DNA from: Steroidobacteraceae bacterium
Lineage (GTDB): Bacteria; Pseudomonadota; Gammaproteobacteria; Steroidobacterales; Steroidobacteraceae
Length of the DNA: 64,000 nt
Assembly: GCA_019634915.1 (NCBI GenBank)
Contig: JAHCAN010000008.1
Coordinates: 33,895-97,894, forward strand
Direction: 5' to 3'
The notes below the pieces were generated by a model. It made no database searches and was not told where the DNA came from. It saw only the letters and a program-made list of their open reading frames with translations. Position numbers and translations under genes: made by a program. Position 1 is the stretch's first letter; each line of letters starts with the position of its first letter. This document shows positions 1 to 64,000 of the stretch, piece after piece.

Positions 1-564
1 CCGACGCCGACCTGGGCGGACGTCGGCGCGATCGGCTGGCTGGTCGACGGCGCGGCGATCATGAACCAGATCCCGCTGTGCCGCTGCTCCTACGGCCCGT
101 ACGCGCGCGCGATGGTGCGTATCTGCCGGGAGGAGAGTTTCCACCAGCGCCAGGGCTACGACATCATGCTGCAGCTCGCGCGCGGCAGCGACGCCCAGCG
201 GCGCATGGCGCAGCAGGCGCTCGATCGCTGGTGGTGGCCGGCGCTGATGATGTTCGGTCCGCCGGATGCCGACTCGAAGCACTCGGCGCAGTCGATGCGC
301 TGGAAGGTCAAGCGCTTCAGCAACGACGAGCTGCGCGAGCGCTTCATCGAGTTCACGACGCCACAGGCGGAGTATCTCGGCCTCGTGATCCCGCAGGGCG
401 AGATCGACTGGAGCGAATTCCGCGACGTGCTGGACGGCCACGGACCCTGCAACCGCGAGCGGCTCGCGGCGCGCCGCCGCGCGCACGATCAGGGCCGCTG
501 GGTGCGCGAGGCGGCGCTGGCGCATGCCGCGAAGCGCGAGGCGCGTCTGCGCGAGGCCGTCTGA
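1..564 (+). CDS. paaA: Phenylacetyl-CoA epoxidase subunit PaaA, 3' part
   Basis: C-terminal 187 codons of the catalytic oxygenase subunit of the phenylacetyl-CoA 1,2-epoxidase complex (PaaABCE), which epoxidises the aromatic ring of phenylacetyl-CoA in the cytoplasm. The reading frame is open from base 1, so the N-terminus lies outside the window. Visible family hallmarks are the ferritin-like helix [14 protein letters not shown], which carries di-iron ligands of the E-x-x-H type, the segment [13 protein letters not shown], and the C-terminal region ending in [19 protein letters not shown]. It overlaps paaB by the TGATG arrangement at 562-566, so the two are translationally coupled. The call rests on recognised protein sequence and on operon order. 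Confidence 0.96.
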
Positions 565-854
565 TGAGTACGCAGCGCGAGTGGCCCCTGTACGAAGTGT
601 TCATCCGCGCCCGCGGCGGGCTCGATCACAAGCACGTCGGCAGCATCCACGCGGCCGACGCCCGCATGGCGATCGAGCACGCGCGTGACGTGTACACGCG
701 CCGCCAGGAGGGCATCAGCATCTGGGTCGTGAAATCGAGCGAGATCGTCGCCTCCGATCCGGCGGAGGCCGATGCGCTGTTCGAGCCGGCGCGCGACAAG
801 GTCTACCGGCATCCCACGTTCTACGACATCCCGGACGAGGTGAAGACGCTTTGA
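564..854 (+). CDS. paaB: Phenylacetyl-CoA epoxidase subunit PaaB
   Basis: A 96-residue protein matching the small PaaB subunit of the phenylacetyl-CoA epoxidase. In this family PaaB bridges PaaAC heterodimers and helps assemble the active complex. Recognisable are the N-terminal [21 protein letters not shown] and the segment [18 protein letters not shown], both typical of PaaB. The ATG at 564 overlaps the paaA stop. An upstream extension of the open frame exists, but it is the antiparallel-looking shadow of paaA, so the short start is chosen. The stop overlaps the paaC TTG start (851-854). Confidence 0.96.
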
Positions 855-1615
855 GCGCCGTGCTGCCGGACCGGCATTTCCTCTATGTGCTGCGGCTCGC
901 CGACTCGAACCTCGTGCTCGCGCAGCGGCTCGGCGAGCTGATCGGCCATGCGCCGGCGCTCGAGGAGGATCTCGGGATCGCCAATGTCGCGCTCGACCTG
1001 CTCGGCCAGGCGCGGCTGCTGCTCGCGCACGCCGGCGTGCTCGAAGGGCGGGGCCGCGACGAGGACATGCTGGCGTTCCTGCGCGCCGAACACGAGTTCC
1101 TGAATGCGACGCTCACCGAGCAGCCGAACGGCGATTTCGGCGACACCATCGCGCGCCAGTTCCTGTACGACAGCTGGCAGATCGAACTCTACGGGCAGCT
1201 CGCGCAGTCGGCGGATCCGACGCTCGCGGCGATCGCCGCGAAGGCGCTGAAGGAGACGCGCTACCACCTGCGCTACAGTGCCGGCTGGCTCGTGCGCCTC
1301 GGCGACGGCACCGGCGAGAGTCACGCGCGTGCGCATGCAGCGCTCGAGCGGCTGTGGCCGCATACCGTCGAGCTGTGCGACCCCGACGACATCGACGCGG
1401 CGATGTTCGCCGCGGGCATCGGCGCCGATCTCGCGACCGTGCGGCGAGGCTGGGACCGGCGCATCGACGAGACGCTCGCCGAGGCCACGCTCGAGCGGCC
1501 GGCCACGCCGCCCTGGCGCTGGTATGGCAAGCGGGGCGAGCATGGCGAGTACCTCGGGCGGCTGCTGGCCGAGATGCAGGTCCTGCAGCGCAGTCATCCC
1601 GGAGCGAGCTGGTGA
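851..1615 (+). CDS. paaC: Phenylacetyl-CoA epoxidase subunit PaaC
   Basis: A 254-residue ferritin-like structural subunit of the phenylacetyl-CoA epoxidase, paired with PaaA. Motifs include LRLADSNLVLAQRLGELIGH near the N-terminus, EEDLGIANVALDLLGQARLL, and KETRYHLRYSAGWLVRLGDG in the C-terminal half. PaaC resembles PaaA in fold but has lost the di-iron site. The start is TTG at 851, which overlaps the paaB stop; no closer ATG gives a full-length protein. It overlaps the paaD start by 4 bases (1612-1615), continuing the tightly coupled paaABCDE order. Confidence 0.95.
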   Translation: MSAVLPDRHFLYVLRLADSNLVLAQRLGELIGHAPALEEDLGIANVALDLLGQARLLLAHAGVLEGRGRDEDMLAFLRAEHEFLNATLTEQPNGDFGDTIARQFLYDSWQIELYGQLAQSADPTLAAIAAKALKETRYHLRYSAGWLVRLGDGTGESHARAHAALERLWPHTVELCDPDDIDAAMFAAGIGADLATVRRGWDRRIDETLAEATLERPATPPWRWYGKRGEHGEYLGRLLAEMQVLQRSHPGASW

Positions 1616-2097
1616 GCGCGGCGCTGCGCGTGCCGGTCGACCGCGACGCCATCGAGCGCGACGTGTGGCGGTGCCTCGCGGCGGTTGCGGATCCGGAGAT
1701 CCCCGTCGTCAGCATCGTCGATCTCGGCATCGTGCGGCATGTGCGCGTCGGCGAGCGTGGCGACGTCGAAGTGGGCCTGACGCCGACGTATTCCGGCTGC
1801 CCGGCCACGAGCGTGATCCGCGCGGATGTCGAGCGCGCACTGCATGGCGGCGGCCATCGGGCTTTGCGGCTCGTCGATGTGCTCGCCCCGCCCTGGACCA
1901 CCGACTGGATCAGCGCCGAGGGTCGTCGCAAGCTCGCGGCCTGCGGCATCGCGCCGCCGTCGCCGGGGCCGGTCGTCTGCCCGCATTGCGGCTCGTCTGC
2001 CACGGTATTGCTCAGCGAGTTCGGCTCGACGCCGTGCAAGGCGCTGCATCGCTGCGAGAGCTGCCGCGAGCCGTTCGATCACTTCAAGTGCCTCTGA
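1612..2097 (+). CDS. paaD: Phenylacetate degradation protein PaaD (Fe-S maturation)
   Basis: A 161-residue protein with an N-terminal MIP18/DUF59-type domain (VADPEIPVVSIVDLGIVRHV, TYSGCPATSVI) and a C-terminal zinc-ribbon-like cysteine cluster (CPHCG, then C at CKAL and CESC). PaaD is needed for activity of the epoxidase and is thought to help mature the Fe-S/di-iron centres of the complex. The GTG at 1612 overlaps the paaC stop. The four-cysteine tail is intact, which supports a functional protein. Only its position in the operon distinguishes it from other DUF59 proteins, and that position is canonical. Confidence 0.94.
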   Translation: MSAALRVPVDRDAIERDVWRCLAAVADPEIPVVSIVDLGIVRHVRVGERGDVEVGLTPTYSGCPATSVIRADVERALHGGGHRALRLVDVLAPPWTTDWISAEGRRKLAACGIAPPSPGPVVCPHCGSSATVLLSEFGSTPCKALHRCESCREPFDHFKCL

Positions 2098-2101
2098 CAT
2101 C

Positions 2102-3196
2102 GTGCTGAAGTTCCATCCGCTCAGGCTGAAGGCGCGCACCGAGGCGGCCGAAGACGCCGTGTGCCTGAGTTTCGAGCTGCCGCCCGCGCTGCGCGAGGCG
2201 TTCCGCTTCGAGGCCGGCCAGCACATCGCCGTGCGTGTCGATGCAGGTGGCGAGGAGCGGCGCACTTATTCGATCGTGGGCCCCGAGGGCAGCGACGAGC
2301 TGCGCATCGGTGTGCGCCATCAGTCGCGCGGGCGCGTCTCGCCGCTGCTCGCGCGGGAGTTGCCGGTGGGCGCGGCGATCGACGTGCTCACGCCGAACGG
2401 CAGCTTCCACACGCAGATCGAGCCCGGCCACGCCTGCTGGCGGGTCGCGTTCGCCGCCGGCAGCGGCATCACGCCGGTGCTGTCGATCGCGGCGACCGTG
2501 CTCGAGCGGGAGCCGGCGAGCCGCTTCACGCTGTTCTACGGCAATCGCACCGCGGCGAGCACGATGTTCCTCGACGAGGTGATGGCGCTGAAGAATCGCC
2601 ATCCGGCGCGCTTCGCCGTGTACTTCCTGATGAGCCGCGAGCCGCAGGACATCGGGCTGCTGAACGGGCGCATCGATGCCGCACACGTGCGCGAGTTCGC
2701 GCGTCTGCTGTTCGATGCCGGAGCCGTCGACGAGTTCTTCCTGTGTGGCCCGGGCTCGATGAACGACGAGGTTGCGCAGGTGCTGCGCGAGCTGGGTGCC
2801 AGGGGCAAGGTGCATGCCGAGCATTTCAGCGTGGCAGGCATCGCGGCCACGCCGCCGGCGGTCGCGCAGGCGGTGGCGCCCATCGCGGAGCCGGCGCCGG
2901 CCGCGGCCGTCGACGACGTCAGGGTCAGCGTCGTGATGGACGGCCGCCGGCGCGCGTTCACGCTGTCCGGCGCGCTCGGCGAGACCGTGCTCGACGCGGC
3001 CGATCGCGCGGGCATCGACCTGCCGTACTCCTGCCGCGCCGGGGTGTGCTCGACCTGCCGGGCGAAGCTGCTGAGGGGCACGGTCGAGATGGAGCAGAAC
3101 CACGCGCTCGAGGACTGGGAGCTGGCCGAGGGCTTCGTGCTGTGCTGCCAGGCGCGGCCGACGAGCAGCGAGATCGAACTGACCTACGACGCATAG
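2102..3196 (+). CDS. paaE: Phenylacetyl-CoA epoxidase reductase PaaE
   Basis: A 364-residue NAD(P)H oxidoreductase that passes electrons to the PaaABC epoxidase. Domain order is a ferredoxin-reductase FAD domain (RTYS at about residue 58), a nucleotide-binding domain (GSGITPVLSI near residue 120) and a C-terminal plant-type 2Fe-2S ferredoxin domain with the cluster cysteines in SCRAGVCSTC and LCC. The start is taken as GTG 2102, giving VLKFHPLRLK, which aligns with the family N-terminus. The open frame extends further upstream but only inside paaD. No good Shine-Dalgarno is visible, consistent with coupling to paaD 4 bases upstream. Confidence 0.94.
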   Translation: MLKFHPLRLKARTEAAEDAVCLSFELPPALREAFRFEAGQHIAVRVDAGGEERRTYSIVGPEGSDELRIGVRHQSRGRVSPLLARELPVGAAIDVLTPNGSFHTQIEPGHACWRVAFAAGSGITPVLSIAATVLEREPASRFTLFYGNRTAASTMFLDEVMALKNRHPARFAVYFLMSREPQDIGLLNGRIDAAHVREFARLLFDAGAVDEFFLCGPGSMNDEVAQVLRELGARGKVHAEHFSVAGIAATPPAVAQAVAPIAEPAPAAAVDDVRVSVVMDGRRRAFTLSGALGETVLDAADRAGIDLPYSCRAGVCSTCRAKLLRGTVEMEQNHALEDWELAEGFVLCCQARPTSSEIELTYDA

Positions 3197-3208
3197 GGTG
3201 GAGCCGAC

Positions 3209-3997
3209 ATGCCGTACGCACACATCGAGTTCGGCGTCGAGCGGCGCATCGCGCGGCTCACGCTGAACCGGCCGGACAAGCTCAACAGCTTCAACGCGAC
3301 GATGCATGCCGAAGTGCGCGCCGCGCTGTCGCGCGTGCAGCCTGAAGGGGCGCGCGTGCTGGTGCTGAGCGGGGCGGGGCGCGCCTTCTGCGCGGGGCAG
3401 GACCTCGGCGAGCGCACGGGCGGGCCCGACGGATCGCGACCGGACCTCGGCGAATCGATCGAGCGCGACTACAAGCCGCTCGCGCTCGCATTGCGCCGCC
3501 TGCCGCTGCCGGTGATCGCGGCGGTCAACGGCGTCGCCGCCGGCGCCGGCGCCAACATCGCGCTCGCCTGCGATCTCGTGATCGCGGCGCGCTCGGCGAG
3601 TTTCATCCAGTCGTTCAGCAAGCTCGGCCTCGTGCCGGACGCCGGCGGCACCTGGCAACTGCCGCGCCTCGTCGGCCAGGCGCGAGCGCTCGGGCTCGCG
3701 CTGCTCGGCGAGCGGCTGTCGGCCGGGCAGGCGCAGGACTGGGGCCTGATCTGGCGCTGCGTCGACGATGAGGTGTTCCGCGAGACGGTCGACGAGCTCG
3801 CGACGCAGCTGGCCGCCGCGCCGACGCGGGGGCTCGCGCGCACCAAGCAGGCGATCTGCGAGTCCTGGGGCCGCCCGTTCGAGGCGCAGCTCGACCAGGA
3901 GCGTGACTTCCAGTCCGAGCTCGGCCGCACGGACGACTTCGCCGAGGGCGTCGCGGCGTTCATCGCCAAGCGCGCCCCGGTGTTCACGGGCCGGTGA
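3209..3997 (+). CDS. paaG: 1,2-epoxyphenylacetyl-CoA isomerase PaaG
   Basis: A 262-residue crotonase-fold enzyme that isomerises ring-1,2-epoxyphenylacetyl-CoA to the oxepin form (and can act as a delta3,delta2-enoyl-CoA isomerase). The sequence follows E. coli PaaG closely: GAGRAFCAGQDL, VNGVAAGAGANIAL (oxyanion region) and SKLGLVPDAGGTW, where the Asp of VPDAGG is the PaaG catalytic acid. Glu residues of true hydratases are absent at the usual place, supporting PaaG over a PaaF-type hydratase. A Shine-Dalgarno GGTGGAG precedes ATG 3209. It lies between paaE and paaZ in the operon. Confidence 0.93.
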   Translation: MPYAHIEFGVERRIARLTLNRPDKLNSFNATMHAEVRAALSRVQPEGARVLVLSGAGRAFCAGQDLGERTGGPDGSRPDLGESIERDYKPLALALRRLPLPVIAAVNGVAAGAGANIALACDLVIAARSASFIQSFSKLGLVPDAGGTWQLPRLVGQARALGLALLGERLSAGQAQDWGLIWRCVDDEVFRETVDELATQLAAAPTRGLARTKQAICESWGRPFEAQLDQERDFQSELGRTDDFAEGVAAFIAKRAPVFTGR

Positions 3998-4004
3998 GGG
4001 GAAC

Positions 4005-6047
<2,043 letters not shown>

Positions 6048-6050
6048 CGC

Positions 6051-6308
6051 TCACTTGCGTCTGCCCGGCCGGTTGCCGGTGTCGACGCCGATGTCGTAGT
6101 CCTCGAAATCGCTGACCAGCTCGGCGGTGCGCTTGTCTTCGAGCAGCCGCTCGAGGCGCCGCCAGGCCGGGTCGCCGAGCTTCTGGCCGCGGCGCTTGGC
6201 CATGTCGAGGTCCTTGATGACCTTGTCGAGGTCGAGGTCCTCGACCGACGCGCTCGCTTCTTCCTCGTCTTCCTCGTCGAAGTCTTCCGAATCGGCCTTC
6301 TCGCTCAT
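6051..6308 (-). CDS. Small acidic protein, PA3496-like
   Basis: An 85-residue protein with a strongly acidic first half (SEDFDEEDEEEASASVEDLDLD) followed by a basic/helical half (DPAWRRLERLLEDKRTAEL) and a short acidic end. No signal peptide or membrane segment is visible. The pattern of an acidic start plus a W/R-R-x-x-E-x-x-L-E-D-K-R helix resembles the small PA3496-type proteins of gammaproteobacteria, but function is unknown and the resemblance is from memory. The start at 6308 is chosen over an upstream in-frame ATG (6380) because the extra 24 residues are not family-like. It follows gspF on the same strand after 90 bases and is tail-to-tail with paaZ. Confidence 0.6.
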   Translation of the reverse strand: MSEKADSEDFDEEDEEEASASVEDLDLDKVIKDLDMAKRRGQKLGDPAWRRLERLLEDKRTAELVSDFEDYDIGVDTGNRPGRRK

Positions 6309-6398
6309 GGGCAGAACGGGAACCGTGGTGGTTGATGGTTGGGGCGGCGCACATTTAACGCGAAACCCGTCCCGACGCAACGGCCCCCGTCACGGGCG

Positions 6399-7613
6399 TC
6401 AGCGGATCAGCGCGTTCATCTCGAAAATGGGCAGCAGCATTGCAAATACGATGCCCATCACGAAGGCGCCCATCAGGATGATCAGCAGCGGGCCGAGCAG
6501 GCCGACCAGGGCGGCGAGCAGGCCGTCGAGCTCCCGCTCCTGGCTCATCGCCGCGCGTTCGAGCATCGTTTCGAGCTCGCCGCTCGACTCGCCGCTCGAG
6601 ATCAGGTGGATCGTCATCGGCGGGAACAGCCTGCTCTGCGCCAGCGAGCGGCCGATCGGGGCGCCCTCGCGCACGCGCTGGCCCGCCTCGTTGACCGCGT
6701 TCTTCATCGGGATGTTGGTCACGACCTCGCCGGCGATGCGCAGCGACTCGAGCACCGGCACCGACGCGGCCGTGAGGATGCTGAGCGTGCGGGTGAAGCG
6801 GGCCGTGTTGAAGCCGCGCACCAGCCGTCCGTACAGTGGCACGCGCAGCTGGAACTCGTGGAAACGCCGGCGGGCGTCGGGATTGCGCAGCCAGCGCGTG
6901 AACAGGACCACCGCGAGCGTGATGCCGCCGAGCAGCCACAGCCCCCAGTCGTGCAGGAAGTCGCTGACCGCGATCAGCACGCGCGTCATCAGCGGCAGCT
7001 GCGCCTTGCCGGTGTCGAACACCTCGATCACCTTCGGCACGACGTAGACGAGCAGGCCGGTGACGATGCCGAAGCACATCACCGACAGCGCGATCGGGTA
7101 GAGCATCGCGCCGAGCACCTTCTGGCGCATCAGCTCGCGCCCCTCGGTGTAGTCGGCGAGCCGCTCGAGCACCTCGTCGAGGTGGCCCGACTGTTCGCCG
7201 GCCGACACCGTCGCGCGGTAGATCTCGGGGAAGATCCGCGGGAACTCGGCGAAGCCGCTCGCGAGCGTGTGGCCCTCCATGACCCGCGAGCGCACGCCGA
7301 GCAGGATGCTCTGGATGCGCGGTTTCTCGGTCTGCTGCGAGACCGCGAGCAGCGCCTCCTCGAGCGGCAGGCCGGCGCGCGCCAGCGTCGCGAGCTGGCG
7401 GGTCAGCAGCGCGAGATCGGTGGCCGAGGCGCCGCGGCGCAGGCTGAAGGAGCGCTGCCGCCGCGCCTCCTCGCGCGCGGTCTCGGTGACGCTGACCGGC
7501 AGCAGCTCGCGCTCGCGCAGCAGCTGGCGCACGTGCCTCGCCGTATCGCCCTCGAGGACCCCTTTCTTCTCGCGCCCCGCGGCGTCGAGGGCCACATATT
7601 CGAAAGCGCCCAT
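6399..7613 (-). CDS. gspF: Type II secretion inner-membrane protein GspF
   Basis: A 404-residue polytopic protein of the T2SF/PilC family, the inner-membrane platform of the type II secretion system that connects to the GspE ATPase. It has the N-terminal FEYVALDAAGREKKGVLE, two T2SSF repeats (LTRQLATLARAGLPLEEAL; FTRTLSILTAASVPVLESL) each followed by GE-x-SG-type loops, and three hydrophobic stretches near residues 170-195, 220-240 and 370-395. Length and repeats are complete. It is the last gene of gspCDEF, 20 bases after gspE. Confidence 0.95.
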   Translation of the reverse strand: MGAFEYVALDAAGREKKGVLEGDTARHVRQLLRERELLPVSVTETAREEARRQRSFSLRRGASATDLALLTRQLATLARAGLPLEEALLAVSQQTEKPRIQSILLGVRSRVMEGHTLASGFAEFPRIFPEIYRATVSAGEQSGHLDEVLERLADYTEGRELMRQKVLGAMLYPIALSVMCFGIVTGLLVYVVPKVIEVFDTGKAQLPLMTRVLIAVSDFLHDWGLWLLGGITLAVVLFTRWLRNPDARRRFHEFQLRVPLYGRLVRGFNTARFTRTLSILTAASVPVLESLRIAGEVVTNIPMKNAVNEAGQRVREGAPIGRSLAQSRLFPPMTIHLISSGESSGELETMLERAAMSQERELDGLLAALVGLLGPLLIILMGAFVMGIVFAMLLPIFEMNALIR

Positions 7614-7633
7614 CCGCTCAGGCCCGCCGCCGG

Positions 7634-9145
7634 TCAGTCCTCACGGGTCACCCTGAGGACTTCCTCGAACGTCGTCTCGCCGCGCAGCACGCGGTTCAGG
7701 CCGTCCTCGCGGATCGACGGCGTCATCGTGCGCGCGTAGCGCTCGATTTCGTGCTCGGCGACGCCGTCGTGGATCATCGTGCGCATCTGGTCGTCGACGA
7801 CGATCACTTCGTAGATGCCGCTCCGGCCGCGGTAGCCGAGGCCGGGCTCGCTGCTCGGCCGGTACAGCACCGGCGCGGGCGCGGCCGGGTCGAGGTTCAG
7901 CAGGCGCCGCTCGTACTCGCCGGCCTGGAACGGCTGCTTGGTCTCGGGGTTCAGCACGCGCACGAGGCGTTGCGCGACGATGCCGATCAGGCTCGAGGAG
8001 AGCAGGAACGGCTCGATGCCCATGTCGCGCAGGCGGGTGACCGCGCCGGCGGCGGTGTTGGTGTGCAGCGTGGACAGCACGAGGTGGCCGGTCAGGCTCG
8101 CCTGCACCGCGATCTGCGCGGTCTCGAGGTCGCGGATCTCGCCGACCAGCACGACATCCGGGTCCTGGCGCAGGATCGCGCGCAGCCCGCGCGCGAACGT
8201 CATCTCGACCTTGGTGTTGACCTGCGTCTGGCCGATGCCGTCGATGTAGTACTCGATCGGGTCCTCGACCGTCATGATGTTGCGCGTATTGTCGTTCAGG
8301 CGCTCGAGCGCCGCGTACAGCGTGGTCGTCTTGCCGGAACCCGTGGGTCCGGTGACCAGCAGGATGCCGTGCGGCTTGTGGATCAGCTCGTCCATCAGCG
8401 CCTGCGTCGGCGCGTCCATGCCGAGCGAATCGAGATTGAGCCGGCCCGCCTGCTTGTCGAGGATACGCAGCACGACGCGCTCGCCGTGGCCCGACGGGAT
8501 CGTCGAGACGCGCACGTCGACCGCACGGCCCGCGATGCGCAGCGAGATGCGCCCGTCCTGCGGCAGGCGCTTCTCGGCGATGTCGAGCTTCGACATGACC
8601 TTGATGCGCGAGACGACCAGCGGCGCGACCGCGCGGCGCGACTGCAGCACCTCGCGCAGCACGCCGTCGACGCGGAAGCGGATCACGAGCCGGTTCTCGA
8701 ACGGTTCGATGTGGATGTCGGACGCGTTCTCCTTCACGGCCTGGGTCAGCAGCGCGTTGATCAGGCGGATGATCGGCGCGTCGTCGTCGCTCTCGAGCAG
8801 GTCGGCCTGCTCGGGCAGGTCGAGCGCAAGATGCGCGAGGTCGACACTGCCGTCGAGCCCCTCGGCGGCCTGCATCGCATCGGAGCCGGCCTCGTAGGTC
8901 AGGCGCAGCAGCGTGTCGAATTCCTCGTCGCCGACGCGCGTGAGCTTCAGCGGCATGCGCAGGTGGCGGCGCGCCTCGGCGATCGCGACCGGCGTCGCGT
9001 CGGCGCGGTAGGCGCAGTCGGCGATACCCTCGGCATAGTGGCGCACGAGCACGCCGTGGCGTTTCGCGAACGCGAACGACAGGCGCCGCGGACCCGGCCG
9101 GCCGCCGGCCGCCGGCGTGATGGCGGCGGGTACGCCCTGGGTCAT
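7634..9145 (-). CDS. gspE: Type II secretion ATPase GspE
   Basis: A 503-residue cytoplasmic secretion ATPase. It shows Walker A GPTGSGKT (about residues 266-273), an Asp box (TVEDPIEY), Walker B (ILRQDPDVVLVGEIRD) and a His box (SLTGHLVLSTLHTN). The start ATG overlaps the gspD stop (ATGA, 9142-9145). The odd feature is that the C4 zinc-binding insert usual in GspE (two CxxC pairs before the GYRGR-GIYE motif) is absent: the corresponding segment between RVLNPETKQPF and GLGYRGRSGIYEV contains no cysteine at all. ATPase motifs are otherwise intact. Confidence 0.95.
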   Translation of the reverse strand: MTQGVPAAITPAAGGRPGPRRLSFAFAKRHGVLVRHYAEGIADCAYRADATPVAIAEARRHLRMPLKLTRVGDEEFDTLLRLTYEAGSDAMQAAEGLDGSVDLAHLALDLPEQADLLESDDDAPIIRLINALLTQAVKENASDIHIEPFENRLVIRFRVDGVLREVLQSRRAVAPLVVSRIKVMSKLDIAEKRLPQDGRISLRIAGRAVDVRVSTIPSGHGERVVLRILDKQAGRLNLDSLGMDAPTQALMDELIHKPHGILLVTGPTGSGKTTTLYAALERLNDNTRNIMTVEDPIEYYIDGIGQTQVNTKVEMTFARGLRAILRQDPDVVLVGEIRDLETAQIAVQASLTGHLVLSTLHTNTAAGAVTRLRDMGIEPFLLSSSLIGIVAQRLVRVLNPETKQPFQAGEYERRLLNLDPAAPAPVLYRPSSEPGLGYRGRSGIYEVIVVDDQMRTMIHDGVAEHEIERYARTMTPSIREDGLNRVLRGETTFEEVLRVTRED

Positions 9146-11262
9146 GGGTTCTCCGGTGGTGCCGGGGCCGGCGAGGGCGGCGGCTCCGGTGACGCTTGCG
9201 GTCCGGTGTCGGGCGTGGCCCCGGTGTCGGGCGCGGCCTGGGACGCGGGCGCGCCTTGCGGCGTCTCGGCCGCCGCGTCGTCATCGACCGCGGGCGGCGG
9301 CGGCGGCGGCAGCGGCGGCAGCACGAGCTTCTTCTCGCCCGGCAGCATCGGCAGCACCTCGAACCTCGGGCCGAGCTTGTGCTGCTCGTCGCGGATGTAG
9401 TTGTACTTCGCGTTGGTCTCGAACGCGGCCTGCACGCCGTCGCGCAGGATCTTCGGCTGGATGAAGACCATCAGGTTGGTCTTGACCTTCGAGGCCTGGC
9501 GCACCTTGAAGAGCTCGCCGATCAGCGGGATGCGGCCGAGGAAGGGCACGCGCTGCTCGCCGCGCCGGTCCTCGTCCTGGATCAGGCCGCCGAGCACGAT
9601 CGTGCCGCCGTCCTCGACGAGCAGCGTCGTGTTGATCACGCGCTTGTTGGTGATCAGGTCGACCGAGGTCGCCGTGCTGGTCGACAGGCTCGACGCCTCC
9701 TGCTCGATCTTCAGGATCACCGCGTTGCCTTCGTTGATCTGCGGCGTGATCTTCAGGATGATGCCGACCTCTTCGCGCTGCACGGTCTGGAACGGGTTGA
9801 CCGCGCCGTCGTTGCCGCTGCCGGTGTTGGTGTACTGGCCGGTGATGAACGGCACTTCCTGCGCGACCTTGATCTGCGCTTCCTGGTTGTCGAGCGTGAC
9901 GATCGACGGCGTCGCGATGATGTTGGTGTCGGCGTCGTTCCTGATCGCGCGCAGCACCGCGGCCCAGTTGGTGCCGGTGTCCTGCACGCGCCCGCCGCCG
10001 ATCGTCGTGCCGAGCACCGCGCTCGGCGAGATGCTGCTCGGGTTGTCGACGCCCTTGATGATGTCGACGATGCTGCCGCCGGCGATCGGCTGGATGAAGC
10101 CGCCGATCGCGAAGTTGTCGCGCGAGCCGTCCACCGCCCAGTTGATGCCGAGCTCGGCCGTCTTGTCGGCGCGCACCTCGACGATCACTGCCTGTACGAG
10201 CACCTGGAAGCGGCGGATGTCGAGCTTGTCGACGATCGACATCAGGCTGCGCATCGTCTTCGGCGGTGCGGTGATCACCAGGGCGTTGTTCTCGGCATCC
10301 GCCCAGATCGTCGTGTTGCGCTCGGCCTGGGCGGCCGGACCGCCTGCTGCCGCGCCGCCGGCGCCGCCGGTCGCCGCCGCGACGCCGGTGACCTGCTCCT
10401 TGAGCTTTGCGGCGATCTTCTCGGCGTCGGAGTAGCGCAGATAGCGCACCTGCGTGTCGCCGCCCGCCTCGAGCGGCGTGTCGAGGTGCGCGATCAGTGC
10501 CTTGATGCGCAGCCGCGCCGCCTGCTCGCCGCTCAGCAGCACGCTGTTCGAGCGCTCGTCCGCGACCAGCTTCAGCGATGCGCCGGCAGCGCCCTCGGCC
10601 GGCGCCGCGCCCTGCAGCAGCTGGGTGACGACCCGCACGATCTCGCCGGCCGAGGCGTTCTGCATCGGGATCACCTCGATGTCGGCGTCGCCCGCCTGGT
10701 CGATGCGCCGGATGATGCGCACGATGCGGTTCACGTTGTTCGCGCGGTCGGAGATGATCAGCATGTTCGAGGCGGGGTAGGCCGCGAGATGGCCGTACTG
10801 CGGAATCAGCGGCCGCAGGATCGGCACGAGCTGTGCCGCGTTCACGTTGCGCACCGCGATCACCTGCGTGACGATCTCGTCGGAGGTCGCGCTGACGCGG
10901 TCCGGCAGGTCGACCGACGGAAACTGGCGCGCATTGGCGTCCGGGATGATCTTGATGATGTCGCCGGTCTGCATCGCGACGAAGCCGTGGACCTGCAGGA
11001 TCGACAGGAACGCCTGATAGAACGCCTCGGGCGTCATCGGCGTCGTCGACAGCATCGTCACCTGCTGGCGGCCGACGCGCGGGTCGATGATGAAGTTCTT
11101 GCCGGTCGCCGCGCTGACCGCCTCGACGATCTGCGTGATGTCCGCGTCCTTGAAGTTCGGCGTGATGCGCGCGCCCGACTGCTGTGCGGCGGCCGCGGAA
11201 GTGACCAGCAGCATTGCTGCGAGCGCGGCCACACGCACGCGGGCGAGGGTGATGGGGATCAT
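9142..11262 (-). CDS. gspD: Type II secretion secretin GspD
   Basis: A 706-residue outer-membrane secretin. A cleavable signal peptide (VAALAAMLLVTSAAAAQ) is followed by the N0 domain (NFKDADITQIVEAVSAATGKNFIID), three N1-N3 repeats, a Gly/Ala-rich linker near residue 300, and the secretin domain ending in VPFLGRIPLIGELFK. The C-terminus is a Pro/Ala-rich tail (LPPLPPPPPPA...). ATG 11262 is preferred because it places the signal peptide correctly; an in-frame GTG at 11280 would overlap gspC. It sits between gspC (7 bases upstream) and gspE (4-base overlap). Confidence 0.95.
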   Translation of the reverse strand: MIPITLARVRVAALAAMLLVTSAAAAQQSGARITPNFKDADITQIVEAVSAATGKNFIIDPRVGRQQVTMLSTTPMTPEAFYQAFLSILQVHGFVAMQTGDIIKIIPDANARQFPSVDLPDRVSATSDEIVTQVIAVRNVNAAQLVPILRPLIPQYGHLAAYPASNMLIISDRANNVNRIVRIIRRIDQAGDADIEVIPMQNASAGEIVRVVTQLLQGAAPAEGAAGASLKLVADERSNSVLLSGEQAARLRIKALIAHLDTPLEAGGDTQVRYLRYSDAEKIAAKLKEQVTGVAAATGGAGGAAAGGPAAQAERNTTIWADAENNALVITAPPKTMRSLMSIVDKLDIRRFQVLVQAVIVEVRADKTAELGINWAVDGSRDNFAIGGFIQPIAGGSIVDIIKGVDNPSSISPSAVLGTTIGGGRVQDTGTNWAAVLRAIRNDADTNIIATPSIVTLDNQEAQIKVAQEVPFITGQYTNTGSGNDGAVNPFQTVQREEVGIILKITPQINEGNAVILKIEQEASSLSTSTATSVDLITNKRVINTTLLVEDGGTIVLGGLIQDEDRRGEQRVPFLGRIPLIGELFKVRQASKVKTNLMVFIQPKILRDGVQAAFETNAKYNYIRDEQHKLGPRFEVLPMLPGEKKLVLPPLPPPPPPAVDDDAAAETPQGAPASQAAPDTGATPDTGPQASPEPPPSPAPAPPENP

Positions 11263-11269
11263 GGCAGAT

Positions 11270-12289
11270 TCAGTCTCCACGGTCGGCGGTCTGGGGGCTG
11301 ACCGGCTGCTCTTCTGTAGTCGTCGTGTCGGACATGTTACCGCCGCCGAGGGCGGCCTCCGCGGCGTCGGGCAGCGGCGGTGGCGTGCCGAGCTGCTCCG
11401 CCTCGTTCGCGATCTGCGCCATGTTGAGCGTGAGTTCCTCCTGACGCCCGTTGCGCATCACGCTGATGCGTGCCTCGGCCGAGCTGCCGAGCGTGCGGAA
11501 GATCTCGTTGCCGCGCGCCGGATCGTCGAGTGGCGTGCCGTTGATCGCGGTGACCAGATCGCCGGGGCGCAGGCCGAGGCGCGAGAACGCGGCCCGGTTG
11601 CGTCCGGGGTAGACGCGGTAGCCGCGCTGCTTGCCCTCGGCGAACACCGGCTGCGGACGCATCACGTCGCCGATGACGCCCGGGTCGTTGCTGATCAGCT
11701 GGCGCATGCGGTCGAGGATCTGCACGTCGGCTGCGGTCGGCAGCTGCGCGGGTATCGGTGGCGTCGCGGCGGCGGACAGCGGTGCGCTGCGCTGCTGCGG
11801 CAGCGCCAGCGATTCGAGTGCGCCGGCGCGCTCGAGCACGACGCGATCGGGATACACGGCGTGCAGCTTCGCGCCGCCCGGCACCATGTCGCCGACCAGC
11901 ACGACCTTCGCGCTCTGTGCGCTCTCGCCGAGGATCGCGATGCCGGTGGCCGGATCGGTGTTGGCGATCACGCCGGTCAGCACCAGCGCCATCGTGGTCT
12001 GCGGCACGTTGCCCGCGTCGCCGACCGGCGCGACCGCCGCCTGGCCGAACAGGTGCGCGCCGACCAGCGCGCCGATGTCGAGCCGGCGCGGGGCCGGCAG
12101 CGGCTCGTCGGCCGGCGCAACCGCGAGATCCGACCCCGCGAGGTCGGTCACGAGCACCGCGGCCTGCGTGCCGAGCGCGAGCGCGAGCACCCACGTGGCG
12201 ATCTTCGGACCGTGGCTGGCCAGCAGGCCTTTCAGGGCCTCTGGCGAGGGCAGGCCCTGCAGCACGGAGGTGGTCATCCACGCAATCAT
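11270..12289 (-). CDS. gspC: Type II secretion protein GspC
   Basis: A protein of about 339 residues linking the inner membrane platform to the secretin. It has a single N-terminal transmembrane segment ([21 protein letters not shown]), a homology region typical of GspC ([45 protein letters not shown]) and a C-terminal PDZ domain ([25 protein letters not shown]). The start is uncertain: ATG 12289 or ATG 12277, neither with a clear Shine-Dalgarno. The long upstream open frame is Arg/Pro-rich and antisense to clpS, so it is excluded. First gene of gspCDEF, divergent from clpS. Confidence 0.88.
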
Positions 12290-12357
12290 ACGGGCGGGCC
12301 GCTGGCGCTCACAAGCAACTGTTTCCGCAAGGATTCGGCAGTTCGGCGCCCCCGGCC

Positions 12358-12386
12358 TTGTGTTGCCTTTCGGCGACCCATATAAA
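12358..12386 (+). promoter_or_regulatory. Sigma70-like promoter of clpS, nearly leaderless
   Basis: A -35 box TTGTGT (12358-12363), a 17-base spacer and a -10 box TATAAA (12381-12386). The expected start of transcription, 6-7 bases after the -10, is base 12392-12393, right next to the clpS ATG at 12394. The mRNA would have almost no leader. Confidence 0.55.
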
Positions 12387-12393
12387 AGGGCGG

Positions 12394-12714
12394 ATGTCCC
12401 CGCAAGAGCCCGTACAACCCGACCACGGCGTCGCCGTCGAGGAAGCCCCGCCCGAACTGAAACGTCCGCCGCTGTTTCAGGTCGTATTATTGAACGATGA
12501 TTACACGCCGATGGAGTTCGTGGTCGACGTGCTGGAGCGTTTCTTCGGCATGAACCGCCCGCAGGCGACACGGGTGATGCTGGAGGTGCACATGAAGGGC
12601 AAGGGTGTCTGCGGCGTGTTCAGCTATGAAATCGCCGAGACCAAGGTCGCGCAGGTCACGAGCTATGCGCGCGACGCCCAGCACCCGCTGATGTGCACGC
12701 TGGAGGAAGCCTGA
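12394..12714 (+). CDS. clpS: ATP-dependent Clp protease adaptor ClpS
   Basis: A 106-residue N-end-rule adaptor that binds ClpA and delivers substrates with N-terminal Leu/Phe/Tyr/Trp. Key family features are [22 protein letters not shown] with the N-degron pocket residues, the [20 protein letters not shown] segment and the C-terminal PLMCTLEEA. It is translationally coupled to clpA (ATGA at 12711-12716). The aat product encoded nearby generates N-degrons for this adaptor, a functional link that is standard for this neighbourhood. The upstream open frame extension is antisense to gspC and excluded. Confidence 0.96.
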
Positions 12715-14978
12715 TGCTCTCGTCCGAGCTCGAGTACTGCCTGAACGAGGCCTTTCGCGAGGCGCGCGATGCGCGCCACGAGTTCCTGACGGTCGAGCAC
12801 CTGCTGTACAGCATCCTCGACACCGCGCGCGTGCGCGAGGTACTGCGCGCCTGCGGCGCCGACCTGGCGCGGCTCAAGTCCGGGCTGCAGGAGCACGTGA
12901 TCGAATCGACGCCGCGGCTGCCCGAGGGCGATGAACGCGAAGTGCAGCCGACGCTCGGCTTCCAGCGCGTGCTGCAGCGCGCGGTCTTCCACGTGCAGTC
13001 GGGCGGCAAGAACGAGGTCGGCGTCGCGAACGTGCTGGTCGCGATCTTCAGCGAGAAGCAGAGCCATGCCGTCTATCTGCTCGAGAAGCAGGGCGTCACG
13101 CGCCTCGACGTCGTCAACTACGTCTCGCACGGCCTGTCGAAGATCGCCGAGGAGAAACCCTCGAAGGACGCGGAGGCGGCCGAAGGCGAGCGCGAGCCCG
13201 AAGGGGGCGGCGCGCTCGAGAAATACACCGTCAACCTGAACCGCAGGGCCGCCGAGGGTCGCATCGATCCGCTGATCGGCCGCCAGCTCGAGGTCGAGCG
13301 CACGATCGAGATCCTGTGCCGGCGCCGCAAGAACAACCCGCTCTACGTCGGCGAGGCCGGCGTCGGCAAGACCGCGATCGCCGAGGGGCTCGCGCGCCTG
13401 ATCGTCGAGGGCAAGGTGCCCGAGGTGCTGCGGCAGAGCACGATTTACGCGCTCGACATGGGCGCGCTGATCGCCGGCACCAAGTACCGCGGCGACTTCG
13501 AGAAGCGCCTGAAGGGCGTGATCGCCGAACTCGGCAAGGAGCCGGGCGCGATCCTGTTCATCGACGAGATCCACACCGTGATCGGCGCGGGCGCGGCCTC
13601 GGGCGGCGTGATGGATGCCTCCAACCTGATCAAGCCGGTGCTGACGAGCGGCGAGATCCGCTGCATCGGCTCGACGACCTACCAGGAATTCCGCGGCATC
13701 TTCGAGAAGGACCACGCGCTCGCGCGCCGCTTCCAGAAGATCGACGTGACCGAGCCGAGCGTTGCCGAGACGGTCGACATCCTGCGGGGTCTGAAGTCGC
13801 GCTTCGAGGAGCATCACGCGGTCAGGTATACCGACGAGGCGCTGCAGGCCGCCGCCGAGCTCGCCGCGCGGCACATCAACGAGCGCCACCTGCCCGACAA
13901 GGCGATCGACGTCGTCGACGAGGCCGGTGCGCGGCTGCGCCTGCAGCCCGCCGAGGTGCGCGAGGAGACCGTCGAGGTGCGGCACATCGAGGACGTGGTC
14001 GCGCGCATCGCGCGCATCCCGGCGAAGAACGTCTCGACCACCGACCGCGAGGTGCTGCGCAACCTCGAGCGCAACCTGAAGCTCGTGATCTTCGGCCAGG
14101 ACCCGGCGATCGAATCGCTCGCCGCGGCGATCAAGATGGGCCGCTCCGGCCTCGGCGACCAGCGCAAGCCGACCGGCAGCTTCCTGTTCGCCGGCCCGAC
14201 CGGTGTCGGCAAGACCGAGGTCACGCGCCAGCTCGCGATCGCGCTCGGCGTCGAGTTCGTGCGCTTCGACATGTCGGAATACATGGAGCGGCACACCGTC
14301 TCGCGCCTGATCGGCGCGCCGCCGGGCTACGTCGGCTTCGACCAGGGCGGCCTGCTGACCGAGGCGATCTCGAAGCAGCCGCACTGCGTGCTGCTGCTCG
14401 ACGAGATCGAGAAGGCGCACCCGGACGTGTTCAACCTGCTGCTGCAGGTCATGGACCACGGCACGCTGACCGACAACAACGGCCGCAAGGCGGATTTCCG
14501 CCACGTCACGATCGTGATGACGACCAACGCCGGCGCGCAGGAGATGAGCCGGCCGTCGATCGGTTTCACGCAGCAGGACAATGCGAGCGACGGCATGGAG
14601 GCGGTGCGGCGGCTGTTTTCACCGGAGTTCCGCAACCGGCTCGATGCGATCATCCAGTTCGCGCCGCTCGATGCGCCGACGATCGCGCGCGTGGTCGAGA
14701 AGATGCTGGTCGAGGTCGAGGCGCAGCTCGAGCAGAAGCAGGTGATCCTGACGATCGACGACGCGGCGCGCGGCTGGATCGCGCGCAAGGGCTACGACCC
14801 GAAGATGGGCGCGCGGCCGATGGCGCGGGTGATCCAGGAGCACATCAAGCGGCCGCTCGCCGAGGAGCTGCTGTTCGGCAAACTCGCGAACGGCGGCCAG
14901 GTGCTGGTCACGCTCGCCGCCGGCGGCGAGGAGCTCGAGATCGATTGTCAGCCGGCCGCGGACACGGTGCCGGCGTAG
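12714..14978 (+). CDS. clpA: Clp protease ATPase subunit ClpA
   Basis: A 754-residue AAA+ unfoldase that feeds substrates into ClpP. Domains are the N-domain with two Clp-N repeats (residues 1-140), D1 with Walker A GEAGVGKT (213-220), and D2 with Walker A GPTGVGKT (494-501). The ClpP-docking loop is IGF (616-618, in RPSIGFTQQDN). The start ATG 12714 overlaps the clpS stop; an ATG 21 bases upstream lies within clpS and is unlikely. Length matches E. coli ClpA. A clpP gene is not in the window. Confidence 0.97.
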   Translation: MLSSELEYCLNEAFREARDARHEFLTVEHLLYSILDTARVREVLRACGADLARLKSGLQEHVIESTPRLPEGDEREVQPTLGFQRVLQRAVFHVQSGGKNEVGVANVLVAIFSEKQSHAVYLLEKQGVTRLDVVNYVSHGLSKIAEEKPSKDAEAAEGEREPEGGGALEKYTVNLNRRAAEGRIDPLIGRQLEVERTIEILCRRRKNNPLYVGEAGVGKTAIAEGLARLIVEGKVPEVLRQSTIYALDMGALIAGTKYRGDFEKRLKGVIAELGKEPGAILFIDEIHTVIGAGAASGGVMDASNLIKPVLTSGEIRCIGSTTYQEFRGIFEKDHALARRFQKIDVTEPSVAETVDILRGLKSRFEEHHAVRYTDEALQAAAELAARHINERHLPDKAIDVVDEAGARLRLQPAEVREETVEVRHIEDVVARIARIPAKNVSTTDREVLRNLERNLKLVIFGQDPAIESLAAAIKMGRSGLGDQRKPTGSFLFAGPTGVGKTEVTRQLAIALGVEFVRFDMSEYMERHTVSRLIGAPPGYVGFDQGGLLTEAISKQPHCVLLLDEIEKAHPDVFNLLLQVMDHGTLTDNNGRKADFRHVTIVMTTNAGAQEMSRPSIGFTQQDNASDGMEAVRRLFSPEFRNRLDAIIQFAPLDAPTIARVVEKMLVEVEAQLEQKQVILTIDDAARGWIARKGYDPKMGARPMARVIQEHIKRPLAEELLFGKLANGGQVLVTLAAGGEELEIDCQPAADTVPA

Positions 14979-14998
14979 GGCCCGCGCGGCCGCGCGGA

Positions 14999-15217
14999 TC
15001 AGCGGCCGCGGTAGACGATCCGGCCCTTGCTGAGGTCGTACGGCGTGAGTTCGACTGTGACCTGGTCGCCGGTGAGGATGCGGATGTAGTTCTTGCGCAT
15101 CTTGCCGGAGATGTGCGCGGTCACGACATGGCCGTTCTTCAGCTGAACCCTGAAAGTGGTGTTCGGCAAAGTCTCGATGACTTCGCCTTCCATCTGTATG
15201 GCGTCTTCTTTGGACAT
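14999..15217 (-). CDS. infA: Translation initiation factor IF-1
   Basis: A 72-residue OB-fold protein that binds the ribosomal A site during initiation. The sequence ([48 protein letters not shown]) is nearly the universal bacterial IF-1. It is convergent with clpA, whose stop lies 20 bases away. Pseudomonas-type genomes often have a bpt/ate1 gene between infA and aat, and that gene is absent here: aat ends 46 bases upstream of this start. Confidence 0.98.
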
Positions 15218-15262
15218 GCATCTTCCGTTACGAGGCGCGCGGATTCTGCATAAAGCAGCCGC

Positions 15263-15949
15263 TCAGGTCCAGTGTTCCGGCCGCTCGGCCGTGCCGAGCT
15301 GCCCGAGCAGCGCCGTGAATTGCGCCCTCGGCAGTGGCTCGCTGCCGAGGCTGCGCAGATGCGGCGAGGCCAGCTGGCAGTCGATCAGGCCGATGCCGCG
15401 GGCGGGCGCCGAGTCGGCCAGCGCGGCGAGGGCGACCTTCGACGCGTCGCGTTCGCGCGAGAACATCGACTCGCCGAAGAACAGCGCGCCGAGCGCGACA
15501 CCGTAGCAGCCGCCGGCCAGCGCGCCGCCGCGGCGCACCTCGATGCTGTGCGCATGGCCGAGCGCGTGCAGCGTCACGTAGGCCGCGCGCATCTCTCGCG
15601 TGATCCAGGTGCCGCCCGTGCCCCGGGGCGCGGCGCAGCCGTCGATCACGGCCTCGAAGTCACTGTCGAAACTGACTGTAAACCCTCGATTACGAATGGC
15701 TTTCGACAGGCTTCTGCTGCGGCGGAATCTGTCCGGGAACAGCACCTCGCGGGGATCGGGTGCCCACCACAGGATCGGCTGGCCCGGCGAGTACCACGGA
15801 AAGATGCCGCGGCGGTAGGCGCCCAGCAGCCGCGCGGGACTCAGGTCGCCGCCGGCGGCGAGCAGGCCCGGCGGCTCGTCGAGCGCGTGCTCGGGGTCCG
15901 GAAAGCCGTCCGGGTCCTCGGCCGGCGAGAGCCAGGTGATGCGCTTCAT
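15263..15949 (-). CDS. aat: Leucyl/phenylalanyl-tRNA--protein transferase
   Basis: A 228-residue N-end-rule enzyme that transfers Leu/Phe from aminoacyl-tRNA to N-terminal Lys/Arg of proteins, creating substrates for ClpS/ClpAP. Family motifs include FPDPEHALDEPPGLLAAGGDLSP, YRRGIFPWYSPGQPILWWAPDPRE, GGCYGVALGALFFGESMFS and LIDCQLASPHLRSLG. The start ATG 15949 overlaps the stop of the upstream gene by ATGA, and a much longer open frame upstream is antisense-like Arg-rich sequence. Likely co-transcribed with the acyltransferase and trxB. Confidence 0.96.
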   Translation of the reverse strand: MKRITWLSPAEDPDGFPDPEHALDEPPGLLAAGGDLSPARLLGAYRRGIFPWYSPGQPILWWAPDPREVLFPDRFRRSRSLSKAIRNRGFTVSFDSDFEAVIDGCAAPRGTGGTWITREMRAAYVTLHALGHAHSIEVRRGGALAGGCYGVALGALFFGESMFSRERDASKVALAALADSAPARGIGLIDCQLASPHLRSLGSEPLPRAQFTALLGQLGTAERPEHWT

Positions 15950-17097
15950 CGGCGCGCGGCCCGGCGGGCCTCCCGGAACGGCACGTGCGTGCGCACTTCG
16001 GCCGCGTATTCGTCGACCGCGCGCGCCTCGCGCGCGAGGTAGCCGCGGATCGCGGCCCGGAAGCGCGGATCGGCGATGTAATGTGCCGAGCGGGTCAGCG
16101 TCGGCTCGAAGCCGCGCGCGACCTTGTGCTCGCCCTGCGTGCCCGGTTCGAAGCGCGCGAGGCCCGCCTCGATGCAGTACTCGATGCCCTGGTGGTAGCA
16201 GGTCTCGAAATGCAGGCTGTGGAAGTCGGCCGCGGCGCCCCAGTAACGGCCGTAGAGCGTGTCGCGCGAACGGAAGAACACCGCGCAGGCGACCAGCGTG
16301 TCCTGCCACAGCGCGGCCTTGACGAGCAAGGCGTCGCCGAGTTCACGGGCGGCATGCGTGAAGAATTCGCGCGAGAGATAGGGCAGGTGGCCGTGGCGCA
16401 GGAAGGTATCCCGGTGCAGCGCGTACACCGCATCGAGACGCCGCGCGTCGAGTGCCGCGCCGCTCCAGGTCTCGAAGCGGATGCCCATCTCGGTGACGCG
16501 CCGGCGCTCGCGACGCGCCTTCTTGCGCTTCTCGGCCGTGAAGCTCGCCAGATAGTCGTCGAACGAGTCGTAGCCGCGGTTGTGCCAGTGGAACTGGCAG
16601 TCGCGGCGCGCGAGCCAGCCGGCGGCATCGAGCGCGGTGACGTCCGCGGGATCGGCGAACAGGACGTGTACCGACGAGGCGCCGCGCTCGGTCGCGAGCG
16701 CTTCGAGGCGCTCGATCAGCGCGCGTGCGACCTGCGCGCGATCGAGGTCGGCGCGCACGAGCAGGCGCGGCCCGGTCGCCGGCGTGAAGGGCACTGCGAC
16801 GACCAGCTTCGGGTAGTAGTCGAGGCCGGCGCGCGCATAGGCCTGTGCCCATGCGAAGTCGAAGACGAATTCGCCGTAGGAATGCTGCTTCAGCCAGACC
16901 GGCGCCGCGGCCGCGAGGCCCCGCTCATCGCTCAGCAGCAGCGGGGCGCTTTCCCAGCCGCTGTCGCCGCCGACGCAGCCGGTCTCCTCGAGGCCGCGCA
17001 GGAAGGCATGGCGCAGGAACGGCGTGTCGTCCGGTACGAGCGCGTCCCAATCGCCTGCTGCGATGTCCCCGAAGCCCGCGCCGATCCGGCTGTCCAT
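15946..17097 (-). CDS. COG3146/DUF482 FemAB-like N-acyltransferase
   Basis: A 383-residue protein of the peptidogalycan-biosynthesis-like family (COG3146, GNAT/FemAB-like fold). Typical segments are HAFLRGLEETGCVG, VWLKQHSYGEFVFDFAWA, FHWHNRGYDSFDDYLASFTAEKRKKARRER and HFETCYHQGIEYCIEAGLARFEPGTQGEHK. The biochemical activity of the family is not settled; acyl transfer is an inference from the fold. It lies between aat and trxB with a 4-base overlap to aat and 7 bases from the trxB stop, so it is in one minus-strand transcription unit. The start ATG 17097 is the first that avoids overlapping trxB. Confidence 0.85.
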   Translation of the reverse strand: MDSRIGAGFGDIAAGDWDALVPDDTPFLRHAFLRGLEETGCVGGDSGWESAPLLLSDERGLAAAAPVWLKQHSYGEFVFDFAWAQAYARAGLDYYPKLVVAVPFTPATGPRLLVRADLDRAQVARALIERLEALATERGASSVHVLFADPADVTALDAAGWLARRDCQFHWHNRGYDSFDDYLASFTAEKRKKARRERRRVTEMGIRFETWSGAALDARRLDAVYALHRDTFLRHGHLPYLSREFFTHAARELGDALLVKAALWQDTLVACAVFFRSRDTLYGRYWGAAADFHSLHFETCYHQGIEYCIEAGLARFEPGTQGEHKVARGFEPTLTRSAHYIADPRFRAAIRGYLAREARAVDEYAAEVRTHVPFREARRAARR

Positions 17098-17104
17098 CAG
17101 GGCG

Positions 17105-18149
<1,045 letters not shown>

Positions 18150-18186
18150 AACCCCGTACAGCTGGATACTCGTCAGGATTCTTGAT

Positions 18187-20505
18187 TTGGCCGATGCGCG
18201 CACTTCCCGCGAGCCCGCTCGCTTTTCCGCTGCCGTCTCGCGGGGCCTGCGCGAGAGTGCCGTCATCGTCGTCGCCGCGCTCGCGCTCGTGCTGCTGACG
18301 GCGCTGCTGTCCTACAGCCCGTCCGATCCGGGCTTTTCGTACACCGGCAGTTCGGGCGCCGTGCAGAACCGCATCGGCCCGTTCGGCGCCTGGCTCGCCG
18401 ACATGCTGTTCTTCCTGTTCGGGCGCCCGGCGTTCCTGTTTCCGCTGATGCTCGCGTTCGCGAGCATCGGGCTGCACCGCGCGCGCGGCAGCGAGCCCTC
18501 GCCGTCGCGCGCGAATGCGGCCGTGCGCGTGTGCGGATTCCTGCTCGTGCTGGTGACGAGCTGCGCGCTCGCGACGCTGCACTGGGCGCCGCATTCGATG
18601 CCGCAGTCCGCGGGCGGCGTGGTCGGCAGCATGGCCGGCGGCGGTCTCGGCGCCGCGCTCGGCTTTCTCGGTGCGACGCTCGCGCTGCTCGCGGGCTTCA
18701 TGGCCGGCGTATCGCTCGCGTTCGGCGTGTCGTGGTTCGCGATCATGGACTCGATCGGCGCGCTGTGCTGGCGGGTGATCGGCTGGATCCGCGCCTCGAG
18801 CGCGACGGCGCGCGATGCGGCGGAAGGGCGCGAGCGCCGGCAGGCGCGCCGCGAGACGATCGAGATCGACCAGAAGAAGGCGGCGACCCGCGTCAAGCCG
18901 CGCATCGAGCAGCCGCCGCCGCGGGTCGAGAAGAGCGAGCGCGTCGAGAAGGAACGGCAGGTGCCGCTGTTCGAATCAGCGAAGGCCGGCGAGCGCCCGC
19001 CGCTGTCGCTGCTCGACGATCCGCCGCGGCAGGAGCAGTCGTATTCGCCCGAAGCGCTCGAGGCGATGTCGCGCCTCGTGGAGCTGAAGCTGAAGGATTT
19101 CGGCGTCGAGGTCGAGGTGGTCGCGGTGCAGCCGGGCCCGGTCGTCACGCGCTTCGAGCTGCGGCCGGCGCCGGGCGTCAAGGTGAGCCAGATCTCGAGC
19201 CTCGCGAAAGATCTCTCGCGCGCGCTGTCGGCGATCAGCGTGCGCGTGGTCGAGGTGATCCCGGGCAAGTCGGTCATGGGGCTAGAGATCCCGAACGAGA
19301 AGCGCGAGCTGGTCACGCTCGGCGAGATCATCAAGTCGAAGGCTTATGACGAGCTCGCCTCGCCGGTGACGCTCGCGCTCGGCAAGGACATCGGCGGCCA
19401 GGCGGTCGTCGCCGACCTGGCGCGCATGCCGCACCTGCTGATCGCCGGCACGACCGGCTCGGGCAAGTCGGTCGCGATCAATGCGATGGTGCTGTCGCTG
19501 CTCTACAAGTCGACCGCCGAGCAGGTGCGGCTCGTGATGATCGACCCGAAGATGCTCGAGCTGTCGGTGTACGAGGGCATACCGCATCTGCTCGCGCCGG
19601 TGGTCACCGACATGAAGCAGGCCGCGAACGCGCTGCGCTGGTCGGTCGCCGAGATGGAACGCCGCTACCAGCTGATGGCGGCGCTCGGCGTGCGCAACAT
19701 CGCCGGCTTCAACAAGCGTGTGAGGGACGCGACCGACGCGGGCAAGCCGATCCGCGATCCGGTGATGACGGCGAAGGCCGCGAACGATCCGACGATCGAC
19801 CAGAGCCAGATCCAGGACCTCGTGCCGCTGCCGTACATCGTCGTGATCATCGACGAGCTGGCCGACCTGATGCTGATCGTCGGCAAGAAGGTCGAGGAGC
19901 TGATCACGCGGCTCGCGCAAAAAGCGCGCGCGTCCGGCATCCATCTGGTGCTGGCGACGCAGCGGCCCTCGGTCGACGTGATCACCGGCCTGATCAAGGC
20001 GAACATTCCGTCGCGCATCGCCTTCCAGGTCTCGGCCAAGGTGGATTCGCGCACGATCCTGGACCAGGGCGGCGCCGAGTCGCTGCTCGGCCACGGCGAC
20101 ATGCTCTATCTGCCGACCGGCACGTCGGTACCGACGCGCGTGCACGGCGCGTTCGTGTCGGATCAGGAAGTGCAGCGCGTCGTCGAGGCGCTCAAGCGCA
20201 ATGCGGCGCCGGTCTATATCGACGAAGTGCTGTCGGGGCCGGGCACGCCGATTCCGGGCCTCAGCGGCGAGGACGGCGAAGAGGGCGGCACCGCCGATGT
20301 GGAAGCCGACCCGCTGTACGACGAAGCGGTCAAGATCGTCACGACCGAGCGCAAGCCCTCGATTTCGTACGTGCAGCGACGCCTGAAGATCGGCTACAAC
20401 CGCGCGGCCCGGTTGCTCGAGGCGATGGAAGCGGCCGGCATCGTCGGGCCGCTGCAGTCGAACGGCTCCCGTGAAGTACTGGCGCCGGCGCCACCGGAGG
20501 ACTGA
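18187..20505 (+). CDS. ftsK: DNA translocase FtsK
   Basis: A 772-residue divisome DNA pump that aligns dif sites and activates XerCD. Four or more transmembrane segments fill residues 20-185, followed by a short charged linker (about 200-285), the alpha/beta motor with Walker A GTTGSGKS (421-428) and Walker [13 protein letters not shown], and a C-terminal gamma winged helix ([21 protein letters not shown]). The linker is much shorter than in E. coli FtsK, as in many gammaproteobacteria. Start TTG 18187 is supported by AGGA eight bases upstream. It overlaps lolA by 1 base and heads ftsK-lolA-vanZ-like-rarA-serS. Confidence 0.96.
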
Positions 20506-21140
20506 TGACACGCCTGCTCGTCGCGTTCGCGGGCATTCTGCTCGCGCTGCCGGCCTTCGCTGCCGCGCCCACGCCGCTCGATCGTTACCTCGATGCGTTG
20601 ACGAGCCTGCGCGCCGAGTTCGTACAGCGCGTCGTCGACAGTCGCGGCGTCACCGTGCAGGAAGGCGAGGGCAGCCTGCTGGTCCAGCGTCCCGGGCGCT
20701 TCCGCTGGGAAGTGCGGCCCGCGGGGGCGGGAACCGATGGTGGCCAGTTGCTCGTCGCCGACGGCCGCAACCTGTGGTTCTACGATCGCGATCTCGCGCA
20801 GGTCACGGTCAAGCCCGCCGATTCCTCGCTGACCGCGACGCCGGCGATGCTGCTGTCGGGCAGCGGTGACCTGCACGCGGCGTTCGACGTGCGGGCCCTG
20901 CCGCGCGCCGGCGGCCTCGACTGGGTGCGCGTGACACCGCGCGCGGGCGACGCCGATTTCCGCCAGGCGAAACTCGGCTTCGCCGGGCTCGAGCTGCGGC
21001 GCATGGAGGTCGAGGACAAGCTCGGCCAGACGGCCACGCTGATCTTCAGCCGCATCCAGCGCAATGCGCCGGTGGCTCCGGCCGAACTCGAGTTCACGCT
21101 GCCGCCGGGGGCCGACCTGATCGGCACGCCGGTCGATTGA
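20505..21140 (+). CDS. lolA: Outer-membrane lipoprotein carrier protein LolA
   Basis: A 211-residue periplasmic chaperone that ferries lipoproteins from LolCDE to LolB. It starts with a cleavable signal peptide (LLVAFAGILLALPAFAAA), then LDRYLDALTSLRAEFVQRVVD, EGEGSLLVQRPGRFRWE and ADGRNLWFYDRDLAQVTV, all typical of LolA. ATG 20505 overlaps the ftsK stop; its 3' end overlaps the next gene by TTGA. Position after ftsK is conserved in gammaproteobacteria. Confidence 0.94.
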   Translation: MTRLLVAFAGILLALPAFAAAPTPLDRYLDALTSLRAEFVQRVVDSRGVTVQEGEGSLLVQRPGRFRWEVRPAGAGTDGGQLLVADGRNLWFYDRDLAQVTVKPADSSLTATPAMLLSGSGDLHAAFDVRALPRAGGLDWVRVTPRAGDADFRQAKLGFAGLELRRMEVEDKLGQTATLIFSRIQRNAPVAPAELEFTLPPGADLIGTPVD

Positions 21141-21544
21141 ACATCGTGCAGCCGTTGCGCTACCGGTCCTGGTGGATCGCTGGCGGGGTCGCGATGGCCC
21201 TGATGGTCATCACGCTGTCGCTGCTGCCGGCGGCCGATCTGCCGAGCGTGCAGCTGTGGGACAAGTTCGAGCACGCGCTCGCCTACTTCGCGCTGGCCGC
21301 CTGGTTCGGCGGTGTCGCGCGGCCGCAGCGCTATCTGCGCGTCGCGCTCGCGCTGGTCGCGCTTGGCATCGCGGTCGAGCTCGCACAGGGGGTGATGGGC
21401 GTCGGGCGCACGAGCGATCTGCATGACGTGTACGCGAACGCGGTCGGCATCGCGCTCGGCCTGCTGGTCGCGCTGCTCGGCGTGAGCGGCTGGATGCGCG
21501 GTGTCGAGCGCCTGTGCGGCGTCGCGCTGCCGGCCGCCGACTGA
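21137..21544 (+). CDS. VanZ-like integral membrane protein
   Basis: A 135-residue protein with four predicted membrane segments (near residues 13-32, 48-62, 68-87 and 100-120) and the VanZ-like pattern [17 protein letters not shown] and [16 protein letters not shown]. Function of chromosomal VanZ-like proteins outside glycopeptide resistance clusters is unknown. The start is TTG 21137, overlapping the lolA stop; no closer ATG retains the first membrane segment. Part of the ftsK-serS transcription unit by spacing. Confidence 0.8.
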
Positions 21545-21546
21545 CC

Positions 21547-22836
21547 ATGCCGCCGCCCACTCCGGATCGCGCGCGGCCGCTCGCCGACCGCATGCGTCCG
21601 CGTTCGGTGGACGAAGTGGTTGGCCAGGAGCATCTGCTCGGCGCCGGCAAGCCGCTGCGCCTCGCGCTCGAGGGCGGACAGCTGCATTCGATGATCTTCT
21701 GGGGTCCGCCCGGCACCGGCAAGACGACGCTCGCGCGGCTGATCGCGAATCGCGCTGACGCCGATTTTCTGGCGCTGTCGGCGGTGCTCGCCGGCGTCAA
21801 GGACGTGCGCGCCGCGGTCGAGCAGGCGAAGGCGAGCCGCGCGCGCAGCGGACGTGCGACGGTGCTGTTTCTCGACGAGGTGCATCGCTTCAACAAGGCG
21901 CAGCAGGACAGCTTCCTGCCGTTTCTCGAGGACGGCACGCTCACCTTCATCGGCGCGACCACCGAGAATCCGTCCTTCGAGGTCGTCAGCGCGCTGCTGT
22001 CGCGCGCGCGCGTGTATGTGCTGAAGCCGCTGCCGCCTGCGGCGATCGCCCGGCTGCTGCGTGCGGCACTCGCCGATCGCGAGCGCGGCCTCGGCGCCGA
22101 TGCGCTCACGATCGACGACGAGGCGCTCGAGTTGCTCGCGGCTGCTGCCGACGGCGACGCGCGCCGCGGACTGAACATGCTCGAGATCGCGGCGGACCTC
22201 GCCGAGGCCGGACGCATCACGCCCGCCGCGGCGCGCGAGGTGGCCAGCGGCGGACGCCGGCGTTTCGACAAGGGCGGCGAGCAGTTCTACGACCAGATCT
22301 CAGCACTGCACAAGGCGGTGCGCGGCACCGATCCCGACGCGGCGCTTTACTGGTTCTGCCGCATGCTCGACGGCGGCTGCGATCCGCTCTACATCGCCCG
22401 CCGTGCGCTGCGCATGGCCGTCGAAGACGTGGGGCTCGCCGACCCGCGCGCGCTCGCGATCGCGCGCGATGCCTGGGACAGCTACGAGCGGCTCGGCAGT
22501 CCCGAGGGCGAGCTCGCGCTCGCGACCGCCATCGTCTACCTCGCCTGCGCGCCGAAGAGCAACGCGGTCTATGTCGCGATGGGCGAGGCGATGGCGGATG
22601 TCGAAACCTACGGCACGCTCGACGTGCCGCTGCAGTTGCGCAACGCGCCGACGCGCCTGATGAAGCAGCTCGATTACGGCAAGGGCTATCGCTACGCACA
22701 CGATGAGCCCGGTGGCTACGCGGCGGGCGAGCGATACCTGCCCGATGGACTGCCCGATCGCCGATACTACCGCCCCGTGCCGCGCGGCCTCGAGATCCGG
22801 ATAGCCGAGGCGCTCGAGCGGCTGAGGAAATCCTGA
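21547..22836 (+). CDS. rarA: Replication-associated recombination protein RarA
   Basis: A 429-residue AAA+ ATPase (MgsA/RarA) that acts at stalled replication forks. Features are the N-terminal [21 protein letters not shown], Walker [15 protein letters not shown], Walker [18 protein letters not shown], sensor 1 [11 protein letters not shown] and the C-terminal tetramerisation part with [19 protein letters not shown] and [23 protein letters not shown] 21547 lies 2 bases after the previous stop; an upstream in-frame ATG lies inside that gene. Confidence 0.96.
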
Positions 22837-24151
<1,315 letters not shown>

Positions 24152-24188
24152 TCGCGCCCCTTTCGGCGCTCCCCTGTTCGAGGCTTGC

Positions 24189-25322
24189 ATGTCCGGTCGC
24201 TTTTCCGTTCGCGTCGCCGCGCTGTCGCTCGTGGCGGGCGCGCTGCTGTCTGCGTGTGGTGACCAGCCCGGCCCGCAGGGTCCTCAGGCCCAGCCGGTCA
24301 CCGTCGTTACGCTGCGCGCCGAGCCGGTCACACTGACCCGCGAGCTGCCGGCGCGCACCAACGCCTACCTGATCGCCGAGGTCCGCCCGCAGGTGAGCGG
24401 CATCGTGCAGAAACGCCTGTTCACCGAGGGCGGGTACGTCAAGGCGGGCCAGGCGCTCTACCAGCTCGACGACGCCAGCTACCAGGCCGAGTACGCGAGC
24501 GCGCGCGCCTCGCTCGCGCGCGCCGAGGCGACGCTCAATTCCGCGCGGCTGAACGCGGCGCGCACGGCCGAGCTCGCCAAGGTCGACGCGGTCAGCCAGC
24601 AGGATTACGAGAATGCGACCGCCGCGCTGCTGCAGGCGGAGGCCGACGTGAAACTCGCGCAGGCGAGCGTGCGCGCGAGCGGCATCGTGCTGAACTACGC
24701 GCGCATCGTCTCGCCGATCAGCGGGCGCATCGGCAAGTCGATGGTCACCCAGGGCGCGCTCGTCACGGCGAACCAGGCGACGCCGCTCGCGACCGTGCAG
24801 CAGCTCGATCCGATCTACGTCGATGCGACGGCCTCGAGCACCGAGCTGCTCGCGCTGCGCCGCGAGCTCGCCGCCGGCACGCTGACCAGCACCGCGACCA
24901 GCGTGCCGGTCACGATCGTGCTCGAGGACGGCAGCAGCTACGAGCACGGCGGCAAGCTGACGTTCGCCGACGTCACGGTCGATCCGACGACCGGCACTTT
25001 CCTGCTGCGCATCCTCGTGCCGAATCCCGACAACATCCTGATGCCCGGCATGTACGTGCGCGCGGTGATCAGCATCGGCGTGCGCCAGAACGGCATCCTC
25101 GTGCCGCAGCAGGGCATCGCGCGCGACCCGAAAGGGCGCACGACGGCGCTGGTTGTCGGCGCCGACGACAAGGTCGAGCAGCGCGAGGTCAAGGTCTCGC
25201 GCACGGTCGGCGACAAGTGGCTGGTCGACGACGGGCTCGCGGTCGGCGACCGGGTGATCGTCGAGGGCCTGCAGAAAGTCGGCCCGGGCTCGCCGGTGCA
25301 GGCGACCGAGGCGCAAGGCTGA
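24189..25322 (+). CDS. RND efflux membrane fusion lipoprotein (AcrA/MexA family)
   Basis: A 377-residue periplasmic adaptor. The lipobox LLSAC (Cys near residue 21) indicates a lipoprotein; next come the barrel-sandwich/lipoyl domain ([35 protein letters not shown]), an alpha-helical hairpin (residues 95-160) and the beta-barrel and membrane-proximal domains ([29 protein letters not shown]). It links the pump encoded next to the outer-membrane channel. Four bases separate it from the pump gene. The substrate range cannot be read from the sequence; AcrAB/MexAB-type multidrug export is the likely class. Confidence 0.94.
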
Positions 25323-25326
25323 GGCC

Positions 25327-28300
25327 ATGGCCCGTTTCTTCATCGACCGGCCGATTTTCGCGTGGGTGATCGCGATCATCATCATGCTGGCGGGCGCGCT
25401 GTCGATCACGCAGCTCGGCATCGAGCGCTATCCGCTGATCGCGCCGCCGGCGATCACCGTCAACGCGACCTACCCGGGCGCGTCGGCCAAGGTCGTCGAG
25501 GACTCGGTGACGCAGATCATCGAGCAGAACATGAAGGGCCTCGACGGCCTGCTGTACATGTCGGCGACCAGCGAGTCGAACGGCCATGCCGCGATCACGC
25601 TGACCTTCGACAATGCGACCGATCCGGACATCGCGCAGGTGCAGGTGCAGAACAAGCTGCAGCTCGCGATGCCGCTGCTGCCGCAGGAAGTGCAGCGCCA
25701 GGGCGTCGTCGTGACCAAGGGCCGCGCCGGCTTCCTGATGGTGGTCGCATTCATCTCGAGCGACGGCTCGATGGACCGGGTCGACATCGCCGACTACGTC
25801 GCGTCGAACCTCGCCGATGCGATCAGCCGCGTGCCGGGCGTCGGCAGCGTGCAGGTGTTCGGTTCCAAGTACGCGATGCGCATCTGGCTCGACCCGAACA
25901 AGCTCGACACCTACCGGCTCTCGGTCAGCGACATCATCGCCGCCGTGCAGGCGCAGAACGCACAGGTTGCGATCGGCCAGATCGGCGGCACGCCCTCGAT
26001 CGAGGGCCAGCAGCTCAACGCGACGATATCGGCGCAGGATCGCCTGCAGACGCCCGAGCAGTTCCGCGACATCATCGTGCGCAGCAATTCCGACGGCGGC
26101 GAGCTGAAGCTCGGCGACGTCGCGCGCGTCGAGATCGGCTCCGAGGACTACAACAATATCACGCGCTTCAACGGCAAGCCGGCGACCGGCGTGGCGATCT
26201 CGCTCGCGACCGGCGCCAACGCGCTCGACACTGCCAACGGCGTCGCGGCGACGCTGAAGGAGCTGCAGCCGTATTTCCCGCCGGGGCTGGTGACAGCCGA
26301 GGCCTTCGACACGACGCCGTTCGTGCGCGTGTCGATCATCGGCGTGATCGAGACGCTGCTCGAGGCCGTCGCGCTGGTGTTCCTGGTGATCCTGCTGTTC
26401 CTGCAGAACATCCGCGCGACGCTGATCCCGACGATCGCCGTGCCGGTCGTGCTGCTCGGCACGTTCACGGTGCTCGCGGCGCTCGGCTTCACGATCAACA
26501 TGCTGACGATGTTCGCGATGGTGCTCGCGATCGGCCTGCTGGTCGACGATGCGATCGTCGTCGTCGAGAACGTCGAGCGCGTGATGGCCGAGGAGGGCCT
26601 GTCGCCGCGCGAGGCGACGCGCAAGTCGATGGACCAGATCACCGGCGCGCTGGTCGGCATCGCGATGGTGCTGTCGGCCGTGTTCGTGCCGATGGGCTTC
26701 CTTGGTGGGGCGACTGGCGTGATCTACCGCCAGTTCACCGCGACGATCGTCGCCGCGATGGGCCTGTCGGTGTTCATCGCGATCGTGCTGACGCCGGCGC
26801 TGTGCGCGACGATGCTGAAGCCGGTCGAACCCGGCCATGCCCGCAAGGAGACCGGCTTCTTCGGCTGGTTCAACCGCGGCTTCCAGCGCACCGGCCGGCG
26901 GGTCGACCAGGGCGTGCGCACGATACTCTCGCGCGGCCGGCGCTTCATGGCCGTGTTCCTCGCGCTGGTGGTCGTGATGGGTTTCCTGTTCCTGCGCCTG
27001 CCGAGCGCCTTCCTGCCGGACGAGGACCAGGGCGTGCTGTTCTCGCAGGTGATCGCCCCGGCCGGTGCGACCCAGCAGCGCACGATGGAGTCGATCAAGA
27101 AAGTCGAGCAGCACTTCCTCGAAGACGAGAAGGACACGGTGCTGTCGGTGTTCACCGTGCAGGGCTTCAGCTTTGCCGGCAGCGGACAGAACAACGGCAT
27201 GTCGTTCGTCAAGCTGAAGGACTGGGACGAGCGCAAGTCGGCGGAGCTCAGCGCGACGGCGGTCGCGGCGCGCGGCATGGCGGCGCTCAGCCAGATCAAG
27301 GATGCGTTCGCGTTCGCGTTCTCGCCGCCGCCGATGCCGGAGCTTGGCACGGCATCGGGCTTCGCGTTCTTCCTGAAGGACAACGGCGGCCAGGGCCATG
27401 AGGCACTGGTCGCCGCGCGCAACCAGCTGCTCGGCGCCGCCGCGCAGAGCCCGCTGCTGACCAACGTGCGCCCGAACGGCCAGGAAGACACGCCGCAGCT
27501 GCGCGTCGAAGTCGATGTCGACAAGGCGAGCGCGCTCGGGCTGTCAATCGCGTCGGTGAACCAGACGCTGAGCGCGGCCTGGGGCGGGCAGTACATCGAC
27601 GACTTCCTCGATCGCGGCCGCGTCAAGCGCGTGTACGTACAGGCCGACGCGCCGTTTCGCATGGTGCCGGAGAATTTCAACCTCTGGTCGGTGCGCAACG
27701 GTGTCGGCGAGATGGTGCCGTTCTCGGCGTTCGCCAGCTGGCGCTGGGAATACGGCTCGCCGCGCCTCGAGCGCTACAACGGCGTGTCGGCGGCCGAGAT
27801 CAACGGCGAGGGCGCGCCGGGCGTCAGCAGCGGCGATGCGATGGCCGAGATCGAACGCATCGCAGCGGCGCTGCCGGCAGGCTTCGGCATCGAGTGGACC
27901 GGCCTGTCGTACCAGGAGCAGCAGGCGGGCGCGCAGACGCCGCTGCTGTACACGTTGTCGATCCTGATGGTGTTCCTGTGTCTCGCGGCGCTCTATGAGA
28001 GCTGGTCGGTGCCGACCGCGGTGCTGATGATCGCGCCGCTCGGCATCCTGGGTGCCGTGCTCGCCAACACGCTGCGCGGCATGGAGCGCGACGTCTACTT
28101 CCAGGTCGCGATGCTGACCAGCGTCGGCCTGTCGAGCAAGAACGCGATCCTGATCGTCGAGTTCGCGAAGGCGAATTACGAGAGCGGCATGGAACTGGTC
28201 GAGGCGACGCTGCGCGCGGTGCGCGACCGCCTGCGGCCGATCATCATGACCTCGCTCGCGTTCGGCTTCGGCGTGCTGCCGCTCGCGATCGCGAGCGGCG

Positions 28301-28443
28301 CCGGCTCGGGCGCGCAGCGCGCGATCGGCACCGGCGTGATCGGCGGCATGCTGGTCGGCACCAGCTGCGGGCTGTTCCTGATTCCGCTGTTCTATGTGCT
28401 GGTGCAGCGTCTGGCGGGAGGCAAGCGCGATGCGGCGGCGTGA
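25327..28443 (+). CDS. RND multidrug efflux pump, inner-membrane subunit (AcrB/MexB family)
   Basis: A 1038-residue HAE1-type proton-driven pump. The transmembrane proton relay is intact: Asp407-Asp408 in [18 protein letters not shown] and Lys938 in [16 protein letters not shown], essentially the same positions as in E. coli AcrB. It begins with the canonical [17 protein letters not shown] and keeps 12 membrane segments with two large periplasmic loops (residues 40-335 and 560-870). The 3' end overlaps the channel gene by 14 bases. Complete by length and motifs. Confidence 0.96.
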
Positions 28444-29872
28444 CGGCCTGCTGATGCCGGTGATTGCGCTGGCGGGCCTGCTCGCGGGCTGCGGCGCGCT
28501 CGTCCCCAGGCTGCCCGAGGCGCAGAGCGACATTCCGGCGCAGTGGCCGCTGCCGCCGACCACTGCGGCGGGCGTCGCGCTGCCAGTTGAGGCCGCGGCG
28601 GAGCCGGACGCGTCCGCCGCCACGGTCGCGGACATCGGCTGGCGCGATTTCTTCGTCGACCCGAAGCTCGAGCAGCTGATCGCACTTGCGCTCGGGAACA
28701 ACCGGGACCTGCGCGTCGCGGTGCTGAACGTCGAGCGTGCGCGCGCGCAGTACCGCATCCAGCGCGCCGACCGCCTGCCGTCGATCGACGTCACCGGTGC
28801 GCTGACGCGCAGCGGCGGCGAGCAGCTTCCCGTCACCGAACAGGCGAGCGTGACCGCCGGCGTCGCCGCCTTCGAGTTCGACCTGTTCGGGCGCGTGCGC
28901 AACCTGACGGTGGCGCAGCTCGAGCGCTATTTCGCGCAGGAGGCCGCACGCCGCGCTGCGCAGCTGTCGCTGGTCGCCGAGATCGCCAACGCCTGGCTCG
29001 CGCTGAGTGCCGACCGCGAACTGCAGCGCGTCGCGCGCGAGGCGCTGACCAACCGCGAACAGGCACTCGCGCTCAACGAGAAGCGCCACGAGCTGGGCGC
29101 CGTGTCGGCGCTCGATGTGAGCCAGGCACAGACCGCGGTCGAGACGGCGCGCACCGACGTGTCGCGCTACGCCGGCCAGGTCGCGCGCGACATCAACGCC
29201 CTGACATTGCTCGTCGGCGCGCCGATCGATCCGGACCTGCTGCCGGACAGCTTCGACCTGCACGTCAGCGGCCTCGGCGCGCTGCCGGCGGGGCTGCCGT
29301 CGGAAGTGCTGCTGCGCCGCCCGGACATCCAGCAGTCCGAGCGGCTGTTGCGCGCGGCGAACGCCAATATCGGCGCGGCACGCGCGGCTTTCTTCCCGTC
29401 GATCCGCCTGACCGGGCAGGTCGGCTATGCCAGTGACGACCTGTCGACCGTGTTCGACAGCGGAACACGCATCTGGAGCTTCTCGCCACAGGTGAGTCTG
29501 CCGATCTTCGAGGGCGGACGGCTGGTCGCGGGGCTCAGGTCGGCCCGGATCGATCGCGACATCGCGCTCGCGCAGTACGAGAAGGCGATCCAGGGCGGCT
29601 TTCGCGAGGTCGCCGACGCGCTGGCGCTGACCCGCACGCTCGCCGAGCAGAAGACCTCGCAGCAGGCACTGGTCGCGGCCGCGACCCGCGCTGACGAGCT
29701 CTCGCGCGTGCGCTACGAAAGCGGCCGGGACAGCTATCTCGTGCTGCTCGATTCGCAGCGCACGCTCTACGCGGCCCAGCAGTCACTGATCGCGACCCAG
29801 CTCGCCGAGCAATCCAATCGCGTGCTGCTCTACAAGGTGCTCGGCGGCGGCTGGCTGGAGGCCGCGCCATGA
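28430..29872 (+). CDS. RND outer-membrane efflux lipoprotein (OprM/NodT family)
   Basis: A 480-residue TolC-like channel of the NodT subfamily. Lipobox LLAGC near residue 20 ([19 protein letters not shown]) predicts a lipid-anchored N-terminus; two outer-membrane-efflux repeats follow, with [27 protein letters not shown] and the typical second-half motif [35 protein letters not shown] 28430 is chosen for the strong GGGAGG eight bases upstream. The stop overlaps the tetR start (ATGATG). Completes the tripartite pump. Confidence 0.94.
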
Positions 29873-30519
29873 TGGCCGCGCAGGCGATGGACGCGAAGCG
29901 CAGGGCGCAGGCGCGCGTCGCCGCGCAGCGCACGCGCATCCTGCAGGCCGCGGAGAAGTGCTTCGTCGAGCGCGGCTTCCACGCCGCGAGCATGGCGACG
30001 ATCGCGCAGACCGCCGCGATGAGCCCGGGCCTGATCTACCGCTACTTCCACAGCAAGAGCGAGATCATCCTCGCGATCATCGAACGCCAGCTCGAGACCG
30101 CGCGCGAACGCATCGGCGCGCTGCATGGCGCGAACGACCTCGCGGCGAGCCTCGCCGACTCGTTTCAAGCGGCGGAGCAGGACGACTGCGAGCAGATCAG
30201 CGCGCCGCTGTTCCTCGAGATGTCTGCCGAGGCGACGCGCGACCCGCAGATCGGTGCCGCGATGCACGCCTTCGACGCGACCGTCCGTGGCGACCTCGCG
30301 GGCGTGCTGACGCGCAGCCGCGAGCGGGGCGGCTACGGCCTGCCGGCACCGCTCGCCGAAGCGCGGGCGCTGATGCTGCTATGCCTCATCGAGGGGCTCA
30401 AGGTGCGCGAGGCGCGCGAGCCGGGGCTCGATCGCGGGCTGCTCGAGACCGCGCTGGCCGACATCCTCGCGATGTTGCTCGCGCCGCTGGCGCCCGGCGG
30501 GGCGGATTTGCGACCATAG
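29869..30519 (+). CDS. TetR family repressor, probable regulator of the efflux operon
   Basis: A 216-residue regulator. The N-terminal helix-turn-helix (ILQAAEKCFVERGFHAASMATIAQTAAMSPGLIYRYFHSKSEI, residues 24-66) is classic TetR; the C-terminal helical domain would hold the ligand pocket. It overlaps the channel gene stop (29869-29872), so it is the last gene of the pump operon and is expected to repress it through the palindrome at 24134. ATG 29869 and ATG 29872 are both possible starts. Confidence 0.9.
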   Translation: MMAAQAMDAKRRAQARVAAQRTRILQAAEKCFVERGFHAASMATIAQTAAMSPGLIYRYFHSKSEIILAIIERQLETARERIGALHGANDLAASLADSFQAAEQDDCEQISAPLFLEMSAEATRDPQIGAAMHAFDATVRGDLAGVLTRSRERGGYGLPAPLAEARALMLLCLIEGLKVREAREPGLDRGLLETALADILAMLLAPLAPGGADLRP

Positions 30520-30528
30520 GCCACAGTC

Positions 30529-30829
30529 GGAAGGGTGCCAGAGTGGTTGAATGGACCGGTCTTGTGAATCGAGCGCTGCCGTCGGAAACGCGGTAGTGGA
30601 TGGAGTCAAAGTCGGCGAAGCCCCTGCGCGAGCGAGGTAACGCCGAGCGAAGCCCGCAAGGGAACGTGTAGAGACTTGACGGCTCCCGCCTAAGGCCCGC
30701 GGGCTAAGGCGATGGCAAAGTCCAGACCCCGAACAGACGCATCGTCGTCTGGTGGCGAAAGCCATCGGGGCATGGAAAACCGGCAACAGGGCAACCTGTT
30801 CGTGGGTTCGAATCCCACCCCTTCCGCCA
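30529..30829 (+). tRNA. tRNA-Ser(UGA) interrupted by an intron
   Basis: Exons 30529-30563 and 30775-30829 give a 90-nt type II tRNA. Acceptor GGAAGGG pairs with CCCTTCC, followed by G and an encoded CCA. The anticodon stem CCGGT/ACCGG encloses the loop CTTGAAA, anticodon TGA. The variable arm is AACAGG-GCAA-CCTGTT, the T arm GTGGG/CCCAC. The exon junction falls after U34, within the anticodon. The unspliced gene cannot fold an anticodon stem, so splicing is required. The 3' end is followed 166 bases later by an integrase gene. Confidence 0.93.
30564..30774 (+). ncRNA. Group I self-splicing intron (IC3-like) in tRNA-Ser
   Basis: A 211-nt intron with no open reading frame. P1: exon CTT (30561-30563) pairs with GAG (30571-30573), giving the required U.G at the 5' splice site. 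P2: CGCTGCC (30574-30580) with GGTAGTG (30592-30598). P3: GGAGTC (30602-30607) with GGCTCC (30680-30685). P7 and core: GTGTAGAGACTTGACGG (30666-30682) with AAAGTCC (30717-30723). The intron ends in G (30774) before exon base G. The layout and several strings closely follow, from memory, the Azoarcus tRNA-Ile intron, with compensatory changes in P3 and P7. Confidence 0.88.
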
Positions 30830-30955
30830 ATTGCCAATCTCACGCCGGCTCAGGCGATACGGGAAATGTTGAAAATGCCGTGAAACTCAGGGTTTTACGG
30901 TCTCACAGCGTATCCCAAGCTCTCGGTATGTCTCAACCAGGCGAGGGTACTTTTG

Positions 30956-30990
30956 AGGGTATCAGCGCCGTTGGCATCGGGAGATACCCT
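30956..30990. repeat. Inverted repeat ahead of the integrase start
   Basis: AGGGTATC (30956-30963) and GATACCCT (30983-30990) separated by 19 bases, ending 4 bases before the integrase ATG; a further GAGGGTAC lies at 30943-30950. Placement suggests integrase or excisionase arm sites, or an operator for int. Confidence 0.45.
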
Positions 30991-30994
30991 AAAA

Positions 30995-32170
30995 ATGCTT
31001 ACGGACAGCAAGGTTCGTTCGGCCAGATCAGCAGACCGCCCGCTCAAGCTCTTCGACTCTCGCGGCTTGTATCTGCAGGTGATGCCGAACGGCGGTCGCT
31101 ACTGGCGCTTCAACTACCAGTTCAATGGCAAGTACAGGACGCTGGCACTGGGAACGTATCCCGACGTGTCGCTGGCGAGAGCCAGGGAGCGCCACTACGA
31201 GGCACGGCGGGAGCTCGCCGAGGGTATCGACCCCGGCGCGGCCAAGCAGGCTCTCAGCCGGGATTTTGAAACCGTAGCACGTGCCTGGCTAGCCCACTGG
31301 CGTCCGGGCCGGTCAGAACGGTACGCGGACTATGTGGTATCCCGGCTGGAGGGCGACATCTTTCCAGACATCGGCGCCCGGCCAGTGGGGGAACTGACCG
31401 CCGCCGAGTTCCGGGATGCCGTGCGCAAGGTGGAACGGCGTGGCGCATCGGAGATTGCGCGGCGATTGCTGCAGAACTGCGGCCAGATCATGCGTTACGC
31501 CGTCGCCAACGACCTTTCGCCGCGCAACCCGGTAGCGGAGGTGAAGCCCTCCGACATCCTCAAGGCCCGCAAGAAGCGCAACTACCCGCGAGTGAGCGCG
31601 AGGGAACTCCCCAATCTGCTACGTGCCATCGACAGCTACGCGGGCGGCGAGCATACGCGCATGGCCCTGCAGCTGATGGCGCTGACCTTCGTGCGGACCT
31701 CGGAGCTGATTGGTGCGCGCTGGCCGGAGTTCGATCTCAAGGAATCCCGTTGGGACATTCCAGCCGAGCGGATGAAAATGAAGACGCTCCATGTCGTCGC
31801 CCTGAGCACGCAGGCCACGGCAATCCTCGAACGGCTCCAGGCGATTTCATTCGACCGGGAGTTCGTATTCCCCGGCGATCTGAATCCCCACAAACCCATG
31901 AGCAACAACACACTGCTGTTCGCGCTGTACCGGATGGGTTACCGGAGCCGAATGACCGGACACGGGTTCCGAGGCGTGGCCTCCACCATCCTCCACGAGC
32001 AGGGTTGGCCGCATGAACACATAGAGCTGCAGCTGGCTCATCAGGAGCGCAATGACGTCAGTGCCGCCTACAACCATGCCCTTTATCTGAAGCCGCGCGC
32101 CGAGATGATGCAGGCGTGGGCGGACCATCTCGACCGTTTGCGAGTTCACGACGGAGAAGCGGGTCAGTAA
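30995..32170 (+). CDS. Tyrosine recombinase (P4-type integrase)
   Basis: A 391-residue phage-type integrase. The N-terminal DUF4102 arm-binding domain (MLTDSKVRSARSADRPLKLFDSRGLYLQV) is followed by a SAM-like core-binding domain and the catalytic domain with Arg234 (RTSELIGARW), His323 and Arg326 (HGFRGVAS), His349 (LAHQER) and Tyr359 (AAYNHALYL). All five catalytic residues are present, so it may be active. It starts 166 bases after tRNA-Ser, in the direction leading away from it, as in islands integrated at tRNA genes. ATG 30995 is chosen over an upstream ATG that adds 14 non-family residues. Confidence 0.93.
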   Translation: MLTDSKVRSARSADRPLKLFDSRGLYLQVMPNGGRYWRFNYQFNGKYRTLALGTYPDVSLARARERHYEARRELAEGIDPGAAKQALSRDFETVARAWLAHWRPGRSERYADYVVSRLEGDIFPDIGARPVGELTAAEFRDAVRKVERRGASEIARRLLQNCGQIMRYAVANDLSPRNPVAEVKPSDILKARKKRNYPRVSARELPNLLRAIDSYAGGEHTRMALQLMALTFVRTSELIGARWPEFDLKESRWDIPAERMKMKTLHVVALSTQATAILERLQAISFDREFVFPGDLNPHKPMSNNTLLFALYRMGYRSRMTGHGFRGVASTILHEQGWPHEHIELQLAHQERNDVSAAYNHALYLKPRAEMMQAWADHLDRLRVHDGEAGQ

Positions 32171-32218
32171 ACCGCCTGACTTGGAGTCGTACTTGCAGGA
32201 ATGCTCACGCGAAGACTT

Positions 32219-32770
32219 CTATTTCCAAACGGCGCGCGGTGCGAGCGATGTGAATGGGGCCTTCTCCAATCCGTAGAAACCAGCGACGCTGGAACCCCGG
32301 AACGGATGCGCATCTGGCGACTTGTCCGAGGACCAGATCCTATCCATCAAGCAACGCGCCAGGATCTGAAATGCAATGGATCGAAATCTAGTCGGTACCT
32401 GAGACACCGTCGGGAACCAATCGAAATAGTACCTACACTGGTCAAGAACAAACATGTCGACGTACATCGTGGTGCTCTTTGCTTTGTATCGACCTCGCAT
32501 GGAATCCCTTAGAGAAGTGAAATAGGGGTGGCCGTAGATTCCAAGGAGCGAGTTGACCACAAGATTCGGAAGGGGCAAATCGCACGAAAAGCGGGAATCT
32601 TGATCGAACCATGGTGTGGAAATCGCGCGTAGCAGCTCCTCGCTTGCGAGTTTCCAGTGCCCTTCGACAATCTTATCCAGCAACGCTGCCGACTTGTTCA
32701 GGTCAAGCGCATTCTGAGCGATAAAAGAGAGGTTCCCGAGATGCTGGCCCAAAGGATCTGCGGGCGTCAG
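32219..32770 (-). pseudogene. 3' part of an unknown island gene, cut by IS3
   Basis: About 180 codons of an unrecognised protein read from the IS3 left end to a stop at 32219. The first 14 residues of the open frame (MRCPRKRVNSTL..) are IS3 terminal sequence, so the true N-terminus is lost. The remainder (QHLGNLSFIAQNALDLNKSAALLDKIVEGHWKLASEELL...; TMYVDMFVLDQCRYYFDWF) has no membrane segment, P-loop or metal motif that I can see. It has moderate GC, unlike the core genes. It could be the 3' end of the same transcription unit, or even the same gene, as the truncated ATPase on the far side of the two IS elements. Confidence 0.6.
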
Positions 32771-32826
32771 TGTGGAGTTGACCCGTTTTCGTGGACACCT
32801 CACCGTTGGAGATGGAGGAGTTCACG

Positions 32827-33138
32827 ATGGCGGACAAGACGATCCGGTACACGCCGGAGTTCAAGAAGCAGATGGTCGGTCTTGTGCGGGCCGGGCGCAG
32901 GCCCGCGGCCCTGTCCAAGGAGTTTGGGCCCTCGGCCTGGACGATTGGTTTGTGGGTCAAGCAGGCCGCGCGTGATGCCGGGGACGGCGACGGCGGCCTG
33001 AGCAGCGCCGAGCGCGAGGAGCTGCGCCGCCTGCGGCGCGAGAACCGGCAGCTGAGGGAGGACCGAGAGATCCTCTCAAAAGCCGCGGCCTGGTTCGCGA
33101 CGGAGAAGGCGCCTACGAAGCGCTCTTCGGATTCGTGA
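32827..33138 (+). CDS. IS3-family transposase OrfA
   Basis: A 103-residue DNA-binding subunit: a helix-turn-helix (RYTPEFKKQMVGLVRAGRRPAALSKEFGPSAWTIGLWVKQA) and a leucine-zipper-like C-terminal coiled coil (EREELRRLRRENRQLREDREIL). The start ATG 32827 follows GGAGGAG. The stop (TGA 33136-33138) overlaps the orfB GTG by 4 bases, the arrangement from which IS3 elements make a fused OrfAB transposase. Confidence 0.9.
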   Translation: MADKTIRYTPEFKKQMVGLVRAGRRPAALSKEFGPSAWTIGLWVKQAARDAGDGDGGLSSAEREELRRLRRENRQLREDREILSKAAAWFATEKAPTKRSSDS

Positions 33139-34046
33139 AGGCGAACCAGGCCACCCATGCAGTGGGCCGCATGTGCTACCTGCTGGGCATTTCCAGAGCC
33201 GGGTTCTACGCTTGGCAGGATCGTCCGATGTGCCAGCGACGGCGCGTCGATCTGATGCTCACGGGCAAGATCGCCGCCATCCACCGCCGCTCGCGCGACA
33301 CTTACGGATCCCCGAGCATCCATGCCGAGTTGGCGGACGACCACGGCATCCATGTGGGTCGCAAGCGCGTGGCCCGGCTGATGCGCCAGAACGGCATCCG
33401 CGGCGCCACGCTGCGCAAATACGTTGTGACCACGCAGAGCGATCCAGCGGCCGCAAAGCCGATCGATCTGGTGGAGCGGCGGTTCTTTTCCGACGCACCG
33501 GACCAGTTGTGGGTTGCGGACATGACCTACATCCCGACGTGGTCGGGCCTGGCGATGGTGCTGGACGTGTACTCGCGCAAGATCGTCGGCTGGGCGATGG
33601 ACACGAACATGCGCACGGAGCTGATCCTGGACGCCCTGCAGATGGCGGTCACACAGCGCCAGCCGCGAGGCGTCATTCATCACTCGGACCGCGGGTCGCA
33701 ATATACGAGCTACGCCTTCGGCAAGCGCTGCCAGGAAGCCGGCATCATGCCGTCGATGGGGTCGGTCGGGGATGCCTACGACAACGCGATGGCCGAGAGC
33801 TTCTTTGCCACGCTGGAGCGCGAGGTGCTTAACCGTCGGCGCTTTCGCAGCCAGGCCGAAGCGCGGATGGCCATCTTCGAGTGGATCGAAGGCTGGTACA
33901 ACCCGCATCGGCGGCACTCGGGACTGGGCTACCGCTCGCCGGTCAACTACGAGCGTTCCCACTGGCAATCCCGGGCAAGAATGGCAGAGCTTCTGCCGCC
34001 TTCGGCGCCAGACTCACTGTCGAGTAAGATCAGCAAGGCAGCATGA
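33135..34046 (+). CDS. IS3-family transposase OrfB (DDE integrase)
   Basis: A 303-residue integrase-core protein: HTH_21 region (YGSPSIHAELADDHGIHVGRKRVARLM) and rve domain with catalytic Asp in WVADMTYIPT, Asp in HHSDRGSQYTS and Glu in DNAMAESFFATLE, so the triad is intact. It reads from GTG 33135 in the -1 frame relative to orfA. Complete coding, although the element's right end is missing, so transposition of this copy is doubtful. Confidence 0.92.
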   Translation: MKANQATHAVGRMCYLLGISRAGFYAWQDRPMCQRRRVDLMLTGKIAAIHRRSRDTYGSPSIHAELADDHGIHVGRKRVARLMRQNGIRGATLRKYVVTTQSDPAAAKPIDLVERRFFSDAPDQLWVADMTYIPTWSGLAMVLDVYSRKIVGWAMDTNMRTELILDALQMAVTQRQPRGVIHHSDRGSQYTSYAFGKRCQEAGIMPSMGSVGDAYDNAMAESFFATLEREVLNRRRFRSQAEARMAIFEWIEGWYNPHRRHSGLGYRSPVNYERSHWQSRARMAELLPPSAPDSLSSKISKAA

Positions 34047-34065
34047 AGAGACGATCACAGGACTA

Positions 34066-34100
34066 CTGAAAGTCTCATAAATAATGCAATAATGACCCCC
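34066..34100. repeat. IS630 left terminal inverted repeat
   Basis: Begins CTGAAAGTCTCATAAATAAT; matches the right end at about 27 of the first 31 positions, with differences clustered at positions 5-6 and beyond 27. Confidence 0.8.
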
Positions 34101-34122
34101 TGTCCTTCTGGAGAGAACAGGC

Positions 34123-35147
34123 ATGGCAAGACCGAAGGGATCGGCCGAGGTGATCGAAGCGCGGCGCCGTCAGGCGCTGCGCCTGCTGGATCAGGGCTAC
34201 TCGCTGGGTGAGGTCGGGCGCATGCTCGGCTGCGCGCCCAGCTCGGTGATGCGCTGGCGCGATGCCCGAACACAAGGCGGCAAGCAGGCCCTGAAGGTCC
34301 GACCGACGCCGGGGCGACCGCCGCAGCTGAAGGCCCGGGATCGCCAGCGCATCGTCGGACGGCTGCTCAAGGGAGCCATGGCCAATGGCTTTGCCACCGA
34401 GCTGTGGACCACTGCCCGAGTGGCCCAGGTCATTCACAAGTGCTGTGGAATCGGCTATCACAAGAGTCACGTCGCCCGCCTGCTGCATGAGCTGGGCTTC
34501 AGTTGCCAGAAGCCCGAGCGCCGGGCGCTGGAGCGCGATGAGGCCCGTATCGAACAGTGGAAGCGCAAGGACTGGCCGCGGGTAAAAAAAACGCTGCGCG
34601 GCTGGGTGCCCACATCGTCTTTGTCGACGAATCCGGCTTCATGCTGATCCCGACTGTCCGGCGCACCTGGGCGCCCTGCGGCCAGACTCCGATCATTCGA
34701 CATCGCTACAACCATGCGCGCATCTCGGTGATCGGCGGCCTGACAGTCAGTCCCGGCAGGCGCCGACTGGGACTGTACTTCCGGCCCCATGCCGGCAACA
34801 TCTCGCGCGATGAGGTCGAAGACTTCCTCTGGCACCTGCTGCGCCACCTGCGCGGCCAGGTCATCGTTGTCTGGGATGGGGCCTCGATCCATCGGCCCAA
34901 AGGGTTGCAAGACTTGCTGGCCCGGTATCCGCGCCTGCATCTGGAGAAGCTGCCCGCCTACGCGCCGCAACTGAACCCCATCGAAGCGCTGTGGCATGCG
35001 GCCAAGCTGCCGCTGGCCAATGGCCAGCCCGACGACATCCCCGAACTCGGACGGGATGTGGTGACAAGCCTGCGAACCCTGCGCGCATCCCAGCCCATCC
35101 TCAGGGGTTGCATCCGTCAGTCTGATCTGACTATCCATTTACCCTGA
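34123..35147 (+). CDS. IS630-family transposase, -1 frameshift at an A8 run
   Basis: Two overlapping frames (34123-34647 and 34557-35147) encode one transposase of about 340 residues. The first holds the helix-turn-helix (LLDQGYSLGEVGRMLGCAPSSVMRWRDAR) and a winged-helix part; the second holds the DDE domain with Asp in FVDESGF, Asp in VVWDGASIH and Glu in LNPIEALW. They join at eight A residues (34584-34591) after KDWPRVKK, a typical slippery site, so a programmed -1 frameshift is likely rather than a mutation. All catalytic residues survive. Confidence 0.85.
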
Positions 35148-36027
35148 ATATTGCATTAATTATGAGACGCTCAGTAAGCGACAGCGTCGAGGGAACATCT
35201 GTGGCGACCAGATCCAAGCGGCGACAGATTCCACGGCAAAAATCCTGCATCAGGTGCGGGCTTCCGATCGCCTCGTCAGCCAATCTGCTGCTTACATCGT
35301 CGGAGAGCGCGTAATTGAGAAGGCCAAATCCAGTCTTGGAGATGAATACCAACTCGTCGTGCTCCCACATGGGAATCTGAATGGGAGAGATTCGTCCTGT
35401 CATCTCCTTCTCAACCTTCAACGCATCATATCGGCGATGTGGAATCGCGATAATGGCGGCCGGCAGCCCGTCGAAGATGAGCGGCTTAAGCGCGCGAACA
35501 ATGCTTCCCTGCATGTCCTTTGGCAGATAGTGGAAGTCGTCGATCACCAGAGCGCGCTTTGATTCCTTCAGCCCTCCTAGCGCTGCAACCCTCGCGGAGA
35601 CAGTTCGAGATCCGGAGCTTCCCGACGCCTTTCCTCTCTCGTGGGCAACAGCGGCTTCACCTTCAACTTTAGCCACGAAGATACTCCCCGTGGCTCCCAC
35701 CTTTACTTCGCCACCCGTGGTCGAGCTCCTCTCTTCGTTGCGCTCTGTCGTTTGGAAGATATCGAGCTGCTCAAGAATGGTTTGCCAGAAGTCATCTTCC
35801 TCACTAACAGTTCCTCCGTCGATCCAAATCGCACTTTCCGGAGGCAAGACTCGTCTTGTCAAAACCGTCTTCCCTGATTTTGTTTGACCTGTAACGGTAA
35901 CTAGCTTGCACAAGTTCTCCGTGACCTCTCCAAGCCGCTTCTCCAAACGCAATTCAGTGCGCGGATTGTAGGTGTGCCGTGGGAAGCCCCCCGGGACGAA
36001 GATGTCTTGGTAACGCATTACTGTCAT
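35131..36027 (-). pseudogene. P-loop ATPase of unknown function, 3' end replaced by IS630
   Basis: About 285 native codons followed by 12 codons read through the IS630 end to TAG at 35131. An N-terminal segment YQDIFVPGGFPRHTYNPR precedes Walker A GQTKSGKT and a Walker B-like LVIDDFHYLP, a layout of small STAND/AAA-type ATPases. There is no membrane segment. Start ATG 36027 or 36018. The C-terminal part is missing: the frame is cut at SLSLTE. GC is clearly below that of the core genes. Function is unknown; ATPases of this look occur in islands together with an effector gene, so a defence or stability role is possible, but this is only a guess. Confidence 0.65.
35140..35174. repeat. IS630 right terminal inverted repeat
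   Basis: Reverse complement begins CTGAGCGTCTCATAATTAAT; partner of the repeat at 34066. It contributes the last 11-12 codons and the stop of the truncated ATPase on the minus strand. Confidence 0.8.
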
Positions 36028-36096
36028 ACCTGCGCGTCCTTGCTGAAGTGCGGTCTAACGGTTGAGCTGAGCGGCGCGCGCGCCGAGGTTCGGGCT

Positions 36097-36798
36097 TGGC
36101 ACTTTATCTCTCACGCGTCCGCTCCGAGCACACCGGCGGTATCCGCCGAGCACTCGCCAGGCGCGCTGGCGCCGTTCGATATCGTGCACGCCAAGATACG
36201 CACCGAGGGCAATGTGGCGGTGTTCCACATGGCGGTGTCGGGCCGCGCCGGCGAAATCACGCCGACCGCGACCGGGCAATTCGCCGGCAGCGAGGTGTTC
36301 TCCTACGTCTGGCCGACGACCATCGATCCCTACGAAGTGGGCTTCGAGCGTGGCACCGGCATCCTTGCCCTCGCCGTGACCGCGCATCCGGATTTCGACG
36401 ACACGCCGCTCTTCGATGAATCACGGGACGGCAACCTGGCGAATGACGGCGGGCTCTGGCACATGCACTGGGTCGTGCTGGGTCCCGATCCCGTGTGCGG
36501 CGCGGGCGCGCTCAAGGTGATCGACATCGCGGAAGGCACGCGGCCGCGCCTGCCGGCGACCTGGCCCGGTGCGCCGATCCTGATCGACAGCCCCGGCTGG
36601 CAGCCGCTGCTGGATCGCGATACGGTCGAGGTGCGGGTGCCGTTTTCGGACATCGCGGTCGTCAGTGCGGCGGGGTTCGACGGCGTTACGGCGGGCCTGC
36701 GCGTGAACGCCAGCGCCCACGCGCCGCTGCTGTGCGTCGCGAATGTGTTCGACGTGGCATCGGGCGATCTCAGCCTGCCCGGGCGAGTCAACCAGTAA
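36097..36798 (+). pseudogene. 5'-truncated conserved protein at the island's right edge
   Basis: An open frame with no credible start codon or signal peptide: native-looking sequence begins near HASAPSTPAVSAEH and runs to a stop at 36798. The body (FDIVHAKIRTEGNVAVFHMAVSG, TTIDPYEVGFERGTGILALAVTAHPDFDDTPL, HMHWVVLGPDPVCGAGALKV, FDGVTAGLRVNASAHAPLLCV) looks like a complete secreted beta-rich domain of an uncharacterised family. High GC, core-like. The frame is open into the island but the sequence changes character there, so I infer the 5' end was removed at the island junction. The missing part is not seen on the left side of the island. Confidence 0.55.
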
Positions 36799-36868
36799 CT
36801 TTAGGCTGCCGCCGGCGCCGGCATTCGACGATGCCGCGCCGGCGGTGGCGCAGGATCAGGGAGCGAAG

Positions 36869-37078
36869 ATGCCCGCCCTCGTGGCCGCGCCCGCCTGGCG
36901 CACGACCCGCTGGTTCAATGTGCCGGCACGGCTGGCGCTCGCCGATCTACGCGGGCGCGTCGTCTGCGTGTGCGCTTTCCAGGCCGAGATCATGGCGTTG
37001 ATTGGCGAGCGCGTGCAGGTCGTGCCTGCCGGTGAGGCCGTCCCGGCCGGTGTCTGCACACCTGGCGGTTGTACCTGA
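36869..37078 (+). pseudogene. Redoxin-family remnant with internal deletion
   Basis: A 69-codon frame. The first half (APAWRTTRWFNVPARLALADLRGRVVCVCAFQ) matches the N-terminus of thioredoxin-fold redoxins of the type WxTxxWFN...LADLRGRVVxVxAFQMLCPGC. The active-site LCPGC that should follow is absent; instead the frame jumps to what resembles the C-terminal end of the same family (EIMALIGERVQVVP...GVCTPGGCT). I read this as an in-frame deletion of the catalytic core. It has a good ribosome binding site (AGGGAG) and lies downstream of the truncated gene, perhaps its former operon partner. Confidence 0.5.
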
Positions 37079-37146
37079 CGGGGGCATTTCGGGAGCTGCG
37101 CACGAGCGCCAGCGGCGCGATACTGCACCGGTAAGGAGTTGCTCCG

Positions 37147-37749
37147 ATGAAACACCTGCTGCGTTCCTCCGTTGTGGTTGCCGCCCTCGCGTCGTGTGCC
37201 GCGATGCTCGCCGGTGGTTGTGCGACGACGCCGGAGCGTCCCCAGACGATGCGCGATCCCCAGGCGGATTTCAGCACGTACAGGACTTTTGGCTGGTACC
37301 GGCCGCCGGGCGACGATGGCGCCGCGAAACCCCACTCGATCGTCGACGGCTACGTTCGTACGGCGATCGGGAACGAACTGACGGGCAAGGGCTATGTTGA
37401 GGTCGCCGCGGGCGCGACGCCGGACCTGAGCGTCGCATACGAAACCGCGAGCGACGAGAAGCTCAAGAGCAATCCGTTCCGGGTCGGCGTCGGGGTCGGC
37501 AGCTTCGGCCGCAACGTGGGCGGTAGCGTCGGCGTCGGCAGTCCCGGCGTCAGGAACGTCAGGGAAGGGTCGCTCGTCGTGCACGCCATCGACCACGCGC
37601 GTGACATCGAGATTTGGCGCGGCAGCATTGCGCGCGAGCTCGGCAGGGGCGGCGTCGATGCGGTAACGGTGCAGGCGGCAGTCTCGGAGTTGATGCGCGA
37701 CTTCCCGGCGCGCGGCGGCGACGGCCCTGGCAACGATGGGCGGCAGTGA
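37147..37749 (+). CDS. DUF4136 family lipoprotein
   Basis: A 200-residue protein with a lipoprotein signal peptide (VVVAALASCAAMLAGGC, Cys near residue 25) and a DUF4136-type domain: DFSTYRTFGWYRPP, VRTAIGNELTGKGYVEV, DLSVAYE, and a Gly-rich strand region (FRVGVGVGSFGRNVGGSVGVG) ahead of GSLVVHAIDHARDIEIWRGSI. The function of the family is unknown; it is predicted to be attached to the outer membrane. ATG 37147 follows AAGGAGTT. Stands alone between remnants and a convergent esterase gene. Confidence 0.85.
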   Translation: MKHLLRSSVVVAALASCAAMLAGGCATTPERPQTMRDPQADFSTYRTFGWYRPPGDDGAAKPHSIVDGYVRTAIGNELTGKGYVEVAAGATPDLSVAYETASDEKLKSNPFRVGVGVGSFGRNVGGSVGVGSPGVRNVREGSLVVHAIDHARDIEIWRGSIARELGRGGVDAVTVQAAVSELMRDFPARGGDGPGNDGRQ

Positions 37750-37794
37750 GCGGCGCTGCATCCACGCGTTGAGAATGGCTGATTCCGCGTCGAC

Positions 37795-38730
37795 TCAGGG
37801 CCGTGCCGTCAGGCCGAGGTCGCGGGCGATGCGCTCGCCGATGGAAATGCCGTCCAGTCGCTGCGACGCCTCGCTGAGGTGCTCGATCGAGTGGTCCGCG
37901 CCGGGGTAGACCTGTAGCACGTAACGCCCGCCCGAGGCCTCGAAGAATCTCCTGGCCTGCTCCTGGGACGTGAAGGAGATGTCGGTGACTCCCTTCTCGC
38001 CGTAGCCCCCAGCGATCGGCACGTTCACGTCCTCGGCACCGTGATAGTTCAGGATGGTGTGGCCACGTGCAGCGGGGCAGTCCGGAACTTCGGCCATCAT
38101 CGATCCAGCCAGCGTCGCCACGGTCGTGTAGAGGTGGCTCACGCAGGCCAGTGTCTGCGTCATCATCGCGCCATTGGAATGGCCGACGCCGAAGGTGCGG
38201 GCCGGATCCACGCCGTATTTCTTCTGCAGGTAATGCACGGCGCCGGTGATATAGGCGACGTCATTCACGTTGTCTTCATAAGGCTTGCCGCAGCAGCCCT
38301 TGCCCGCGTTCCAGGCCTTCAGCTGGCGGCCGCCGATTCTCATGGCCGCGCTGCCGTTGAGATAGGCGACGATGAAACCGTGCTTCTCGGCCACACCGTC
38401 GATCTTCAGGTGATCGAGCATGAACTGCGCGTTGCCGCCGCCGCCGTGCAGCGCGACCAGCAGCGCGCGCTCGCCTTCGGGAGGCAGGCGGGAGGGCACG
38501 TAGACCAGCATGTCGCGCCGGCCGAAGGCATCCTCGTGGGTGTTGGCCGTCACCGCCCCGAGGGACTCCTCGCTGACTTTGGCTGCGCGGTTCTCACGCT
38601 GGGTTTCGCGGATCTGTTCGAGCCGCTTCAGGCGCGAGCCGTGGCCCTCGTCCTGCTGCGCGCCGGCCGGCAGGCAGAAGACAGCAGCGCAGGACACCAG
38701 GATGGCAATGCGGGAGGTCCTGGACGGCAT
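37795..38730 (-). CDS. PHB-depolymerase/feruloyl-esterase-like secreted hydrolase
   Basis: A 311-residue alpha/beta hydrolase with a signal peptide (IAILVSCAAVFCLPAGAQ). It has the oxyanion region LLVALHGGGGNAQFML, nucleophile motif GHSNGAM, then the acid near HGAEDVNVPI and His in GADHSIEHL. The WNAGKGCCGKPYEDNVNDVAYI segment with a Cys pair is typical of the LpqC/PHB depolymerase group. Acts outside the cytoplasm on an ester substrate that cannot be specified. ATG 38730 is preferred over an ATG 51 bases upstream because it places the signal peptide at the N-terminus. Confidence 0.85.
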   Translation of the reverse strand: MPSRTSRIAILVSCAAVFCLPAGAQQDEGHGSRLKRLEQIRETQRENRAAKVSEESLGAVTANTHEDAFGRRDMLVYVPSRLPPEGERALLVALHGGGGNAQFMLDHLKIDGVAEKHGFIVAYLNGSAAMRIGGRQLKAWNAGKGCCGKPYEDNVNDVAYITGAVHYLQKKYGVDPARTFGVGHSNGAMMTQTLACVSHLYTTVATLAGSMMAEVPDCPAARGHTILNYHGAEDVNVPIAGGYGEKGVTDISFTSQEQARRFFEASGGRYVLQVYPGADHSIEHLSEASQRLDGISIGERIARDLGLTARP

Positions 38731-38852
38731 GGTCGGCGCCCTCACGGGTTCGTGGCGTTGGCGGATCGTGACGGGATTCAATCACGGGAAGGCTGAACGG
38801 AAGCATAACGGGCCGTTCGGTCCCATTGCGGCATGCGCTGGCTCGCCGCGGC

Positions 38853-40805
38853 TCACCGCGCAGCCTGGCGCTCCCAGCCCGCACGCCGCGCCGCGAGCAG
38901 CGCCTCCCAGCGCGGATCCGCGTGCAGCGGTGCGAGGAACGGCGAGATCTGCAGCTCGGACACGAACTGCCAGCTCCGGGACACCGAGCCGCTGACCACG
39001 GCGCTGGCGGCCGCCGACTGCAGCGAGGCGAAGGCCGCGTCGACGCGCTCCATGCTGGCCTGCAGTTCGGCGATCGTGATGTGCAGCACCCAGTCATCCG
39101 GCCGGGCCTCGGCGCTTGCGGTCAGGTGCGCGAGGATGCTTTCGGCCTGCGCCCGTTCACCGCGAGCCTCGTGGACGAGCGCGATGCACTGGGCGGCCCG
39201 CGGCCCCGGCTGCAGGCCCTCGACCGCGGCGAGCGCCTCATCGCGGCGCCCGTCCAGCAGCAGTGCCTTGCAGAGGAAATTCCTGTTGTCGGCGGAGACG
39301 AGACCCAGATCGTCGGCCTTGCGCAGTTCCGCGGCGGCTTCGTGGTGGCGGCCGGTCGCGAGCAGCAGGGCGCCGAGGATCGCGCGGTTCACCGCCGAGA
39401 CGGGATCGTTCGCGGCGATCTGCATTGCGAGCTCGACGGCATCGGACAGCCGCCCGTCGACCGATGCCTCGGACATCTGCATCGCACGCACCAGCGGATC
39501 GGACGGCTGCAGCCTGATCGCCTCGTGGAAATGGTGGCGTGCCTGCGCGATCTGTCCGGCCCAGAGCAGGTACTGCGCCACGCGCGCGTGCGCCTCGGCG
39601 AGATCGGAGCCGGACTCGAGTGCGCGCAGGGCGGCCTCGTGCCAGCGTTGCGCCTCGTCAGACGCGAGCTGCCTGGCACTCGCCTCGATGTACCAGGTCG
39701 CTGCGAGCCCGGACCACGCGCGTGAGTAGCCGGCATCGAGCCGTGTGGCCTCTTCGAACGACTGCCGCGCGCGCTCGACGTCGGATGCTTGGCGGCGATT
39801 CAGGAAGTAGCGGCCCTGCAGATACTGCTCGTGGGCCGCCGGGTTCGTCGTCCCTCCCTGCGCCGCCAGCCTCTCCGCGCCCGAAAGGCGGATGTCCAGC
39901 GCCGCGGCGATAGCCGTCGCGATCGCGCTCTGCACCTCGAAAACGTCGCGGAGCTCGCGATCGTAGCTGGCGGACCACAGGTGGCCGTTCGTCTTCGCGT
40001 CGATCAGTTGCGCGGTCACGCGGATCCGGTCGCCGGCCTTGCGCACGCTGCCTTCCAGCACGTGGGTCACGCCCAGCCGTTCGCGCACGCGCTGGATGTC
40101 GGCCTTCGCACCGCGAAACGAGAACGAGGACGTGCGCACGATGACGCGCAGGTCCGGGATGCGAACCAGCAGGTTCAGGATCTCCTCGGCCAGGCCGTCC
40201 GCGAAATAGGCCTGGTCCCCGTCCGGGCTCAGGTCGGCGAAAGGCAGCACGGCCAGCGAAGTCGTCTGTGCAGCAGACGGCGCGGCGACATCGTGCTTCG
40301 CGCGCCACGACGGCAGCGCGATGAACGCGGCGAGCGCGACGAGGGCACCGAGCGCGAACAGCGCCGCCCACACCCGCGCGGCCGGTTGCCGGCGCGTCGC
40401 TGCCCGCGCAGGCAGGGTGGGCGGCGCAGTGGGAGTCGTCGGGCCGCGGTGTGCCACGGCGGGCCGATCAGCCGGCTCGACTTTTGCGACGAAGCGGTAG
40501 CCGCGGCCCGGCACGGTGACGATGTAGCGGTGTTCGCCGGCGCGCTCGCCGAGCACGCGCCGCAGCGTGTGGATCGCCTGCGTGAGATTCCCGTCCTCGA
40601 CCACGACGCTCGGCCAGAGCGCCTCCATCAACTCACGCTTCTCGACGAGCTCGCCCGGCCGCTCGACCAGGTAGAGCAGGGCGTCGAAGACTTTCGCGGT
40701 CACCGGCACGGGTTTCGAGTCCGCGCGGGTGACGAGCAGGCGCCGCAGCGCATCGAGCTCGAACTCGCCGAATCGGTAGGAAACTGGGTTGCCCGCGCGG
40801 TCCAT
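38853..40805 (-). CDS. Winged-helix transmembrane regulator with TPR domain (CadC-like)
   Basis: A protein of about 650 residues. An N-terminal OmpR/PhoB-type winged helix (YRFGEFELDALRRLL, AKVFDALLYLVERPGELVEKRELMEALWPSVVVEDGNLTQAIHTLRRVLGE, YIVTVPGRGYRFVA) is followed by a Pro-rich linker, one membrane helix (WAALFALGALVALAAFIALP, about residue 150), a TolB-N/FlgO-like domain (LAVLPFADLSPDGDQAYFADGLAEEILNLL) and about eight TPR-like repeats to the C-terminus. The architecture is common in Xanthomonadales-type genomes as a one-component membrane regulator; its targets are unknown. ATG 40805 is chosen; GTG 40838 would add 11 residues. Divergent from the PD40-like gene. Confidence 0.85.
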   Translation of the reverse strand: MDRAGNPVSYRFGEFELDALRRLLVTRADSKPVPVTAKVFDALLYLVERPGELVEKRELMEALWPSVVVEDGNLTQAIHTLRRVLGERAGEHRYIVTVPGRGYRFVAKVEPADRPAVAHRGPTTPTAPPTLPARAATRRQPAARVWAALFALGALVALAAFIALPSWRAKHDVAAPSAAQTTSLAVLPFADLSPDGDQAYFADGLAEEILNLLVRIPDLRVIVRTSSFSFRGAKADIQRVRERLGVTHVLEGSVRKAGDRIRVTAQLIDAKTNGHLWSASYDRELRDVFEVQSAIATAIAAALDIRLSGAERLAAQGGTTNPAAHEQYLQGRYFLNRRQASDVERARQSFEEATRLDAGYSRAWSGLAATWYIEASARQLASDEAQRWHEAALRALESGSDLAEAHARVAQYLLWAGQIAQARHHFHEAIRLQPSDPLVRAMQMSEASVDGRLSDAVELAMQIAANDPVSAVNRAILGALLLATGRHHEAAAELRKADDLGLVSADNRNFLCKALLLDGRRDEALAAVEGLQPGPRAAQCIALVHEARGERAQAESILAHLTASAEARPDDWVLHITIAELQASMERVDAAFASLQSAAASAVVSGSVSRSWQFVSELQISPFLAPLHADPRWEALLAARRAGWERQAAR

Positions 40806-40947
40806 GACGACTTTTCTTTGAGGAGATTTGAGGACCACCCAATGAGATTTGATCCCGAACGACCCATTCTAGCTGCGGCTGTCGGGCGATGGACCGTCAT
40901 TCGAGCGGTGCCCGGCCTGGGCTCCTGAACCACAAGGAAACAATGAC

Positions 40948-41853
40948 ATGCATCCAGACAATACCTGCGCCGCCCGGGCGGTTTGTGCGCTCGCGTCGGT
41001 GGCTCTCGGGATACTGTCCGCGTCGCCACTGCTCGCGGGCGATGGGCACGGGCATTCGGATCGCGACCATTCCGACCGCGGGCGGTCCGACCATGGGCAC
41101 TCCGGTCATGGGCAGTCCGAATGGAGCACCGCGGTGGCGGTCACGGAGATCAACTCCTCCGCCGGCGACGGTTGCCCGCACGAAGCCGAAGACGGGCTGT
41201 CGATCTTCATCGCCTCGCCCAGGGGTGGCAGCCTCGGCAGCAACGACATCTGGGCGGCGGATCGCGCCAGCATCGACGCGCCGTGGGGAGAGCCGCGCAA
41301 TCTGGGCGAGCCGGTGAACTCGGCCTTCGCGGATTTCTGCCCGACACCCGTGCTGGGGAGATCGCTGTTCTTCGTGTCCGAGCGTCCGGGCGACGGCACC
41401 GGACCGACGCCATGCGGAGGTGGTGACATCTACCTGTCGCGCCAGAGTCCGGCCGGTGGCTGGAGCGAGCCGCAGCTGCTGCCGTGCTGGCCAGATGGTC
41501 CGAATACCCAGGGTGGGGAGCGCAGCCCTTCATATGTGGAGACCTGGTACGGGACCTTCCTCTTCTATTCGACCAACGACACCGGCACGGACCAGGATAT
41601 CTACGTGAGCCAGCTCGGTCGTGACGGCAAATTCGGCCCGGGGCTGCGGCTCGCCGCTCTCTCGCTGGCCGGGTACGACGACCTGATGCCGAACGTGCGC
41701 ATGCGCGAGGAGCGTGCGACGCTGTCCCACGACGGCAAGCGGCTCTACTTCGGCCGCAATGGCGACATCTTCATGAGCCGGCGCCCCGCGCCGGGATATG
41801 CTCACCACTCGAACGCGAGATTGACCGCCAGGCTGCGGCCGGGGCGCGAGTAG
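40948..41853 (+). CDS. PD40/TolB-like exported protein with His-rich N-terminus
   Basis: A 301-residue protein: signal peptide (VCALASVALGILSASPLLAG), then a His/Asp/Ser/Gly-rich stretch (DGHGHSDRDHSDRGRSDHGH) that could bind metal, then WD40/PD40-type beta-propeller repeats (EDGLSIFIASPRGGSLGSNDIWAADR; FFVSERPGDGTG; ATLSHDGKRLYFGRNGDIFMSRR). The last 17 residues are read antisense through the 3' end of the TonB receptor gene (overlap 41802-41853), so the natural C-terminus may be lost. Divergent from the winged-helix/TPR gene, which may regulate it. Confidence 0.7.
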   Translation: MHPDNTCAARAVCALASVALGILSASPLLAGDGHGHSDRDHSDRGRSDHGHSGHGQSEWSTAVAVTEINSSAGDGCPHEAEDGLSIFIASPRGGSLGSNDIWAADRASIDAPWGEPRNLGEPVNSAFADFCPTPVLGRSLFFVSERPGDGTGPTPCGGGDIYLSRQSPAGGWSEPQLLPCWPDGPNTQGGERSPSYVETWYGTFLFYSTNDTGTDQDIYVSQLGRDGKFGPGLRLAALSLAGYDDLMPNVRMREERATLSHDGKRLYFGRNGDIFMSRRPAPGYAHHSNARLTARLRPGRE

Positions 41854-44021
41854 AAGCCGATATTGGCATCCTCTGCGCCGACGCCGCGCACGCTGGACCA
41901 GTCCCAGTAGCGGCGGTCGCGAAGATTGATGACGCCGGCGTTGACGCGCACGCCGTGCCAGGGCTCGGCCCACGCATAGAGATCGAAGCGGACGTAGCCG
42001 GGCGGTGCGAAGAACGGGCCGTTCTCCTGGTCGATGCGGGACTTCTTCTGCGTGCCGACCATCGCGGTCTCCGCGCCCCACAGCCCCGAGCCCGCCTCGT
42101 AGCGCAGGCCGACCGCGAGGCGCGCCGGATCGATGCTGTTGAGCGGCTGCGCGCGGCGCAGGTCGTCGCCCTCGGACCAGGCCAGTGCACCACGCAGCTG
42201 CCAGTGGCCGGCGCCGTCCGCGCGCGCGGGCAACTGCCAGAGCAGATCGGCTTCGACGCCGCGGATACGGGCGCGGTCGCGGTTGATCGACTGGAACACC
42301 AGCAGCCCGGTGCCGGCCTCGACGCCGAGGTTGGCGCGCGATTCGATCAGGTCGCGGTAGCGGTTCTCGTAGAGCGACACGCTGGCGCGCAGCGCGTCGC
42401 CGACATGGCGCCAGCCGAGCTCCAGTCCCTGGCTGCGTTCCGGGCGCAGATCGGGATTGGCGCGCACTTCGTAGTTGTAGACCGGCAGGATCAGGCCGAT
42501 GTTGACGTCGCCGAAGGGAGGAGCGCGAAAGCCGCGCGCGTACTGCACGAACAGGCTGTGGCCGCCGCCCGGCGACCAGCGCAGCGCCAGGCGCGGCGTG
42601 AGCTGCTGTTCGTCGATGTCGACCGGGTTCGCGTCCGGGAAATCCTCGGTGAAGATCGCGTCGGGTTGCGCGCGCAGGCGATACCACTCGGCGCGCAGGC
42701 CGGGGATCAGCGCGAAGTGCCCGCCGAGGCTGATTTCGTCCTGCCAGAACACGGCGAGGCTGTCGGCATCGGTGTTGGGGAAGTCACGGACCGGAAGGGG
42801 CTCGCCGAGCACCAGCGAGCTGCTGGCACCGGTGGCGAGGTTGGTTTCGAGCCCGTCGCGCAGGCCCTCGTAGCGCTGCGTGGCGAGGTCGATGCCGTAG
42901 ACCTGCCAGTGCCGTCCCCAGCGGCCCTCGTTGCGCGACTGGCCGAGCAGTGCGAGACCGATCGCGGTCGCATCGTATTCGAAGCGCCGCCAGCGCAGTG
43001 ATTCGAACGGTGTCGCGCGGTCGGGCAGGCGGTACTGGTCGCTGTCCTGGCGTACCGTGGTGTCCTGCACGTAGAACTGTGCGTCCAGCGATTGCAGCCA
43101 TGCGCGCTGCGGTTCCCACCGGGCCGCGAGGCTCAGGCGGTTACGGCGGTCACGGTCATCGGCGTCGAGACGATAGGTGGTGCTGTAACGCCCGCCGCCG
43201 AAGCGCAGTGAATTGACCGCGGTCTGGCGCTCGCTGCGCTGGGCATCCAGCGCCAGCACGTAACGGCCCGCCTCACCGGCATCGTGCACCAGCTTTGCGA
43301 GCGCGCTGTCACGCTGGTAATCGATGACGTTCGGACCGTCCTCGTCACGCCAGGCACGGTTGCCGGCTTCGTGGCCGCTGCGCCGCCCGAGCACGACCAT
43401 GCCTTGCCAGCGTCCCGACGCATCCTCACCGGCCCAGCTGGCGGCGCGCAGCAGACTGTCGTCCATGCCGTCCCAGCCGGCGCGCGCTCCGAGATGGCGG
43501 CTGCCGCCGCGCGCGAGCAGATCCCCGGGATCGCGGGTGCGGAAGGCGACGACGCCGGCGAGCGCATCGCTGCCGTACAGCGTGGAAGCCGGGCCGCGCA
43601 ATACTTCGATGCGCTCGATCGCTTCGAGATCGACCAGGTCGCGGCCGGCCGAAGCGAACTGGCCGATGCTGTACGCATCGGCAAGCGGGATGTCATCCAC
43701 GAGGATACGGACGCGATTGCCTTCCAGACCGCGGATCGAAAACCCGTTGCTGCCGAAGCGATGGCTGTCGCGCGTGACGTCGATGCCGGGCACGTAGCGG
43801 GTCAGGCCTTCGAGATCGTGCACCAGATGCCGGTCCAGATCCTCGCGCTCGACCTGCGCGACGCTCGCGACCACCTGGCTGAGCGGCTCGGCCGCGCGGC
43901 TCGCGACCACGACGACGGTGTCGAGCGTCGTGGAGTCGGCGCCATCGGCCGTGCTGTCGATGCCGGACTGCGCGACGGCGATGCCGGGAAGGAGCGCGAA
44001 TGGCAGCAGGCGAAGAAGCAT
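41802..44021 (-). CDS. TonB-dependent heme/hemoglobin-type receptor
   Basis: A 739-residue outer-membrane receptor: signal peptide (LLRLLPFALLPGIAVAQ), TonB box near DTVVVVASR, plug domain (GFSIRGLEGNRVRILVDDIPLADAY, EVLRGPASTLYGSDALAGVVAF) and a 22-strand barrel ending in aromatic FEW. The FRAP and NPDL motifs (YARGFRAPPFGDVN ... NPDLRPERSQGLELG) are hallmarks of heme/hemoglobin receptors such as HmuR/ShuA. Divergent from the cd1 nitrite reductase gene, with an FNR/DNR-like box about 60 bases upstream of its start. No hemin ABC transporter is nearby. Confidence 0.85.
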   Translation of the reverse strand: MLLRLLPFALLPGIAVAQSGIDSTADGADSTTLDTVVVVASRAAEPLSQVVASVAQVEREDLDRHLVHDLEGLTRYVPGIDVTRDSHRFGSNGFSIRGLEGNRVRILVDDIPLADAYSIGQFASAGRDLVDLEAIERIEVLRGPASTLYGSDALAGVVAFRTRDPGDLLARGGSRHLGARAGWDGMDDSLLRAASWAGEDASGRWQGMVVLGRRSGHEAGNRAWRDEDGPNVIDYQRDSALAKLVHDAGEAGRYVLALDAQRSERQTAVNSLRFGGGRYSTTYRLDADDRDRRNRLSLAARWEPQRAWLQSLDAQFYVQDTTVRQDSDQYRLPDRATPFESLRWRRFEYDATAIGLALLGQSRNEGRWGRHWQVYGIDLATQRYEGLRDGLETNLATGASSSLVLGEPLPVRDFPNTDADSLAVFWQDEISLGGHFALIPGLRAEWYRLRAQPDAIFTEDFPDANPVDIDEQQLTPRLALRWSPGGGHSLFVQYARGFRAPPFGDVNIGLILPVYNYEVRANPDLRPERSQGLELGWRHVGDALRASVSLYENRYRDLIESRANLGVEAGTGLLVFQSINRDRARIRGVEADLLWQLPARADGAGHWQLRGALAWSEGDDLRRAQPLNSIDPARLAVGLRYEAGSGLWGAETAMVGTQKKSRIDQENGPFFAPPGYVRFDLYAWAEPWHGVRVNAGVINLRDRRYWDWSSVRGVGAEDANIGFYSRPGRSLAVNLAFEW

Positions 44022-44080
44022 GACGATGCACCGGACGGTGTGAGTATGGTCAATTTTTCAGCAGCGCGTGGCCGATTCCC

Positions 44081-44094
44081 CTGATGTACGTCAA
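44081..44094 (-). promoter_or_regulatory. FNR/DNR-like box facing the heme receptor gene
   Basis: CTGAT-GTAC-GTCAA matches the FNR/CRP-type consensus TTGAT-N4-ATCAA at 8 of 10 positions. Centre about 67 bases upstream of the receptor start codon (44021). Confidence 0.45.
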
Positions 44095-44116
44095 GCAGCA
44101 CAGGGATCGGGCCGGG

Positions 44117-46291
<2,175 letters not shown>

Positions 46292-46321
46292 ACCGGCGGC
46301 GGAGCTGCCGTTCGGAGATCT

Positions 46322-46361
46322 GCCGGCGGGGCCCTGGAAGGGGTCCCGCCGGCTTTCTTTT
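46322..46361 (+). terminator. Rho-independent terminator of nirS-like gene
   Basis: A 13-bp stem GCCGGCGGGGCCC / GGGTCCCGCCGGC (one G.U pair) with loop TGGAA-type, followed by TTTCTTTT, 31 bases after the stop codon. Confidence 0.85.
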
Positions 46362-46405
46362 GGGGCCGATTGCAGCCCTCGCCGCACAAACTCCATTCAG
46401 ACGCC

Positions 46406-46441
46406 AGCTACCTTGCTATTGAAAGGTAGCTTAGCTATACT
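46406..46441 (+). promoter_or_regulatory. padR promoter with overlapping PadR-type operator
   Basis: Inverted repeat AGCTACCTT-N8-AAGGTAGCT (46406-46431) overlaps the -35 box TTGCTA (46413-46418); a 17-base spacer leads to -10 TATACT (46436-46441). Transcription would begin near 46448, exactly at the second in-frame ATG of padR. Strongly suggests autoregulation and a leaderless mRNA. Confidence 0.7.
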
Positions 46442-46447
46442 ATGAAC

Positions 46448-46771
46448 ATGGGGTTCAGCGAGAAATTCGGGGCGGTGCGCAAGGGCCTGCTGGAATTCGC
46501 GGTGTTGCGCGCGATCGCCGGCGAAACGCTCTATGTGGCCGAGCTGCTCAAGCGGCTGGCCGGCACCGAGTTCGCCACGCAGGAGGGCACGCTTTATCCG
46601 CTGCTCTCACGCCTGCGTCGCGAGAGCCTCGTCGATTACGAATGGCGGGAGTCGGAGGCCGGTCCGCCGCGCAAGTACTACCGCCTGACCGAATCCGGCC
46701 GCCAGGCTCTCTCCGAGCTGCAGGGCTACTGGAACCATCTCACCAACACGCTCGATCGCATAGGGAACTGA
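46448..46771 (+). CDS. PadR family transcriptional regulator
   Basis: A 107-residue winged-helix regulator of the PadR-s2 type: KGLLEFAVLRAIAGETLYVAELLKRL, then the recognition region TQEGTLYPLLSRLRRESLVDYEWRESEAGPPRKYYRLTESG and a short C-terminal helix for dimerisation. ATG 46448 is chosen because the -10 box of the predicted promoter ends at 46441; the upstream ATG 46442 would add two residues but would not be in the transcript. It is followed after 1 base by a HAAS/PspC-type membrane protein, a frequent PadR partner in envelope-stress modules. Confidence 0.92.
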   Translation: MGFSEKFGAVRKGLLEFAVLRAIAGETLYVAELLKRLAGTEFATQEGTLYPLLSRLRRESLVDYEWRESEAGPPRKYYRLTESGRQALSELQGYWNHLTNTLDRIGN

Positions 46772-48275
46772 CATGCGCAAAGTCACTCTGGTCAGCCTCA
46801 GCGGCAATACCTACCAGCTCGAGGATGGCGCCCATGAGGCATTGGCCGCATATCTCGAGCGCGCCTCGCGCGCGCTCGCCGCGAACCCTGATCGCGCCGA
46901 GATTCTCGCCGATCTGGAACAGGCGATCGCCGACAAGTGCGACAGTTTCCTCGGCAAGCACAAGACCGTGATCGTCGCGGCGGAGGCGGCCCAGATCATC
47001 CGCGAGATGGGGCCGGTGCAGGGCAACGGTGGCGAGGATGCGGACGCTGCGCAGGCGTCCGCGACGGCGGGACCGGAAGCGCAGGGCGAGGCGTCGGGCG
47101 CGGCGCCTGCCGGCGCCGGCCTGCACGCCGGACGGCCGCGCCGGCGCCTGATGCGGCTGCCGGGCGAGGGCATGATGGGTGGCGTGTGCTCGGGCATCGC
47201 GGCGTATTTCGATGTCGACGTGGTCTGGGTGCGCCTCGCCTTCGTGCTGATGCTGTTCATGACCGGCGGCTTCTGGTTCGTCGCCTGGCTCGCGATGCTG
47301 ATCGTGATGCCTGCGGCCCGCACGCCCGAGCAGATCGCCTCGGCGCGCGGCGAAGCGCTGAGCGCGCGCGAAGTGATGGATATGGCGAAGCGCAAATCCG
47401 CCGACCTCGGCAAGGCCGCGGCGTCCGGTCTGCGCGATGCCCAGCGCAACCTGCGCGAGACCTTCGGCTCGCGCGGCTGAGCGTACGGCGGCGGGCGCCG
47501 GCTTCATCGCATCTTCGATCGCGGCCTTCGTGCTCGTCAGGCGCGGGCCATCCATCGGTGCGAGGTTTTTGCACGCGACGCCGACGATGACATCGGCGAT
47601 CGTGTTGAACGTGCCCTTCCGGCTCTCTCCCTTCGTATTGCTCCGCGACGCTTTCGTGGGTTTCGCGTTGCGGTCGAGGCTGATCATGAGAGGCAACTCC
47701 CACGAGCCCGCCCGACAGTTGATCCGGTAATCCATCCAATGGGCGACGACGCCCGGCCATTCCTTTCGCCCCTCGGGATACACCCACAGCACCCAGAGCG
47801 GGACGACGTCGGCCTGCCCGGTGGGCTTGCGGGGGAGTTCGTCGATGTAATAGACGATCGTCCTGTCCTTCGTTGCCGGCAGGCGCACCAGCGCCGTCGA
47901 TCGGGTGCTGATTCCCGGCAATTCGACGGTGGTGTTCCCTGCCTCGGCGGCGGGTGCGGCCAGGGCCGCAGCCGGCGCGCCGCCGCATGCGACGATCTTC
48001 TTCAGGAGGTCCCCGCGCAGCTCGGCGGTCTCGGGCAGGAAGCCGTTCGTGCGCGGCCGGTCGATGTAGGTGACCTTGCAGTAGTTGTCGAGCGGGTTCG
48101 TGACATACGGCCCGGTGTCGCTGTCCCCGCGGCAATAGGAGACGACGAACCGGTCCCCGTTGCAGCCGTAGGGCTGGTTGTAAACGATCTGGTCGCCGTA
48201 GGCGGTGCCCGCCAGCAGGGCGAGCGCCGGGAGGGCGAGGCCGTGGACGAACCTCGCGCGCGATGTACTGCTCAT
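46740..48275 (-). CDS. Secreted hypothetical protein; 3' half doubtful
   Basis: The open frame encodes 511 residues, but only the first 270 or so look like a protein: signal peptide (GLALPALALLAGTAYG), then QIVYNQPYGCNGDRFVVSYCRGDSDTGPYVTNPLDNYCKVTYIDRP with several Cys, and WVLWVYPEGRKEWPGVVAHWMDYRINCRAGSWELPLMISLDRN. After KAAIEDAMKPAPAA the frame runs antisense through the PspC gene and becomes Arg/Ala/His-rich. I infer that the natural stop was lost, by frameshift or by gene collision near 47490. Not a family I recognise. Confidence 0.5.
   Translation of the reverse strand: MSSTSRARFVHGLALPALALLAGTAYGDQIVYNQPYGCNGDRFVVSYCRGDSDTGPYVTNPLDNYCKVTYIDRPRTNGFLPETAELRGDLLKKIVACGGAPAAALAAPAAEAGNTTVELPGISTRSTALVRLPATKDRTIVYYIDELPRKPTGQADVVPLWVLWVYPEGRKEWPGVVAHWMDYRINCRAGSWELPLMISLDRNAKPTKASRSNTKGESRKGTFNTIADVIVGVACKNLAPMDGPRLTSTKAAIEDAMKPAPAAVRSAARAEGLAQVALGIAQTGRRGLAEVGGFALRHIHHFARAQRFAARRGDLLGRAGRRHHDQHREPGDEPEAAGHEQHQHEGEAHPDHVDIEIRRDARAHATHHALARQPHQAPARPSGVQAGAGRRRARRLALRFRSRRRGRLRSVRILATVALHRPHLADDLGRLRRDDHGLVLAEETVALVGDRLFQIGENLGAIRVRGERARGALEICGQCLMGAILELVGIAAEADQSDFAHVSSLCDRACW
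46773..47480 (+). CDS. PspC-domain membrane protein with N-terminal HAAS-like domain
   Basis: A 235-residue protein. The N-terminal part (residues 1-80, YLERASRALAANPDRAEILADLEQAIADKCDSFL) resembles the HAAS/DUF1700 helical domain that accompanies PadR regulators; an Ala/Gly/Glu linker follows, then a PspC domain (RRLMRLPGEGMMGGVCSGIAAYFDVDVVWVRLAFVLMLFMTGGFWFVAWLAMLIVMP) and a basic amphipathic tail. Likely an inner-membrane stress sensor or partner of the PadR repressor. The two genes are almost contiguous (1 base), so co-transcribed. An antisense open frame crosses this gene from the right. Confidence 0.85.
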   Translation: MRKVTLVSLSGNTYQLEDGAHEALAAYLERASRALAANPDRAEILADLEQAIADKCDSFLGKHKTVIVAAEAAQIIREMGPVQGNGGEDADAAQASATAGPEAQGEASGAAPAGAGLHAGRPRRRLMRLPGEGMMGGVCSGIAAYFDVDVVWVRLAFVLMLFMTGGFWFVAWLAMLIVMPAARTPEQIASARGEALSAREVMDMAKRKSADLGKAAASGLRDAQRNLRETFGSRG

Positions 48276-48329
48276 GGAAAGATGAGACGCCGTGCGACGG
48301 CGATCGTCAGGAGCCCGGTAAGATGCCGC

Positions 48330-48379
48330 CTCGAGGCCACGTCCTCACCCAGCAGGGCGCAATGTCCGGGACGGCCCGG
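48330..48379 (+). promoter_or_regulatory. Probable guanidine-II (mini-ykkC) riboswitch
   Basis: A perfect hairpin CCGGG-ACGG-CCCGG (48366-48379) has the ACGR tetraloop that defines mini-ykkC and stands 9 bases before the AGGAG of a Gdx/SugE gene, the classic target. A second, weaker hairpin GAGG-CCACGT-CCTC (48333-48346) lies 19 bases upstream; its loop has ACGT rather than ACGR, so the first half is not canonical. Confidence 0.55.
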
Positions 48380-48400
48380 CGCTTGAACAGGAGATCTGGC

Positions 48401-48721
48401 ATGGCCTGGATTCTGTTGATCGCCGCCGGTGTGCTCGAGGTCGTGTGGGCCTATTACATGAAGCAGTCGCATGGCTTCACGCGACCGGTTCCGTCCCTCG
48501 TCACGCTCACGACGATGATCGCCAGCTTCGCGCTGCTGTCGGTGTCGATGCGGACGCTGCCGCTCGGTACCGCCTATACGATCTGGACGGGCATCGGCGC
48601 GGTCGGGGCGTTCCTCGTCGGCGTCCTGGTGCTCGGCGAGGGCGCCGGTGCGTTGCGGGTGGTGGCCGCCGTGCTGATCGTCTCGGGGCTGGCGCTGATG
48701 AAACTCTCCAGCCCCCAGTAG
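48401..48721 (+). CDS. gdx: Guanidinium exporter Gdx (SugE), SMR family
   Basis: A 106-residue four-helix small multidrug resistance protein. The SugE/Gdx signature is clear: MAWILLIAAGVLEVVWAYYMKQS with the essential Glu in the first helix (Glu13), and LPLGTAYTIWTGIGAVGAFLVGVLVLGE. Gdx exports guanidinium in exchange for protons. ATG 48401 follows AGGAG by 7 bases; an upstream open frame extension is not SMR-like. A likely guanidine-II riboswitch precedes it. Confidence 0.92.
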   Translation: MAWILLIAAGVLEVVWAYYMKQSHGFTRPVPSLVTLTTMIASFALLSVSMRTLPLGTAYTIWTGIGAVGAFLVGVLVLGEGAGALRVVAAVLIVSGLALMKLSSPQ

Positions 48722-48747
48722 CGCGAAGCTTCGCGCGCGGCGCTATT

Positions 48748-49023
48748 TCAGTTGATCGGCGTGTTCGGGTCCGGCTGGCCACCGGCGAGCAGCCCGAGTA
48801 CGGCGCCGCGGCCGGCTTCGCCCGCCCACAGGCCCTGCAGCAGCTTGACGGTCCGCGCGGCCGCATCGCTGACCGTGAACTGCAGCGAATCGAACTTGAT
48901 GCGCTCGATGTTGAACTCGCCGCCCGCGTACTCGAAGCGGCACTGGCTGAACGTGCAGTCGATGTACTCGTTGCCGTCGAGCGTGATGGTTTCGTTCTCG
49001 AAACGCTGGTTCTCGAATCGCAC
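48748..49023 (-). CDS. Small pentapeptide-repeat-like protein
   Basis: A 91-residue protein whose first half has the alternating aromatic/hydrophobic pattern of pentapeptide or right-handed helix proteins (FENQRFENETITLDGNEYIDCTFSQCRFEYAGGEFNIERIKFDSLQF), followed by a helical, Gly-rich end (LLQGLWAGEAGRGAVLGLLAGG). Start GTG 49023 with GGAGAGAG upstream. No function can be assigned. It lies 18 bases from the Lrp-type gene on the same strand, so may be co-transcribed with it. Confidence 0.65.
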   Translation of the reverse strand: MRFENQRFENETITLDGNEYIDCTFSQCRFEYAGGEFNIERIKFDSLQFTVSDAAARTVKLLQGLWAGEAGRGAVLGLLAGGQPDPNTPIN

Positions 49024-49041
49024 GATGGGTCTCTCTCCGGT

Positions 49042-49530
49042 TTATGGAATGACGATGGCCGTATCGGTCTTGACCCGATCCAGCGCGATGAGCGTCCGAT
49101 AGCTCCTGACCAGTTCGTTCTCGGCGAACAGGCGGCGGGTCAACCCTTCGTAGTTTCGCATGTCGGGCGTGACGATGATCAGCACGAAGCTGACTCCCCC
49201 CGTCACGTAGAAGCACTGCTGTACGTCCGGCGTATCGCGAAACAGTGCCTTCATGCGATCGACCGTGGAGGCGCGCTCGTCATTCAGCTGTACTTCGACG
49301 ATGGCGGTGATCGTCACCGACACGGCATCGGGATCGACGAGGGCGACGTTCTTTCTGATCACGCCCGCCGCTTCCATCGCGATGATGCGGCGCTGCACCG
49401 CCGCCGTGGAGAGGTTGATTGCCTCGGCAATGATCCTGTGGGGCACCTTGTTGGTGCGCTGGAGGAGCCGCAGGATCTTCCGGTCGTGCTGATCCAGGAC
49501 GAAACCCGGATCGGGCTTTTTTCGGGGCAT
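49042..49530 (-). CDS. Lrp/AsnC family transcriptional regulator
   Basis: A 162-residue regulator. Helix-turn-helix DRKILRLLQRTNKVPHRIIAEAINLSTAAVQRRIIAMEAAGVIRK (residues 15-58) and a C-terminal RAM domain (AIVEVQLNDERASTVDRMKALFRDTPDVQQCFYVTGGVSFVLIIVTPDM). Ligand probably an amino acid. Divergently placed from an EamA transporter across a 73-base AT-rich gap, the usual arrangement of an Lrp-type regulator and the transporter it controls. Confidence 0.93.
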   Translation of the reverse strand: MPRKKPDPGFVLDQHDRKILRLLQRTNKVPHRIIAEAINLSTAAVQRRIIAMEAAGVIRKNVALVDPDAVSVTITAIVEVQLNDERASTVDRMKALFRDTPDVQQCFYVTGGVSFVLIIVTPDMRNYEGLTRRLFAENELVRSYRTLIALDRVKTDTAIVIP

Positions 49531-49603
49531 AAACGATTATTTTTTGCGTTTTATGGCCAGATATTGAGCGTAATACTTATGCTACCGAAGATAAAGTGCG
49601 CGT

Positions 49604-50599
49604 ATGACGACGCTCGTGCAGGCCAGCTCCGCCCGGGTCTCCGGGAGCACATTGACAGGGATCGCCTGCGGCATGGGCGCAGGCGCGCTGTGGGGCCTGG
49701 TCTTTCTCGCGCCCGAGCTGGCGAGGGAGTTCGGCCCGCTCCAGCTCAGCATCGGGCGCTATCTCTGCTATGGGCTGATCGCGGCGGCACTGATCGCACC
49801 CCGATGGCGCGTGCTGGTCGCGCGTCTGCCGCGACGCCAGTGGCTGAACCTTGCCTGGCTCGCTTTCGCCGGGAACACGCTCTACTACGTCCTGCTGTCG
49901 GGCGCCGTGCAGAGCGGCGGGATCGCGATGACCTCCCTCGTGATCGGTTTCCTGCCCGTTGCGGTCACGATCATCGGCAGCGGAGAACACGGCGCGGTTG
50001 CGCTGCGCAAGCTGCTGCCGTCACTGGTCCTGTGCGGGGTCGGGGCCGTCTGCATCGGCTGGCAGGCGCTGGCAGCGCCGTCCGTCGAGCCGGCTGGCAG
50101 ACGAATGGTCGGGCTGCTGTGCGCGATCGGCGCGCTGGCCTCCTGGACAGCTTTCGCGGTGGGCAACACGCGTTGCCTCGCCCGGCTGCAGCACGTTTCG
50201 GCTCACGACTGGAACTTGCTCACCGGCATCGTCACCGGCGCACAAAGCCTGATCCTGATTCCGCTCGCGCTCGTCTTCGAGGCGACCCGCCACGGAGGCG
50301 GTGAATGGGCGCGGTTTGCCGCCGTCTCGATCGGGGTCGCGGTTCTGGCCTCGATCATCGGCAACGCGCTGTGGAACCGGATGAGCCGCCTGCTGCCGCT
50401 GACGCTCGTGGGCCAGATGATTCTTTTCGAGACCCTGTTCGCGCTGCTCTACGGCCTGCTTTGGGAGCAGCGTTTGCCGACGCCGCTGGAGGTCGCGGCC
50501 CTGGCTGCGGTCGTGGCGAGCGTGCTCACCTGTCTCGCGGCCCACCGCGAGGTGGCCGTGACCGAAAACGCGCCCGGCGGGCGGGGAGTGGCCCGTTAG
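49604..50599 (+). CDS. EamA/DMT family transporter
   Basis: A 331-residue inner-membrane protein with ten hydrophobic helices in two EamA repeats (GMGAGALWGLVFLAPELAREFGPLQLSIGRYLCYGLIAAALI; second copy from about residue 160, with IGNALWNRMSRLLPLTLVGQMILFETLFALLYG). Probably a metabolite or amino acid exporter under the adjacent Lrp-type regulator; the substrate is not readable. ATG 49604. The gene ends 39 bases before the phosphatase gene. Confidence 0.9.
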   Translation: MTTLVQASSARVSGSTLTGIACGMGAGALWGLVFLAPELAREFGPLQLSIGRYLCYGLIAAALIAPRWRVLVARLPRRQWLNLAWLAFAGNTLYYVLLSGAVQSGGIAMTSLVIGFLPVAVTIIGSGEHGAVALRKLLPSLVLCGVGAVCIGWQALAAPSVEPAGRRMVGLLCAIGALASWTAFAVGNTRCLARLQHVSAHDWNLLTGIVTGAQSLILIPLALVFEATRHGGGEWARFAAVSIGVAVLASIIGNALWNRMSRLLPLTLVGQMILFETLFALLYGLLWEQRLPTPLEVAALAAVVASVLTCLAAHREVAVTENAPGGRGVAR

Positions 50600-50638
50600 C
50601 CTGCCGCCGCCGGCATACTCGGCTATCATGCGCGCGGT

Positions 50639-51196
50639 ATGGAAGCACCCAGGGTCGCCCGCAGGCAGAACACCTTCCTTGCCCCGATCTGGCTCTCGCT
50701 GCTGGGCTTCGCCGTGCTGGCCGTTGCCAGCTTCGCGCTGTACGCGCGCCTGACGACCACGACGGTGATCCTGGTGCGCCACGCCGAGAAGCAGCTCGGC
50801 ACGATCGCGGACCCGCCGCTCACCCATGAAGGCGACGAGCGGGCGCAGCGGCTCGCCCGCCTGTTCGGTGAGCGCTCCGCGATCGGGTCGGTGCAGGCCG
50901 TCTATGCGACGGCGACGCGACGCGCGCAGGCCACTGCGGCGCCGCTCGCCGCGCGCCTCGGCCTGCAGGTGATCACGGCCGACGACGCGCCGGCCGCGCT
51001 CGCACGTCGCGTGCGCCGCGAACAGCATGGTGGCGTCGCGCTGATCGTCGGTCACAGCAACACGATACCGGCGATGGTCGCGGCGCTCACGGCCCGTGCC
51101 GACGTGCCGGAGATGCCGGAGGACGAGTTCGGCACGATCTATGTCGTCAGCGTGCCCGACGTCGGCCGGGCCTCGGTGTTGACGCTGGGTTACTGA
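50639..51196 (+). CDS. Membrane-anchored histidine phosphatase family protein
   Basis: A 185-residue protein: one N-terminal membrane helix (IWLSLLGFAVLAVASFALYA, residues 16-36) and a histidine phosphatase domain with the RHG-type motif VILVRHAEK, a second conserved region ATATRRAQATAAPLA and the catalytic His near ALIVGHSNTIPAM. The catalytic pair His/Arg is present. It would face the periplasm. The group includes SixA-like and phosphoglycerate mutase-like proteins; the substrate is unknown. Convergent with the peroxiredoxin gene. Confidence 0.85.
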   Translation: MEAPRVARRQNTFLAPIWLSLLGFAVLAVASFALYARLTTTTVILVRHAEKQLGTIADPPLTHEGDERAQRLARLFGERSAIGSVQAVYATATRRAQATAAPLAARLGLQVITADDAPAALARRVRREQHGGVALIVGHSNTIPAMVAALTARADVPEMPEDEFGTIYVVSVPDVGRASVLTLGY

Positions 51197-51217
51197 CGGC
51201 GGGATGCCGGCCGGAAT

Positions 51218-51679
51218 TCAGGGCAGTGTGGCGGCCAGTGCGATGGCCTTCGAGATGAAGGCGTCGTGGGCTGCGATGCGGAAGTCGGCGAGCACGGCGT
51301 CGCGGATATAGCGGGCCTGGTCGATCAGGAAAGTGGCGCGGCGCACGCCGAAGCCGAGCGGGCCATTGACGTCGTACATGCGGATCACGGATTTGTCGAC
51401 GTCGGACAACAGGGCGTAGGGCAGCTGGTACTTCTCGCGGAATCGGCGGTGGCTGTCCGGATCCTGAGGACTGACACCGGCCACCGTGAGTCCGACGTGC
51501 TGGATCTCGCCGTGCAGGTCGCGGATGGCGCAGGCTTCGCGCGTGCAGCCGGGCGTGAAATCCGCCGGATAGAAATAGAGAATCAGGGCGCCGCCGCGCA
51601 GCAGCGCAGTCAGCGAGACCTCGCGTCCGTCCTGGTCGGGCAGCGTGAATTCGGGTGCCCGCTCGCCTGCTGAGAGCAT
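51218..51679 (-). CDS. Peroxiredoxin, BCP/PrxQ subfamily
   Basis: A 153-residue thiol peroxidase. The motif YPADFTPGCTREAC places the peroxidatic Cys at 45 and the resolving Cys at 50, five residues later, as in BCP/PrxQ. GERAPEFTLPDQDG near the N-terminus is also typical. It would be reduced by thioredoxin, whose reductase is encoded at 17105-18070. Complete in length; stands alone. Confidence 0.93.
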   Translation of the reverse strand: MLSAGERAPEFTLPDQDGREVSLTALLRGGALILYFYPADFTPGCTREACAIRDLHGEIQHVGLTVAGVSPQDPDSHRRFREKYQLPYALLSDVDKSVIRMYDVNGPLGFGVRRATFLIDQARYIRDAVLADFRIAAHDAFISKAIALAATLP

Positions 51680-51758
51680 CCTTCCCCCCTCGCACCATGT
51701 TAACCAAAGCGGCCGGGCCGATATAGCCGCCGGCGGGACTTTGCGGCGGAAGTGGCGG

Positions 51759-52136
51759 TTACGCCGGCTGCAGGGCCTGCATCAGGAAATAGCCGGCAAA
51801 GGTCATCGCGATCGATCCGCCGAGGTGCAGCGTAATCGCGCCGAACGCCCACAGGTATTCCTCGCGCAGCAGCAACGCGACGGTCTCTCCGGAGAACGCC
51901 GAAAAGGTCGTCAGGCCGCCGAGGAAACCGGTGGTGATGAAGAGCCGCAGCTCGGGCGATACGGTCGGCACGCGCATCAGCCAGGCCATGACCATGCCCA
52001 TCAGGAAGCCGCCGACGAGGTTCGCCGCGAGCGTGCCGAGCGGCAGCGGTCGCAGCAGCGGGTTCAGCAGGATGCCGAGCGCATGGCGGCCCCACGCGCC
52101 CAGTGCGGCGCCGACACCGACGGCGAGCCAGTTCAT
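51759..52136 (-). CDS. crcB: Fluoride channel CrcB/Fluc
   Basis: A 125-residue membrane protein with four helices. It shows the Fluc signature GTLAANLVGGFLMG (with the conserved Asn), and TTGFLGGLTTFSAFSGET with the phenylalanine-box residues and Na+-site region. It exports fluoride as a dual-topology dimer. No recognisable crcB-motif riboswitch was found in the 82 bases between its start and tRNA-Ala. Confidence 0.93.
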   Translation of the reverse strand: MNWLAVGVGAALGAWGRHALGILLNPLLRPLPLGTLAANLVGGFLMGMVMAWLMRVPTVSPELRLFITTGFLGGLTTFSAFSGETVALLLREEYLWAFGAITLHLGGSIAMTFAGYFLMQALQPA

Positions 52137-52218
52137 GCCGGGAGCATACGCAATCCCGACGCGGGCCGCTTGCAGCGCGGCGCGGCGATGCTAGAATCGC
52201 GCGCCTTCCAGAACGTGT

Positions 52219-52294
<76 letters not shown>

Positions 52295-52605
52295 CTTAAT
52301 TCTTATAAATCAATAAATTACACGCTGTTTTGACTACGGCCCAACAAAGGGCCCCACATCTTGAAAATTCAGCTTCGGCGGAGCGTCGTCGGCGCAGCCT
52401 CGCGACGGATCGCGACCGTGCGTTCTGCAGGGAGCTTGATCATCGCATTCGCCGTTGGTGTCTACTGTCGGTTCGGCGTTGCCGGCGCGGGCGATTGCGG
52501 CGGCGGGGGTGCGGCCGTTGCGGAGTAGCGCGCGTCAGGCGCGATAGAGTAGGGGCGGTGGACGGGGACGCCACGGTTGAAGAACAACAATAACGAGGGG
52601 GCTTC
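52295..52605. other. Intergenic region, no gene seen
   Basis: 311 bases between tRNA-Ala and the M48 peptidase gene. The first 40 bases are AT-rich (TTCTTATAAATCAATAAATT), the rest is high GC. No convincing gene, hairpin terminator or repeat was found; the last bases hold the GAGGGGG ribosome binding site of the peptidase. Confidence 0.6.
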
Positions 52606-54459
52606 ATGAACCTGCAGGACTTTGAAGCGCGTGTGTCGCGGATGGAGCAGTTCGCTGCGCTCTATCCGGGCCTGTATCGGCAACGGGTGCTCGCCTGGGC
52701 GGCGCTCGGTTATGTCTATCTCTTCGTCGTCATGCTGGTGATCGTGGCGGTGCTGGTCCTGAGCATGTGGGCGCTGAAGGCGGCGGCGGCCAAACTGCTG
52801 ATCCTTTTCGTTCCCATGCTGTTCATGATCGCGCGCGCAATGTGGGTGCAGCTCGCACCGCCGGAAGGTCCGCGGGTGACGCGGACCACGGCCCCTGCAC
52901 TGTTTGAATTGCTGGATGATCTGCGCCGCCAGCTCAGGACGCCCCGGATATCGGAGGTGGTGATCACGCCGGATCTGAATGCGGCGGTGACGCAGATCAG
53001 CCGTTTCGGGCCTTTCGCGGGATACCGCAATGTCGTGATGCTCGGGTTGCCGCTGATGAAGGGGCTGACGGTCGAGCAGTTCCGGGCGGTGCTGGCGCAC
53101 GAGCTTGGACACCTTTCGCGTGGACATGGCCGGGTAGGCAACTGGATTTACCGGATGCGGGTGGTCTGGGCGCGGCTCGAGGCCGAGTTCCAGCAGGACG
53201 CCCGCGCGGGTAGTGGACTCATCCTGCGCTTCTACGAATGGTACGTGCCTCGCTTCAATGCGCTGTCGTTCCCGCTGGCGCGCGCGAACGAGTACGAAGC
53301 CGATGCCGCCTCCGTCCGAGTGACTTCGCCTCAGTCCGCCGCCCAGGCGCTGACCGGAGTCAATGTGCTGGCGCTCTATCTGAATGAGCGCTACTGGCCG
53401 TCGATTCATGCTGCAGCCAGGGAAACGGCCGATCCGGTCGGTGCGCCTTTTGCCCGGTTCGTCGGTGTGCCGGCGGGCGCGACAGCGGACTGGGATATCG
53501 AGCGCTGGAAGGCGACGGCACTTTCGCAGGTCACTTCGCTCGCAGATACGCATCCTTCGCTTTCTGATCGGTTGAATGCCATCGGCCAGACGCCCGGATG
53601 GACTCCGCCGGCGAGCGGGGAGAGTGCGGATCGCCTGCTCGGCGATGAGCTCGGCAAGCTGGAACAATTGTTTGACGATCAGTGGCGCGAGCAGATTGCC
53701 GGCTCCTGGCGCCAGTTCAATGAGGAGCTGCGCGGCGCGCGGGAGCGGCTGACAGTGCTGCGCGAGGAAGCCGGAAAGCGTTCGCTGACTCTCGAGGAGC
53801 AACTGGAATGGGCGAATGCGGAGGCACGCGCGGGAGAGGGCAGTGCGCGGGCCTTGCAGCTGCGGCGTGAAGCGGTGGAGCGGTTCCCGGATTCGTTGGA
53901 TGCGCGCTTTGTGCTTGCGCTGCAGCTCACCGAGGCCGATGAAGCAGAGGGCGCGCAGCTGCTGGAATCGATCCTGTCGACGAACGGCGCGGCGATGGAG
54001 GAAGCGGCCGCGGGCGTCCTGCGGGACTACTGGGGGCGTAGTGGGGACAAGGTTTCAGCCGACCGATGGCATGAGCGGCTCGTGGATGCTCAGCGCACGA
54101 TGAACGCAGCGCGCCGCGAACGATCGGTCCTGATGACCAACGACCGTTATCTGCCGCACGGACTGACCGACGAGGTCGTCGCGCCGATGGCGGCGGCGCT
54201 GCGCGACATTCCGGGCATCCGGCGGGCGTATCTGGTGCGCAAGCAGACGTTGCATTTCATGGAATTACCGCTCTACGTTCTGGGCTATCGCGTTACGGGG
54301 TGGCTGGAGCGGCGCGATGCGGACAGGATCGATCAGGTGCACATCATGATTCAGTCGCGAGTGCCTTTTCCGGGCGAGTCGCTGATCCTGTGTGTCGAGC
54401 GGCCGAACGCGGCGTTCGCCAAGCTTTTCAGGCAGGTGCCTGGATCGCGGTTGCTTTGA
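52606..54459 (+). CDS. M48-family membrane zinc metallopeptidase
   Basis: A 617-residue protein. Two membrane helices (residues 32-55 and 60-82) precede a gluzincin domain with HELGH (165-169) and the third zinc ligand in NEYEADAAS; this is the HtpX/Ste24-like M48 core. The C-terminal 250 residues are helical with TPR-like spacing (EEQLEWANAEARAGEGSARALQLRREAVERFPDSLDARFVLALQL) and probably bind partners. ATG 52606 with GAGGGGG upstream. It may take part in membrane protein quality control; a specific substrate is unknown. GC is a little lower than in the core genes. Confidence 0.88.
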   Translation: MNLQDFEARVSRMEQFAALYPGLYRQRVLAWAALGYVYLFVVMLVIVAVLVLSMWALKAAAAKLLILFVPMLFMIARAMWVQLAPPEGPRVTRTTAPALFELLDDLRRQLRTPRISEVVITPDLNAAVTQISRFGPFAGYRNVVMLGLPLMKGLTVEQFRAVLAHELGHLSRGHGRVGNWIYRMRVVWARLEAEFQQDARAGSGLILRFYEWYVPRFNALSFPLARANEYEADAASVRVTSPQSAAQALTGVNVLALYLNERYWPSIHAAARETADPVGAPFARFVGVPAGATADWDIERWKATALSQVTSLADTHPSLSDRLNAIGQTPGWTPPASGESADRLLGDELGKLEQLFDDQWREQIAGSWRQFNEELRGARERLTVLREEAGKRSLTLEEQLEWANAEARAGEGSARALQLRREAVERFPDSLDARFVLALQLTEADEAEGAQLLESILSTNGAAMEEAAAGVLRDYWGRSGDKVSADRWHERLVDAQRTMNAARRERSVLMTNDRYLPHGLTDEVVAPMAAALRDIPGIRRAYLVRKQTLHFMELPLYVLGYRVTGWLERRDADRIDQVHIMIQSRVPFPGESLILCVERPNAAFAKLFRQVPGSRLL

Positions 54460-54856
54460 GGGGCAGGTCCGACGAGTCGTAGCGTCGTGGACTGGGCAAG
54501 CGGCCGAGCCATCGTTGGGCGAAGCGGGGGCTTAGGCAGCGGCTGAGGAATCATCTACACGGAAGATCGTCGTTTGCGCGGGGGTTTCTCGGAGGGAAAG
54601 GCAGAATGCTGCGCGAGGAGTACAGGTTCCAGTATCTCGAGGTTGCGCATCCGCGAGCGCGGGTGTTGCTCGGGTATGCGGCGACTGTGAGGTATTGCCC
54701 GACACATCTCGGGCATGGGGCAGGGACGGGATGAAGGAGCTGTTGTGATGTGTTCTGGCAGTGGCCGAGTAGGCTGAGCACCGAAGAACTAAGGGCGAAT
54801 CGCCACTTGTCGTGCGGCCGGTCACGACGACGGACTTCGCTTCGCGATGTGTGGCG
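54460..54856. other. Intergenic region without a supported gene
   Basis: 397 bases between the M48 gene stop and the vapC stop. Only a 42-codon frame (54606-54734) without recognisable features is present. No repeat or clear terminator was found. Codon-like bias is weak, suggesting decayed sequence. Confidence 0.5.
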
Positions 54857-55255
54857 CTATTTCAGCAGCGTGAAGGCGGGGTGGCGGGCGGCGGCGCGGT
54901 CGAAGGTGAGGGTGTGCTCGCAGCCGGCGCCCTTGCCGAGCGTCGCGATCAGCGCGTCGCTGAAGTCGGCGGTCGAGTCACGGTAGTCCTGCAGGGCGAG
55001 CCAGACAGCTTCGGCATTCTGGATGCGCAGCTGTGCGGCGGACAGGAGCCCTTCGACGGCGCGCACGACGGCGTTGCGATCGGCGCTGTAGAGCGAGGTC
55101 ATGACCCAGACAACTTCGGCGAGCGTCACGAGGCAGATGTATCCGGGTGTCTCGGCGGTGAGTTCGCGCTCGAGCAGGCGAGTCGCCACGGCGGATTGGG
55201 CCCGGTCGTCCTGCGCGAGATAGCGCACGACGATGTTGGTGTCGAGACCGATCAA
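54857..55255 (-). CDS. vapC: VapC-type PIN-domain ribonuclease toxin
   Basis: A 132-residue PIN-domain protein. Active-site acids are visible: Asp5 (IGLDTNIVVRYL), Glu in TLAEVVWVM, and Asp residues in TADFSDALIATLG and LTFDRAAA. VapC toxins cleave tRNA or rRNA. The start overlaps the antitoxin stop by 4 bases (55252-55255), the classic order antitoxin-toxin. Confidence 0.92.
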   Translation of the reverse strand: MIGLDTNIVVRYLAQDDRAQSAVATRLLERELTAETPGYICLVTLAEVVWVMTSLYSADRNAVVRAVEGLLSAAQLRIQNAEAVWLALQDYRDSTADFSDALIATLGKGAGCEHTLTFDRAAARHPAFTLLK

Positions 55256-55488
55256 CGCTCGCGCCCCATCCGGGCGATGGCGCGGTTCATGGCTTCGACA
55301 GAGACGGGGCGCTTGGGTCGGGCAAGCATGCCCTTCAGTTCAGTGAGTTCGCGCGTCGCCGGAATCATGATGAAGCCGGAGCCGCTCGCGACGAATTCCA
55401 CCCTGTCACCCGACTGCAAGCCGAGGCGATCGCGTACCGATTTCGGGAGTGTGATCTGGCCCTTGCTGGTGACGGTGGCTGTGGACAT
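55252..55488 (-). CDS. vapB: VapB-type AbrB/MazE-fold antitoxin
   Basis: A 78-residue antitoxin with an N-terminal SpoVT/AbrB DNA-binding domain (TATVTSKGQITLPKSVRDRLGLQSGDRVEFVASGSGFIMIP) and a C-terminal tail (LKGMLARPKRPVSVEAMNRAIARMGRER) that would neutralise VapC. ATG 55488 is chosen because the upstream frame is not conserved-looking. Repeated CCTTAC..GTAAGG motifs directly upstream are probable operators. Confidence 0.92.
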   Translation of the reverse strand: MSTATVTSKGQITLPKSVRDRLGLQSGDRVEFVASGSGFIMIPATRELTELKGMLARPKRPVSVEAMNRAIARMGRER

Positions 55489-55496
55489 GTGAATAT

Positions 55497-55532
55497 CCTT
55501 ACATCGAGTAAGGCAGCGTACAACGAGTAAGG
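55497..55532 (-). promoter_or_regulatory. vapBC operator repeats
   Basis: CCTTACATCGAGTAAGG (55497-55513) is a perfect 6-bp inverted repeat around five bases, and GTACAACGAGTAAGG (55518-55532) repeats its right half in direct orientation with a 19-base period. It starts 9 bases upstream of the vapB ATG; the VapB AbrB domain is the likely ligand. Confidence 0.6.
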
Positions 55533-55668
55533 AGTCTTGGCAAGTTCCGGCTGGAGAAATGGGGCGCCGTCGTGCCGCCGGGGCATCGACGAGCGGCACT
55601 AGGGGGCGGCCCGTTGGTCGAGGTTTGTGCTACGGCGTGGCCTCGCGCGCGGAGCCGAGAAAGGTCAT

Positions 55669-58314
55669 TCAGCGTTCGCGCTGCTGGCGGCGCTCGCGCG
55701 CCGAATTGAGCGAACCGCCATCGCGGGGCCGCACCTCCGGCCGTGCTTGTTCCTGCCGAGGCTGTGCCTGCTGCCGCGGCTGCGACTGCACTCGCGGCTC
55801 GGCCCGAGGCTGGGGCTGAGGCTGCGTGCGCAGTTGCGTCTGTCCCTGCGGCCGGGCCCGGATCTGAGGCTGGGCCTGCGTTTGCGGCTGAGCCTGGGCT
55901 TGCGGCCGGGGCTGCACCCGCGGCTGTGTGCCTGTCGAGCCCTGCGGCGGCACGCGCACGATGGGCCGGTCACCCACCGACGGTCGAGCCGGCTGCCACA
56001 CGTCGCGCTGATCCAGCGTCTGCCACTGGTTGCCGTGCCAGCGGTACACATTGTTGCCGTCGGTGTAGACATCGTTCGGGCGACTGGAAGGCCGCGGCGT
56101 CTGCCGGTCCTGGCTCGACGGCTGGGTGGCCCGCACCGGTCGTTCGGTGGAGGGCGACGGGGACGTCCTCAGGCGCGGCGAATTGCCAGGACGCTGGACG
56201 GTGCCAGGCCGTTGCGCATTACCGGACTGCTGCACATCACCGGGCCGGCGATCGCCGGGCCGCTGCGTGTTACCAGGTCGCTGCGTGCTGCCCGGTCGCT
56301 GTGGTGCGATGACTGTGCCCGGCTGGCGCGGCGTCTGCGGCCGGCGCACGTCGGTGCCGCGCAGCGGCTGGCCGATGCGCGCGGACGGGCGCACGGCGGC
56401 GAGATGGCTGTTGTCGGGGCGGGCATAGAGATTGTGCGACCAGCGCTGCTGCGGAGCGCGAGTGCTGCTGTAGCCGCCGTTGCGACCCATCACCGGGCGC
56501 GCATCGGGCCGATAGTTCGGCCGTGACGGGGCGTCGTACGCGGGCCGCAAGCGGGGCGGGCGATAGCCGCCGGGTCCGAACCAGCCGCCGCCGTGCACGC
56601 CGTTCCAGTAGCCGTTCCAGTAGCCATGGGCGTAACCCGCGCGGTACGCGCCGCGATAGCCCGGCCGATAACCCTGGTACCACTGGCCCCAGCCGCCACC
56701 CCAGTTCCACGACAGTCCGAGCCAGCCGGTGTTCCAGCTCATGCCGTAACTCCAGCCGTACCAGCTCGAGTAGTGCAGGCTGAAGCCCCAGGTCCACGGA
56801 CGCGGGTAGTAGTAGGTCGGGCCGAACCACGGCCGGTAGTAGTAGCCGGTGCCGTAGACGATCGTGCCGCCGTACGGGAACGCCCACAGGTAGCCGGGCG
56901 TATAGCCCATGTAGATGACGTCGGGGCGCACGTCATAGATGTACACATAGCGCGTGTTGTAGACGGGGCTGCTCGCCGGGATTTCGTCGATGCCGACCGG
57001 CCGCGTCTCCGACACCTGCCAGGGGCCATACGGCGAATCGGCGATGAACCACACGCCCTGTTCGACCGCGTAGTAGCGGTCGTCCGCGAGGATGACCTGC
57101 GACGAGGTGTTGACCGCGTACTTGAGATCCGTGTTCGGGATGCTCTCGAAGCGCGCCGGGCCGTCGTAGGTCGCCTCGAATTTCGCCTGGCCGCGATCGA
57201 CCGCGGCGACCTGGGGGATCACCGCGTCCATCACGGCGTCCTTCGCCTGCTCGGTGCCGGTGACGTGCGCGAGCGCATCCGCCTTCGGCGACGACGGCGG
57301 GATTCTCGCGAAGCTGGCCGGCAGCTGATCGGGCTCGACGAACGACCAGCTCGCGGTGAGCGCGCGCGCCTTGTACCAGCGGCCGGACACGACGATGTAC
57401 CAGGTCTGGCTCGGCACATCGAGGAACAGGTCGCTGTCGGTGTTCGAGACGGTCAGCAGTTCGCTGCCGACCAGCGGTTGCATGGCCGGCGGGCCGTCGG
57501 TGGAGATCAGCTCGGTCGGCTCGGTTGCGACGACGATGCGCGCGCGGCGCAGCGTGTCGGCCGGCAGTGTCGGGGCGGGTGAGTCCGCCGCCGTGTCGGC
57601 ATCGGCGTCGGTGAACAGTGCCGCGACGTTCGCCGGCGGGTTGGTCAGCACCGACCAGCGGCCGCCCACGAGGTCAGTGGACGTGAACCAGACGCTGCTG
57701 CCGTAGAAATAGTAGCGCTTCGATGCGCGGTCGAAGACGATCGGGAACGGCGTGTTGACCACGCGCTCGAGTCCCGTGCTGCCGACCGGACGCAGCTGCG
57801 GCGCGCCGTCGATCGACACGAGGATCGCCGGCTGGTCCACATAGACGAACTTCGGCGGGGTGTTGCGCAGGTCGTCGGTCGAGGTCTGCGCCTCGAGATC
57901 GCGCTTCAGGCCCGACAGCGAGAGGTCGAGGTTCCAGCGGGGCACTTCGCGCTCGAGCACCGCGGCGAGCTCCCGCGCTTCGTCGCTGTCGTCGCGCATG
58001 CCGGGGAAGCGCACGCGGTCGACCGACAGATCGATGATGCGCGCGAGGTCGCGATCGCGGTCGACGTCGAGGCGCGCCGTGGTTTCGACGGCGCCGAAGA
58101 TCGGCGCCTTGTCGCCCGCCCGCTGGATCGACACGGCGCTGCGCGACAGCAGTGTGTCGCCGTCGAGCGAGTCGAGCTGCGGCTCGTAGACGACGAAGGT
58201 CGTGCCGTCACTGACGATCTCGCGCGGCCAGTCGGCGTCGGCCGCGACGGCGAGCGGCGCCAGGGTGACTGCGAGCAGGGCGGCGAACAGGGGGCGGATC
58301 GACATGGCACTCAT
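55669..58314 (-). CDS. Large secreted protein with W/Y-rich core and Q/P/R-rich tail
   Basis: An 881-residue protein sometimes annotated as carbohydrate-binding family V/XII. A signal peptide (LFAALLAVTLAPLAVA) precedes a conserved exported region (WPREIVSDGTTFVVYEPQLDSLDGDTLLSRSAVSIQ ...; DLFLDVPSQTWYIVVSGRWYKA; YVYIYDVRPDVIYMGYTPGYLWA). Residues 500-600 are extremely Trp/Tyr/Gly-rich, and the last 280 are low-complexity: RPGN/RPGD repeats, then QPQ/QAQ repeats, ending RERRQQRER. Function unknown; surface or matrix binding is conceivable. The tail composition is the reason many shadow frames appear here. Start ATG 58314; ATG 58305 is also possible. Confidence 0.75.
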   Translation of the reverse strand: MSAMSIRPLFAALLAVTLAPLAVAADADWPREIVSDGTTFVVYEPQLDSLDGDTLLSRSAVSIQRAGDKAPIFGAVETTARLDVDRDRDLARIIDLSVDRVRFPGMRDDSDEARELAAVLEREVPRWNLDLSLSGLKRDLEAQTSTDDLRNTPPKFVYVDQPAILVSIDGAPQLRPVGSTGLERVVNTPFPIVFDRASKRYYFYGSSVWFTSTDLVGGRWSVLTNPPANVAALFTDADADTAADSPAPTLPADTLRRARIVVATEPTELISTDGPPAMQPLVGSELLTVSNTDSDLFLDVPSQTWYIVVSGRWYKARALTASWSFVEPDQLPASFARIPPSSPKADALAHVTGTEQAKDAVMDAVIPQVAAVDRGQAKFEATYDGPARFESIPNTDLKYAVNTSSQVILADDRYYAVEQGVWFIADSPYGPWQVSETRPVGIDEIPASSPVYNTRYVYIYDVRPDVIYMGYTPGYLWAFPYGGTIVYGTGYYYRPWFGPTYYYPRPWTWGFSLHYSSWYGWSYGMSWNTGWLGLSWNWGGGWGQWYQGYRPGYRGAYRAGYAHGYWNGYWNGVHGGGWFGPGGYRPPRLRPAYDAPSRPNYRPDARPVMGRNGGYSSTRAPQQRWSHNLYARPDNSHLAAVRPSARIGQPLRGTDVRRPQTPRQPGTVIAPQRPGSTQRPGNTQRPGDRRPGDVQQSGNAQRPGTVQRPGNSPRLRTSPSPSTERPVRATQPSSQDRQTPRPSSRPNDVYTDGNNVYRWHGNQWQTLDQRDVWQPARPSVGDRPIVRVPPQGSTGTQPRVQPRPQAQAQPQTQAQPQIRARPQGQTQLRTQPQPQPRAEPRVQSQPRQQAQPRQEQARPEVRPRDGGSLNSARERRQQRER

Positions 58315-58399
58315 CCTTCGCCCGGTATCGGGCGCAGGGTAAGCATATCCGCGGCTGCTTGAACGCTGCCTGAACGGCGGCGGCCGGGAGCCGGGCCGG

Positions 58400-58438
58400 C
58401 CCCGGGGCGGGGCGCCCTGGCGGCGCCTCGCCCCGGGG
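58400..58438. terminator. 17-bp GC hairpin between two minus-strand genes
   Basis: Left arm 58400-58416 and right arm 58422-58438 pair over 17 bp with one G.U, loop CTGGC; a smaller hairpin GAGGC-CGCAA-GCCTC (58437-58451) adjoins it. Located 12 bases after the TonB receptor stop. No U tract follows in either direction, so it may be an RNA-stabilising or Rho-related 3' structure rather than an intrinsic terminator. Confidence 0.45.
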
Positions 58439-58450
58439 AGGCCGCAAGCC

Positions 58451-61081
58451 TCAGAAGCGATACACCGCCTTCGCGCTCCAGAAGCGGCCGCGCGGGCTGT
58501 GCTGGCTCTGGACGTAACCGTACAGGTCCGTGTCGCCGTCGCCGACCGCGAACGGCGGCTTCTCGTCGAACGCGTTGTCGAGGCCGAGCAGCAGCTGCAG
58601 CTTCTCGATGCCCGTGTAGCGCAGCTGCAGGTTCACGGTGGTGAACGAAGCGACGTCGCGCGTGTCGTTCGAGTCATAGTCGAGCGTGCCGTCGAAATCG
58701 GCGTCCGGCATGTCCTGGAACGGCCCGACGTAGTTGACGAGCGCGTAGACGCCCCAGGTGTCGTTGCCCCAGTCGACCGACAGCGTGGCACGATCCTGCG
58801 GATACTCGTACTCGCCGGCGAGCGGGCGGGTCACGAAGGCCGTGCCGTCCGAATTCAGCTCGACGCGATCGAAATCGATCAGGCGCGTGTAGTTGAGGCC
58901 GAGCGTCAGCGTGCCGGTGCCGGCCCCGGTCGTGAAGTAGCCGCCCAGATCGATGCCGCGCGCGGTCTGCTCGCCGATGTTCTGGAAGCCGACGTTTATG
59001 CGCTGCAGCGGGCCGAGCGTGTCACCGGGCAGCGGCGTGCCGCGCACGCACACCGTGCTCGCCTGCACGTCGCAGAACTGCGTGTACAGGTAACCGAACG
59101 GCACGCGGTCGATCTTCTTCTCCTGCCTGATGTCCCAGTAGTCGAGCGTCAGCTCGAGCCCGGGCAGCGGCTTCCAGCCGACGCCGAAGTTGTAGGTCTC
59201 GGATTCCTCGGCCTCGAGGTCCGGGTTGCCGGAGAAAACGAGCACATAGTCGGTCGGCGCGCAGTAGACCGGATTGTCGGCGCAGCCGAAGGTGTCGCTG
59301 AAGAACAGCGAATCCTGCGACGGGCCGAGACCGATCTGCGCGAGCGATGGCGCGCGAAAGCCGGTGCCCCAGGAACCGCGGAAGGCCAGCGTGTCGATCG
59401 GCGACCAGCGTAGCGCGATCTTCGGATTGGTCGTGTCGCCGAAGTCGCTGTAGTCGTCGTAGCGTGCGGCGAGGCTCAGTTCGAGGCTCTCGAGCAGCGG
59501 CACCGCGAATTCGACATAGGCCGCCCAGCTGTCGCGCGCGGCCTGCGCGGACACGGCCTCGGTGCCGAAGATCAGGCCGCGCTGGAACTGGTCGTCCGGC
59601 ACGTCCGAGACGCTCTCGTCACGGTACTCGACACCGGCCGCCATGCGCAGCTTGCCGGCCGGCATGTCGAACAGCGCGCCGGTGAGCTGCGCGTCGTACA
59701 TCGTCAGCTCCGCCTTGCCGCGCCGCACGAGGCTGGTCGTGATCGCGTTGATCACGTCGGGCGGATTCTGCACGCCGCCGAACGGGTTGTAGCGGCCGGC
59801 GTCGATCTCGGCCTGCAGCAGGTCGGTGCGGACCCAGCCGTCCGAGCGGCCGCCGGTCTGCTCGGATTCGCTGCGGGCGCGCTGCGCGGCCACTTCCCAG
59901 TTCCAGTCGCCGAAGGCGCCTCGCAGGCCGACCACGCCGCGCAGGTTGTCGGTGTCGATGTGCCACTTGCGCGCGCCGGCATCGACGGTGCGGTAGCGGC
60001 CGATCTCGATGCTCGTCGCGCCCGGAAACGGATTGTCGGGGTGCGTGACGGGCACGGTCAGGCCGGCGGTTTCGTCAAGCGGTGTCGGCGCGCCCTGCGC
60101 GAAGGCGTTGTTGTGCTGGACCGCGATTTCGGTGAAGACCTCGACGCCGTTGCCGAGGCCCTGGTGACCGGTGAGCAGGAAGCCGGTGCGTTCGGACTCC
60201 GGCAGCAGCACGTTCCACGGGCCGAAATCGTACAGGCAGGTCTGGCCCGCGACGCTGTCGGCCGGGCAGCCCGGATCGATCAGCGTCGTGCCGTCGACGA
60301 TGAAGCGGCCGGGGTAGCCGCGGGAGGAGCGGAAGTCCTCGCCGCCGCGCGCGCTCTGGTTGGCCGTACCCATCGAGCCGCGATCGGAATTGAACAGGCT
60401 CGTGTTCTTGAAGTAGTCGAAGATCATCGTGATGTTCGAGTCTTCGTCGCCGAAGCCCCAGACCGCCGAGGCGGTGGTCTCGTCATACGGGCCGCTCGTG
60501 ACGCTGCCATAGCCGGCCGACAGCTCGAGCCCCTGGAAGTCCTTGCGCAGGATGATGTTGATGACGCCGGCGACGGCGTCCGAACCGTAGACCGCCGACG
60601 AACCATCCTTCAGGACTTCGATGCGCTCGATTGCCGCGACCGGAATCGAGTTGATGTCGACGAAGTTCGTCGTCACGCTTTCGGCGAACGAACTGATCGC
60701 GACGCGACGGCCGTTGACGAGCACGAGCGTCGCGTCGGCGCCGAGACCGCGCAGGCTGATCGACGCGGCACCGTTGGCGGTCGAGTCCTGGTTGTTGCCG
60801 CGCGTGGAGAACGCGCCGTTGCCGTTGGCAGGCAGCTTCTCCATCAGCTGCTGCAGATTGCTGTAGCCGGCCTTCTCGATCGCGGAGCGATCGATCGTCA
60901 CTATCGGTGATGGATTCTCGAAGTCCGAACTGCGCGCGATGCGCGAGCCGGTGACGACGACTTCCGGTGTGGCATCGGTTTCCTGCGCCGACGCGGACGG
61001 TGTCGCGAATGTCGCTGCCGTCAGTGCGGCGGCTGCGCAGGCCGTGAGGCTGCGAAGCCGGTGGAACTGTCCCTTGCTCAT
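58451..61081 (-). CDS. TonB-dependent outer-membrane receptor
   Basis: An 876-residue receptor of the large proteobacterial group found in Xanthomonas and Caulobacter. Signal peptide (SLTACAAAALTAATFATPSASA), plug domain (EVVVTGSRIARSSDFENPSPIVTIDRSAIEKAGYSNLQQLMEKLP; ISLRGLGADATLVLVNGRRVAISSF; IEVLKDGSSAVYGSDAVAGVINI), and a 22-strand barrel ending in YRF. The substrate is unknown; the group often takes up oligosaccharides or siderophores. ATG 61081 is chosen, with GGGAG six bases upstream; ATG 61087 is too close to that site. No transporter or regulator adjoins it. Confidence 0.92.
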   Translation of the reverse strand: MSKGQFHRLRSLTACAAAALTAATFATPSASAQETDATPEVVVTGSRIARSSDFENPSPIVTIDRSAIEKAGYSNLQQLMEKLPANGNGAFSTRGNNQDSTANGAASISLRGLGADATLVLVNGRRVAISSFAESVTTNFVDINSIPVAAIERIEVLKDGSSAVYGSDAVAGVINIILRKDFQGLELSAGYGSVTSGPYDETTASAVWGFGDEDSNITMIFDYFKNTSLFNSDRGSMGTANQSARGGEDFRSSRGYPGRFIVDGTTLIDPGCPADSVAGQTCLYDFGPWNVLLPESERTGFLLTGHQGLGNGVEVFTEIAVQHNNAFAQGAPTPLDETAGLTVPVTHPDNPFPGATSIEIGRYRTVDAGARKWHIDTDNLRGVVGLRGAFGDWNWEVAAQRARSESEQTGGRSDGWVRTDLLQAEIDAGRYNPFGGVQNPPDVINAITTSLVRRGKAELTMYDAQLTGALFDMPAGKLRMAAGVEYRDESVSDVPDDQFQRGLIFGTEAVSAQAARDSWAAYVEFAVPLLESLELSLAARYDDYSDFGDTTNPKIALRWSPIDTLAFRGSWGTGFRAPSLAQIGLGPSQDSLFFSDTFGCADNPVYCAPTDYVLVFSGNPDLEAEESETYNFGVGWKPLPGLELTLDYWDIRQEKKIDRVPFGYLYTQFCDVQASTVCVRGTPLPGDTLGPLQRINVGFQNIGEQTARGIDLGGYFTTGAGTGTLTLGLNYTRLIDFDRVELNSDGTAFVTRPLAGEYEYPQDRATLSVDWGNDTWGVYALVNYVGPFQDMPDADFDGTLDYDSNDTRDVASFTTVNLQLRYTGIEKLQLLLGLDNAFDEKPPFAVGDGDTDLYGYVQSQHSPRGRFWSAKAVYRF

Positions 61082-61221
61082 GAGCATCTCCCTGCAAAGT
61101 TGAGCGAGGGCAGGATTATCCGCTTGGCGGATATCGTAGTCAAAACAATACAAACTAGCTGTGTCGCATCTAATACGCGTTGCTATTTGGCAACATTTGA
61201 TGCTGGTACACTGCTGAAATC

Positions 61222-61297
61222 GCCCCCGTAGCTCAGTGGATAGAGCGACCGCCTCCTAAGCGGTAGGTCGTCGGTTCAACTCCGGCCGGGGGCGCCA
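61222..61297 (+). tRNA. tRNA-Arg(CCU)
   Basis: A 76-nt tRNA. Acceptor GCCCCCG pairs with CGGGGGC, D arm GCTCAGTGGATAGAGC, anticodon stem ACCGC/GCGGT with loop CTCCTAA (anticodon CCT), T arm GTCGG/CCGGC, discriminator G and encoded CCA. Confidence 0.94.
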
Positions 61298-61420
61298 GCT
61301 TCCATGTTTCGCGTGGTATTCCGGCGAAACTCGCGGGGTCCAGGCGCAGGCCCTGGTTTCCTGGCTGGTCGTTCAGCGTCCGACCGCACGAGATTCGCCA
61401 GTCTAAAGATCTTCGTTGCT

Positions 61421-61450
61421 TTGACTGGATATAACCCATTGGGTTATAGT
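61421..61450 (+). promoter_or_regulatory. Promoter and operator of the HigBA-type operon
   Basis: -35 TTGACT (61421-61426), 18-base spacer, -10 TATAGT (61445-61450). The palindrome TATAACCCATTGGGTTATA (61430-61448; 9-bp arms, one central base) covers the spacer and -10, ideal for repression by the XRE antitoxin. Transcription would begin at about 61456-61457, at the ATG itself. Confidence 0.7.
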
Positions 61451-61455
61451 GCGCC

Positions 61456-61791
61456 ATGCAAACAGTCGTCGAAACGCCCGTGTTCCTTCGCCGCGCGGAG
61501 AAACTGCTGACGGAGGACGAGCACGACGAATTGATCGCCTGCCTGGCGACCTATCCGCTGGCTGGCGATGAGATCGTCGGTACCGGTGGAGTACGGAAAG
61601 TCAGATTCGGCGCCAAGGGCAAAGGCAAGTCCGGTGGTGTTCGCGTAATCTACTATTTCTACGACCGTGACCTGCCGATTTACGCGCTGCTGATCTACGG
61701 CAAGAACGAGCGGGCTGACTTGACGTCGGAGCAGAGAAGGTCGGTGGCGTCGTTCGCCGCCGCCATCAAGAGTGCGAGGAAACGCAGATGA
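61456..61791 (+). CDS. RelE/HigB-type toxin
   Basis: A 111-residue protein of the RelE/ParE superfamily: FLRRAEKLLTEDEHDELIACLATYPLAGDEIVGTGGVRKVRFGAKGKGKSGGVRVIYYFYDRDLPIYALLIYGKNERADLTSEQ. The RKVRF, GGVRVIYYF and LLIYGKNE strands are typical of RelE-like mRNA interferases of the HigB group. The toxin precedes the antitoxin, as in higBA, with a 4-base overlap (61788-61791). Start ATG 61456; no ribosome binding site is seen, in keeping with the predicted leaderless message. Confidence 0.88.
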   Translation: MQTVVETPVFLRRAEKLLTEDEHDELIACLATYPLAGDEIVGTGGVRKVRFGAKGKGKSGGVRVIYYFYDRDLPIYALLIYGKNERADLTSEQRRSVASFAAAIKSARKRR

Positions 61792-62084
61792 GCAAGCTGG
61801 GTGATGAACTGGTTCAGTCCATGTCGCAGGCGCTGGCCCACGCCCAGGGCAAGCGCACTCGCAGCCGCGTGCGGAAGGTCGCCATCCACCCCGAGGAGAT
61901 TCAGAAGGCTCGCAAGGCCCTCGGGCTTTCTCAAGACCAGTTTGCCGATGCTTTTGGCGTGAGCGCCTCGACGCTGCGCAAGTGGGAACAAGGACAGCGC
62001 GTTCCTACCGGCGCCGCAAAGACGCTGCTCAAGATCATCGAGCGTGAACCAAAGGCGGTCGTGAGAGCCTTGAGGGCGGCTTAG
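61788..62084 (+). CDS. HigA-type XRE antitoxin
   Basis: A 98-residue helix-turn-helix protein. The C-terminal XRE domain (EEIQKARKALGLSQDQFADAFGVSASTLRKWEQGQRVPTGAAKTLLKII, residues 38-85) binds DNA; the N-terminal region rich in Lys/Arg (GKRTRSRVRKVAIHP) likely wraps the toxin. It follows the toxin with ATGA overlap and should repress at the palindrome at 61430-61448. Confidence 0.9.
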   Translation: MSKLGDELVQSMSQALAHAQGKRTRSRVRKVAIHPEEIQKARKALGLSQDQFADAFGVSASTLRKWEQGQRVPTGAAKTLLKIIEREPKAVVRALRAA

Positions 62085-62176
62085 CGGATCTGCCTGCTGT
62101 ACTGGCGTCGGGTGACGAAGCAGAAGCGAGTTCGAAGTTTCTCTCTTCGGGCGCGCCAGCTTCCCGGAGGATCCGG

Positions 62177-62878
62177 ATGACACTGACCGTTGCCGACAAA
62201 TGGCCCGCGCGTTTTCCCGACCGGCTGCAGCTGTACTCGCTGCCGACGCCGAACGGCGTGAAGGTTTCGATCATGCTCGAGGAGACCGGGCTCGCCTACG
62301 AGCCTCATCTGGTCAGCTTCGATACCGAGGATCAGAAGTCGCCCGAATTCCTCTCGCTCAACCCCTACGGCAAGATTCCGGCGATCCTCGATCCGCACGG
62401 GCCGGGCGGCAGGCCGCTCGCGCTGTTCGAGTCCGGTGCAATCCTCGTCTACCTCGCCGAGAAGACCGGCCGGTTCCTGCCGGCCGATCCGGCGCTGCGT
62501 TACGAGACGCTGCAGTGGCTGTTCTTCCAGGTCGGCGGTGTCGGGCCGATGTTCGGTCAGGTCGGATTCTTCAACAAGTTCGCCGGCCGGGAGTACGAGG
62601 ACAAGCGGCCGCGCGACCGCTACGTCGGCGAATCGCGGCGCGCACTCGGCGTGCTGAACGGGCAGTACACGGCACGGCGCTGGATCACTGGTGATGCGCT
62701 CACGATTGCCGATATCGCGATCCTGCCATGGGTGCGCAACCTGATCGGCTTCTACGAGGCAGGCGATCTCGTCGGCATCCAGGATTTTCCGCACGTCACG
62801 CGCGCGCTGGCCGAATTCATCGCGCGGCCGGCCGTGGCACGGGGACTCGAAATTCCGGCGCCGACGCCGGCCGCCTGA
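62177..62878 (+). CDS. Glutathione S-transferase, Nu-class (YghU/YfcG-like)
   Basis: A 233-residue protein. The N-terminal thioredoxin fold has LQLYSLPTPNGVKVSIMLEETGLAYEPHLVSF with the TPNG motif that replaces the catalytic Ser/Tyr in the YfcG/YghU group, followed by LNPYGKIPAILDPHG and LFESGAILVYLAEKTG (glutathione site); the helical C-terminal domain contains LTIADIAILPWVRN. Such enzymes often show disulfide reductase activity. GGAGGAT precedes ATG 62177. Convergent with the anti-sigma gene. Confidence 0.92.
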   Translation: MTLTVADKWPARFPDRLQLYSLPTPNGVKVSIMLEETGLAYEPHLVSFDTEDQKSPEFLSLNPYGKIPAILDPHGPGGRPLALFESGAILVYLAEKTGRFLPADPALRYETLQWLFFQVGGVGPMFGQVGFFNKFAGREYEDKRPRDRYVGESRRALGVLNGQYTARRWITGDALTIADIAILPWVRNLIGFYEAGDLVGIQDFPHVTRALAEFIARPAVARGLEIPAPTPAA

Positions 62879-62886
62879 CGCGGCGC

Positions 62887-63741
62887 TCAGCGAACGGCGT
62901 CGCGAGCGGAGCACCACTGGATGCGGTCGCGGTCGTCCGTCAGATACTCCAGTCGCGCGTTGCCCGTATCGACCGTAATCCGGTAGACGGAAGAGCGCAG
63001 CGGCAACGCCGCTTCACCGTCGGGCGCGGCGCAATGGCTAGTGTCGTCCGATCCCGCGATACGCTCGGTCGAGACGATCGAGATGCCGTCCCGCTCCATG
63101 CCCGTGCGACGCATGACATCGGCGATCACGAGTTCGATCAGCGCCGGGGGCGGTCGCGCCGACGGTGCCGCGGATCTGGCCGTCGCCGTGGCCGCGCCCG
63201 TCGCGGCGATCCCGGCCTCGTCCATCTTGCGCGCGGACGCCGACATCTCGGCTTCCCGGGCGCGCAACGGACCCGGCTCCGCTATCGGTGCTGGCGACGG
63301 CGGGATGGGCGCGGGTGCGCGTGCGGGCGCCGGTGAACTGGCCGCCATGGGCGGTTCCACGGCCGCGGGCGACGGTGGCGCAGTGGTCGGGGAATCGGCA
63401 GTCACCGAAGAATCGACGGCAGTCGGTGCTGGCGCGGCGGCCGATTCTGCGACTGCGGCGGGTGGCGGGGCGGGTTCGATCGTGGTCTCGAGCACCGGCG
63501 CCACGACGGTCACGTCATGGCGAGGCACATGTCGCACCAGCAGGAACGCGAGCACGCCGACCGACGCGGCCGCCGCGAGCGGCGCGTAGCGCTGCCACCG
63601 GCGCCGCTGGCGCAACTCGCGCCGCGCCGCGGCGCGGATCGCCGCGTCGATCTCCGGGCGCGGCACTTCGGTCGAGTGCGCGCGCCAGTGCCGCTCGATC
63701 TCGCGGTCGATCGGGGAGGGTTCGTCCATCTGCCCTGTCAT
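62887..63741 (-). CDS. Putative anti-sigma factor with one membrane helix
   Basis: A 284-residue protein. A cytoplasmic N-terminal part (IDREIERHWRAHSTEVPRPEIDAAIRAAARRELRQRRRWQRYAP) is followed by a membrane helix (LAAAASVGVLAFLLVRHV, about residues 54-72), an Ala/Pro-rich periplasmic linker (residues 90-160) and a C-terminal domain (PPALIELVIADVMRRTGMERDGISIVSTERI...). No zinc-binding HxxxCxxC is seen, so it is not a ZAS-type anti-sigma. The role is inferred from its ATGA overlap with the sigma-factor gene just upstream. ATG 63741 or 63729. Confidence 0.65.
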   Translation of the reverse strand: MTGQMDEPSPIDREIERHWRAHSTEVPRPEIDAAIRAAARRELRQRRRWQRYAPLAAAASVGVLAFLLVRHVPRHDVTVVAPVLETTIEPAPPPAAVAESAAAPAPTAVDSSVTADSPTTAPPSPAAVEPPMAASSPAPARAPAPIPPSPAPIAEPGPLRAREAEMSASARKMDEAGIAATGAATATARSAAPSARPPPALIELVIADVMRRTGMERDGISIVSTERIAGSDDTSHCAAPDGEAALPLRSSVYRITVDTGNARLEYLTDDRDRIQWCSARDAVR

Positions 63742-64000
63742 TGCAGACTCCTGAGCGCGCTGCGCAGCTTCGCGTAGGCGTAGCGCAACCGGCTCTTGAT
63801 CGTTTCGGGCGAGGTTTGCGCGAGGCGCGCGATCTCGGCAACCGCGAGCCCGCCCTCGACGTGCAGCAGGAACGCATCGCGCTGCGCGCCCGGCAGGGCG
63901 GCGAGCGCCGCGATGATGCGCGCGCCGTCCTGCTGTGCGCCGGCGGCATGCGCGGGATCGTCCGGGGCTGGCGCATGCTGCGCATCTTCTTCATCCAGCG
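63738..64000 (-). CDS. ECF-type RNA polymerase sigma factor, 3' part
   Basis: The last 87 codons of a sigma-70 family factor; the gene continues beyond base 64000. Region 4 is complete: IIAALAALPGAQRDAFLLHVEGGLAVAEIARLAQTSPETIKSRLRYAYAKLRSALRSL, with the helix-turn-helix for the -35 element. The N-terminal region 2 lies outside the window. Its stop overlaps the start of the putative anti-sigma gene (63738-63741), so the two are translationally coupled. Confidence 0.9.
   Translation of the reverse strand, partial: LDEEDAQHAPAPDDPAHAAGAQQDGARIIAALAALPGAQRDAFLLHVEGGLAVAEIARLAQTSPETIKSRLRYAYAKLRSALRSLQ

Follow-up and report, generated by a model that had tools for sequence, protein, structure and literature searches.

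A group I intron in the anticodon of a tRNA-Ser(UGA) gene belongs to a recurring lineage of serine-tRNA introns

The window analysed here, i.e., the whole 64,000-nt stretch of Steroidobacteraceae DNA, carries on its forward strand a tRNA-Ser(UGA) gene (30529-30829) that is interrupted after U34 by 211 bp (30564-30774). The edges of the insert are exact when compared to intronless sister genes, its group I core covaries, and it is no one-off, i.e., it is a member of a serine-tRNA intron lineage that recurs in other bacteria. From sequence comparison we consider it probable (about 0.9) that 30564-30774 is a small tRNA-type (IC3-like) group I ribozyme located between U34 and G35 within the anticodon of a functional tRNA-Ser(UGA).

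A split tRNA-Ser(UGA) gene with a covarying group I core

The window is part of contig C57 of a 2.78-Mb draft genome (G000; 58 contigs, 78.64% complete), which we compared to six other genomes of the same genus (G001-G006, the sisters). The initial annotation had proposed that the gene folds as a tRNA only when 30564-30774 is removed, which agrees with our results: the gene is missed both by RF00005 and by ARAGORN run without introns. With introns allowed, ARAGORN reports a tRNA-Ser(tga) of 301 bases with a 211-nt intron from gene position 36, i.e., 30564-30774. The spliced 90-mer is again called as tRNA-Ser(tga) with its arms drawn paired, such that removal of the insert yields a cloverleaf with a long variable arm and a UGA anticodon. 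The serine host, the UGA anticodon and the split after U34 named in the initial annotation all hold.

The tRNA-Ser(UGA) gene lies behind an orthologous TetR-like gene in four of the six sisters (G001, G002, G004, G005), while the contigs of G003 and G006 end at the TetR/tRNA site and are unreadable there. It is intact and uninterrupted in G001, G004 and G005. With blastn, the alignments of G001 and G005 to the window run up to 30564 and restart at 30775, and that of G004 likewise restarts at 30775. The sister alignments break at the edges given by ARAGORN, and the coordinates assigned initially are correct.

The intron structure was laid out from the window sequence and comprises P1-P9, P9.1 and the terminal G, including a P3/P7 pseudoknot. 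Pairing was assessed on an alignment of 20 serine-tRNA introns, the window included (21 had been read by then; L152, whose contig ends in the gene, was left out). The features are listed below, all on the forward strand, with the respective evidence from this alignment where available.

29869..30519 (+): TetR-like regulator (type judged by eye); syntenic marker with 65-66% identical orthologues in five of the six sisters
30529..30563 (+): 5' exon of tRNA-Ser(UGA), ending ...CCGGTCTT (U34); from sequence, ARAGORN and the same exon edge in sister genomes
30561..30573 (+): P1, exon CTT (30561-30563) with GAG (30571-30573), U.G at the splice site; U.G in 20/20 serine introns
30564..30774 (+): group I intron (IC3-like), 211 nt, first base G, last base G; from ARAGORN, alignment, sisters and model R1
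30576..30596 (+): P2 hairpin with GAAA loop; both-side changes in 6/8 pairs, 86.3% of cells paired, a figure lowered partly by the window, whose P2 is one base longer and shifted by one position in the alignment
30602..30686 (+): P3, GGAGTC (30602-30607) with GGCTCC (30681-30686); 100% paired, one compensated pair
30612..30646 (+): P4, 30612-30617 with 30641-30646; 97.5% of cells paired, no both-side changes
within 30612..30646 (+): P5, 30623-30625 with 30635-30637; 100% of cells paired, no both-side changes
30647..30667 (+): P6 (30647-30649 with 30665-30667) and its extension with GCAA loop; extension pairs all compensated
30673..30722 (+): P7, GACTT (30673-30677) with AAGTC (30718-30722), pseudoknotted with P3; both-side changes in 3/5 pairs, 100% paired
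30687..30711 (+): P8; 91% paired, one compensated pair
30734..30764 (+): P9.1, 30734-30738 with 30747-30751; both-side changes in 5/5 pairs
30753-30764 (+): P9 hairpin with GAAA loop; both-side changes in 2/4 pairs
30775..30829 (+): 3' exon of tRNA-Ser(UGA), GAAAACCGG...CCGCCA; from sequence, ARAGORN and blastn against the sisters
30953..32170 (+): tyrosine-recombinase integrase, a neighbour outside the intron; Phage_integrase, Phage_int_M and Arm-DNA-bind_3

Altogether, 96.2% of the 1017 cells are paired in the proposed structure, compared to a mean of 83.5% for column shuffles and 26-45% for the structure slid by 1-3 columns; the rows include the window and near-copies, i.e., the cells are not independent. 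Both-side changes are observed in 22 of the 51 pairs, P3 and P7 included. P3, P6 and P7 are each 100% paired with at least one compensated pair; in P6, one pair changes from G-C to C-G in 8/20 introns. Further pair types do not exceed the shuffle level (399/500 as high). The precursor fold has a z-score of -3.19 relative to 100 dinucleotide shuffles, none of which was as low. The intron's terminal G before GAAAAC is invariant (20/20). The alignment and the pairing test hence support the terminal G and the P1, P3 and P7 strands named in the initial annotation, and the paired changes that it described for P3 and P7 are now seen among real relatives, i.e., GACUU/AAGUC vs. GAUCA/UGAUC in P7 and G-C vs. 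A-U in P3. Its identification of the insert as a group I intron is borne out by the covarying core of the 20 serine introns. Introns of subgroup IC3 feature a small P5/P6 domain and GAAA loops on P2 and P9, which by reading of the sequence are present in the window intron. With model R1, the window intron scores 213.3 bits, being itself one of the 20 building rows of that model.

RF00028 gives no match on the window intron, neither at the gathering score nor at E<=1 (551-nt stretch) nor at E<=10 (whole genome). Such a miss had been announced as evidence against a group I intron. We reject it as a refutation, since all six related intron loci (four serine, one Leu(UAA), one CAU-tRNA) stay equally below the gathering score; that is, the expected kind of miss did occur, but it says little about the window. 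Since the gene escapes RF00005, RF00028 and ARAGORN run without introns, a genome like this one may be scored as lacking tRNA-Ser(UGA) despite its split copy.

Self-splicing and its chemistry can be proposed from the structure. In the precursor, exon CUU would pair with the intron's GAG (P1), placing U.G at the cut. A guanosine held in P7 would attack after U34, and the released 5' exon would in turn attack after the terminal G, such that U34 is joined to G35. The expected product would be a 90-nt tRNA with anticodon UGA. An intron of 211 nt does not offer enough space for the usual homing-endonuclease gene.

The protein-spliced tRNA introns of archaea and eukaryotes have the anticodon-loop location in common with the window intron. 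According to PMC4033280, they usually reside at 37/38 and are shorter than 100 nt, whereas the window intron is found at 34/35, spans 211 nt and has a ribozyme core. By its position and length, it does not match an archaeal-type, protein-spliced intron.

The serine-tRNA intron lineage and its possible origin

To survey related loci, we used the pattern of a tRNA-Ser(UGA) exon that is not followed by an intact loop. It yielded 102 stretches in named genomes, all of which were read. The same intron at the same place, recognised by its core motifs, is present in 27 of them, i.e., the search for other tRNA-Ser genes split after U34, as suggested initially, was successful. All 27 intron loci match R1 (19 are in its training set), and 17 stem from records titled as MAGs. 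Among the carriers are Acidithiobacillus, Achromobacter, Pusillimonas, Allopusillimonas, Giesbergeria, Methyloversatilis, Propionivibrio, Sulfuritalea and others.

Of the 75 loci among L082-L183 that lack the intron, 54 form a second class (e.g., L126, L127, L128, L087, L094, L183). Here, the 5' half of a tRNA-Ser(UGA) is followed by a hairpin-rich insert, at most 400 nt upstream of an intact-looking tRNA-Ser(UGA). Usually there is a AAAACCGGC-like stub (49 copies, 36-175 nt after the cut, where the longest may belong to the intact gene). L128 shows five copies 136 bp apart, and many loci of this class are titled betaproteobacterial. No group I core was found in the class, and we rejected its members as introns: at gathering score, Rfam reports for eight of the loci only tRNAs and one group II domain match (L128).

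We also searched 369 genomes of the class, G000 included, with R1, which gives matches at E<=0.001 in 67 of them. For 30 loci from these matches, ARAGORN calls an intron of 150-500 nt in 28. Two of the hosts are Ser(UGA) (the window and G374), the others Leu(UAA), Leu(CAA), Arg(CCU), Arg(UCU), Thr(UGU) and Lys(UUU); four of the 28 were relabelled from their exons against the ARAGORN call (L210, called Phe, and L223, called Ser(cga), to Leu(UAA); L225 and L226 to Thr and Lys, respectively). The related introns in Arg(CCU), Arg(UCU), Thr(UGU) and Lys(UUU) of class relatives are those of L220, L221, L225, L226, L227 and L228 (Thr and Lys by exon reading). Together with Leu(CAA), these share the R1 match with the window but differ in host and mostly have long branches. 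A CAU-tRNA relative (L064) matches R1 at 92.4 bits; its host also differs from that of the window, and it is placed far from the serine set.

With regard to the literature, PMC8450103 describes introns in fMet and Ile2 tRNAs, the latter of Acidovorax and Burkholderia, and PMC4033280 names Leu and fMet hosts, with 37/38 as the usual site. PMC5733544 claims cyanobacterial introns of 22-49 nt that are hosted by Arg, Gly and Lys tRNAs. No bacterial serine tRNA is among the hosts so described. The Azoarcus pre-tRNA-Ile intron and the Acidovorax and Burkholderia Ile2 introns (PMC3984707, PMC8450103) are similar to the window intron in size and core but have another host. Among the open-access papers listed, screened by title and the start of the abstract, we found no bacterial serine-tRNA intron; subscription papers are mostly outside this scope, and a report may exist. 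It is well supported by the sequence comparisons that we deal with a tRNA group I intron of known kind in a serine host not found in open-access print. The initial annotation had called such a host unusual. This holds relative to the open-access literature searched, but not for the sequence data, where the host is recurrent (27/102 pattern loci). The serine lineage adds to the range of tRNAs that host bacterial introns.

A tree was built from 69 introns (208 columns, exons excluded). In this tree, the window intron is one of 12 serine introns that form a starred set (97/92), which lies inside a set of 17 (96/96). The other 11 members of the smaller set come from ten records titled Betaproteobacteria or their genera and from one MAG titled Acidobacteriaceae. 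The nearest row is L151 (Rhodocyclaceae, tRNA-Ser(UGA)) with 83% identity, while the best Leu intron reaches 72.5%; some Acidithiobacillus serine introns (70.6-73%) are no closer to the window intron than that. The branch of the window intron is long (0.25), as would also be expected if the intron were drifting. The parallel to the Azoarcus tRNA-Ile intron drawn initially needs a correction: the nearest relatives are other tRNA-Ser(UGA) introns, and the CAU-tRNA intron L064 shows 75.3% identity over only 146 columns and is distant in the tree.

When the phage array of L265 is set aside, the serine introns of the same tree, 29 in number and including L264 from a viral collection, lie on one side of a branch with support 81/76. 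Of two earlier trees with the same rows, one has 21 serine introns on one side at 55/72 and the other does not. A single origin of the serine introns is thus neither shown nor rejected.

Introns fetched from the window's own family are hosted by Leu or CAU tRNAs, and the sisters' serine gene is intronless where readable. The nesting of the window among mostly betaproteobacterial serine introns suggests a lateral gain. The simplest account would be the acquisition of a betaproteobacterial-type tRNA-Ser(UGA) intron by exchange via the conserved exons. Presence/absence pairs of the serine lineage within one genus are clean material to date intron gains.

It is also conceivable, if improbable, that a tRNA-Leu(UAA) intron reverse-spliced into tRNA-Ser(UGA) and so gave rise to the intron in place. 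Such Leu(UAA) introns are common in the same family, and both tRNAs offer the exon CUU, the intron GAG and the 34/35 site, which is also the site of the cyanobacterial tRNA-Leu(UAA) introns. The Leu(UAA) introns met here resemble the window intron in that they interrupt the gene at 34/35 behind CUU, contain GAG and match R1. Among 16 related introns from relatives, picked among the matches listed, 15 are in Leu and one in a CAU tRNA, the Leu ones mostly with CTT before the cut and GAG in the intron (five ARAGORN Phe calls were reassigned to Leu from the exons). In contrast to these Leu introns, all compared ones being non-cyanobacterial, the window intron has a serine host and groups in the tree with the serine introns in a set of their own (97/92), with L151 well ahead of the best Leu intron in identity (83% vs. 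72.5%). We therefore reject its membership in the tRNA-Leu(UAA) intron lineage. Furthermore, the Leu(UAA) gene of G000 itself is intronless. The AU test against a Leu grouping is marginal (p 0.0455) and confounded, since the Leu introns do not form one clade.

Possible dependence of the genome on the split gene

By RF00005, G000 has 32 tRNAs, of which the serine ones are GGA and GCU only. A second, intact tRNA-Ser(UGA), which the initial annotation had named, together with RNA data showing no spliced product, as an observation that would speak against its reading, was not found in this genome (79%, precisely 78.64%, complete). We ran two patterns for intact tRNA-Ser(UGA) genes on 21 intron-bearing genomes, i.e., G000, G374 and 19 of the 27 named. 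Sister controls were recovered in 2/2 cases by the first and 4/4 by the second pattern. Among the 21, the first pattern reports G465 and G467 only, and both genes are broken in the T loop. The second matches in eight genomes, at places where ARAGORN reads no tRNA. That is, no intact tRNA-Ser(UGA) is found by the two patterns in any of these drafts, where each pattern misses some serine tRNAs.

Four compensated pairs distinguish the window exons from those of G005. By gene numbering, two are in the D stem (10-26, 12-24) and two in the variable arm (50-57, 51-56), which is what one expects of a gene that remains in use. The intron-bearing gene is apparently the sole tRNA-Ser(UGA) of the genome, and splicing would be needed for UCA decoding.

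Given that the assembly is 78.6% complete and the intron branch is long, one may ask whether we are looking at a pseudogene in decay, while the fifth of the genome that is missing from the assembly holds an intact tRNA-Ser(UGA). We regard this as very unlikely: all tRNA arms are paired, with the four compensated pairs relative to G005, the core helices of the intron are maintained, and the other 20 intron-bearing genomes do not show an intact tRNA-Ser(UGA) either. An assembly chimera, i.e., an intron misjoined into the gene within a draft of 58 contigs, can practically be dismissed, because both flanks align to the sisters across the site (about 25 kb up to 30564, then onward from 30775) and the same kind of junction is seen in 27 other loci.

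Mobile elements at tRNA-Ser genes

The serine intron lineage has an interesting link to mobile elements. In the window, an island of about 18 kb (~30830-48780) extends from the tRNA-Ser to the point where synteny with G001 and G006 restarts (~48782-49025). Its ORFs at 32791-34046 are transposase-like by eye, and no repeat of the tRNA 3' end was found in the window as its far boundary. The island adjoins the 3' end of the tRNA and includes the integrase at 30953. Delivery of the intron by this island is disfavoured, since the same integrase start adjoins the intronless tRNA-Ser in G005.

In the sister G002 (contig C6, ~150426-150620; L195), a tRNA-Ser 5' fragment cut just past the anticodon loop is followed by a complete, different tRNA-Ser(UGA). 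This represents one more replacement event at this tRNA site.

G465 has an element of about 2.5 kb (L249 2550-5165) that interrupts its own, intronless tRNA-Ser(UGA) in the T loop. The intron-bearing tRNA-Ser (L249, from 4756) resides inside this element. At the junctions, the 5' part of the tRNA ends with GTGAGTTC, the element has the inverted ends TTATCTTAACCA and TTGGTTTAGATAA (TTATCT.AACCA), GAGTTC occurs as a repeat, and the tRNA then continues with its 3' part GAATCTCACCGCCTCCGCCA. The element encodes a serine resolvase (PF00239) and two short ORFs without Pfam matches. Over 92 residues, the first of these ORFs shares 70% identity with the beginning of the G467 recombinase, and the second is dissimilar to it. 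G467 shows the same left junction (L250, about 7840) next to a tyrosine recombinase (L250:6311-7777, PF00589, 1.3e-18). The same right junction is found after the intron-bearing tRNA on another contig (L111 4741-5190), and we infer that both junctions belong to one element. Recombinase genes or their remnants are thus part of the elements in both genomes.

For 2 of the 27 loci, the intron-bearing tRNA hence looks like a replacement copy within an element that broke the original tRNA. The window gene differs from both in that it is in its ancestral place. Only tentatively, as we hold it to be possible rather than probable, the tRNA-Ser(UGA) intron lineage may have spread as a replacement tRNA: elements would break the T loop of an intronless gene and bring an intron-bearing copy, after which the cell would depend on the ribozyme for UCA decoding. 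The architecture behind this proposed way of spreading is observed in G465, where a single contig holds it, and in G467, where it is divided between two. The window would involve only the last step of such a replacement, i.e., the exon exchange. If the replacement reading is true, an essential tRNA now depends on a mobile ribozyme.

A search of plasmids and annotated phages with the L111 gene returned only partial matches of ~71% identity in 6 plasmid records and none in phages. L265 (IMG/VR, 69.6 kb) carries a phage-type tRNA array with two intron-bearing tRNAs (3427-3740, 2184-2452). These are a tRNA-Ser(UGA), whose group I intron has 224 nt (134.8 bits), and a tRNA-Asn(GUU), whose group I intron has 194 nt (96.2 bits); the array also has two HNH endonuclease genes in between its tRNAs. 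The review PMC3984707 places all phage introns then known in protein genes. L264 (8391-8724) has an intron-bearing tRNA-Ser(UGA) at most 3 kb from phage tail genes, and its intron is the sister of the Achromobacter aloeverae intron in the tree. On L262, a 401-kb IMG/VR contig, we find a tRNA-Ser(UGA) at 5066-5905 that is split by a candidate intron of ~751 nt, with only 14.1 bits for R1 and 14 tRNAs called in the locus. Finally, L263 (1473-2222) shows a tRNA-Ser 5' half followed by an endonuclease-like ORF.
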